Source: Clostridia bacterium | GTDB lineage: Bacteria > Bacillota > Clostridia > Christensenellales > Borkfalkiaceae | Length of the DNA: 37,297 bases | NCBI GenBank assembly: GCA_017448355.1 | Contig: JAFSLQ010000056.1 | Location: 1 to 37,297, forward strand | Direction: 5' to 3' | Shown: positions 1-37,297 of the stretch, piece after piece | How the letters are laid out: each line of letters opens with the position of its first letter | Numbering within the stretch: the first letter of the stretch is position 1 | The notes under the pieces: model-generated | The model's input: the letters and a program-made list of their open reading frames with translations, nothing else | Told to the model about the DNA's origin: nothing | Databases searched by the model: none | Translations under genes and position numbers: made by a program

Positions 1-3000
1 ATCGTACTCTTTTTCCCAATAACCTTGGTTAGGCGCTCCACCGTTTGAACATAATTCAGATATTTCGGACGTGTTTAAGAGCATTATATCTTTCAAATCA
101 CTTGACTCGTCATAGTTTTCGTACTCAATAGAACTTAACGCTATACTGTATATTCCCGTAGTCGTTTCGTTACCTGCCGTTACGGGGAATAACCTTAACG
201 TATATCCGTTCGTTGACACTACCTCTTTGAAAACGCTTAACGGTAAATGCAATGTGTGCCACGTGTTTACCGCATAATCACTATTGTTGCTGTTATCATC
301 TAACAGCGCTACGTTTATAACAGATATACTGTTAACTGCATCGCTGAATCCGAAATACACTTCTAACGCAACACTGTTATACCCTAAGTTAATTGCTTTC
401 TGAATATCCGAAGCGGAAACGTTGTAATTCCAAAGCGCTGTCATGGTCGTGTCCCCCCAACCCGGATCTTGAGTATAATTGCTGAATTTAACGATAGCAA
501 TCTTTCCGTCTACGTTTACATCGTACTCTTTTTCCCAATAACCTTGGTTAGGTGCTCCGCCGTTTGAACACAATTCATAAACGGTAGAATCTTCAGATAT
601 CATTATGTCGACTATCTGTGCCTCTGTTTCTATATACGCGTCGCTTTGATCGACCGCATAGTCAGAAGAATCGCAAATATATCCAAATGAACACTCCGCC
701 GTCGTTATTCCGCTCTCCCATTCATCTGCTTCAATGGTCATTACATATTTAGTACTCGTGAAGCCGACCCAATCGTCAAACGTTACTTCTTTTGCGCTAT
801 CGTTCCAACTTGTCGCGAACTTGTTATACGCGTTCTGGAATATCTCTATCCCTACTCCAAAATTATAATCAACGTTATTTACAGACTTCGTTTCACCGTT
901 TATAGTGACCGACATGCTTACTTTATCACCATTAAGTATCGAAAGCACTATTACCACATTGTTCGATGCGTTTTCAAAGTCAGTAAGCGTAACAGTTAGC
1001 TTATGGAATTCTACGTTGCTGTAATTACTCATCATAAATCTCATAAATCCATACGACATGTAATAACAAGAATCTCCATTCTCTTTCTGCGTACTTAATA
1101 TAGAGTTTACGTATATCTTTTCTCCTTTCTTTAAGTTAAATGCCGCCGTACTACTGAAAGTCGTTTCTGAACCGTCCGAACTCATATATGCTACAGTTGC
1201 TACCGATTCTATTACGTATGTCTCGGTATACTCTGCATAACTGTATTTAATCTCGTAGTTGCCCGTTTCTGTTAATGAAAGTCCTTCCGCCAAATTTACA
1301 GGTATCGTTGTGCTACTCGGTGTCGTTACAGTTACCGTTGCCGCGTTTACACCAAATTTACCCGACGGTACTTTTATTGTTTTACCCGTTTCGTATTGAC
1401 GTAATAACGGGCTGTCGATTACAAACACAAATCCCGTAACATTAACCGTACATTCATCGTAATAATTTCCGTCAACACTTCTTACAATTATTGTCGCGAC
1501 ACCTTCCGCTATTGCAGTCAATTGTCCATTAGATACTGTTACTATGTTACTATTACTGCTCTCCCACGTTAAAGATTTATTTAACGCTGTATTCGGCAAA
1601 ACTGTCGCATTTAACGTTAAAGTTTCTCCCACACGCATGTCTGCGCTATTTCTGTCAAGAGCAACGGATGAAACCTTGAAACCCTCATAATCTTCGTACT
1701 CAATAGAACTTAACGCTATACTGTATGTTCCCGTAGTCGTTTCGTTCCCTGCCGTTACGGGGAATAACCTTAACGTATATCCGTTCGTAGACACTACTTC
1801 TTTGAACACGCTTAACGGTAAATGCAACGTGTGCCATGTGTTTACCGCATAATCACTATTGTTGCTGTTATCATCTAACAACGCTACGTTTATAACAGAT
1901 ATACTGTTAACGGCATCGCTGAATCCGAAATACACTTCTAACGCAACACTGTTATACCCTAAATCAATCGCTTTCTGAATATCCGTTTCGTCAACGTTAT
2001 ATCCCCAAAGCGCTGTCATCGTCGTATCTCCCCAACCCGGATCCTGAGTATAATTGCTGAAATTAACGATAACCGTTTTCTCTCCCACAGTTACATCATA
2101 TTCTTTTGTCCAATCTCCTTGGTTAGGTGCTCCACCATTTGAACAAAGTTCTGATACGGTAGAATCTTCAGATATCATTATATCTACTATCTGTATCGGT
2201 TCTATTATAAATTCAGCAGAAATACAGTATGCATAATTGCTGTCGTTTTTCACGATTAAAACAAACTTACCATCGGTAAACTCAGTCACATCGAGTTTTC
2301 CATCGGATAATAAATTCCTACCGCCTATTTCTTTATACACACCGAGAATATTGCCTTCGTATTCCGTGCCGAAAATTTCTGCAACAGTCGCAAATGCAAA
2401 CTCTTTTCTGTAATCTATTGTTATCGTAACATCGTCTACCTTATCTATAATCAAATATTCGTTTACTGTCACGGCAACTTTTTCTGAAACAGACTCAACA
2501 CCCTCAAAAGAATAAACGCACCATATATTACATGTACCCCAACTTATTGCGGTTACCACACCATTTTCGTCAACACATGCAACATTTTCATCAGAAGAAT
2601 GCCATACCACATCCGCATCGGATATTTCTGTAATTTTACCGTCTTCGCTTGCTTTGCTCACCGAATAATCAAAAGCAGTCGTTTTCTTGTACTCAACCCC
2701 ATCGAACACAATTTCGTTAACATATATCTCTGATGTACAACCTGTTTTTAAGCTGATATGCGTTTCCAAATCGTAACAGACCGATATAGGTATTTCAATC
2801 TGCATACCTATACCTGCATATCCCCTGAAATTAGCAGAAACAATAAGTAAAGTATTTCCGTATCCTTTCGGTGTTACAATGCCATTTTCGTCAACCTCGG
2901 CAACATCCTTACCAGACTCAAGAATCGCATAACTGAATGACACGTCAGGCGAATAATACTTTTTATCACCGAATAAAACATAAGCATTGATAACAATAGG

Positions 3001-3429
3001 CTCATCACTCAACAAAAAGCCGATAGAATCTCTATCCGTCTTTATAGAAGGCACTCTGCCTTCTGAATAAACGGTTACGATGCATTTCTCAGTCTTCCCT
3101 TGCCATGTTACCGATAGTTCTGCACTTCCCTCGTTTTTTGGAACTATAACCCCGCTGTTATCAACCGTAAAAATATTTTTATCGCTACTTTCCCAAGTCA
3201 ATTCGGGTTGATTCACTATAATACCGCTTTGCTTTGCGGTAGCGTTAACTGTTACAGAATCGGAATATTTTTCTATCCGTAAATTATTAGTTTCCAAGCG
3301 CAACTCGTAAGTAACGCTCGCTCCGTTTTCATTTCCGCAGCCGCAACCTGTTCCGACAAATAATAAGAAAATCGAAGTTGCAACTAAAAACAAAGATAAA
3401 ACAACATTACAAAAACTTTTTCTTTTCAT
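1..3429 (-). CDS. Large Big_2-domain surface lipoprotein with repeated beta-sandwich modules (C-terminus outside window)
   Basis: The minus-strand frame from the ATG at 3429 stayed open wherever I read it and appears open to the left edge, giving at least 1143 codons. It begins MKRKSFCNVV, followed by a hydrophobic segment and a cysteine cluster (VGTGCGCG), an export signal with an atypical lipobox. Several bacterial Ig-like Big_2 units follow; the clearest is coded around 1690-1440 (motifs LTWESSNSNIVTVS and GVATIIV). A module beginning near SELCSNGGAPNQG and ending SIALSSIEYE occurs at 2192-1696 and 617-121, and a third copy runs off the window. The module looks like a carbohydrate-binding beta-sandwich, but I cannot assign a family. 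It is the last visible gene of the glycan operon, 23 bp after the DUF4838 gene. It probably binds or presents polysaccharide at the cell surface. No catalytic motif was recognised in the visible part. Confidence 0.8.
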   Translation of the reverse strand, partial: MKRKSFCNVVLSLFLVATSIFLLFVGTGCGCGNENGASVTYELRLETNNLRIEKYSDSVTVNATAKQSGIIVNQPELTWESSDKNIFTVDNSGVIVPKNEGSAELSVTWQGKTEKCIVTVYSEGRVPSIKTDRDSIGFLLSDEPIVINAYVLFGDKKYYSPDVSFSYAILESGKDVAEVDENGIVTPKGYGNTLLIVSANFRGYAGIGMQIEIPISVCYDLETHISLKTGCTSEIYVNEIVFDGVEYKKTTAFDYSVSKASEDGKITEISDADVVWHSSDENVACVDENGVVTAISWGTCNIWCVYSFEGVESVSEKVAVTVNEYLIIDKVDDVTITIDYRKEFAFATVAEIFGTEYEGNILGVYKEIGGRNLLSDGKLDVTEFTDGKFVLIVKNDSNYAYCISAEFIIEPIQIVDIMISEDSTVSELCSNGGAPNQGDWTKEYDVTVGEKTVIVNFSNYTQDPGWGDTTMTALWGYNVDETDIQKAIDLGYNSVALEVYFGFSDAVNSISVINVALLDDNSNNSDYAVNTWHTLHLPLSVFKEVVSTNGYTLRLFPVTAGNETTTGTYSIALSSIEYEDYEGFKVSSVALDRNSADMRVGETLTLNATVLPNTALNKSLTWESSNSNIVTVSNGQLTAIAEGVATIIVRSVDGNYYDECTVNVTGFVFVIDSPLLRQYETGKTIKVPSGKFGVNAATVTVTTPSSTTIPVNLAEGLSLTETGNYEIKYSYAEYTETYVIESVATVAYMSSDGSETTFSSTAAFNLKKGEKIYVNSILSTQKENGDSCYYMSYGFMRFMMSNYSNVEFHKLTVTLTDFENASNNVVIVLSILNGDKVSMSVTINGETKSVNNVDYNFGVGIEIFQNAYNKFATSWNDSAKEVTFDDWVGFTSTKYVMTIEADEWESGITTAECSFGYICDSSDYAVDQSDAYIETEAQIVDIMISEDSTVYELCSNGGAPNQGYWEKEYDVNVDGKIAIVKFSNYTQDPGWGDTTMTALWNYNVSASDIQKAINLGYNSVALEVYFGFSDAVNSISVINVALLDDNSNNSDYAVNTWHTLHLPLSVFKEVVSTNGYTLRLFPVTAGNETTTGIYSIALSSIEYENYDESSDLKDIMLLNTSEISELCSNGGAPNQGYWEKEYD
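121..617 (-). repeat. Intragenic repeat module, copy 2
   Basis: About 497 bp that match 1696-2192 at a constant offset of 1575 bp (525 codons), so the repeat keeps the reading frame. The start of a further copy is visible at positions 1-60, matching 520-579 at an offset of 519 bp (173 codons). Differences between copies are scattered substitutions. It encodes the module whose landmarks are GGAPNQG, NYTQDPGWGDTTMTALW and NSDYAVNTWHTLHLP. Confidence 0.85.
1696..2192 (-). repeat. Intragenic repeat module, copy 1 (N-terminal)
   Basis: This is the N-terminal copy of the module described at 121-617. It differs mainly where the other copy reads GYWEKEYD (here GDWTKEYD) and in the stretch after DTTMTALW. 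A Big_2 domain and an unrelated stretch of roughly 350 residues separate it from copy 2. Confidence 0.85.
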
Positions 3430-3452
3430 AACATTTTCTGGTATTTATCCTA

Positions 3453-5390
3453 TTAAACGCCAAGACCGTTCAGATAAACCACAGTATCCTCCTCTTGTGA
3501 TATTTGTGTAATATTAAACGAATTCAATAACTGTTTGATTTTTAACTTCATAGAATTAACCGTTAAATCAGTGTAAGTGTTTGAATACAATCTTATCAAT
3601 GCGTAAAGCGGACAAATAGACTCTAATCTGACATGTTCAGCCATTAATGTTTCACCTTTTGCGAGCAGTCTGTTTTCGATGGCAACAAACCTATCATACC
3701 AATCTGCAATTAAGTTTTTCGGCCATAACGCTTCGGTGAAAAAGCCTCTTCCACCCATCATTGTAGACATATTAAGTTCCTGAGTTTGTCTATTTAATAA
3801 AACAATGTACTCATTAAAAATTGAACGCATTTCAGCACTTTCGCTACCATACATAGCGTTAAAATATTTATCTACAAGATGATTTATGTCGTAATCCACA
3901 TACCAACCGAGTTTTGATTGTAAATAACCTTTTAATCCTGCCCAACCGGTCGCATAATCATTACCGTTTTGCCCTTCAAGATAAAGCCAAGTAATTTTAC
4001 TTTCTTTTACCGTTTTATAAAAGTCTTTATACTGGAAAAAAGTATTATAGGAAAACATAAAACCGCCGTCTCTGAAATATTGATCATATCCCCAAAGATG
4101 AACGTTTTTACCTATAGCGTTCCATTTTATTAGATTTTCCCTATATCTATTGTTAATTTCACTATTAATACTCTCGGTATAGTCCCAATACGCCGCAGCA
4201 TACTTCGGAGATACGTGTTTAGACAATTTCATCTCCGGCTCAAACGATACAATGGGCTCACCTTTGCTATTATACGTAAGGCTAACGGGTGCGTCTTCAA
4301 CATAGAAGTATGCATAAAAAACAATAATAAACGTATCTGCCCTGCTATCACCAGATTCTTTAAATTTTTCTTCAAGTTGATTTGCAACTTTATTTAAAAA
4401 GAGTATAACAGATGAACTATATGCGCCATATTTCTCTTTTTGTCTTAAACACTCATTGCAAGTACAAGGATCATCATGATCACCAATTGCCATAACGATT
4501 TCATTTTTATCGTTATCCTTAAAACATTCAAACATTGTGTCCGCAGTCATATCTATCATCATTTGATAAGATTCTGCATTCCCGTGTGCGGTATAACATA
4601 ATTGATTCTGTTTAAGATTAAAAAACTCCGGATGCTCGTCTCCATAAATGTTTGGATTTATATAGCCGTACCAATTATGCCAGCAACCACCTTCCGGCGC
4701 CATAGCGTATGTTTCATGGTGCTGTATCATTCGCATACGATTTAACGACTCTTCCGACTGGGTGATATATTTCGAGCCTGCTATTCGGATATTAACATCA
4801 GGGACATCAACAATATCGATATCGTCTAAATATAATTTTGATACTTTATCAATATTGTAAACTTTAGGATAAAAATAATCGTAATTCAACGCTATTTCTA
4901 AATACCCATACACACCGTACAATACACCTATATCCAAAGCAGAATAGATACAAATATCATTACCTACGGTTTTTATAGCATATCCCTGCTCCTTTAATAT
5001 TTCATAGTCTCCTTGCAATCCGTTTGCTTTGGAAATAACTGTATCGCCCAAAGAAAAATAATTGCTATTCTCAGAATATGAATCCGATTTTTCTATTTCA
5101 AGTTCCACGCCCGTCGCTTCAAATAAAAGGACTTTCAATTCTGTCGCTGCTTTTAAAGTATTACTACCTGCATCAGGCGAAACAAGTATTTTATATGAAC
5201 TTGTACCAGCATCCACTATAAGGCGAGTAGTTCTTTTTACCTCGCCGGAATAACTGACATTATTATCTGATATAATATCTTTATCGTTATCGGTTGGGTC
5301 ATTGCAGCCTCCACAACCACATAACACACTTGTTATTCCCAAAACAAATACAGATAAAATACAAAATATTTTTTTAAATACTCTATTCAT
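3453..5390 (-). CDS. DUF4838 lipoprotein, alpha-glucuronidase-like
   Basis: A predicted lipoprotein of about 645 residues. The start is set at ATG 5390 (MNRVFKKIFC) because a GTGGGG ribosome site lies about 10 bp upstream; the frame also opens at GTG 5405. A hydrophobic signal ends in the lipobox LCGC. The N-terminal third (KAATELKVLLFEATG; GVLYGVYGYLE) resembles the alpha/beta domain that precedes GH67- and GH20-type barrels. The central part has the DUF4838 signature GDHDDPCTCNEC followed by a helical segment, and further on HLWGYDQY. DUF4838 proteins are often found in polysaccharide loci and are structurally linked to alpha-glucuronidases; activity has not been shown for most. It lies 15 bp after the 1016-residue protein gene, in the same operon. 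It may process uronate-containing chains outside the cell. Confidence 0.85.
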   Translation of the reverse strand: MNRVFKKIFCILSVFVLGITSVLCGCGGCNDPTDNDKDIISDNNVSYSGEVKRTTRLIVDAGTSSYKILVSPDAGSNTLKAATELKVLLFEATGVELEIEKSDSYSENSNYFSLGDTVISKANGLQGDYEILKEQGYAIKTVGNDICIYSALDIGVLYGVYGYLEIALNYDYFYPKVYNIDKVSKLYLDDIDIVDVPDVNIRIAGSKYITQSEESLNRMRMIQHHETYAMAPEGGCWHNWYGYINPNIYGDEHPEFFNLKQNQLCYTAHGNAESYQMMIDMTADTMFECFKDNDKNEIVMAIGDHDDPCTCNECLRQKEKYGAYSSSVILFLNKVANQLEEKFKESGDSRADTFIIVFYAYFYVEDAPVSLTYNSKGEPIVSFEPEMKLSKHVSPKYAAAYWDYTESINSEINNRYRENLIKWNAIGKNVHLWGYDQYFRDGGFMFSYNTFFQYKDFYKTVKESKITWLYLEGQNGNDYATGWAGLKGYLQSKLGWYVDYDINHLVDKYFNAMYGSESAEMRSIFNEYIVLLNRQTQELNMSTMMGGRGFFTEALWPKNLIADWYDRFVAIENRLLAKGETLMAEHVRLESICPLYALIRLYSNTYTDLTVNSMKLKIKQLLNSFNITQISQEEDTVVYLNGLGV

Positions 5391-5405
5391 ATACACCAAC
5401 CCCAC

Positions 5406-8400
5406 TTAAGAAACAAGAACCGTATAATACTTCATTGTTGCATTGTTTTCTTCATCGGTAACAAAATACCAAATTTTATATAATCCTTTATTATTAAAAG
5501 TTGTTTCACTGGTTTTATCTTTGTAATTCCATACAAAAACAGTCATATCCGGTTTTTCGATATAAACGCTTACGGAACAATCGTCTGCATTGCTTTCATC
5601 ATCAATTATTGTAATATCAGCAACAATTATATCCGAACCGATTTTCACTTCGTCTTTATGTTCACCTATCTTAATCTCCGGCGGTTTACGGTCTATAATA
5701 CTTATTTCATAAATAAAATCGTCGTTTTTCCCGCCCAACTCATCCTTTACTACATAAGAAAAAATATACTTTCCATATTCTGAAAGCTCTATATCGAATA
5801 AATCGACAAACGCTTGACTTCCATCTAAAATCACACCATTAGTGTCTTTCATATAATTACCATTAGGTCCCTTAACTTTAAGGGTTACTCTGCAATTAAA
5901 AGCCAAGACATCGGCATAATTTAATTTAGGTACAGAAATGATAGAGCCCAATTCTTTTTCGCCTGAAATATCAATCTGAAAGACTTCAGGGGAATCATCA
6001 ATGCTTTTTATCTTACTATAAGCATAAAACATTTGATTATTTACTCGTTCTATACTTATCAACTTATTATCGTTTGTGCTTTCCGTTGTAAGATTAAGCC
6101 AAACCTTATCATTAGTAAATCCCTTCCATTGTTTACCGTCAAGATTTGTAGTAACATTTAACGTTTGATTAGTGGAAAAAGAAATAATATTCGTTTGTGA
6201 ATGATACCTTAAAACTATACTTTCATATTTATTCTGTTTAAGTTGAAGAGCAGTTCCTCCGTTTAAACTCGCGCAAACTTTATCGTCAAACATAAATATC
6301 TTCAATGACAAAACGTTACTTCTATCTCTGCTGTCCGTCAGGTTTATTGTCACATTATCAAGCGTCGAATGTTCAAGGAAAGAAAAGCCGAAAACAAATT
6401 CGGAAGATTGCAATTCTTTAACAAACGAAAGTTTATATTCCCCGTTGTTTTTAGCAAATTTATAAGTACACCCGAATATATTTGATAGTTCCGGCTCGCC
6501 GTCATATCCAAAGAAATACTTAACAAGTTCTAAATTGTCCGTACCGTATCCAATATCAAGAACGGGGACTTCATAGGTTTTTACTGAACCGTTTATTTCA
6601 AAAAAGAACTTGACTAAATCAATATTTTCCGTAATTATAAATGTATCGTCGGATAACAAATGAGCATCTGTAATATCAGAATCGTTACCTATATATACAT
6701 TGGATTTTTTCAGAACGCCTTTACCAGCAGAAAAGTCATAACCAAACAATTCCGGAACTACATATTCAGCATTTCTTATTATAAACTCTGGTAAAATAGG
6801 CTCATCGTCAAAACGAACTTTATTGCTACCAAAAACCTCTAAATCATAAGAACATTCTTTTGTAAAATACAAGTCTGAAAACACATATTTTATCTTCCAC
6901 GTCCCAGTTTCGTCAGGCGTAAAAATGCAACTGTCTACTTGTTCGTTATAATCATATTTTATAAGCGTTTCACTGCGCCCGTATAATTCTGCAGATACAA
7001 ACACCGAATACCCGCCAACACTATTTGATATTATAGGTAAAGGCACATCTACGCTATCACCTATTTCCACATTTTCGACATATGACGGTATCTCTGCTGA
7101 TATTTCATTTGTTACATTTTTAATCGCTTCAAGGCGTAAAACTTTCTCGGCAGAATTACCGAAACTATCTACGCAAGAATAAACAACATAATATATTCTT
7201 TCCTGTTCAGGAGTAAAATACCCATCTTTAAGCAATATATCCGTTTGAGTACCTGAGCCATAAGACCTATACGCCGAAACGTTAACTTGTAATTTGTTGC
7301 CGAACGAATCGATTCCTTCTGCGTCCGGAATCTTAAAACTCTTACCTACTATAAGATAATCCACTAATACAGGATCGGGATTGAATAATCTGATTTCAGG
7401 CTCTACAGTATTAGTTATATAATTTTCAGCCAAATCTTCATTACCGTCTATTTCGGTAAATAACACGTTAAACGCAACCGAATTATAATTATCTGCGTAA
7501 AATGTCATATAGCATTTGCCTTCAGAAAAACCACCCCACAATACGTCCTGTAATACGGGATCATCTAAATCTGCAATAATATTTCCGTTTGCATAAATTT
7601 TTCTCTCCGCATAATCCATTGAAAAAGATAAATCTTCAAACCCGACATTATTAAAAGTTTGCGGTAAGGTATGAGTTATCTGACCTAAAATATTAAACTT
7701 GACTAAAGAACCGAACGGTGTAGCATAGAACCCGATATGATGAGCCCCGTCTACAATTCCTAATTCATAAAGGTTTTCGTCCAAACCTATGCCGTCTTGT
7801 TCGGCAGACCCAGCCATAACATACACTAATCCCCCGTCATAATATTTAACCATTAACATTAAATAATTAGAAGAGTTGTTGACATCTGAAAAAATAAAGA
7901 TAAATCTTTTTGCGTCCGGTTCACCGACCACATCAGGCAATATACTAAACGTTATAATACTATCGTTTTTAGTTTTGTCGTTCAGATCTATTATTTTATT
8001 GTAAGTTATTTTTTCGCCATTATAAATTTTGGCAAACACACCGCTCTTGTTTTTTGCTTTATACGGAGTAAAATCATTCGCCTTACCTATTCCGACGTAA
8101 GATTTAGACCCCGAAACAACATACATCGGTTTATTAACCAAAAAATCGTAACGTTTTATAGTTGAATCGTTTCTATATTCAATTACCCAATTACCAGATT
8201 CGTTAAGTTGCATGCTTCCCGAAACATATCCTTGACCGCTTGGCGCATAAACGATTCTATCCATTTTATTGCCACCGTTATATTTGTCGGGAAAATCAAC
8301 TTTGTCTCCTTCTACATATATCTTTGAAATAAAATTTTCAACGGAAACATCATCATAACGCAAGTCAGCCATAGCGATAAACGATATAGCACTGCATATT

Positions 8401-8456
8401 AAACAAAAAACAAATAATATTGATAAAATCAATTTTAATTTAATATTCTTTTTCAT
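5406..8456 (-). CDS. Exported multi-domain protein with Ig-like and LamG-like regions
   Basis: A 1016-residue exported protein. Residues 1-30 form a classic signal peptide (lysine-rich start, hydrophobic core, cleavage likely after AMA). There is no lipobox, LPXTG motif or C-terminal membrane helix, so it may be secreted or held by partners. The interior alternates between segments resembling LamG/concanavalin-like sandwiches (around residues 125-330 and 650-830) and Ig-like or PKD-like strands; the C-terminal 180 residues carry two such domains (EYGKYIFSYVVKDELGG; NKGLYKIWYFVTDEENN). I do not recognise a named family. It lies between the sugar permease and DUF4838 genes, so a role in glycan binding or in scaffolding the extracellular enzymes is likely. 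The start has an AAGGATG ribosome site. Confidence 0.75.
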   Translation of the reverse strand: MKKNIKLKLILSILFVFCLICSAISFIAMADLRYDDVSVENFISKIYVEGDKVDFPDKYNGGNKMDRIVYAPSGQGYVSGSMQLNESGNWVIEYRNDSTIKRYDFLVNKPMYVVSGSKSYVGIGKANDFTPYKAKNKSGVFAKIYNGEKITYNKIIDLNDKTKNDSIITFSILPDVVGEPDAKRFIFIFSDVNNSSNYLMLMVKYYDGGLVYVMAGSAEQDGIGLDENLYELGIVDGAHHIGFYATPFGSLVKFNILGQITHTLPQTFNNVGFEDLSFSMDYAERKIYANGNIIADLDDPVLQDVLWGGFSEGKCYMTFYADNYNSVAFNVLFTEIDGNEDLAENYITNTVEPEIRLFNPDPVLVDYLIVGKSFKIPDAEGIDSFGNKLQVNVSAYRSYGSGTQTDILLKDGYFTPEQERIYYVVYSCVDSFGNSAEKVLRLEAIKNVTNEISAEIPSYVENVEIGDSVDVPLPIISNSVGGYSVFVSAELYGRSETLIKYDYNEQVDSCIFTPDETGTWKIKYVFSDLYFTKECSYDLEVFGSNKVRFDDEPILPEFIIRNAEYVVPELFGYDFSAGKGVLKKSNVYIGNDSDITDAHLLSDDTFIITENIDLVKFFFEINGSVKTYEVPVLDIGYGTDNLELVKYFFGYDGEPELSNIFGCTYKFAKNNGEYKLSFVKELQSSEFVFGFSFLEHSTLDNVTINLTDSRDRSNVLSLKIFMFDDKVCASLNGGTALQLKQNKYESIVLRYHSQTNIISFSTNQTLNVTTNLDGKQWKGFTNDKVWLNLTTESTNDNKLISIERVNNQMFYAYSKIKSIDDSPEVFQIDISGEKELGSIISVPKLNYADVLAFNCRVTLKVKGPNGNYMKDTNGVILDGSQAFVDLFDIELSEYGKYIFSYVVKDELGGKNDDFIYEISIIDRKPPEIKIGEHKDEVKIGSDIIVADITIIDDESNADDCSVSVYIEKPDMTVFVWNYKDKTSETTFNNKGLYKIWYFVTDEENNATMKYYTVLVS

Positions 8457-8485
8457 TTTACAATCATCCTTACATCTTTAATGAT

Positions 8486-9415
8486 TTATTCTTTTATACC
8501 ACCTATGTTTACGCTATTCATTATTCTGTCTCTGAAAAATATAAAAAGTATAAGAATCGGCAACGAAAACAAATAACAAATAGCAAGTTTTAGTGGGACT
8601 CGGCTTAATCCTTGAACATTACCGTTTACGAGATAAAACACACCATAAGCAATAGTATACTTAGACGGCATAAAAACTATCGGCGTCATATAATCATTCC
8701 ACGACCCCATAAAACTTAAAAGGAAAATTGTTAAGAACACTCCTGAAACTAACGGGAGAATAATCTTAAAGAAAATAACCAAATCCCCTGCGCCATCAAC
8801 CAAAGCGGATTCGTCATAATCCTTTGGTAAAGCCCTGAACGCAGCAAAAAATACCAGATAAAAATAATTTGTAAAACTTATTTTCATAAAATAATATGAA
8901 AACATCGTATCATACACCCCGAGTGCTCGCGAAATTTTAAGCAAACTCGCTTGACTGTTAAACGATGGGATTATCATTACAAATATAACTACCAAGTAAA
9001 TTATGGAACTGACTTTATTCTTAAACCGTTGAGTCAGATACGCTACCCAGCATACCGAAAACGTTTGTATTAAAGAACCGATGACCGCAAATAAAACAGA
9101 ATTTAAAATCATCTCTTCAAACCATACTTCACGACTTCCGCTAAGCGTTGTTATCGGCACATGAAATTGAGATATGACATCTACATAATTGCTCCACGCC
9201 CAATTCCAAGGCATACCTGTCGGTAGCCAAACCGGGTTATCAATAAAATCATCTATGGTTTTTATACTCGAGAAAAAACCCCAAAGAATAAGAATAATTA
9301 ATATTAAAGATATAAAACCCAAACCAAACATCAAAGCAAACGTAAAAGGACTTTTCCAATTGCTTTTTATTCTATTTTGTCTTTTTAATCTTATATGATT
9401 ATTATTAATAGCCAT
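8486..9415 (-). CDS. Carbohydrate ABC transporter permease, MalG/CUT1 type
   Basis: Inner-membrane permease of 309 residues, the usual family size, with about six hydrophobic segments starting near residue 25. The EAA loop that contacts the ATPase is visible as YDESALVDGAG followed by FFKIILPL. The CUT1 family (MalG, LacG, MsmG) imports di- and oligosaccharides. It lies 6 bp after the MalF-like gene and just before the three large exported-protein genes, so transporter and extracellular proteins are probably made from one transcript. A GGGAG ribosome site precedes the ATG. Confidence 0.93.
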   Translation of the reverse strand: MAINNNHIRLKRQNRIKSNWKSPFTFALMFGLGFISLILIILILWGFFSSIKTIDDFIDNPVWLPTGMPWNWAWSNYVDVISQFHVPITTLSGSREVWFEEMILNSVLFAVIGSLIQTFSVCWVAYLTQRFKNKVSSIIYLVVIFVMIIPSFNSQASLLKISRALGVYDTMFSYYFMKISFTNYFYLVFFAAFRALPKDYDESALVDGAGDLVIFFKIILPLVSGVFLTIFLLSFMGSWNDYMTPIVFMPSKYTIAYGVFYLVNGNVQGLSRVPLKLAICYLFSLPILILFIFFRDRIMNSVNIGGIKE

Positions 9416-9421
9416 TTTTAT

Positions 9422-10354
9422 CTACTCCCATTTCTTATTAAGTTTTTCAGACAAGTTTCGAGTTAATAAAGTTATCGGAATTGTTATACATGATATTAAA
9501 ATACCAAGCGCGGCAATATAAGGATATGTTTTAGGAGTAGAAGTTACTGTAATCAATGTCATATAATATCCCAAAGTATATATATCCTGCGGTGCTGCGT
9601 TCCCATAAAATGTAAACAACCCGATATCCGCTGTAAGAAATCCACTTACAGACATAATCAAACTTATAGAAATTGTTTGCCAAGAAAGCGGGAAATAAAT
9701 GCTGATAAACTCTTTAAAAGGCGTAGCACCTTCTAAACGCGTTGCTTCTATTATTGAATCGGAAATGCCTGCCATCGCACTCGTTATATATAACACACCG
9801 CCACCAAATGACATTAAAAGCGAATATAACAATATTACAAAAAAAGTAACGTCTGTATTACCCGTATCAAGCAAAGGTGGTATGGTTTGATTAGTAATTA
9901 AATGCCAAACCGCAGGAATACAGTCGCAAACAAAATATTTATACATAGATATAAATATTATGCCCGAAACAATACCCGGTGCAAAAAGCATAATTTGAAA
10001 AAACCTTCCTCCCGGCATTCTCCTTGAAATATAATACGAAAAAAAGGCAGCAATAAACAAAACTGGAGAATTCAGCACATATATTAAAATACCTCTTAAA
10101 ATTGCCCTTATCAAATAAGCATTTTCGGGTGCGGAAAAGTCCTTAAATATTTCAATAAAATTTGAAAAACCGGAAAACAAATAAACGCCGTTTCCGTCAA
10201 TCAATTCATATTTCTGAAACGCTAACGTTATTGAAGTAATATTTGCCCAAACGTAATACACCGCAAATTGAACGACAAAAATACTTAATCCGAAGATATA
10301 AAATAATTTCCGCCGTTTAGACATTGTTCTTATCGTCTTATGTTTACTTGACAT
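9422..10354 (-). CDS. Carbohydrate ABC transporter permease, MalF/UgpA type
   Basis: Partner permease of 310 residues, with a first membrane helix at about residues 16-36 and a typical BPD_transp_1 region. The EAA loop reads IIEATRLEGATPFKEF followed by ISIYFPL. It pairs with the downstream MalG-like subunit to form the membrane channel for the substrate bound by the lipoprotein coded at 10364-12019. The gene begins 9 bp after that lipoprotein gene ends. The operon has no nucleotide-binding subunit, which is common for Firmicutes CUT1 systems that share MsmX or MsmK. Confidence 0.93.
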   Translation of the reverse strand: MSSKHKTIRTMSKRRKLFYIFGLSIFVVQFAVYYVWANITSITLAFQKYELIDGNGVYLFSGFSNFIEIFKDFSAPENAYLIRAILRGILIYVLNSPVLFIAAFFSYYISRRMPGGRFFQIMLFAPGIVSGIIFISMYKYFVCDCIPAVWHLITNQTIPPLLDTGNTDVTFFVILLYSLLMSFGGGVLYITSAMAGISDSIIEATRLEGATPFKEFISIYFPLSWQTISISLIMSVSGFLTADIGLFTFYGNAAPQDIYTLGYYMTLITVTSTPKTYPYIAALGILISCITIPITLLTRNLSEKLNKKWE

Positions 10355-10363
10355 ATCTATTCC

Positions 10364-12019
10364 CTACTTAAAATATTTACTGTACAAATCATTCCACTTT
10401 GAATTACTTATCCACATATCTTCAAAATAATCTTTCGGAGATACAGGATTTGCATTAAAAAACGAACTTACAGGATTAGTATAATTAAGTTGGCCTTTCC
10501 ACCTGTTGCCAAATATTTCCGCTTCGTTTAACACAACAAGTTCACTTCCAGAATGGATATAAATCATTTCTTTATTATTGTGTAAATTCCATAACTCTTT
10601 CTTAAACGGAGAAAGTTTATTGTAATTTTCAGCTGATAAATTATATTGAAAACCACGAGTCATGCCGGTTTCAACGGTAAAATTCTCAAGATTTTCTTGA
10701 CTGTAGCAAAACCTTAAAAAAGTTTTAATTAAATTTTTTATTTCGTCGGAAACATCATTTCTGGCTATCGCATAAGCACAAACACTATCAAGTGTCGCGT
10801 AAGGATCACCATTAGCGTTTGTATCATTTTCGTCAAGCTTTGTAGGCAAAGGCATCCAACCGAAATTCCTATTCATTTCGCTGTATTTTTCATTTTTTGA
10901 ACTCATTCTTTGGAACACTTCTTTGGCCTCATTTGACCACCACGTTCCGTCAATAAGCATAGCAATCGGATCTCGGTTTGACGACGAAGCAGATTTTAAA
11001 TAAATTTCCTGCGCGTCAAGTTGCTCTCTTGTCGATGCCCACCCCTGTTCGTCATAATATTTGTTGGCAATAATTTCATTTAACATTGAAAGAGCATAAT
11101 AGTTGCCCGGGGCTTGTTTAGTAACGTAGCCGTTGCGGTCGCTTACTTCTGTATTTGCAATATTTAAGTTGTAGCCGAAAAGTTTACTCGCATTCCTTTC
11201 AAGAGATGTCACATAGTCATAACTATCGTCTCTTAAACTAAAAGACGTTCTTGTATTGTCTATACCGTTATAAGATGCAGCAAATCTATCAACGAAATAC
11301 GTATAATATTCGTATTTGTATTTTCCTGCTATAATAAACGGTACGACACCTTTCCGCTTCATCTGAGAACATAAATTTAAGAATTCCACATAAGTTGCAG
11401 GCAATCCGTCGTCACTATTCCCAGGTATACCGTCCGGACCACTTGAAAGTTCACCTGACGCATCGGTATAAGCACCGTCTTTATCTATATAAAAACTTTT
11501 TGAATCAAAAAGATCCTTATCATATACGATTCCGCCGCCACCTTCATAATGCGGAATAGCGTAATACGATTTACCGTCCTTAAACAATAATGCTTCCTTT
11601 ATTTCATCCGGTAACGAAACGCCTTCCTGACTGATAATATCGTTCATAACATCAGTCAAATCAAGGAAATTATTATTGTTGACAAAATACGCTGCGGTAA
11701 GTTTTTCACAGAACGCCACCTGACAAATAGACTGGCTAAAAGAGAAATTATCACCGTCATAATCTTTATTTGCCTGAATTTGAATCTGAACACCCTTTTT
11801 GCCTTTTTCAAACGACGTATCCGCGTATTTTTCTTCGAACGCCGTTTCTAACTTATAAAGCCAATCTGTGCCTATACCCCCATTATAATTATGTATCCAT
11901 AACTGAGATTTCGTAGCGTCAACGCTTTCACCTGTCGACCTACAACCAAATTGTCCACAGAGAACAACAATCACCATTAAAACACTAATAATGAAAGCAC
12001 ATAGTTTTTTCTTTTTCAT
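10364..12019 (-). CDS. Sugar ABC transporter solute-binding lipoprotein
   Basis: A 551-residue SBP_bac_1-type binding protein. A lysine-rich start and hydrophobic stretch end in QFGC, a plausible lipobox, and the mature part begins STGESVDATK. The fold is suggested by the N-terminal segment LETAFEEKYAD, the aromatic-rich centre GDGKSYYAIPHYEG-like region (KSYYAIPHYEGGGG), and the late GTWWSNEAKEVF and FGWMPLPTK motifs found in oligosaccharide-binding lipoproteins. At 551 residues it is longer than MalE-type proteins (about 400), like other Clostridial lipoproteins for larger oligosaccharides. A strong AAAGGAG ribosome site precedes the ATG. The 70-bp gap upstream could hold an internal promoter (TTGCAA, 17 bp, TATTTA), but this is weak. 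Confidence 0.92.
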   Translation of the reverse strand: MKKKKLCAFIISVLMVIVVLCGQFGCRSTGESVDATKSQLWIHNYNGGIGTDWLYKLETAFEEKYADTSFEKGKKGVQIQIQANKDYDGDNFSFSQSICQVAFCEKLTAAYFVNNNNFLDLTDVMNDIISQEGVSLPDEIKEALLFKDGKSYYAIPHYEGGGGIVYDKDLFDSKSFYIDKDGAYTDASGELSSGPDGIPGNSDDGLPATYVEFLNLCSQMKRKGVVPFIIAGKYKYEYYTYFVDRFAASYNGIDNTRTSFSLRDDSYDYVTSLERNASKLFGYNLNIANTEVSDRNGYVTKQAPGNYYALSMLNEIIANKYYDEQGWASTREQLDAQEIYLKSASSSNRDPIAMLIDGTWWSNEAKEVFQRMSSKNEKYSEMNRNFGWMPLPTKLDENDTNANGDPYATLDSVCAYAIARNDVSDEIKNLIKTFLRFCYSQENLENFTVETGMTRGFQYNLSAENYNKLSPFKKELWNLHNNKEMIYIHSGSELVVLNEAEIFGNRWKGQLNYTNPVSSFFNANPVSPKDYFEDMWISNSKWNDLYSKYFK

Positions 12020-12089
12020 CTTTTTTCTCCTTTAATTGTTGACTAAAACTATTAAATAACTAATTACAAAGATATTTGCAATTGTTTAT

Positions 12090-13652
12090 TTACCAAATCA
12101 TTGACGACCAAACACCATAAGTCAATATTTCATCTTCAAGTTCCGGTATACTGCCAACCGAGCCGCTAAGATATTCCTTTATTCTTAACGCACAGTCTCT
12201 TACCCTGAATACAATTCCACCTAATCTCTTTTCATGAAAATCCCAACCATAGGGCGTGTTTTCCTTCATCCAAACCGTTCTATAATTGTTTTTAAATTTT
12301 TCAATGCGAACGGCGGTTTCTTCATATATAGGTAATAATTCTTTTAACGATTCTTTATCATTGTTGGAATACGCCGTGCGCGTTTTCATTCCAAGTTCCG
12401 CTTTTAACTCCAAAGCAAAACAAAGTGATGACAAATTATCGAAAAGATACTTAAAATCACCCATTTCTGAAGATACGTCTTTTAATTTCTGAGCATATTC
12501 TCCAAAAGGAATATGAGAAATTCTGCTCAACTGTAAATCTCTTTTTCCCAAAAAACAATCATCCAGCAATAAAGCACGACAAGTACTATCAGCATTTTTT
12601 AAGTCCGGGTTATAATCGTTTTTATTAGGCAAATCCAAAAGCATAAACAGGTCGAAATCTAATCCGAACAAACTTTTAAATCCCTGTTTTATCTTTTCAT
12701 CGTCAAAATTACCCAACGAATATTGTCTGACGGCATAAAGAGTCGGCAACACGGCAAAAAACGAACATTCATGCCCGGAATTTCCCCAAGAAGTCAGTAA
12801 TACATTTTTTACCCCGTGTTTTATTACTTGCTTCATTGCCGGCTTCATTGCTTCCATTGAATAAGTATTTAATGGGGCATATCCCCACCAAGTATTTGCC
12901 GCTCCGCCAAACCAAACTTCCACGCCCGCTTCTTCTAACGTGTTAAACATTGAATCATAAACAGATTCGTCAGTCGTATCGTAATCCCAGTAACACAGAC
13001 CTATCCCTGTAGGTATCTTTTTAACAACATCTTCGGCAAAATGAATATTTTTAGCAATATATTCACCGTGATTAGCTAACTTATAGAACATGTCTGCCCA
13101 AATATGAACTTTAAAATCATATTTTTCAGCCAATTTTACGACTTTGTTAAGATGCTTTAGTAACAACTCAAATCTATCGTGATAACCATGCAAATCCAAA
13201 TATTTACCTAAACCTACATAATGTGCTTCGTCAAATCCAAGATTAATTTCGTCAGTTTTAAAAGCGTCTCTCAATGCAATAAACATTTTTTCTATTAATG
13301 AATCGACTTTTGCATCATCTACAAGAAGTATGTTTTCTATATCACATAAATCAAAATAATGCGGGTTGCTTAAGACGTTATCCATATGTCCCAAAGTCTG
13401 TATACAAGGTATAATTTGGATACCTTTTGAATTAGCATACTCTTCCATTTCCCGCAACGTTTGCTTGTTGTATCCGCCACGCAGATAACCGAAATAAGGT
13501 TCAGATTCTATTTTAAACATATCGTCCAATCCTAATTCAAGCAGGTTATAGTCCATTAATGACAAATAATCAACGTATTTTTTAAAAGACTGCAAATTCA
13601 AAGCACCGTTTCCAACCAAATCCAAAAAAGCACCAAAATGTTTGTATTGCAT
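12090..13652 (-). CDS. GH20 beta-N-acetylhexosaminidase, GcnA-like, probably cytoplasmic
   Basis: A 520-residue glycoside hydrolase of family 20 without a signal peptide. The TIM barrel starts almost at residue 1, as in the compact GcnA-type enzymes. The Asp-Glu pair that positions and protonates the substrate is D141-E142 (LGFDEAHYVG). Other family landmarks are GIQIIPCIQTLGHMD (residues 77-91), HIWADMFYKL, and near the C-terminus of the barrel TSWGNSGHECSFFAVLP. GH20 enzymes remove terminal GlcNAc or GalNAc by substrate-assisted catalysis, which depends on the 2-acetamido group. Given its position before the importer genes, it likely trims imported amino-sugar oligosaccharides inside the cell. 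The precise linkage cannot be read from sequence. Confidence 0.88.
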   Translation of the reverse strand: MQYKHFGAFLDLVGNGALNLQSFKKYVDYLSLMDYNLLELGLDDMFKIESEPYFGYLRGGYNKQTLREMEEYANSKGIQIIPCIQTLGHMDNVLSNPHYFDLCDIENILLVDDAKVDSLIEKMFIALRDAFKTDEINLGFDEAHYVGLGKYLDLHGYHDRFELLLKHLNKVVKLAEKYDFKVHIWADMFYKLANHGEYIAKNIHFAEDVVKKIPTGIGLCYWDYDTTDESVYDSMFNTLEEAGVEVWFGGAANTWWGYAPLNTYSMEAMKPAMKQVIKHGVKNVLLTSWGNSGHECSFFAVLPTLYAVRQYSLGNFDDEKIKQGFKSLFGLDFDLFMLLDLPNKNDYNPDLKNADSTCRALLLDDCFLGKRDLQLSRISHIPFGEYAQKLKDVSSEMGDFKYLFDNLSSLCFALELKAELGMKTRTAYSNNDKESLKELLPIYEETAVRIEKFKNNYRTVWMKENTPYGWDFHEKRLGGIVFRVRDCALRIKEYLSGSVGSIPELEDEILTYGVWSSMIW

Positions 13653-13660
13653 TTTTACCT

Positions 13661-14272
13661 CTACTTATTCTTGTATTCGTTTATTTTCGATTCCACCTGT
13701 TCCCAACCTTGACTCGTATCCTTTACAAAATCTTCATCCGAAAGAGCGAAATCAGGAACAGGATTATTAGTTAAATATGGCTTAAACCCAAATTTTGTAT
13801 AAATATTTACTGCACTATAGCACCAAGTTTCAGTTATCAAATATATAAAGCTATGATACCCTAAATCTCCGTAAAGCGTGAGCAGTTTCGATACTAACGC
13901 TTTTGCAATACCTTTCCCCTTGCAAGAGTCGTCAACCGCTATCCAATGAAGTCGTTGCTCTGTCTTTCCATTAAATAAACCGTTCCATAAAGCGCCGGTG
14001 GCGACGGCTTTTTTATCTTTATCCAAAACAAATACGATTCTTTCATTTAAAGCAAGATTATGACCGTCAACGAATTCACAGTTAAACATCCTTATAGCAT
14101 CTTCTCTATTTGAAAACTGCCCGACGGATATTTCAATGTCTGCCCATAAGTTCTCATCCCCCTTTTCATACATTTTAAATGTATAGCCTTCGGGTAAATC
14201 AAACTTTGGGAAAGCGTCCGTGTCTGTTTTTGTCATTATCAAATATCTTAATGTTAAACTTTTATCTAACAT
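13661..14272 (-). CDS. GNAT-family N-acetyltransferase
   Basis: A 203-residue GNAT protein. The acetyl-CoA-binding motif A is visible as HWIAVDDSCKGKGIAKAL (residues about 110-127), with the Q/RxxGxG/A element as CKGKGIA, followed by motif B WCYSAVNIYTKFGF. The substrate is unknown; an amino sugar or a small molecule released during glycan breakdown would fit the location. The start ATG lies just after the Gfo/Idh stop, so the two are probably translationally coupled. The family is clear and the role is not. Confidence 0.85.
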   Translation of the reverse strand: MLDKSLTLRYLIMTKTDTDAFPKFDLPEGYTFKMYEKGDENLWADIEISVGQFSNREDAIRMFNCEFVDGHNLALNERIVFVLDKDKKAVATGALWNGLFNGKTEQRLHWIAVDDSCKGKGIAKALVSKLLTLYGDLGYHSFIYLITETWCYSAVNIYTKFGFKPYLTNNPVPDFALSDEDFVKDTSQGWEQVESKINEYKNK

Positions 14273-14274
14273 AT

Positions 14275-15528
14275 CTATTTATTTCTCTCTTGATACATCT
14301 TTTTAACTTTGTCGTATATGGAATTATCAATCTTTATTTCACCGCTTGAATACGGATAAACATACATGTTTTTTCCCACGTTTTTATCCGAGCAAAAAGT
14401 ATCATAACGATATTTATCCCTGTCTTCTTTTTTCCTGAAATCAGGAATCTCTATACTGTTATTGCCAGATATTATTGATTTATATGCCATCAACCCCGGT
14501 AAAAACATATTTAACGCTTCGTAAACGCCGATACTGTTTTCAATCCCTTCCTGTTCTCCGAGTATTTTTTCTATAAAATAATACATCGTATAAAAATCAC
14601 CGCCGCCATGTCCGCTCATATCTTGGGATAATTTAGAAGTGTTTATCGGTTCGGGATGATAATGATTTAACTTATCACCATCTAAATATACATTAACATC
14701 TTGTGCCGTTTCTGCCCATCTGTCAGATTCCGCACAACCCTTTTTACAATATATGGAATACCAAATAGAACTTGGCTGCCTTATCAATCCGCAACCATGA
14801 AAACTCTTAATCACTGCTCCGTTCTCAAGCGTAACGAGTTCAAGACCGCCTGATCCTAACCCGCCTTTACAGCCAACATCCAACATTCTCTTCGGAATAG
14901 GCAATTCAAAACCCACTACCTTTACAGGGCGCAATCCGCATATATGTATTATAGGCCCTAAACTGTGTGTACAATAAAATGTTGCATAAGCGTTATTTCG
15001 CCAATGATTTTCTTCACCATACGTAATGTCCGGCCAGATTTCATGGCAATCATGTACATATTCGCCTTCACCATACTGAAACTCACCGAGTTTGCCTTCC
15101 CTATAAAGTTTTCTCATTTCTGTATTCGCAGGCATATAACAGTAATTTTCCGCGTAAGCGTAAATCTTTCCACTACTTTCAACAGCCTCGACAAGTTCTA
15201 CCGCTTCAGCAAGCGTCTGACAAGGTAAAACTTCACTTATCACATGTTTCCCCGATTTTAAACACTTAACGGCAAACGGCGCGTGTTCGTTTGCGTAATT
15301 TGCAAGTACGACCGCATCCATGTCGTGTTTGATAAATTCTTCAAAATTATCGTAAAAACTCGTTTCGTAACCGGTATTCCACTCTTTTATTTTTTCTTTG
15401 CATTTATTCAACGCAACATCGTATTTATCACATACCGCAACAAGTTGAGCGTTAGGATATTGTGCGCAAAACGTTATCATCGACATCCCGCGATAAGCAC
15501 CTAATACACCTATTTTAATTTTTTTCAT
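14275..15528 (-). CDS. Gfo/Idh/MocA-family oxidoreductase with altered EKP motif
   Basis: About 417 residues. The start is set at ATG 15528 because a TAGGTG ribosome-like site precedes it; an in-frame GTG at 15537 is possible. The N-terminal Rossmann strand reads IKIGVLGAYRGMSM, lacking the textbook GxGxxG. The family's EKP motif is replaced by SEVLP, so the usual catalytic or structural lysine is absent at that position. The central domain (GEYVHDCHEIW; HSLGPIIHICGLRP) is typical of the family, with a histidine-rich active-site region. Members oxidise or epimerise sugars, and some (GH109) cleave glycosides with bound NAD. Its neighbours, a KDPG-type aldolase and GH20, favour sugar acid or amino-sugar metabolism. 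The exact reaction is unknown. Confidence 0.85.
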   Translation of the reverse strand: MKKIKIGVLGAYRGMSMITFCAQYPNAQLVAVCDKYDVALNKCKEKIKEWNTGYETSFYDNFEEFIKHDMDAVVLANYANEHAPFAVKCLKSGKHVISEVLPCQTLAEAVELVEAVESSGKIYAYAENYCYMPANTEMRKLYREGKLGEFQYGEGEYVHDCHEIWPDITYGEENHWRNNAYATFYCTHSLGPIIHICGLRPVKVVGFELPIPKRMLDVGCKGGLGSGGLELVTLENGAVIKSFHGCGLIRQPSSIWYSIYCKKGCAESDRWAETAQDVNVYLDGDKLNHYHPEPINTSKLSQDMSGHGGGDFYTMYYFIEKILGEQEGIENSIGVYEALNMFLPGLMAYKSIISGNNSIEIPDFRKKEDRDKYRYDTFCSDKNVGKNMYVYPYSSGEIKIDNSIYDKVKKMYQERNK

Positions 15529-15537
15529 TGTTTTCAC

Positions 15538-16188
15538 CTACATTCGCGCCTCGTTAACGCTCTTTTTAAGTTTAATAATAATATCTTCTATTTCTTGCCA
15601 TTTATGCTCTTTAATAAGAGCCTTATTTGCCACACAACCGACACCAACACCTATAGCACCGGCTTTTATAAAATCACCGGCATTATTTTCATTTACTCCG
15701 CCAACAGCTATTATGTCAATATTATTTAAAGGTGACCTAACCGCTTTTATATACCCAGCCCCCAAAACAGATGCGGGAAAAACCTTAACGAAGTCAGCAC
15801 CGAGTCTATGCGCATATTCAATTTCAGTAGGAGTCATCGCCCCGGGCATAACGACAATCCCATTATTCTTCGCTTCCGTTATTACGAAATTATCAATATT
15901 AGGAGAAACAATAAATTGCGCTCCTGCTTCTTTTGCTTTGTTAAAAAAATCGATATTTATAACAGTTCCCGCGCCGACTATAACATCAGGCATGGTCTTT
16001 TTAATTTCCATTATTGAAATTATTGTATTATCGTTATTCGTTTTACTTACGTCAAAAGGAATTTCCATAACGCTTATTCCGTTTTTGTAAAGTATTTGCG
16101 CTAATTTTAAGCAATCAACGGGATTAATGCCGCGAATTATCGCGACTATTTTTTCCTTTTTTACTCGTTCTATAATTTCTTTTTTCAT
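15538..16188 (-). CDS. eda: 2-keto-3-deoxy-gluconate-6-phosphate-type aldolase (KDPG/KHG aldolase)
   Basis: A 216-residue class I aldolase of the Eda family, the normal length. The Schiff-base lysine is K135 in GADFVKVFPAS, the active-site glutamate is E42 in VMEIPFD, and the family pattern MPGAMTPTE and the phosphate-binding region IAVGGVNENNAGDFI are present. It splits 2-keto-3-deoxy-6-phosphosugar acids (or keto-hydroxyglutarate) into pyruvate and a second product. Its ATG overlaps the upstream stop as ATGA, a strong sign of translational coupling with the beta-propeller gene. In this locus it would suit breakdown of uronic or sugar acids. The exact substrate among KDPG, KDPGal and KHG cannot be decided. 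Confidence 0.88.
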   Translation of the reverse strand: MKKEIIERVKKEKIVAIIRGINPVDCLKLAQILYKNGISVMEIPFDVSKTNNDNTIISIMEIKKTMPDVIVGAGTVINIDFFNKAKEAGAQFIVSPNIDNFVITEAKNNGIVVMPGAMTPTEIEYAHRLGADFVKVFPASVLGAGYIKAVRSPLNNIDIIAVGGVNENNAGDFIKAGAIGVGVGCVANKALIKEHKWQEIEDIIIKLKKSVNEARM

Positions 16189-17714
16189 ATATTTACAACC
16201 CCGCCCGCGTGAGCACCGTGACTATCACCGTCTTTATCTGCAAAACGAAAAGAATATAACTTACCGTTTATATTAAAACGCAATTTGAATTTTTTGCCGG
16301 ATAAAGAAGCAATGTCAAAATTCTTAAATATCACCTTCGCATCTGTGGAATCACAAATCAATCTATCCGATACGGCCAACAGTTCTCCATTATCTGTTAA
16401 AATCTCGACACTGGCTTCTCCATCAATATTCACAAACATCTGACATCTGTTTTTAAAAGTTAAATTCCTTGTTAACAATGTCCCTTTACCGCTCACCGAA
16501 ACAAAGCCGTCTCTACGTATTTTTGCAAGTCCGGTAGCCCCGTTTGAATACATACCGTTTTTGAACCATACAAGATTCTTTTTAGTCTCATCGCCCGCAA
16601 ATCCTATATAATATATCCACAATTCGTCCCCGTGAATTATACAAACACCTCCGACCGATTGAATATACCCCCTATCCCATGCTCCTTTATACATCGATGC
16701 TGTTATAATAGATTCGCTATTAGGTCTCGTGAAATGAAATCCGTCTCTACTAAAAATCGGTATCAGTTCAGTTATTTTCGGCACTCCTCGATTTTCACAC
16801 TTTAAATTGTCCGGACCATATAATATCTGAAACATCCCCAGCATTATACTTTCATATCCAACACAGTCTACATTATACAAATCCGGCTGATAATAATCTA
16901 TATAAGGATTAGGCAAATCTTTTTCTGTAGTGTGTAGCCACCTTATATCTTTATTTCCGTCCCACAATTGATCGTTGATAAAATCATCACATTCGTAATA
17001 ACTGCGCGCCCTTCTACCCGGCGTCCATGATTTCCTTATACTGAAAACCCATTTTTTTCTAAACGGATTGTAAAAAATCGTACTTCTATCTTCCAACGGC
17101 GGCGTTGTCTTGAAATTTTCAAAATGAATACCATCTTTTGAAGTCGCAATTAACGCAGGGGTAATCCCGTCTGGATTTCGTAAAAACAATTTATATCTTT
17201 CATTTATTTTCTTGGTATCATAATCGATAACTATTGTCGTCGAATCCGGACGAAAATAATTCAATCCCGAAAAACCTTTTTCTAATTCGTAGCCATCATA
17301 GTCAAGAATGATATTCGTTCCCTTCCTTATATCTAAATGCGGACGTTCCCAATGTATCCCGTCTTTGGAAACAGCATATGCCATGTGCTTTAACCAACTT
17401 GCTTCATACCACATTTTATATATTTGTTCCGTTTCGTCATACCAAACCCCACCCGACTTTGGGCATGCTACCGGACATTCTTCTCTTTCCCAACTCTCCG
17501 TAGGATAAAAAATAGGATTTCCTTCATACTTTTTCGGTTTATGATACTCAAATAACAGTTCCGATTTCTCAATTAGAAAATCGTCAACAAATAACTGTCT
17601 ACCTATACTTACATCAATAACTTTAGGCGGATTTACCAAATACGGTACTTCATCAATATTCTCATTATAAGGAAAACTATCGTTAACCGATATTCCGTTA
17701 TATAATTTTTTCAT
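16185..17714 (-). CDS. GH43/GH32-like five-bladed beta-propeller glycosidase-family protein
   Basis: A 509-residue protein without a signal peptide, the first gene of the glycan operon. Repeated propeller blades show the motifs AVSKDGIHWERP, ATSKDGIHFENF and FSRDGFHFTRP, typical of the GH32/43/62/68/130 superfamily. The N-terminal RQLFVDDFLIE motif marks a subgroup common in Bacillota and Verrucomicrobia that is usually annotated as putative glycosyl hydrolase. I did not identify the complete acid triad of GH43, so whether it hydrolyses a glycoside or acts as a phosphorylase-like or binding protein is open. The C-terminus forms a small beta domain (residues about 410-495). Its stop overlaps the aldolase start. 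Confidence 0.75.
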   Translation of the reverse strand: MKKLYNGISVNDSFPYNENIDEVPYLVNPPKVIDVSIGRQLFVDDFLIEKSELLFEYHKPKKYEGNPIFYPTESWEREECPVACPKSGGVWYDETEQIYKMWYEASWLKHMAYAVSKDGIHWERPHLDIRKGTNIILDYDGYELEKGFSGLNYFRPDSTTIVIDYDTKKINERYKLFLRNPDGITPALIATSKDGIHFENFKTTPPLEDRSTIFYNPFRKKWVFSIRKSWTPGRRARSYYECDDFINDQLWDGNKDIRWLHTTEKDLPNPYIDYYQPDLYNVDCVGYESIMLGMFQILYGPDNLKCENRGVPKITELIPIFSRDGFHFTRPNSESIITASMYKGAWDRGYIQSVGGVCIIHGDELWIYYIGFAGDETKKNLVWFKNGMYSNGATGLAKIRRDGFVSVSGKGTLLTRNLTFKNRCQMFVNIDGEASVEILTDNGELLAVSDRLICDSTDAKVIFKNFDIASLSGKKFKLRFNINGKLYSFRFADKDGDSHGAHAGGVVNI

Positions 17715-18010
17715 TTTTTAGCTAAAACCCCAAAATTAAATTAAAATTGAGTTTATTATTGTTCATATACATTATAGATTACCCATAAACCATATTTCTA
17801 CTTTTATTTTTATATATTTTTTGCATATTATTGGATTTTATTCTCAAATACAAAAATTGAACAATACACAAAAATGCTTAAACTAAAAAAATGTGCTTAT
17901 TTTTGTTTTTTTATAAAAAATAACAAAAATAAGCATAATTTATGGTATAATATAAAAAGAATAAAATGAAAGAAAATTGAAATCAACTTTGATGAGAAAA
18001 GAAGGAGAAT
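17715..18010. promoter_or_regulatory. Divergent intergenic region with a long inverted repeat
   Basis: An AT-rich, non-coding 296 bp between the leftward glycan operon and the rightward AraC regulator. A 14-bp perfect inverted repeat lies at 17894-17907 and 17922-17935 (arm TGCTTATTTTTGTT). A -10-like TATAAT at 17946-17951 serves the AraC gene, and its -35 position falls inside the right arm. On the minus strand a TATAAT at 17771-17776 fits the operon promoter, without a good -35, as expected for an AraC-activated promoter. No ORF was seen. Confidence 0.55.
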
Positions 18011-18013
18011 ATG

Positions 18014-18889
18014 ATGACAATTTTACCCGAAGCAAGGCAATTTTTATTATCAAGATTTACAAAAAATAATGCTTACTTTGACACTGAGAAAAAAACATTG
18101 AATGAGCCATTTCCTTTACATTACCATAACTATTTCGAAATTGAATTAATCTTCAAAGGGCATGGTACTGAATATATAAATCAGCATAAAATTGATATTA
18201 AACCAGGTTTAATGTATTTATTATTCCCTACCGATATTCACGAATACATTATAAACGAAGATGTTCAAATCTATACTATATCTTTCGATTATCCATTGAT
18301 CCCTGAAAACTATTTACCGATTTTTTATAATAATAAGGTTGAAAACTTTATAATGAACCTTACAAAAGATAGATTAAAACTAATGCAAGGGCTATTTGAA
18401 AACATAATCGACGAGTACACAAAAAACGATGAATATTCGACAAGTAATATTCAGCACATTTTAAGCATTATTCTTTCTCACTTCATAAGAAAATTACCAA
18501 ACAAGGAAAAAATAGAAATAAACGACAACAGATTATTATTGGCTTTAAATCACCTACTCGTTCATTTTAACGAAAGCCCAACACTTCAGGAAATAGCCGA
18601 ATTAGTTGGATTCAATCCGTCATATTTTAGTACAATATTTAAGAAATACACACAAAAAAGTTATACCGAATATCTTATTGAACTAAAAATCTTACACGCA
18701 AAAAAATTATTGAAAATCAATAAAATGTCCATTTTGGAAGTAAGTTTATCCAGTGGATTTGAATCAATAAGTAATTTTAATAGATTTTTTAAAAAAATAG
18801 TCGGAATAACGCCAACTCAATACAAAAAGGCGCATAATATAACCAAGCAAACTATTAAAACAATTTCAAAGTCATTAAAGGATTCATAA
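18014..18889 (+). CDS. AraC-family transcriptional regulator
   Basis: About 291 residues. Two adjacent ATGs exist at 18011 and 18014; AAGGAG at 18002-18007 gives a better 6-bp spacing to the second. The N-terminal cupin-like sensor (HYHNYFEIELIFKGHG; KPGLMYLLFPTDIHEY) is followed by two helix-turn-helix units (TLQEIAELVGFNPSYFSTIFKKY; ILEVSLSSGFESISNFNRFFKKI) and the closing ITPTQYKK signature. It is divergently placed to the glycan operon and probably activates it in response to a sugar; it may also control itself through the intergenic inverted repeat. The activating sugar is unknown. Confidence 0.9.
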   Translation: MTILPEARQFLLSRFTKNNAYFDTEKKTLNEPFPLHYHNYFEIELIFKGHGTEYINQHKIDIKPGLMYLLFPTDIHEYIINEDVQIYTISFDYPLIPENYLPIFYNNKVENFIMNLTKDRLKLMQGLFENIIDEYTKNDEYSTSNIQHILSIILSHFIRKLPNKEKIEINDNRLLLALNHLLVHFNESPTLQEIAELVGFNPSYFSTIFKKYTQKSYTEYLIELKILHAKKLLKINKMSILEVSLSSGFESISNFNRFFKKIVGITPTQYKKAHNITKQTIKTISKSLKDS

Positions 18890-18890
18890 G

Positions 18891-18929
18891 AAAATAAAGC
18901 ACATTTTTATACAAAATGTGCTTTATTTT
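18891..18929. terminator. Bidirectional rho-independent terminator
   Basis: A 17-bp stem runs 18891-18907 with 18913-18929 (core AAAGCACATTTT / AAAATGTGCTTT), with a 5-base loop at 18908-18912 and T-rich outer arms on both strands. It sits between convergent genes, the AraC regulator and the FGGY kinase, and probably ends both transcripts. Confidence 0.85.
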
Positions 18930-18945
18930 ATCAAATGGTGAATTA

Positions 18946-20241
18946 TTATTCTAACACTCTTATCGCTGCGCCGACCGCGCCGCTATCTACACCGTAAGTT
19001 ACTTCTACGGGCTTATTTATCGTATAACATATTATATCTACCCATATTTTACTTTGTGACGGTCCTCCCGCCATCTTTACGGAATTAAAATCTATTCCGA
19101 GCGTTTGTAAAAAATCGAGTTTTTCCTTTAACAGATTTGCAGCACCTTCCATAACCGCGCGGGCGATATTTTCTTTTTTATATGCCGAAAAGTCTTTTTC
19201 CGCATCGGTTAAAGGATTTATTTTTAATCCGCCAGCCCCGCGCTCGGCTTTTTCCGCATATTCGTTAAATAACTTTATCTTGTCGGTCTTTGAAATATTG
19301 TTTTCTATAATTTTATCTATGTTTTTAGATATTTGCGCGACGGAAGACATAGCCCCCCACAAGTCTTTTTCTTTACTTAAAAACGTATCGCATAAAAGTC
19401 CGTTTTCTATAAGTTTTTTCCTATCGTGATACGGAAAAAACAGTACCCAACTAGTTCCACAGGAAAGTAAAAGTTCACTTTCGTTTACGACATTATTCGC
19501 TATCGCTCCGCTAGGATGGTCGAAACTGCCTAAAAACACCTTGCAATTCTTATCTATGCCGTATTTTTTTGAAAACGTTTCGGTAATTTTTCCAAGCAAA
19601 TCTCCGCTTTCGTAAACTTTCGGCAATTTATCTTCTGTTAAATCCAGTGCGTCAAGATAGGGTTTATGCCACTTGCCCGTTTCTTGTTCCAGAAGGTAAA
19701 AAGGCACAGCGGTAGATCTGTCTATACCCCATTTACCCGTCATTTTATATAACAGATATTCGGTGGACATACAAATCTTGCCGCAACTTTCAAGTATTTC
19801 GGGTTCGTGAATTTTAACGTGCGCAAGATGAGCGAGCGGAAAAGTTCCAAAATAACTCCAACCTGAAACATATGCCGTACATTTTTTATCTATTATGCCG
19901 TAAACTTTTTCACTCTCTTCTACAAATGGCGCGTTAGTCCACGAATACACATTAAGAACAGAGTTTCCGTTTCTATCACAAATTACCGTATTTCCGCTTG
20001 CCGACGCCATCGCTATCCCGCTTATTTTACCGCTCACTTCTGCGGCAAGGTCGCTTATGACCACGAAAACCGTTTCGGCATAATCATCAGCGGAAAATCC
20101 GAGATATTTTGCGCCGCCTTTTAGACTGCAAGTTTTAATTTCAAAAGGTGCGGAACAACTTTTTATTACATTTTCTCCGTCGAACAGTACACCCTTCACT
20201 GACGATGTACCGAGATCAAGACCTATTGAATATTTTTTCAT
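18946..20241 (-). CDS. FGGY-family carbohydrate kinase
   Basis: A 431-residue FGGY sugar kinase, shorter than xylulokinase or rhamnulokinase (about 480-520). The phosphate-binding start IGLDLGTSSVKGVLFDG is intact. The C-terminal half carries LFLGSFDHPSGAIANN-like core residues (GSFDHPSGAIANN) and the ATP-binding VKMAGGPSQSKIW plus GVDSGAVGAA. It would phosphorylate a ketose or polyol made by the adjacent AraA-like isomerase. Start and upstream stop overlap as TAATG, so synthesis is coupled. It is the last gene of the DeoR-headed transcript, before the shared terminator. The substrate is unknown; the short length and isomerase partner do not match a standard arabinose operon. Confidence 0.88.
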   Translation of the reverse strand: MKKYSIGLDLGTSSVKGVLFDGENVIKSCSAPFEIKTCSLKGGAKYLGFSADDYAETVFVVISDLAAEVSGKISGIAMASASGNTVICDRNGNSVLNVYSWTNAPFVEESEKVYGIIDKKCTAYVSGWSYFGTFPLAHLAHVKIHEPEILESCGKICMSTEYLLYKMTGKWGIDRSTAVPFYLLEQETGKWHKPYLDALDLTEDKLPKVYESGDLLGKITETFSKKYGIDKNCKVFLGSFDHPSGAIANNVVNESELLLSCGTSWVLFFPYHDRKKLIENGLLCDTFLSKEKDLWGAMSSVAQISKNIDKIIENNISKTDKIKLFNEYAEKAERGAGGLKINPLTDAEKDFSAYKKENIARAVMEGAANLLKEKLDFLQTLGIDFNSVKMAGGPSQSKIWVDIICYTINKPVEVTYGVDSGAVGAAIRVLE

Positions 20242-21623
20242 TAAATCTTTACTACCTTTAAGTTTAAGAGTTCACCGAAATATTCAAGTGCTTTAATATC
20301 GACGTCATAAACTATAAAACTGTGATGCGTTGCACCATTTTCGCTCAATTTCTCCAAAAAATCAGGCACGGGCACAGGCGGAACGAACCAACCGCGCATA
20401 CTGTCGTCAAAATCGTGCGTATCGACATTTATCATTTCTATATCACTCAAAAGCAACTTAAACTCTTCACCCTTGTCCTTAAACACGTTGCAGAAAACCG
20501 CTTGCCCACTCTTAAACTCTGCAAGACCTTTATAACAAAACTCCGCGTCGGTATAAGAAAAACCAACTTCGGTCAAAACAGGTTTACTTTTTGCGACGGC
20601 ATAATTCATTTCGCCCATATGGCTTATAAAAAGCCTGTTTTCTTTCCAGTCCGGGCAAAAAATTTCAACAAATGAAAAATCTTTGAAAACTTTTGCGACA
20701 GCACCGACGAAAGACGCCGTAAGTGTGTCACCTTCGCCCGCATACCCAACGCCGTTCGCCATTTCTTTACAGCACTCTATAAACGGCATATTCCCGAGAT
20801 TGCTTTTCGTTATATCCAAAAAGTTCACGGTAAACGCGTCGAGATTTTTCTCTTTTATCGCTTTTCTGACAGCAAGACAGGATTTTATAGATGTTTTAAT
20901 GTTTTCTTCGTTTATATCTCCGCAAATATTAAATTCTGCGTTATAGTTTATTCTCTCTTCCGTAATTTCTTTCTCTGAAACGCTATCTAACGCAGTTTTC
21001 ATTTCTTTGTCGCGGAAATGCACGAGTTCTATTCCGAACGCATCTTTAACTTCCTTATCAGTTACGAGAAAATCCCCCATACCCTTAAAAGAAGTACCAA
21101 ATACTCCCGTTCTACTACCATAAAGTGATTTTGCCGCGACTGCCGCTCTTACACAATCAGCCGCTCTTTTAATAACTTTACCGTCCTTAATGTGTCCCGC
21201 GCATATCGCATATTTTTTACCGCGACGTTTTAAAAGGTTACACATATCCATTACGCCGTGTATACCGTGATTATACATCAAGGGACTTTCGGAATATTCT
21301 TTGCCGTAACCGTATCCTTCGGTACTGTCTAAAACCACTATCGGCAGTTTTGTGTTCACAAGCGCGTCAATGCTTTCTAACGACGGCGAATATGCCAGGT
21401 GCAATGTCACTATTACATCAACACCAGCCGTTTCAAAATCTTTGACCGCTTTGTCAAACTCGCTTTTTATACGGCACATCGGTGCTTTTATAACCGATAG
21501 TCCGCTATTTTCAAACTCTTCCGCCACTCTATCGTAAAACTTTATAAGTCCGTCTTTTTTAACATTTACATCATCATAAAGTTTTATATATAAAGGCAAT
21601 AATCCTATTTTGATTTTTTTCAT
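20241..21623 (-). CDS. AraA/FucI-superfamily sugar isomerase
   Basis: A 460-residue aldose-ketose isomerase-like protein, near the 470-500 of L-arabinose isomerase. Landmarks include VDVIVTLHLAYSPS (substrate-domain loop), GVGYAGEGDTLTAS, which matches the QGYGFAGEGDW region of AraA including the metal-binding glutamate, LFISHMGEMN, corresponding to the GSHMLEV histidine segment, and the C-terminal H433-H434. The Mn-dependent isomerisation residues therefore seem present in order. The N-terminal part diverges strongly from true AraA, so a different aldose is likely. The next gene, an FGGY kinase, starts inside its stop codon, pointing to sequential isomerisation and phosphorylation. The family is well supported and the substrate unknown. 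Confidence 0.82.
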   Translation of the reverse strand: MKKIKIGLLPLYIKLYDDVNVKKDGLIKFYDRVAEEFENSGLSVIKAPMCRIKSEFDKAVKDFETAGVDVIVTLHLAYSPSLESIDALVNTKLPIVVLDSTEGYGYGKEYSESPLMYNHGIHGVMDMCNLLKRRGKKYAICAGHIKDGKVIKRAADCVRAAVAAKSLYGSRTGVFGTSFKGMGDFLVTDKEVKDAFGIELVHFRDKEMKTALDSVSEKEITEERINYNAEFNICGDINEENIKTSIKSCLAVRKAIKEKNLDAFTVNFLDITKSNLGNMPFIECCKEMANGVGYAGEGDTLTASFVGAVAKVFKDFSFVEIFCPDWKENRLFISHMGEMNYAVAKSKPVLTEVGFSYTDAEFCYKGLAEFKSGQAVFCNVFKDKGEEFKLLLSDIEMINVDTHDFDDSMRGWFVPPVPVPDFLEKLSENGATHHSFIVYDVDIKALEYFGELLNLKVVKI

Positions 21624-21631
21624 AAAACGCC

Positions 21632-22261
21632 TTATTTATCTCTTCTCGTTTGTTGTAACGTATAGTGAACGTCCACCGCCTTTTCTTCGTCGGTATACTT
21701 TCTCCACGTATCGATGACTTTGCCGCCGTTATACTTACGGTCGTTTACGTCGTCGGTCGTTCCCATTACCGTTACGTTTATCTGTCTGTGTCTCGCTCTC
21801 ACCTGATCCCAGTCAACGAAGTATATATGCGCAAATTCCCCGCCGTCTAATACGCCGTCTTTAATGGTCATTGCTTCGCTTCTTCCGAAGAATACAGAAC
21901 GAAGGTGTCCGTCGGTATTAAGACTTGTCCAGTCACCCGGTTCGTCTACGTGTCTGCCGAACTGCGTGTGTATAGGACCGGGGTGCATATACGCGTTATT
22001 CTCCGAATAGTCGGGAACTAGTTTCTGCATTATCTTTAATATATCGTGCTGTAAGTATTCTAAATCGTAGATATCAAGGTCGTGCGAACACTCCTGTATC
22101 ATTACCGAACAAGTCGTGTGGTGCGACGCGATAGTAACAGTCCCGTTCTTTATCCCCGACTCTTTTACTATGTCGATCACTTCCTTACTTACGTCGTGAA
22201 AGGTCGGTCTCCAACCCTTCGATTGCACTTCCAGTTCCTTCTGAAATACTTTGAATTCCAT
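21632..22261 (-). CDS. YjbQ/UPF0047-family protein, long form
   Basis: A 209-residue member of the YjbQ (UPF0047) family, which usually has about 130-140 residues; this one has a roughly 40-residue C-terminal extension and an insertion before HPGP. The core motifs are ASHHTTCSVMIQECSHD, HPGPIHTQFG, DGHLRSVFFGRS and IYFVDWDQVRARHRQINV. The canonical HTTASL/NE pattern is replaced by HTTCSV/QE, and the strand that reads WQGIFL in YjbQ reads IYFVDWD. YjbQ proteins have a weak thiamine-phosphate-synthase activity in vitro, but their real role is not settled. A second paralogue is at 25619-26113 on the other side of the divergent promoter. It may act on a phosphorylated sugar intermediate; this is inference. 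Confidence 0.85.
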   Translation of the reverse strand: MEFKVFQKELEVQSKGWRPTFHDVSKEVIDIVKESGIKNGTVTIASHHTTCSVMIQECSHDLDIYDLEYLQHDILKIMQKLVPDYSENNAYMHPGPIHTQFGRHVDEPGDWTSLNTDGHLRSVFFGRSEAMTIKDGVLDGGEFAHIYFVDWDQVRARHRQINVTVMGTTDDVNDRKYNGGKVIDTWRKYTDEEKAVDVHYTLQQTRRDK

Positions 22262-22288
22262 TATTGTTGTCTCCTTTTTTCTTTTATT

Positions 22289-22885
22289 TTATTTCTTATT
22301 TAATCTTTCGCCGACTGCACCGCCGGGATGAATTACCGCAAACTGTTCGTTTTTAAAGCCCGTTTCTTCAATAAGTGCCGTCTGCAACGTATGAAATATT
22401 ATGCATAGTGCCGTTGTCGAAGTCGTCCCTTGTGAATTGTATTTATCCGTTTCCCTGTTAACGTATTGCTTTAATACGACGTCAGCGCCAGTAGCCAACG
22501 GACTTTCAAGATTTTCAGTTACCGTAATGACTTTTATGCCTTTCTTCTTGCATATATCCAAAATAGGCAAAAGTTCTTTTGTCTTACCGCCACGGGAAGC
22601 AAACACCATCACGTCGTCCTTTTGTAAAAACCCCGTTGCACCATGAACCGCTTCCGCAGGAGATATAAACCGAGCGGGCTTTTCTATACAGCAAAGTAGG
22701 TGCGCGAAATGTTGGCAGATTATCCCTGAATGACCACACCCGCAAGTGCCTATCCTTTCCGCATTTTTAAGTAAGTTCACCGCAATAGAAAACATTTCTT
22801 CGTCAAAATACTTTTCCATTTCCGCGATGCACTCGGATTCTATTTTATATACCGCTTTCGCTTGTTCTAAACTTTTTGTTTTCAT
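22289..22885 (-). CDS. SIS-domain phosphosugar isomerase
   Basis: A 198-residue single SIS domain protein. The phosphosugar-binding elements are visible: GTCGCGHSGIICQHFAHLL near residues 46-64, the serine/threonine loop FASRGGKTKELLPIL near 94-108, and the terminal HPGGAVGERL that supplies the base seen in KdsD/GutQ-type isomerases. It lacks the CBS domains of KdsD. The family interconverts phosphorylated aldoses and ketoses or binds them. Sited between the amidohydrolase and YjbQ genes, it probably acts on the phosphosugar produced in this pathway. Which isomer pair it handles is unknown. Confidence 0.87.
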   Translation of the reverse strand: MKTKSLEQAKAVYKIESECIAEMEKYFDEEMFSIAVNLLKNAERIGTCGCGHSGIICQHFAHLLCCIEKPARFISPAEAVHGATGFLQKDDVMVFASRGGKTKELLPILDICKKKGIKVITVTENLESPLATGADVVLKQYVNRETDKYNSQGTTSTTALCIIFHTLQTALIEETGFKNEQFAVIHPGGAVGERLNKK

Positions 22886-22886
22886 C

Positions 22887-23909
22887 TTAAAATTTTATTC
22901 CGTAAATTCGCGCGGCGTTATTACACATTATATCCGCAATATTGTTTTTATTAAGTCCGAGTTTTTCCGCTGTCTTTTTGAAACCGCGTATTATCTCATA
23001 AGTAAAGTTGGTTATTTCTTTTTCATCCGTTTCTCTCATATGTGCAGCGTTAGTTAAATCCCCATATAATCCTCGCGGAACTACGTTAACATAATTCCCG
23101 TTTTCACATATACGATACATTTTCATCTTCGCTATCGGCATATCAGTTCCGAAAAGAACTCTTTTAGTGCCTACCGCCTCTATACACTTTTCAGTTGCAA
23201 GCGGTAAAGTATTAGCCGAAAAATCGAACATCATATTTTCTGTGTGTTTAAGCGTTTCAAATGCGTCGCCTATATCTTCGGGTGAATACGCTCTGCCTAT
23301 ATGCGCAACTATCAGTTTAACGTTCGGATATTTCTGTTCTATTTCCATAAGTTGCTTTATATTCGTCGAATTTTTAAGTCTGTCGGGTTTGCTTATATGC
23401 AAAACAACTTTCCACCCGTATTTATCCGCAACTTTTAAATGCTTTTCAGGTAAAAAGTCGAATATATCAGCATCTGCACCGTTAACGCCAGTTTTACAAT
23501 TATCCAAATATGGTTTTAATCCCTGAAATCCGCCTTTTATAACCTCTTCTTCCAAGAATTCGGGTGTCATATCGTAATCAGTAAGGAACAAAGTCGGATA
23601 ATTTTTTTCCCTTCCAGCTTTTGAAACATATAAATTCCCTTTATCTAAGTACTGTGCAGGCCATCCAAATATAACCGGCACAACCTTTTTATCCGGAAAC
23701 ATATTAAAATAAGTTTGTTCCAAATCTTCAATCGAACATTGTCCGCCAACTCTATCCGGCCAATAATCCGGATTTAAAACTCTGTTTTTTCTATCGTCTT
23801 CCGTTCTCCAAACATGTGTGTGAGAATCAACTATATTATCGGGTAAAAAATCTTTTAATTCTTCTTCGTAAACCTTTTTGTCGTATTCCGACATTTTATA
23901 TCCGAACAT
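22887..23909 (-). CDS. Amidohydrolase-2 family metal-dependent hydrolase or decarboxylase
   Basis: About 340 residues. The start is placed at ATG 23909 (MFGYKMSEYD) because AAGGGGGG lies four bases upstream; the frame opens farther up at 23942, with no ribosome site. It has the COG2159 TIM-barrel pattern: IVDSHTHVWR near the start (metal-binding HxH), VVLHISKPD, LIVAHIGRAYSPED with the third metal histidine, and RVLFGTDMPIAKM containing the catalytic aspartate. Relatives hydrolyse lactones or decarboxylate ring acids. It begins the enzyme part of the leftward operon, right after the DeoR gene. A lactonase step in a sugar-acid route is possible but only inferred. Confidence 0.85.
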   Translation of the reverse strand: MFGYKMSEYDKKVYEEELKDFLPDNIVDSHTHVWRTEDDRKNRVLNPDYWPDRVGGQCSIEDLEQTYFNMFPDKKVVPVIFGWPAQYLDKGNLYVSKAGREKNYPTLFLTDYDMTPEFLEEEVIKGGFQGLKPYLDNCKTGVNGADADIFDFLPEKHLKVADKYGWKVVLHISKPDRLKNSTNIKQLMEIEQKYPNVKLIVAHIGRAYSPEDIGDAFETLKHTENMMFDFSANTLPLATEKCIEAVGTKRVLFGTDMPIAKMKMYRICENGNYVNVVPRGLYGDLTNAAHMRETDEKEITNFTYEIIRGFKKTAEKLGLNKNNIADIMCNNAARIYGIKF

Positions 23910-23975
23910 AACGCCCCCCTTTGTAAAATTATATAACCACAATCAAAATATTGTCAAGTATTTTGAGCGATTTAA

Positions 23976-24758
23976 TCAATTATCTGCAATTCTTATGTTT
24001 ATACCGTTTCGCAAAAATTCATTTTGCTGTTCTTTTTTCAATTTTACGTCCGAAACCACCAAAGACACTTTATCTCCTTTCGCAAACCCAACAAGCGCAG
24101 CCTTGCCGAACTTGTGCGAATCCATAAGGATAATCGAGTTGTCGGAATTTTCAATTGCACACTCGCAGATTCTTGCGGATTCAAAGTCTGTCGTGGAAAA
24201 ACCTATGCTGCTATGATAACCGTCAGTTCCTAAAATACACTTGTTAAAATGGCAATCCTTTATCGCCTTTTCCGCCATATATCCGCAGAAATCTTTTCTG
24301 TACGGCCGAAAAGTCCCCCCTATAAGATTTACCGTCGCACAACCGTTTAGAATATTTATTATCATATACGAATTAGTAAAAACGGTTATGTTTTTTAGCG
24401 TTTTTTGCCTTAAAGCATCCGCCAAAGCCATACTGAACAAGCACACGGTAGTTCCCGAATCCAAAAACAACGTTTCATCGTCAGATATAAGCGACACCGT
24501 TTCTTTTGCTATCGCTTTCTTTTCTTTAACGTACAATTCTTTGCTCGCTTCATAACTGTAAAAACTGTAAGTGCTGTCGGGCAGACTTATTTTTCCATGC
24601 GATCTGATGCCGTACCCCTTTTCTTCCATACGTGTAAAAAGTCTTCTCGCAGTCGCCGCCGAAATTTCCATTTTTTCCATTGCATCTTGCAAAGTTATGC
24701 TGCCGCTCAGTTGCAATTCTTTAAGTAAAACCGTTTCTTGCACTATCGTCTTTTTCAT
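23976..24758 (-). CDS. DeoR-family transcriptional repressor
   Basis: A 260-residue DeoR regulator of usual length. The N-terminal winged helix-turn-helix reads ITLQDAMEKMEISAATARRLF, and the C-terminal DeoRC sensor domain shows LFLDSGTTVCLF (family SGTT motif), TNSYMIINIL, NLIGGTFRPYRKDFCG and LGTDGYHSSIGFSTTD. Such regulators sense phosphorylated sugar intermediates and act mostly as repressors. It is the first gene of the leftward operon, with GAGGAAGAG as ribosome site, and lies beside two AATGAGCG repeats that are its likely operator. It probably represses its own operon and perhaps the rightward pair of genes. Confidence 0.92.
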   Translation of the reverse strand: MKKTIVQETVLLKELQLSGSITLQDAMEKMEISAATARRLFTRMEEKGYGIRSHGKISLPDSTYSFYSYEASKELYVKEKKAIAKETVSLISDDETLFLDSGTTVCLFSMALADALRQKTLKNITVFTNSYMIINILNGCATVNLIGGTFRPYRKDFCGYMAEKAIKDCHFNKCILGTDGYHSSIGFSTTDFESARICECAIENSDNSIILMDSHKFGKAALVGFAKGDKVSLVVSDVKLKKEQQNEFLRNGINIRIADN

Positions 24759-24788
24759 TTTTTGCTCTTCCTCATATATAATGTTTAC

Positions 24789-24817
24789 AGTTTATCATAA
24801 AACGCTCATTTTGTCAA
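24789..24817 (-). promoter_or_regulatory. Leftward sigma-A promoter of the DeoR-headed operon
   Basis: On the minus strand TTGACA (24812-24817) and TAAACT (24789-24794) are separated by exactly 17 bp. This is a near-consensus promoter about 30 bp upstream of the DeoR start. Confidence 0.8.
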
Positions 24818-24831
24818 ATAATTCGCTCATT
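24803..24831. promoter_or_regulatory. Probable DeoR operator: two AATGAGCG direct repeats
   Basis: The motif CGCTCATT (plus strand) occurs at 24803-24810 and 24824-24831, 21 bp apart, i.e. two DNA turns. The leftward -35 box lies between them, so a bound repressor would cover the promoter. The spacing fits DeoR-family tandem operators. The assignment to this regulator is inferred from position. Confidence 0.65.
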
Positions 24832-24855
24832 ATTTTATAATTTTATTCATTATCT

Positions 24856-24884
24856 TTGACAAATCGTTTACGATTTTTTATGAT
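24856..24884 (+). promoter_or_regulatory. Rightward sigma-A promoter
   Basis: TTGACA (24856-24861), a 17-bp spacer and TATGAT (24879-24884) lead into the TIM-like gene, whose ATG is 30 bp downstream of the -10. The operator repeats lie just upstream of this promoter, so control by the same regulator is possible. Confidence 0.8.
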
Positions 24885-24914
24885 TTAAAAAAATAAAATA
24901 CACAAGGAACTATT

Positions 24915-25616
24915 ATGAAAAAAATAAGAACGCCTTTTTTTGAAATAGGCACTAAAAACTACGTTTACGGCGACGAAGTGTTGCGGCTCGCTATCGCCGC
25001 AGATAAATTTGCGGAAAAATACGATATAGACGTATTATTTACTACTCCTTACGCAGACATTAGAAGAGTAGCGGAAAACACAAAAAATTTAATTATAATC
25101 GCGCCGTATATGGATACTTTGCGTCCAGGTCGCGGTATGGCGGACGTTCTGCCCGAAAGCTTAAAAGCCGCGGGCGCGCACGGTGTTGTTGTAAACCATT
25201 GCGAAAAACCTATGTCCCTTCCGCAAATAAAAGAAACCATTAAGCGCGCAAGAGAGTTAGATTTTATTGTTTTTGCTTGTGCTGACACAACCGAAGAAGC
25301 GGAAGCACTTGCTCACCTTCACCCCGATATTATTAACCCCGAACCATCGGAACTTATAGGCGGAAACGGCGGAAAAGTAAGCGATTTAAGTTTTGTTAAA
25401 AGAACGATAGATGCAATAAAAAAAATTGATCCGTCGATTTTTGTTGAACAAGCGGCGGGAATCACCACGGGAAAACAGGTTTACGATTTTATTATGGCGG
25501 GTAGTGAAGGCGCAGGTGCGGCTTCGGGCATAATAAATGCAAAAGACAGAATTGCGACAATGGAAGAAATGATTGCCGCAACAAAACAAGCCGCTATCGA
25601 CCTTAAAAGGAGTTAA
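24915..25616 (+). CDS. Triosephosphate-isomerase-like phosphosugar isomerase
   Basis: A 233-residue TIM-barrel protein of the TpiA family, in the size range of the short archaeal type. The electrophilic His is H95 with E97 in VVNHCEKP, and the catalytic base is E143 in NPEPSELIGG. The phosphate loop GSEGAGAASG is present. The usual N-x-K at the start is G-T-K (residues 12-14), so the lysine is kept but the asparagine is lost. Family relatives outside glycolysis isomerise tetrulose phosphates, for example L-erythrulose-1-phosphate. Its location in a sugar cluster, not in a glycolytic operon, supports a specialised substrate. The gene starts after AAGGAAC and is followed after 2 bp by a YjbQ gene. 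Confidence 0.82.
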   Translation: MKKIRTPFFEIGTKNYVYGDEVLRLAIAADKFAEKYDIDVLFTTPYADIRRVAENTKNLIIIAPYMDTLRPGRGMADVLPESLKAAGAHGVVVNHCEKPMSLPQIKETIKRARELDFIVFACADTTEEAEALAHLHPDIINPEPSELIGGNGGKVSDLSFVKRTIDAIKKIDPSIFVEQAAGITTGKQVYDFIMAGSEGAGAASGIINAKDRIATMEEMIAATKQAAIDLKRS

Positions 25617-25618
25617 TT

Positions 25619-26113
25619 ATGATTTATAAAAACAAAATTCAAGTTCAATCGGAACATAAAGAAATAACTTTTCATAACGTTACGGATAAAGTTAAAGAGA
25701 CGGTTGAAAAATCGGGAATTAAAAACGGAATTGTAGTTGTTTATTCCCATCACACAACTTGCTCTGTTATAACGCAAGAGTGCGCTTTTGATATGTCTAT
25801 GACGGGAAGAGAAACGTTGCAACAGGATTTAGTGGACGTATTTGAAAAAATTTGCCCTTCCAGCACGAGAGAAGGTATTTACCTTCACCCCGGTCCTAAA
25901 GCACTTAAATTTGCCGAAGAACACGGCGAAGACGCACGCGGTTGTCACAACACCGAAGCGCACCTTATATCTTCCATCATAGGCAGAAGTTTAACCGCTG
26001 TAATTGACGAAGGTATTATCGATCTTGGCGACTACGGATTTATTTACTTTATAGACTGGGACAAAACCCGCGGAAGACAAAGAACCGTTCAAATAATGGT
26101 CATAGGCGAATAA
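25619..26113 (+). CDS. YjbQ/UPF0047-family protein, short form
   Basis: A 164-residue YjbQ paralogue with the motifs YSHHTTCSVITQECAFD, HPGPKALKFAEEHG, TEAHLISSIIGRS and IYFIDWDKTRGRQRTVQIMV. It shares the unusual HTTCSV/QEC and DWD features with the 209-residue copy on the opposite strand, so the two form a distinct subfamily rather than a recent identical duplication. It lacks the long C-terminal tail. The strong AAAGGAG ribosome site overlaps the end of the upstream gene, so the two are coupled. The two paralogues may work as alternative subunits or act on two related intermediates; this is speculation. Confidence 0.86.
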   Translation: MIYKNKIQVQSEHKEITFHNVTDKVKETVEKSGIKNGIVVVYSHHTTCSVITQECAFDMSMTGRETLQQDLVDVFEKICPSSTREGIYLHPGPKALKFAEEHGEDARGCHNTEAHLISSIIGRSLTAVIDEGIIDLGDYGFIYFIDWDKTRGRQRTVQIMVIGE

Positions 26114-26283
26114 ACAATCTAAATAATTGATATAAAGATTTACTCTATAAATTAGTTACATAATAAAAACCGATATTTCAATAAAACTAAAAAAACAGAA
26201 GAGTTTTCCGATTTATTTATTCATCATACTCCGCGCGGAGCAACCGCTTCATGTGGCATAAATGGTGATAATTATAACTCAAC

Positions 26284-26310
26284 AGCGGGCGCATAAAAAA
26301 TGCGCCCGCT
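26284..26310. terminator. GC-rich hairpin, probable terminator
   Basis: An 11-bp perfect stem (AGCGGGCGCAT at 26284-26294 with 26300-26310) and an AAAAA loop lie between the convergent YjbQ and Fic-downstream genes. No run of T follows immediately, so it is a weaker canonical terminator. The rest of 26114-26325 shows no gene. Confidence 0.6.
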
Positions 26311-26325
26311 CAATATGTATGTCTT

Positions 26326-26481
26326 TTATTTATCTATCTTTATTTTTTCCGTCAAAGTTTTTACTTCAAAATCATATTGCTCTTTTGTAAGAAGCTTACG
26401 CTCGTAAAAAAGTTTTAATGTCTCCAACTCTTTTTTGAGCAACCACGTATTATCTAACTTTTTATCTTCAATTTCTGCCAT
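26326..26481 (-). CDS. Small hypothetical protein, SHOCT-like helical tail
   Basis: A 51-codon frame from ATG 26481 to TAA 26326, directly downstream of the Fic gene. The product is charged (MAEIEDKKLDNTW) and contains LKLFYERKLLTKEQYDFEVKTL, a short helical pattern like SHOCT domains (ERGLLTEEEY). An AGG lies about 11 bp upstream of the start. It may be co-transcribed with Fic. Its small size keeps confidence moderate; the function is unknown. Confidence 0.5.
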   Translation of the reverse strand: MAEIEDKKLDNTWLLKKELETLKLFYERKLLTKEQYDFEVKTLTEKIKIDK

Positions 26482-26515
26482 AGTAAAAATAACCTGCCCA
26501 AATTATTTATTCCCC

Positions 26516-27502
26516 TTATATTTTATAATACATTTGACTTTTGCTTGTTGGCTTATTCGGAATAGTCATACCAATTAAGCCTGCTTCTAAAGCCGGATTG
26601 AGATAATTTTTTCTAAACGCAATTCTAGATTTTAATCCTAATCTTTCCATAATCATTTGTGCTGATTGCGGATATGCTTCCATAACTTGCATTAGTTTAT
26701 TTATCTGAATATTTATGTGATTATAATGTTCTCTTGAATCATTAACAATATCTTTTATTGCTTTATTTATTACGTCAAGCATAAAGAGAATAAAGGCATT
26801 TGATTTACCTTCGATAGTCGCTTTTGCTATTGCATTGTAATATTCTTCTTGATTATTTTTAATAACACTCTCTATCGGAATATACTTGAATATCGGTTTC
26901 CAACTCGCAAGCAATGCAGTTTGCCAAAGTCTGCCCATTCTTCCGTTACCATCTCTGAAAGGATGAATAAACTCAAATTCGTAATGAAACACACTGGACT
27001 TTATAAGCATTTGAATGTTTGTATTTTTAACCCAATCAAATAATTGGTTAATCAATTCATTTACCATTTGAACCGGTGGCGCTGTATGAACAACATTTCC
27101 ATTTTCATCAAATACGCCAACGTTTCCTGAACGCAAGTTGCCGGCTTCTTCGACTAAATCCCTCATCATAATCCCGTGTATTTTTAATAAATCTTTCAAG
27201 TTGTAAGGATTTACCGAATCTAATTCTTTGTATGCTTCAAAAGCGTTTTTAACTGCAACAATATCTTCTCTCGGACCTAAAACTTTTTTTCCATCAATAA
27301 TATCCGTTACTTGTTCTATGGATAATGTGTTATTTTCGATCGCCAAAGAAGAATGAATACTTTTTATCCTCGATATTTTTCTAAGCCTTGGTAACTTTTC
27401 TAATTCGTTAACATTTGAAAGTTTACCGAGATTTTCCATAATCTCAGTTGATATTTCAAACATTTCATTTGTTATTTCAAAAGGCGGAATATATTTATCC
27501 AT
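26516..27502 (-). CDS. Fic-family AMP-transferase-like protein
   Basis: A Fic protein of about 328 residues. The start is at ATG 27502 (MDKYIPPFEI) after GGAGAT; the frame also extends to 27532. The catalytic motif HPFRDGNGRMGR (from H180) matches HPFx(D/E)GNGRxxR fully. Upstream, SLAIEN (S52 to N57) fits the inhibitory (S/T)xxxE(G/N) helix, so this is a class II Fic enzyme that restrains itself without an antitoxin. The C-terminal 100 residues contain a winged-helix-like region (QVMEAYPQSAQMIMERLG). Fic enzymes typically move AMP onto a target protein; the target here is not evident. It lies beside a tRNA integration scar, suggesting acquisition by transfer. Confidence 0.9.
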   Translation of the reverse strand: MDKYIPPFEITNEMFEISTEIMENLGKLSNVNELEKLPRLRKISRIKSIHSSLAIENNTLSIEQVTDIIDGKKVLGPREDIVAVKNAFEAYKELDSVNPYNLKDLLKIHGIMMRDLVEEAGNLRSGNVGVFDENGNVVHTAPPVQMVNELINQLFDWVKNTNIQMLIKSSVFHYEFEFIHPFRDGNGRMGRLWQTALLASWKPIFKYIPIESVIKNNQEEYYNAIAKATIEGKSNAFILFMLDVINKAIKDIVNDSREHYNHINIQINKLMQVMEAYPQSAQMIMERLGLKSRIAFRKNYLNPALEAGLIGMTIPNKPTSKSQMYYKI

Positions 27503-27789
27503 TTTATATCTCCGATCAAAAACTAAAAACATTATAACACACTAATAACATAAATGCAAGTTCTTATATGTTATTCACATCATTTTTCTATATATTATTA
27601 AACGTCGATTTTCTTTAAAAAGATTAAAATTTGTATAAAAATTTTTGCTCGCATTTCTGCAAGAAAAATGCAGCAAAAATGCAAAAAACGTGCACAGCAC
27701 AAAACAACAGTCTTTAAAAATGGCGGTTTTTTGCTCCAAAAAGCCCGTTTTTTGCTATTTTTTAAATAAAAACGCTTCAATTTCAACCG
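27503..27789. other. Non-coding stretch left of the tRNA block
   Basis: AT-rich and without a believable gene. It contains one GCTCGCAT box at 27647-27654, the same octamer found four times beside the integrase, and several GCAAAAA-like tracts. It ends abruptly at the tRNA-Phe fragment, so it may be the end of an inserted element. Confidence 0.5.
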
Positions 27790-27834
27790 CTGAAAATCCC
27801 TGTGTCGGTGGTTCGACTCCGCCCCGAGGCACCA
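27790..27834 (+). pseudogene. 3' half of tRNA-Phe(GAA), probable attachment-site scar
   Basis: These 45 bp match the tRNA-Phe pattern from the anticodon loop (CTGAAAA) through the variable region, T-arm (stem GGTGG / CCGCC, loop TTCGACT), acceptor strand CCGAGGC and ACCA. The expected 5' acceptor strand GCCTCGG and the D-arm are missing; upstream bases do not pair. This is the appearance of an att core left at the far end of an element integrated into a tRNA gene. It lies 19 bp before tRNA-Thr. Confidence 0.75.
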
Positions 27835-27853
27835 AAAGTTTTTTCGCACCTTT

Positions 27854-27929
27854 GCTGGTGTAGCTCAACTGGCAGAGCAGCTGATTTGTAATCAGCAGGT
27901 TGCGGGTTCGATTCCAGTCACCAGCTCCA
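27854..27929 (+). tRNA. tRNA-Thr(TGT)
   Basis: A 76-nt cloverleaf with encoded CCA. The acceptor arm GCTGGTG pairs with CACCAGC, the anticodon arm CTGAT TTGTAAT-type loop carries TGT, and the T-arm contains GGTTCGATTCC. It is complete and in the same orientation as the next tRNA. Confidence 0.95.
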
Positions 27930-27956
27930 ATCGTTTCCCCTATAAACTTAATATAC

Positions 27957-28040
<84 letters not shown>

Positions 28041-28041
<1 letters not shown>

Positions 28042-28073
28042 AAAAATCGTTAGTATTTTACTAACGATTTTTT
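28041..28073 (+). terminator. Rho-independent terminator of the tRNA operon
   Basis: A 15-bp perfect stem (28041-28055 with 28059-28073, core AATCGTTAGTA) has a 3-base loop and ends in six T residues. It starts at the last base of tRNA-Tyr CCA. Confidence 0.92.
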
Positions 28074-28405
28074 GTATACGCTTTTTCCTTTTGTTTTTAC
28101 TTTTTGTCTAACATCTTCTCCTGCACCATCGTTTTGTTTTAACAATATAATCTTTTTATTTTTAGTTACAACGAAAAATTATTAAGCAATATTCCTCTGT
28201 TAAAGTTCTATCGCTTACCCTGAATTTGTTCCTGAAACGAACTCAAAATCACAACCGACTATAACGCTTTTGCATCAAGTTTTATATCGTTTTTTGCATT
28301 GATTTTTAGCACTTAACTATGCGTAAAATGTCTGAAAAATCCCTAAAACCCGTTTTTGCTCGCATTTTGCTCGCATTTCGCTCGCATTCTGCTCGCATCC
28401 GCCTG
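28074..28405. other. Element-end region before the integrase
   Basis: No coding frame was supported. Apart from the tandem GCTCGCAT boxes at 28355-28398 it is AT-rich, with no clear promoter. It lies where the left end and att site of the right-hand element are expected. Confidence 0.5.
28355..28398. repeat. Four tandem 11-bp direct repeats (GCTCGCAT boxes)
   Basis: GCTCGCAT occurs at 28358, 28369, 28380 and 28391, each box 11 bp from the next, in the form YYYGCTCGCAT. The one-turn phasing and position just outside the integrase stop suggest arm-type binding sites for the recombinase. A fifth box stands at 27647-27654. Confidence 0.8.
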
Positions 28406-29680
28406 TTAATTACTTAATTTTTGGGCTAACTGTTTTGCAATCTTTTGTGCAGTATCAAGGTGTTTCGTGTTCTCAAAGTGGGCGTATATTTTTTGTGTTG
28501 TAAGCACGTTTGAATGTCCTAACCACTCTTTTATGTCTTCCAGATTTACCCCTTCGTGCCTTTGCAATGCGGCGCAACTATGCCTTAAATCGTGAAATCT
28601 GATATACGGCATTTTTATCTTTTTCAAAGCTTTCTCGAATCTTCCCGTTATATAATCCGGTCTCATTATGTCGCCGTTTTCCAGAACACAAACGTAATCT
28701 TCGTATTCCCTGTTATAACAATTCCCGAAAAAAACTTTATTTTCTTCTATCGTCTTTTTCCATTCTTTTAGCCGTTCTTCAATGTTAGAAAACAATGGCA
28801 GCGTTCTGATACTGCTGTTCGTTTTGCCCTTATCTCTTTTTACAACCGAATACTTCCCATCAACTATGCTCATCACGATCGTATGTTTTATTTTTACGGT
28901 TTTAGAATAAAAATCTATGTTTGACCATTTTAACCCAACCACTTCACTTCTTCTTAATCCGTAATACCCTGCTATCAAGACAGGGATTTCCAAAACGTTC
29001 CCTTTCAATTTCTCAAAAAGAAGTTTTAATTGTTCCGCATTATAATAATTACTGATAAACCTATCGACTTTCGGTTTTTCAACAAAGTCCGCAACATTTA
29101 CGGAAACAAGTCTTTGTTTTCTTGCATATTCAAGGCATTTCCTTATGTTTGCATGATACCGAATTACCGTATTAGCCTTTACACGTTGCAATTCTTCGTT
29201 ATAATACTCTTGTATATCATTTTCGGTCAAATCTTGTAGAGTTATTCCTCGTTTATTAAAATACGGTGCTATATTTCTCGTAATTTTGTTTTTATAGCCC
29301 ATATAAGTATTCGGCTCAATGGTGTGTTTTACAATTTCAAGCCACTCGGTAAGATAATCTCCAAACAAAACTTTATCGCTATCTGAATTTGTTTTAGTTT
29401 CCGAAATCGTCCTTTCTTGAATTTTTTTAGGACTTGTTATTGCAGGCTTGTCAGCCAACATATCAGGATCAAATATATTTAGTTCTTTCTTTTTAAATCT
29501 GTTTAATAATTCAGGCTTAAAATTGTTAACGGCAATATCCAAAAGTTTTAATGCTTCTTTTTTATTTCCACGTATTGTCAAATTAGTATTAAACCAAGGC
29601 TCGCATCTTTTACCGTTTTCGTCTTTATATGTAAATATTATGTAATAATAGCCGTGCTTTTCCTGAATTCTCGCCGTCAT
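28406..29680 (-). CDS. int: Tyrosine recombinase (ICE integrase)
   Basis: A 424-residue tyrosine integrase. The N-terminal arm-binding part resembles the AP2-like domain (GYYYIIFTYKDENGKR), the core-binding SAM-like domain covers about 105-200, and the catalytic residues are R243 (GYYGLRRSE), H363 and R366 (FHDLRH), H389 (WLGHSN) and Y399 (KIYAHF). All catalytic positions are intact. It would integrate and, with the excisionase, excise the element that runs to the right. It is transcribed toward the tRNA block, with its end about 365 bp from tRNA-Tyr, the usual layout for an element using a tRNA 3' end as target. The excisionase-like gene starts 13 bp upstream. Confidence 0.95.
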   Translation of the reverse strand: MTARIQEKHGYYYIIFTYKDENGKRCEPWFNTNLTIRGNKKEALKLLDIAVNNFKPELLNRFKKKELNIFDPDMLADKPAITSPKKIQERTISETKTNSDSDKVLFGDYLTEWLEIVKHTIEPNTYMGYKNKITRNIAPYFNKRGITLQDLTENDIQEYYNEELQRVKANTVIRYHANIRKCLEYARKQRLVSVNVADFVEKPKVDRFISNYYNAEQLKLLFEKLKGNVLEIPVLIAGYYGLRRSEVVGLKWSNIDFYSKTVKIKHTIVMSIVDGKYSVVKRDKGKTNSSIRTLPLFSNIEERLKEWKKTIEENKVFFGNCYNREYEDYVCVLENGDIMRPDYITGRFEKALKKIKMPYIRFHDLRHSCAALQRHEGVNLEDIKEWLGHSNVLTTQKIYAHFENTKHLDTAQKIAKQLAQKLSN

Positions 29681-29693
29681 AATTTATTCCCCT

Positions 29694-29909
29694 TCAGATA
29701 ATACCTTCTAAATAATTCAAAACAGATTTTTTAGAAATAAAATATTTTTTCCCGATCATTTTATATTGAATATTATTATTTATTATAAAATCATAGGCGA
29801 ATTTCCGTGATATATTCAAAAACGCACATAATTCTTTAATCGTTAAAATATCCGGACAATTCTTAAAATACCTCATATCTTTCAAACTTATATATTTTTC
29901 TTCTTCCAT
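29694..29909 (-). CDS. xis: Excisionase-family helix-turn-helix protein
   Basis: A 71-residue protein with a MerR/HTH_17-type domain: LTIKELCAFLNISRKFAYDFI is the recognition region and KMIGKKYFISKKSVLNYL is the wing and helix that follow. This matches the Xis-like DNA-bending proteins coded beside tyrosine integrases in Tn916-type elements. It probably directs excision rather than integration. Its stop is only 13 bp before the integrase start, with a weak ribosome site. Confidence 0.85.
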   Translation of the reverse strand: MEEEKYISLKDMRYFKNCPDILTIKELCAFLNISRKFAYDFIINNNIQYKMIGKKYFISKKSVLNYLEGII

Positions 29910-29913
29910 AAAA

Positions 29914-30138
29914 TCACTCCTTTTTATTTTCTACATATTCCTTTAACCGAGCAAATCCTGCCGAAATCAAATCGACTTTCGACAACTTGTGCTTTATTAA
30001 AAACTCTTCTATTTCTTCCGCAAATTTGCGGTCTATACTCGTCCCCCATACCTTGTATTGGGATTTTCTCTCTGTCTTATGTGTTTCTTCGTATTTCCTG
30101 CGGCTTATCCTTGCAGGCGTATTTTCTTTTAATTCCAT
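29914..30138 (-). CDS. Small RHH-like hypothetical protein
   Basis: A 74-residue protein. The second half has a possible ribbon-helix-helix pattern: YKVWGTSIDRKFAEEIEEFL, then KLSKVDLISAGFARLKEYV. The first part is basic (ISRRKYEETHKTERK). It overlaps nothing and lies 4 bp before the excisionase start. It may be a DNA-binding regulator of the excision genes; function is not established. Confidence 0.65.
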   Translation of the reverse strand: MELKENTPARISRRKYEETHKTERKSQYKVWGTSIDRKFAEEIEEFLIKHKLSKVDLISAGFARLKEYVENKKE

Positions 30139-30151
30139 TACCTTTACTCCT

Positions 30152-30289
30152 TTAATCCTGCGACGATACGGCGCAAAGTATCGCGCCGACCGCCGTTGCC
30201 GCTATGTCCGCAAGTATAAGACCAACGCCTAAACCTACGCCCAAAACCTTTCCCGTTACGCATAACGTCTTTTTAAATATGTTTTTCAT
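30152..30289 (-). CDS. Small 45-residue hydrophobic membrane peptide
   Basis: A frame from ATG 30289 (MKNIFKKTLCVTG) to TAA 30152 with a clear AAAGGAG ribosome site about 8 bp before it. A lysine-containing start is followed by one glycine- and alanine-rich transmembrane stretch (VLGVGLGVGLILADIAATAV) and a short hydrophilic end. It lies between the TnpV-like and RHH-like genes and fits their spacing. No family was recognised. Confidence 0.55.
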   Translation of the reverse strand: MKNIFKKTLCVTGKVLGVGLGVGLILADIAATAVGAILCAVSSQD

Positions 30290-30300
30290 AATCTCTCCTT

Positions 30301-30663
30301 TCAGTCTACATAGACTATTTCGTTTAAGATTTCGGTGTCTATCCTATTACGGAGTTCCGTTTCTACCTGTAAATCGTGAATAAAGTCGCCGTTCTTTTTG
30401 TATTGCTCCGACTTCGACAACTTTTCATACATTACGTCATACATTCTTCCCGCCGCTTCATCTATTCCGTGCAAGTATTCGGGTAAATTTTCTATCGCCC
30501 AAAACTTTGCTACGTTGTGTTCTTCGAGATACTTTTTAGCAAGCGTTCCGTATTTGCCGTAAGTGTGTTTTACAGGCTTTACAAGTTTCTGATACAACTT
30601 GACTTCCGCAACGGTTAAGCCTTCCCCTGCGTCTGCTTTTCTTAAAACTTCTTTCGCGTTCAT
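30301..30663 (-). CDS. TnpV-like mobile-element protein
   Basis: About 120 residues. The start is set at ATG 30663 because GGGAGG stands six bases upstream; the frame also extends through a TTG at 30669. The central part (YGKYGTLAKKYLEEHNVAKFWAI) and the end (ETELRNRIDTEILNEIVY) resemble the TnpV proteins of Tn4451-type clostridial elements, whose function is poorly known. A near-perfect promoter lies upstream, so this gene probably starts the transcript that includes the small proteins, xis and int. Confidence 0.75.
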   Translation of the reverse strand: MNAKEVLRKADAGEGLTVAEVKLYQKLVKPVKHTYGKYGTLAKKYLEEHNVAKFWAIENLPEYLHGIDEAAGRMYDVMYEKLSKSEQYKKNGDFIHDLQVETELRNRIDTEILNEIVYVD

Positions 30664-30686
30664 AAGCAACCTCCCTTTTGCCTTCT

Positions 30687-30702
30687 CTCGTATTGATACG
30701 AG
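30687..30702. promoter_or_regulatory. Palindromic operator-like site
   Basis: CTCGTAT-TG-ATACGAG, two 7-bp arms around a 2-bp centre, lies just downstream of the expected transcription start of the promoter at 30714-30742. A bound protein here would block that promoter. The partner is unknown. Confidence 0.5.
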
Positions 30703-30713
30703 ATTGTAACATT

Positions 30714-30742
30714 ATTATACTCACCCGGTTTTTATTTGTCAA
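30714..30742 (-). promoter_or_regulatory. Sigma-A promoter of the TnpV-xis-int transcript
   Basis: On the minus strand TTGACA (30737-30742), a 17-bp spacer and TATAAT (30714-30719) match the consensus fully. The ATG of the TnpV-like gene follows about 50 bp downstream. Confidence 0.88.
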
Positions 30743-30795
30743 GAGATTTTTGAAAGAATAATAAAAAACTTATTTGTAAAGGTAACTTCCGCATT

Positions 30796-33702
30796 TTACC
30801 CCGCAATTAGTGCCGCAATTCCTCTGACAAGCAACGGTGCGGCTATCAGAATTACGAAGATTACAACCATACCTATACAGTAGTTCACAAGCATTTTCTT
30901 TGCCTTTTCCTTTTCCTCGTTCTTCTTCGCAATGATTATCGCTATACCCATAGCAATAGACCACACGCCCGAAGTCGCTAAAAAGACGTAAACCATATAC
31001 GGAGAATACTGCTGAAACAAGTATTCAACGTAGCTAGATACTTCTTCATACTGATTGCCCAAATCCTGCGTATAAGAATATCCGCAGACCGAACAGCGAT
31101 AAGTTCTTTCGACCACGCCGCCGTTGTTATGTTCGCCCACTATTTCAAAAGTATGACCGAAATGCGGGATTGCCGTATCGTACTGATCGCCGCAACGAGT
31201 GCATATATGATGACGATTGCCGTCTTCTTCACAAGTTACCTGTCTCGTTACTTCCGAAATATATTTGTGTCCGAGTGCGGGTATTACGTTCGTTTCGTAT
31301 TCATATCCGCATTTAATACAGGTATGCTTTACGCAACCGTTCTGGGTACAAGTAACGTCTATCGTTCTTTCAGTATAATTATGACCGAGTGCAAGCGTTT
31401 CGTCTGTCTTATACTCGTCTCCGCAGTAAGAACACTTATGCAAGGTATGCCCGCGTTCCGTACAAGTCGGTGCAACGACCGTAGTTTCGTAATTGTGTCC
31501 GTGGGCGGGAATATAGTCCGCATCGTATTCGTAATCGCAGTTCTTACACTCGTAGTGCGTAAATCCTACTTCCGTACAGGTCGGTGCGGTTACCGTCGTC
31601 TTATAACTATGCCCCCTTGCGTTAGTATAATCGTCTCTGAAAGAGTATCCGCATACCGAACAAGTATAAGTGGTATAGCCTCTTTCGGTACAAGTCGGCG
31701 CAGTTGTTTTAGTAGTGTATTTATGACCGCCCTGCGTTATATACTCGGATTTATATTGATGACCGCAAACCTTACAAGTGTAAAGATAATACGCGCCTTC
31801 CGTACAAGTTTCGCCGACTAAAACGCTGTCGTAATCGTGTCCTAATTCATCTACATAATTTGCGTTATACGTTATATCACAGGACAAACATTTATATATT
31901 GTATAGCCCCGTTCCGTGCAAGTCGGCTCTACGACTTCTAAAACTACGAAAGCGTGTGCGATTGTAAAATGATAAGTGCTTGAACGGTTACTGCTGTTCG
32001 TTATAACGAAAGTGTATTCGCCTTCGTCCGAAATCCACGTTCCCTTATCGTAGGGATTATCGTTTAGTCTTCCTGTACTGCTCCCGTCCCACGTTATTCG
32101 GTATTTATTAGTGTTTTTATCTCTTTCTATCGTGGCTGTGGGTGCGGTTACGTTTAATTCTATCCATTTAGTTTCGCTTTTATTTCCAAGCGAGTCCATA
32201 GCGTAAAAATAATATTTACCGTCCGAATCCGTAGTCATTACGCTATACAAATTACTGCTTGCCCTTTCAAATTCCGTCATAAGCGGTGTTTTGTAATAGA
32301 GAAAAGCGACGCTGATGTTATCCGTTGCCCTTACCGTAAAATCGTATTCGGTAGTCTCGTAAAACCCTATTTGAGAACAAGAAATTACGGGTGCGGTGTT
32401 GTCAAGCGTTACCGAATAAGTATCGGACTGATTCCCTGTGCTGTCCGTACAATAGAAATAATATTTTCCGTTAGTAGTGTACTGCGTACCCGCAGAATAC
32501 GTTGTATATGAACTTGTATTCGGTAGTTTTACATACATTGCGCTTATATCCGAAATATCATCGCTCGCCACGAACTTTATATAATCCGCTTTTGTCGAAC
32601 CGCCGTTAGAAACCACGTTTGTTCCGCCGTAAATAGTTGCCGTAGGTTTCTCCGAATCCAATACAATAGTATAAGTATCGCAAATATTACCCGCTTTATC
32701 TACCGCCCGAAACATATACGTTCCGTTCGTAGCGGTAGCGTCTATCGTAGTCTGTTCTGTATAGTTTTGCCAAGTCGTATCCGTCGGGCGTTTATACTGT
32801 ATGTAATTCACGCCGAGTCCAGAGTCGCTTGCCGTTGCAAAAAATGCTCCGTTCGTGCTACCGTTTGAAATCCTTACCCAACCGCTCGTATAAAAATTGA
32901 CTGTCGGTTTCACGGTGTCATAATAGACGTAATATGTTGCGGAAGTATTCCCTGCTCTGTCTTTTGCGTAAAACTGATAAAGACCGTTCGTGCTTCCTGA
33001 CGAAACAGTTTTAGAACTTCCATAAGCCGTCCAACCTGAATCATTCGGACCTTTCATATACAAGTTATCCAAACCGCTTTGTCCGTCTGATGCGGAAACG
33101 GTAAACGCTGAATTGACAACTTTTCCCGTTGTTGATGTTGATGCACCCGATACGCTTGGATTTGTGGTATCAACTACAAAATCAAACGAAGCGGAATAAT
33201 GCACTGAGTCATATTGTCTATTACTAACAAGCCAACCTTCTCCGCCTGCCGTCGTAACCGTGTATGTTCCGTTTGAAAGACCAGATACAGTTATCGTTCC
33301 TGAACCTGACGCGATACTTGTTCCGCTTGAATTTCTAACAATCATAGAACCGGAAGATAAAGTTAAATATACTTCCGAACAACATACATATCCGCCATTT
33401 GGAAACGAATCGTCATATTTCATCTTTGCTTTTATCTTAAAAGTTATTGTTACGTTGCCTGTTCGTCCCGACCTTACAGTTGTAGATAACGTATCCGTTG
33501 CACTACCAAGAGTGCTTGTCGCTGTATTACTTGAATAAGTACTTTCATAACTGAAATGTGCATATAATTCTCGCATAGACGCATTTGAATCTGCGTTTGC
33601 TTTTATAGGATTTAAATTTATTCCTATAAAAAATAATAAAGCAATGCTGAATAATGCGAACAACATTTTACTGATTGCATTTTTTCTTATTGTTTTATTC
33701 AC
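30796..33702 (-). CDS. Large surface protein with Ig-like repeats, zinc-ribbon-like repeats and two C-terminal membrane helices
   Basis: A 968-residue protein with GTG start 33702, preceded by AAAGGAGG; the frame overlaps the VirB4 stop by 8 bp. Residues 1-37 form a signal peptide. About 80-560 carry Ig-like repeats ending in AGNTSATYYVYYD or similar. Residues about 590-880 hold seven copies of a roughly 38-residue unit with the pattern CTERG, C-x-x-C, GH (for example TCTERGYTTYTCSVCG), plus one last CxxC. The final 75 residues have two membrane helices separated by KKNEEKEKAKK. The two-helix end resembles VirB2/TrbC pilin subunits, and the gene directly follows virB4, so a role as pilin-fused adhesin of the conjugation machinery is conceivable. 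The repeats suit metal binding or disulfide pairing. No named family covers the whole protein. Confidence 0.8.
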   Translation of the reverse strand: MNKTIRKNAISKMLFALFSIALLFFIGINLNPIKANADSNASMRELYAHFSYESTYSSNTATSTLGSATDTLSTTVRSGRTGNVTITFKIKAKMKYDDSFPNGGYVCCSEVYLTLSSGSMIVRNSSGTSIASGSGTITVSGLSNGTYTVTTAGGEGWLVSNRQYDSVHYSASFDFVVDTTNPSVSGASTSTTGKVVNSAFTVSASDGQSGLDNLYMKGPNDSGWTAYGSSKTVSSGSTNGLYQFYAKDRAGNTSATYYVYYDTVKPTVNFYTSGWVRISNGSTNGAFFATASDSGLGVNYIQYKRPTDTTWQNYTEQTTIDATATNGTYMFRAVDKAGNICDTYTIVLDSEKPTATIYGGTNVVSNGGSTKADYIKFVASDDISDISAMYVKLPNTSSYTTYSAGTQYTTNGKYYFYCTDSTGNQSDTYSVTLDNTAPVISCSQIGFYETTEYDFTVRATDNISVAFLYYKTPLMTEFERASSNLYSVMTTDSDGKYYFYAMDSLGNKSETKWIELNVTAPTATIERDKNTNKYRITWDGSSTGRLNDNPYDKGTWISDEGEYTFVITNSSNRSSTYHFTIAHAFVVLEVVEPTCTERGYTIYKCLSCDITYNANYVDELGHDYDSVLVGETCTEGAYYLYTCKVCGHQYKSEYITQGGHKYTTKTTAPTCTERGYTTYTCSVCGYSFRDDYTNARGHSYKTTVTAPTCTEVGFTHYECKNCDYEYDADYIPAHGHNYETTVVAPTCTERGHTLHKCSYCGDEYKTDETLALGHNYTERTIDVTCTQNGCVKHTCIKCGYEYETNVIPALGHKYISEVTRQVTCEEDGNRHHICTRCGDQYDTAIPHFGHTFEIVGEHNNGGVVERTYRCSVCGYSYTQDLGNQYEEVSSYVEYLFQQYSPYMVYVFLATSGVWSIAMGIAIIIAKKNEEKEKAKKMLVNYCIGMVVIFVILIAAPLLVRGIAALIAG

Positions 33703-34095
33703 TTTTTACCTCCTTTTTTTGTTTTTGACTGTCGTCGAATAACGCCATAGAGTTTTCGCCCGTTATTATCCTTACGCAAGTCCTTAATTCCGTCGAGCCT
33801 ATAAAGAACGCCTGTCCTGTTCCTGCCGATATTATCATTCGTTGTTCTTCGTCGTTAAAACTGTCTCCTGCCGAATATACGTCCAGAACGTCTTTCATAT
33901 CAGGTGCGGACAACTTAAAAATAAAGGTGTATTGACTATTCTTTATAATCGCCGTTGTCTTTCCTCTTAACTCTTCGTTAGCGTTCCAATCGGCTATATT
34001 CTGCGTTGCCGGTATGAAACTACCGCCGTATTTACGAATACGCTTACTCATAGAAAAGAAAAAGTCGAGTGCGATAGGAAATTTTGCGTCAATGA
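33695..34095 (-). CDS. virB4: VirB4-type conjugation ATPase, 3' exon
   Basis: The C-terminal part of the ATPase, after the group II intron. The frame starts at 34095, with no need for a start codon, because joining exon 1 (ending CAC TTA T) to this exon (TC ATT GAC) restores ADEAHLFIDAKFP and then ALDFFFSMSKRIRKYGG. It contains GGSFIPATQNIADW, a typical VirB4/TraE C-terminal motif, and the end of the nucleotide-binding fold. An internal ATG at 34051 may be mistaken for a start. The enzyme powers DNA and protein transfer by the type IV secretion system. Its stop overlaps the 968-residue protein gene. Confidence 0.88.
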
Positions 34096-34147
34096 ATAGC
34101 GATAGGTAACTCTTTGAGTAACTCTCCGAGTTTTCCCCCGCTCCACA

Positions 34148-34175
34148 CCGTGCGTGATGCTTTCACATCACACGG
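34148..34175 (-). ncRNA. Group II intron domain V hairpin
   Basis: The minus-strand hairpin contains the GAAA terminal loop, a 5-bp upper stem, a two-base CG bulge and a lower CCGTG/CACGG stem, the catalytic core of the ribozyme. It ends about 50 nt before the 3' splice site, as expected for domains V plus VI. Confidence 0.85.
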
Positions 34176-34222
34176 CGTTCCATCATTCTTATTAAAATTT
34201 TCAATATATCTAATTTACAAAT

Positions 34223-36094
34223 TTAAACCTTGATTTCAGCAAGTCCTAAAATCTGTCTGTATTTATTTAACTTATTGCGTTGCTTCGTGTCGAGACATAA
34301 TTTCTTAAGGTATTTGTCTATCGTTTCGCTGTTTGTTGCATGTAGTAAAATATGCACGTCTTCGGCAATCATTAACAGGTTGTCATACTTGTCAGTCCCA
34401 CCGTCTTTAATCGGTATTTTATGATGACAATGTATTTCTCCTATATCTAATATCCTGCCTGTTATTGCGCATTTACCCTGCATTGCACAATAAAGCGATA
34501 GCCTGTTATCGTTGTACTCTATGCTTCTGCTTGGTATGGGATTTCTCATCAAGTAATGTAATATTTTCAGGTTTACGCACTCTAACATTTTATGTATTTC
34601 TTGTCTGCCTTGCGGCGTAAACTTGTTTATACATTTCTTCTTATCCATAGGGTTTTTGTGTTGAACATACCCCATAGGAACTAATGTTTTTCCGTGTATA
34701 AACCTTACTTCTTTACTTTTACCATACTTTGCTTTCAGATAGTCATACTGATATTCGCCTTTTCTCTCTAACTTTTGCCTTAAGTTAATATAAATTTTCT
34801 TTCTGACGTGAAAAGCGATTTTATCAAAATCTTTATTTACGTGGGTGGCTATACAATAGTAATTATGCGCTCCCACAACCAAAGAATTATATAGGTTAAT
34901 ATGCAACGCTTCTTCTTTAAGATTTTTGGGCGTTTTTATTGACTTTATTTGCTTTTTGGCTTTTTCTTTCAACTTGGAAATTGCATTGTCCGACACGTTA
35001 GATTTGACTGTGTATCTTGACTTTCCGCTGCGATTATTTCCTTTCCTGTGCACCTTGATTTTGAAACCCAGAAACTCTGAGTAATTCTTTTTAAGGTTTA
35101 CAATTTTGGATTTTTCTTCGCTTATTTCAAGTCCCAACCTTTCTTTCAGCCACATTTGCGTCGCTTTGAACAGCCTGTCCGCTTCATTTTTGTATCTGCA
35201 AAAGATTTTGAAATCGTCCGCATATCTTACAATAAAGCATTCTTTTAAGTTCGAACTTTGGCGTAAAGCCCTGTATTCGCCCGAACGGTCATCTGTTCCC
35301 GATTTTAGAATTTTTCCTTTATACGTCTTACGCGTTGGTATTGTTTCCCATTGACTTGCAATCCACCAGTCTAACTCGTTTAAGACTATGTTTGCAAGCA
35401 ATGGTGAGATTATCCCACCTTGCGGCGTACCTTTTTCGGGAAAACCTACTCCTGCAACTTCGGCTTTTAACATTACGGATATTATTTTTAACAGTTTCTT
35501 ATCCCGTACTCCCAAACTCCATAATTGTTTCAGCAACTTTCCGTGTTGAACGTTATCGAAAAACGATTTAATATCAATGTCTATTACATAATACAAGTGT
35601 TGAGTTTGTATCATTTTATAGACTTGCGCTATTGCGTGTTCTACACTTCTGTTAGGTCTGAAACCGTTATTTCTTTCGTGGAACTTCGCTTCAGCTATCG
35701 GCTCTAATATCTGATATACACATTGCTGTATAAGTCTGTCCATTATCGTCGGTATTCCAAGCGGACGTTTCTTTCCGTTCGGTTTGGGTATTTCTACCCG
35801 TCTTACGGCTTGCGGTTGATAAAATGCTAATTTCTTCCGTATATGTTTTATCAGCGTATCGGTTTGCCACTTTTCCAAGTCTGCGATTGTTTTTCCGTCT
35901 GTTCCGTGCGTTTTACTGCCCTTGTTTTTCTTAATATTCCTATATGCAAGTTTTATATTTTCTTCACTTGCAATAACGGGTATCAAGTCAACGAATTTAC
36001 AACCGCTTCTGCTTTTCTCATACAATTCGTCTAAAACACTCTGAATGTCATAATACTCGGCATTTCTCAGTTTGCTTTTCTTTTTCGGTTTCAT
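34223..36094 (-). CDS. ltrA: Group II intron-encoded reverse transcriptase/maturase with HNH endonuclease
   Basis: A 623-residue intron-encoded protein. RT motifs: KPNGKKRPLGIPTIMDRLIQQ (residues about 104-124), NGFRPNRS (143-150), IDIDIKSFFDNV (171-182), GTPQGGIISPLLANI (222-236) and YADD at 291-294, so polymerase residues are intact. A maturase domain X (about 390-490) follows, then HNH near 553-600 (CAITGRILDIGEIHCHHKIP; DNLLMIAEDVHILLHA), which cuts the second target strand for retrohoming. Complete length and intact YADD and HNH suggest that the intron may still splice and move. It is transcribed with its host gene. Confidence 0.95.
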   Translation of the reverse strand: MKPKKKSKLRNAEYYDIQSVLDELYEKSRSGCKFVDLIPVIASEENIKLAYRNIKKNKGSKTHGTDGKTIADLEKWQTDTLIKHIRKKLAFYQPQAVRRVEIPKPNGKKRPLGIPTIMDRLIQQCVYQILEPIAEAKFHERNNGFRPNRSVEHAIAQVYKMIQTQHLYYVIDIDIKSFFDNVQHGKLLKQLWSLGVRDKKLLKIISVMLKAEVAGVGFPEKGTPQGGIISPLLANIVLNELDWWIASQWETIPTRKTYKGKILKSGTDDRSGEYRALRQSSNLKECFIVRYADDFKIFCRYKNEADRLFKATQMWLKERLGLEISEEKSKIVNLKKNYSEFLGFKIKVHRKGNNRSGKSRYTVKSNVSDNAISKLKEKAKKQIKSIKTPKNLKEEALHINLYNSLVVGAHNYYCIATHVNKDFDKIAFHVRKKIYINLRQKLERKGEYQYDYLKAKYGKSKEVRFIHGKTLVPMGYVQHKNPMDKKKCINKFTPQGRQEIHKMLECVNLKILHYLMRNPIPSRSIEYNDNRLSLYCAMQGKCAITGRILDIGEIHCHHKIPIKDGGTDKYDNLLMIAEDVHILLHATNSETIDKYLKKLCLDTKQRNKLNKYRQILGLAEIKV

Positions 36095-36851
36095 TTGTCA
36101 AAGTCAGTTACTCTCCTTTTGTGGATTTCGCTTTTCTTAGTCATACTCGAACCTTTGAGATTAGATATTTGTTTATATTTTAATATGAATGACTAACGGC
36201 TTTCCCTCCACAGGTTATTATCCCTGTTTCTCAGGTACTCTACCGTCGCTCTCAGTTGAATAAATGCAAGTTAGTCATTTTTTTTGGATGTTCCTTGCAA
36301 CCGCTTCATTGCCTGCAACGGCTCCGCGTTTCAACCTTTCCACGTTCCGATATTTCTATCTGTACATATATCCTTAGGTTTATCCTTTAGTCCTGTGCGC
36401 TTGATACCGCCTGTAACGGTATAAGGTTTTTCATAACCTGTATTTTTACTAAACCCCACGCACACCCGTTTTCACGGGCAACGGCATTTCTACCGTTTAG
36501 CTCTATAGACCTGTACATTCGGATATTCGTCAGTTGCGTTATCGCAACATTCTAACCATAGATATTTTATAGACCCCCGACATATCATTTACGTTGCTTG
36601 CCTCCAAGCAATTTTTCACAACGTCCTTAAAGACTTGTTTGGGTAAACTTCTGCCGTCCTTAACGAACTTTATACAGATTTTCGGTTGCACGAATTTCTG
36701 CATATCGTGGTTTCAGGTCAGCGTTTCAGGGCGTTACCCCTTCATTCCACTATTCGAAATATCAGTTCTATAAACGTTAATATAAAGTCCTTTATCTTTA
36801 TATTTTAGATTACGTTTATGCCTATGTTTTTCACATAGGAACGTGTCGTAC

Positions 36852-37297
36852 ATAAGTGCGCCTCGTCGGCGATTATCATCGTGTGTAAATTCTTACCGTT
36901 TCTGTTAGATTCCCTTGCGTTAATAACTTCCTGTTCTATGAACCTGAACACCAAAAGCATCTGCGCGTTAGCGACGACGTTATTCTTGTTTGCAAACAGC
37001 GACTGAAAGTTAAAGTCAATGAGATTTGCGTTTGTCTCTAACGTTGAGTATCCGTTCCATATATCCGAATATCTGCCCGTAACGAATTTCTGTAAATACA
37101 GTTCCGCCGTCCGCATATCCCTTAATGTCAAAGCGTCCATATCCGTTTTATCCTTGCTCTTCAAAGTGTCGAGCAAGTCGGAAAATAACGGAAACTCGTA
37201 AGCCTTTAACTGCGTGCAATCGGTGTGTTCGTCTATCCCTACTCTTTCGTATGTTTCGACGGCAAGGTTATTTATAAGTTCTATAACGTCCGTTGGC
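36852..37297 (-). CDS. virB4: VirB4-type conjugation ATPase, 5' exon (5' end outside window)
   Basis: The reading frame is open to the right edge and starts beyond it; the visible sequence begins PTDVIELINNLAVETYERVG. It covers the C-terminal lobe of the ATPase up to the Walker B region MIIADEAH, where the intron enters. Landmarks include DALTLRDMRTAELYLQKF and NVVANAQMLLVFRFIEQEV, seen in TraE/VirB4 proteins of Gram-positive ICEs. Reading on into the intron ends in a spurious stop at 36805, so the naive translation after LCTTRSYV is intron sequence. With the 3' exon the visible total is about 282 residues. Confidence 0.85.

Follow-up and report, generated by a model that had tools for sequence, protein, structure and literature searches.

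A recurrent TIM–YjbQ gene cluster of Clostridia and a tentative carbonyl-walk route for sugar phosphates

Gene content of the locus

What becomes of a sugar phosphate in a gene cluster that holds an isomerase, a kinase and two YjbQ proteins, and no aldolase? The cluster that raises this question lies in a 37,297-nucleotide stretch of DNA from a Clostridia bacterium (the window). A preliminary description, made from the sequence alone, placed eight open reading frames at positions 18946–26113, and all of their coordinates and strands were reproduced here. The gene families assigned at that time are borne out by Pfam and NCBIfam profiles, and the following features are used throughout.

18946–20241, minus strand: FGGY carbohydrate kinase (KIN); Pfam FGGY_N 101.7 bits, FGGY_C 45.7 bits
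20241–21623, minus strand: AraA-like aldose–ketose isomerase (ARA); AraA_central (48.2 bits) and Arabinose_Iso_C, both above cut-off
21632–22261, minus strand: long YjbQ/UPF0047 paralogue (YJ1), 209 amino acids, with a C-terminal extension; UPF0047 (PF01894) 86.2 bits
22289–22885, minus strand: SIS-domain phosphosugar isomerase (SIS); PF01380 69.6 bits
22887–23909, minus strand: Amidohydro_2 metal-dependent hydrolase (AHY); PF04909 63.1 bits
23928–23957, minus strand: promoter of the AHY–SIS–YJ1–ARA–KIN unit; TTGACA-18-TATAAT, 12 of 12 positions of the sigma-70 consensus
23964–23969, minus strand: putative operator half-site, TGAGCG on the plus strand, upstream of the AHY-unit promoter
23976–24758, minus strand: DeoR-family repressor (DEO); DeoRC (PF00455) 126.4 bits, PF08220 32.0 bits
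24789–24817, minus strand: leftward promoter of DEO; TTGACA-17-TAAACT, 10 of 12 matches
24803–24829, no strand: probable DeoR operator, direct repeat CGCTCA-N15-CGCTCA, unique in the genome
24856–24884, plus strand: rightward promoter of TIM–YJ2; TTGACA-17-TATGAT, 11 of 12 matches
24915–25616, plus strand: archaeal-type TIM-like isomerase (TIM); NF003302 155.7 bits, cut-off 132
25619–26113, plus strand: short YjbQ/UPF0047 paralogue (YJ2), 164 amino acids, partner of TIM; PF01894 89.4 bits

This composition agrees with the sugar-catabolic set first suggested, in which an isomerase–kinase front end stands beside SIS and TIM-like isomerases. The reported lack of an aldolase and a transporter holds within the interval, but a neighbouring cluster contains a KDPG/KHG-aldolase-like gene (15538–16188). 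A profile search for class II aldolase gave no FBA match in positions 17901–26600 of the window, and none among the eight genes.

The arrangement is also no standard arabinose or erythritol operon, as had been claimed. An L-arabinose operon of the araBAD type was rejected: it shares with the locus an AraA-like isomerase adjoining an FGGY kinase, but ARA falls far below the equivalog cut-off for AraA, AraD is absent from the interval, and TIM, SIS and YjbQ replace the 4-epimerase. The three Aldolase_II domain matches in the genome fall in frames of 430 amino acids (two domains) and 349 amino acids, sizes that we take to be unlike AraD. No match to the Ery families was found among the eight genes (EryB dehydrogenase, EryC PF01261, EryI RpiB).

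Promoters and a probable operator

All eight genes were initially thought to share one divergent promoter region. DEO and TIM–YJ2 do diverge from the spacer at 24759–24914, whereas a separate full-consensus promoter precedes the five leftward enzyme genes. Because the −10 element of this promoter lies inside the TTG-started reading frame, translation of AHY probably begins at the ATG at 23909.

The operator-like repeat proposed in the spacer is real. CGCTCA-N15-CGCTCA is present as a single copy in the 1.94-Mb genome, where the same pattern read backwards, used as a control, has 0 occurrences, and it is found in 0 of 100 shuffles of the window. Twelve of 13 head-to-head DeoR/TIM loci on genome contigs carry it, the exception being L088, and it is probably the operator bound by DeoR. 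The DEO promoter overlaps this repeat, which recurs in the footprint of the aligned spacers, and the TIM–YJ2 promoter recurs in most of the 13. In the gap between DeoR and AHY, TGAGCG is kept in 11 of the 12 loci compared (window counted), with L045 deviating.

A proposed carbonyl walk

Our preferred reading, to which we assign a probability of only about 0.38, is that the DeoR-controlled set shifts the carbonyl of a sugar phosphate along the chain without cleaving it. With the phosphate carbon numbered as position 1, AHY and ARA would convert a precursor into a ketose, from which KIN would make a ketose-1-phosphate with its carbonyl at position 2. The TIM-like enzyme would then shift the carbonyl between positions 2 and 3, like TIM and EryH, the variant YjbQ between positions 3 and 4, and SIS between positions 4 and 5, like HxlB and KdsD. 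In this way the former C1 phosphate would become the C5 or C6 phosphate of a ketose, and this product could join the pentose-phosphate or fructose-6-phosphate pool with no aldolase. In lineages that have a class II aldolase, the walk would proceed inward and yield a ketose-1-phosphate open to cleavage. If this is true, the cluster represents a sugar route that switches which end of the sugar bears the phosphate, recurrent in gut Clostridia and present also on plasmids. We hold more loosely the broader conjecture that the variant YjbQ proteins make up a new class of ketose-phosphate isomerases (the 3–4 shift) which, with TIM (2–3) and SIS/HxlB (4–5), would form a general reversible walk from ketose-1-phosphate to ketose-5/6-phosphate without an aldolase, or inward to class II aldolases.

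Excerpts of two reports describe a row of isomerases, EryC, EryH (TIM-like) and EryI, that convert tetrulose phosphate into erythrose-4-phosphate (PMC11508834, PMC5992420), and we count this row as a precedent for the walk. As the same excerpts portray it, the Brucella EryA–EryB–EryC–EryH–EryI pathway resembles the locus in that a kinase acts first, sugar-phosphate isomerases including a TIM-like one follow, and the products end in the pentose-phosphate pool. In contrast to the Ery set, the window has an AraA-type isomerase for the dehydrogenase, an archaeal-type TIM, and SIS for RpiB, and adds two YjbQ proteins and an amidohydrolase.

The same precedent is exact for a pair of a TIM-like enzyme and a second isomerase, and would suit a tetrose-phosphate route in which TIM acts as EryH, and SIS or YjbQ as EryI, to take erythrulose-1-phosphate to D-erythrose-4-phosphate. 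Shinella loci with SDR, PF01261, TIM, YjbQ and FGGY genes in a row point the same way, as does an aldolase locus (L200) that also has FSA and transketolase. We nevertheless consider this route improbable, given that an AraA-type isomerase is present, for which an aldotetrose is an unlikely substrate, that no polyol dehydrogenase is found among the eight genes of the window, and that the HxlB and Rpe partners seen in other loci suggest C5 or C6 sugars.

Assignment of the enzymes around YjbQ

In favour of the walk, presumed catalytic residues are retained in TIM, ARA and SIS. Aligned with 1hg3, TIM has K, H and E at what we take to be the Lys/His/Glu catalytic sites of triosephosphate isomerase, which together with its NF003302 score makes it archaeal-type; it scores 66.0 bits against the true TIM model TIGR00419 (cut-off 130.6), and another TIM-family match in the genome is on contig C10 (49.1 bits). 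ARA retains residues at the presumed AraA metal sites, although it reaches 103.5 bits against L-arabinose isomerase (NF002795, cut-off 622) and 17.9 bits against AraA_N (cut-off 24). SIS likewise retains residues at the positions presumed to be catalytic. Its closest solved chain is 3fxa, and it is nearest to KpsF/KdsD-type models and also HxlB-like, with all NCBIfam matches under cut-off: 116.8 bits against 203.7 for KpsF/GutQ arabinose-5-phosphate isomerase (TIGR00393) and 50.6 against 160 for 6-phospho-3-hexuloisomerase HxlB (TIGR03127).

The kinase fits the walk less well. KIN is predicted to produce ketose-1-phosphate, but it falls below every NCBIfam equivalog cut-off listed, and its best match is XylB (176.3 bits, cut-off 380.25), which phosphorylates at C5.

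In AHY, residues D28, H30, H32, K132, H171, H203 and D256 are invariant across 33 aligned sequences. A search of solved structures with AHY gave a single weak match. The best PDB match of the predicted model (pLDDT 93.1) is 4i6k (TM 0.58), a probable 2-pyrone-4,6-dicarboxylate hydrolase, and this fold match names no substrate for AHY. In the NCBIfam comparison of the cluster, sulfoquinovose isomerase was rejected as too weak a match (23 bits, cut-off 700).

Recurrence of the cluster

Judged by gene content and neighbourhood, the TIM–YjbQ cluster is a real, recurrent bacterial gene set for sugar breakdown. As the preliminary description would predict, the set recurs elsewhere: all seven enzyme genes occur together in 15 of 80 loci, these being the nearest relatives of one query, mapped with HMMs built from the mapped loci themselves. 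The shared gene order is thus partly a matter of ancestry, which weakens its support for the walk. Many record titles mention herbivore gut samples, in line with recurrence in gut Clostridia.

Within the genus of the window, the core is DeoR–AHY–ARA–KIN facing TIM–YjbQ, and seven loci of this genus (L023–L029) have the core with SIS and the long YjbQ absent. The genome of the window has a second SIS–YjbQ pair on contig C44, where SIS is 91% and YJ1 98.6% identical in amino acids (90.4% in nucleotides for YJ1). Nor is the AraA-like/FGGY front end obligate, as it is found without TIM, and TIM–YjbQ without it. Among 17 neighbourhoods of ARA relatives in other genomes (L023–L039), 9 have TIM and YjbQ (L023–L029, L037, L038), one (L034) has YjbQ but lacks TIM, and 7 have neither, two of these 7 being on contigs 5 and 11 kb long. 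These counts speak against a tight eight-gene unit. In several loci, YJ2 is followed by a DUF4432 gene.

Partners of the variant YjbQ proteins

On the evidence of genome comparisons, the archaeal-type TIM forms a near-obligate pair with the variant YjbQ, as the walk would have it. Across 299 genomes of the phylum, a TIM-like gene occurs in 8 (6 genera, own genome counted) and a variant YjbQ in the same 8, with a gap of <100 bp in all 8. In 33 genomes of the class, a variant YjbQ lies no further than 3 kb from 36 of 39 TIM-like genes, whereas none of 20 canonical YjbQ genes has a TIM-like gene, or SIS, within that distance. Variant and canonical types were split at a PF01894 score of 110 bits (no row falls between 105 and 122), leaving out a single 29.6-bit YjbQ fragment (G255). 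The pair is found also on plasmids of Enterococcus, Lacticaseibacillus and Shinella. Against the walk stand two plasmid loci in which YjbQ accompanies Rpe and HxlB with TIM absent within 10 kb, and L034, a locus of the window's genus whose 14.5-kb contig carries a variant YjbQ but lacks TIM.

An operon of the order TIM–YjbQ–HxlB–Rpe–DeoR, seen in two genomes of one genus (G445 and G581; loci L227 and L228), favours the walk. It shares with the window the TIM–YjbQ pair, a SIS-fold isomerase and DeoR; unlike the window it has Rpe and, in L227, a true HxlB (207.6 bits, cut-off 160; Rpe 230.8, cut-off 212.6), and AraA-like and FGGY genes were not found nearby. We infer that such an operon could provide a gap-free 2–3–4–5 walk to hexulose-6-phosphate. 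A fructose-type PTS adjoins both loci, which would suit such a walk, but it is convergent and outside the operon, which tells against it.

The TIM–YjbQ pair is also shared by clusters with a class II aldolase (Enterococcus and Lacticaseibacillus plasmids; genomes G301, G255, G515, G647, G706, G619 and G661). These differ from the window in the presence of the aldolase, and no AraA-like or FGGY genes turned up close by. SIS is represented by no more than a weak match, in the operon next to L231; a PTS is present in some of the clusters and a DXR-II-like (PF21135) oxidoreductase in some. In favour of the walk, SIS, HxlB, Rpe and FGGY genes are mostly absent from the vicinity of a class II aldolase (9 of 12 loci), and the converse pattern holds in 85 of 112 loci, a count that was again made with HMMs built from the mapped loci and omits 4 of 20 added loci (L197–L199, with low-scoring canonical-type YjbQ, and L202, whose YjbQ was missed by the HMM). 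One locus (L201) runs counter to the walk in having kinase, Rpe and aldolase together.

The YjbQ step, previously called undefined, need not remain so. YjbQ pairs with the TIM-like enzyme and, in other lineages, also with a class II aldolase or HxlB/Rpe, which suggests that it acts on the TIM product or in an adjacent step. The cluster is therefore a concrete route to the function of the variant type: a YjbQ subfamily tied to a TIM-like enzyme and accompanied by SIS/HxlB, Rpe or class II aldolase yields a short list of substrates for direct assay.

SIS mostly accompanies the longer YjbQ (YJ1 type), and many loci have both types, a second one that the walk does not need. For pentoses, moreover, SIS/HxlB alone could perform the 3–4 step, leaving YjbQ without a role there. 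One YjbQ type per isomerase type (YJ2 with TIM, YJ1 with SIS) would suit a helper, a sugar-phosphate mutarotase or 3-ulose epimerase feeding isomerases that shift the carbonyl by themselves. The DUF4432 gene after YJ2 would agree with this, and small mutarotases such as RbsD, FucU and NanQ are common in sugar operons. We judge a helper somewhat less likely than the walk, as free-sugar mutarotases are, to our knowledge, not usually bound so strictly to one enzyme, and aldolase clusters without SIS hold nothing else for the 3–4 shift, if that shift is needed there.

Divergence of the YjbQ paralogues

Both paralogues are members of the UPF0047 fold, exceeding the cut-offs of PF01894 (27 bits) and TIGR00149 (70.1 bits for YJ1 and 76.9 for YJ2, cut-off 67.75). 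Their supposed replacement of HTTASL/NE and WQG by HTTCSV/QEC and DWD stands in part. HTTCSV and QEC are present, but the canonical proteins sampled mostly have HTTAG[IV]/NE, and DWD aligns with canonical EFD; WQG does differ, its columns reading YGF in YJ2 and FAH in YJ1. Neither paralogue thus has the canonical HTTAG[IV]..NE and WQG motifs. Compared with canonical YjbQ/UPF0047 proteins, the variants have Cys after HTT, Gln preceding Glu, an inserted HPGP...H loop and Asp in place of Glu near the C terminus; they are paired with TIM/SIS and form a separate clade.

The expectation that YJ1 and YJ2 form separate clades in the same loci was confirmed in a tree of 82 of 191 retained sequences (a random draw from each group, with one fragment left out), where both are well supported and apart from canonical YjbQ. 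The YJ1 clade has support of 100/100; a program warning notes that long-branch effects may account for the grouping of YJ1 with seven distant variants.

Residues H45, D70, N111, H115, D148 and R151 are common to canonical and variant proteins in 40- and 46-row alignments, which counts in favour of the walk. H90 tells against it, being invariant in the 40 rows and <90% conserved once plasmid variants are included (46 rows). Conserved His, Asp and Arg residues, in an interval without an aldolase, could instead mark YjbQ as the missing carbon–carbon lyase, or as an enzyme of the thiamine-phosphate-synthase type, in keeping with the NCBIfam name of the family, secondary thiamine-phosphate synthase. 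This is very improbable: YjbQ adjoins TIM even near a class II aldolase (12 of 112 loci), and Morett et al. 2008 call the thiamine activity low and secondary in their title. A 2021 review still lists YjbQ among proteins of unknown function. No sugar role for YjbQ was found in the YjbQ/UPF0047 literature covered, which consisted mostly of abstracts and included few subscription journals. PF01894 is present in 117 of 246 genomes of the class, and nine entries represent the YjbQ family among solved structures.

A recurrent sugar-catabolic gene cluster

The preliminary description reported an eight-gene sugar-catabolic cluster at 18946–26113. All eight reading frames match exactly in position, and their families are backed by Pfam and NCBIfam:

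Minus strand (left to right): FGGY kinase (KIN)
Minus strand: AraA-like isomerase (ARA)
21632–22261, minus strand: long YjbQ protein (YJ1, 209 aa)
Minus strand: SIS isomerase (SIS)
Minus strand: Amidohydro_2 enzyme (AHY)
Minus strand: DeoR regulator
Plus strand: TIM-like isomerase (TIM)
Plus strand, following TIM: short YjbQ protein (YJ2, 164 aa)

TIGR00149 (YjbQ), a hypothetical equivalog, is the only NCBIfam equivalog whose cut-off any of the eight genes reaches, and specificity is therefore not readable from family names.

Scanning the genome_contigs collection with a YjbQ alignment gave 399 places encoding relatives, and the best 80 were kept. In 75 of these 80 loci, TIM and YJ2 share a strand, with TIM immediately upstream; in four more (L047, L049, L072 and L113), TIM is 0.75–1.5 kb upstream, and the available stretch of L074 carries no TIM. 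A second YjbQ occurs in 38 of the 80, SIS in 35 and both in 32, with the two at most 1.2 kb apart in 29 of those 32. The typical gene order is SIS-YJ1-TIM-YJ2-ARA-KIN-AHY, and all seven enzyme genes are found together in 15 of the best 80 loci. The reported cluster is real and more general than a single sequence could reveal. A DeoR-SIS-YJ1-TIM-YJ2 row, a compact form of the module, is present in L037 and L038 (genomes G192 and G172); in both loci a kinase and a distant relative of ARA, with 25% identity, are found roughly 4–6 kb from the row.

Control region

Sigma-70-like promoters stand back to back in the gap between DeoR and TIM. The gap also contains a CGCTCA-N15-CGCTCA direct repeat, which is present once in the 1.94-Mb genome (reversed control, 0). 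DeoR and TIM are arranged head to head in 13 of the best 80 loci, and 12 of these 13 carry the repeat (L041, L043–L048, L050–L053 and L055; L088 does not). Of 12 loci inspected, including the window, 11 have a TGAGCG in the gap that separates DeoR from AHY (degenerate in L045). In the window, a perfect TTGACA-18-TATAAT adjoins it. Chance promoter matches are common in this AT-rich DNA (7 observed versus 6.3 expected); the weight of the promoter argument is carried by conservation. The proposal of a single shared promoter region is partly right: it describes DeoR and TIM-YJ2, which diverge from one gap, but AHY-SIS-YJ1-ARA-KIN has its own TTGACA-18-TATAAT. There are probably three transcription units, namely these five genes, DeoR and TIM-YJ2, under one repressor.

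Pairing of TIM with variant YjbQ

YjbQ proteins were divided into variant and canonical forms at a PF01894 score of 110 bits. PF01894 occurs in 117 of 246 genomes of the class, and archaeal-type TIM above its cut-off at 39 places in 33 of the 246. All 33 encode PF01894, and 30 have a SIS match (E ≤1e-15). A variant YjbQ lies within 3 kb of TIM at 36 of the 39 places. One of the three misses, G277, has its nearest variant at a distance of 10.9 kb; in the other two (G393 and G207:C16), YjbQ is on another contig and SIS adjoins TIM. Of the 52 variant copies in these 33 genomes, 48 are no more than 3 kb from TIM or SIS, and 27 of 35 SIS matches are that close to a variant; none of the 20 canonical copies is within 3 kb of TIM, and none of the 20 is within 3 kb of a SIS match.

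An even draw of 299 genomes from the phylum was searched with the window proteins. TIM-like (E ≤1e-25) and YJ2-like (E ≤1e-15) proteins occur in the same eight genomes, the window's own included, across six genera, with gaps below 100 bp. Because the genomes are mutually related, the pairing is given as counts rather than as a formal probability.

Two modules joined in the window

Within the window's genus, the core consists of DeoR-AHY-ARA-KIN facing TIM-YJ2, and SIS and YJ1 are absent from seven same-genus loci with that core (L023–L029). The window has both of these genes between AHY and ARA. Close copies (YJ1, 98.6% amino acid and 90.4% nucleotide identity; SIS, 91% amino acid) lie on contig C44 of the same genome, together with a further kinase, a second TIM and genes resembling NagA and NagB. 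The window therefore joins two modules. The ARA–KIN front end is not obligate: 7 of 17 neighbourhoods of ARA relatives (L023–L039) carry neither TIM nor YjbQ; nine carry both and one (L034) YjbQ only.

The C44 module (L040) comprises FGGY kinase, YjbQ, YgjV-like membrane protein, TIM, SIS, NagA-like, NagB-like, creatininase and M24-type genes, which suggests an amino-sugar front end feeding the same isomerases. YJ1 differs from its L040 copy by 10% in DNA and by less than 2% in protein, and has the highest G+C content of the cluster (45.7%; the other seven genes, 36–43%). Judged from these sequence features, the YJ1 protein appears to be under strong constraint.

Partners in other lineages

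The following arrangements were found, with plasmid genes identified from annotations and, for selected genes, Pfam:

Shinella plasmid: SDR-PF01261-TIM-YjbQ-FGGY
Enterococcus faecium and L. paracasei plasmids: PTS-class II aldolase-TIM-YjbQ
E. faecium plasmid: PTS-YjbQ-Rpe-HxlB
L. paracasei plasmid: PTS-YjbQ-SIS-Rpe-HxlB
E. raffinosus plasmid: sugar-binding regulator-aldolase-TIM-YjbQ
L227 and L228 (one genus): TIM-YjbQ-HxlB-Rpe-DeoR, with a convergent fructose-type PTS
L200, L229, L233 (by Pfam) and L232 (by similarity): DXR-II-like (PF21135) oxidoreductase with aldolase-TIM-YjbQ

L229 also has a glucitol-type PTS and L200 FSA and transketolase; L230 has a galactitol-type PTS. Speculatively, the four oxidoreductase loci could serve a branched-polyol route, for example for 2-C-methylerythritol, in which the carbonyl is moved along the chain to give an aldolase substrate.

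In an assembled set of 112 loci (80+7+18+7), a class II aldolase lies within 6 kb of variant YjbQ in 12, nine of which lack SIS, HxlB, Rpe and FGGY. Of the others, L201 is a real exception, L112 carries a partial gene where its contig ends, and the SIS-domain match in L231 scores 45 bits and belongs to an adjacent operon. SIS/HxlB/Rpe/FGGY genes occur without aldolase in 85 loci, and 15 loci have neither; as the 80 loci are closely related, this contrast depends mostly on the remaining 32, a set of our own choosing.

In L198 and L199, a YjbQ scoring low against the variant HMM adjoins amidohydrolase-like and kinase-like reading frames (named by eye from their starts), hinting that other YjbQ types also occur in sugar operons.

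A possible role for YjbQ

Counting from the phosphate-bearing carbon, TIM shifts a carbonyl between positions 2 and 3, as EryH does on tetrulose phosphate, and HxlB and KdsD/RpiB-type enzymes shift it between 4 and 5. A stepwise walk of the carbonyl from a ketose-1-phosphate to a hexulose-6-phosphate would also require a 3–4 step, and we propose YjbQ for it because YjbQ is TIM's companion protein. The walk would run outward in kinase or PTS clusters with SIS/HxlB and Rpe, inward in aldolase clusters, and without SIS in clusters for short sugars. It predicts that KIN phosphorylates C1 and would account for the missing aldolase. It leaves unexplained the presence of two YjbQ types per locus and the YjbQ-Rpe-HxlB loci that lack TIM. 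The whole mechanism may hold; its positional argument is drawn from textbook reactions. If YjbQ acts as proposed, its reaction would represent an enzyme function that is new. The system itself is a variation on isomerase-rich sugar-phosphate catabolism, a kind already known, with a precedent in erythritol catabolism, in which an isomerase row ends at erythrose-4-phosphate (PMC11508834, PMC5992420).

Flanking regions

A separate leftward cluster at 3453–17714 encodes a DUF4838 protein, a GH20-like protein, an acetyltransferase, a Gfo/Idh oxidoreductase and a KDPG/KHG aldolase; several large reading frames there match nothing in Pfam at the cut-off applied. The cluster is followed by an AraC-type regulator at 18011–18889. 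The right flank (26516–36094) includes a 968-aa reading frame without a Pfam match and the following:

26516–27532: Fic-domain protein
28406–29680: phage-type integrase
34223–36094: reverse-transcriptase protein

Genes such as the integrase and reverse transcriptase indicate mobile DNA near the cluster.
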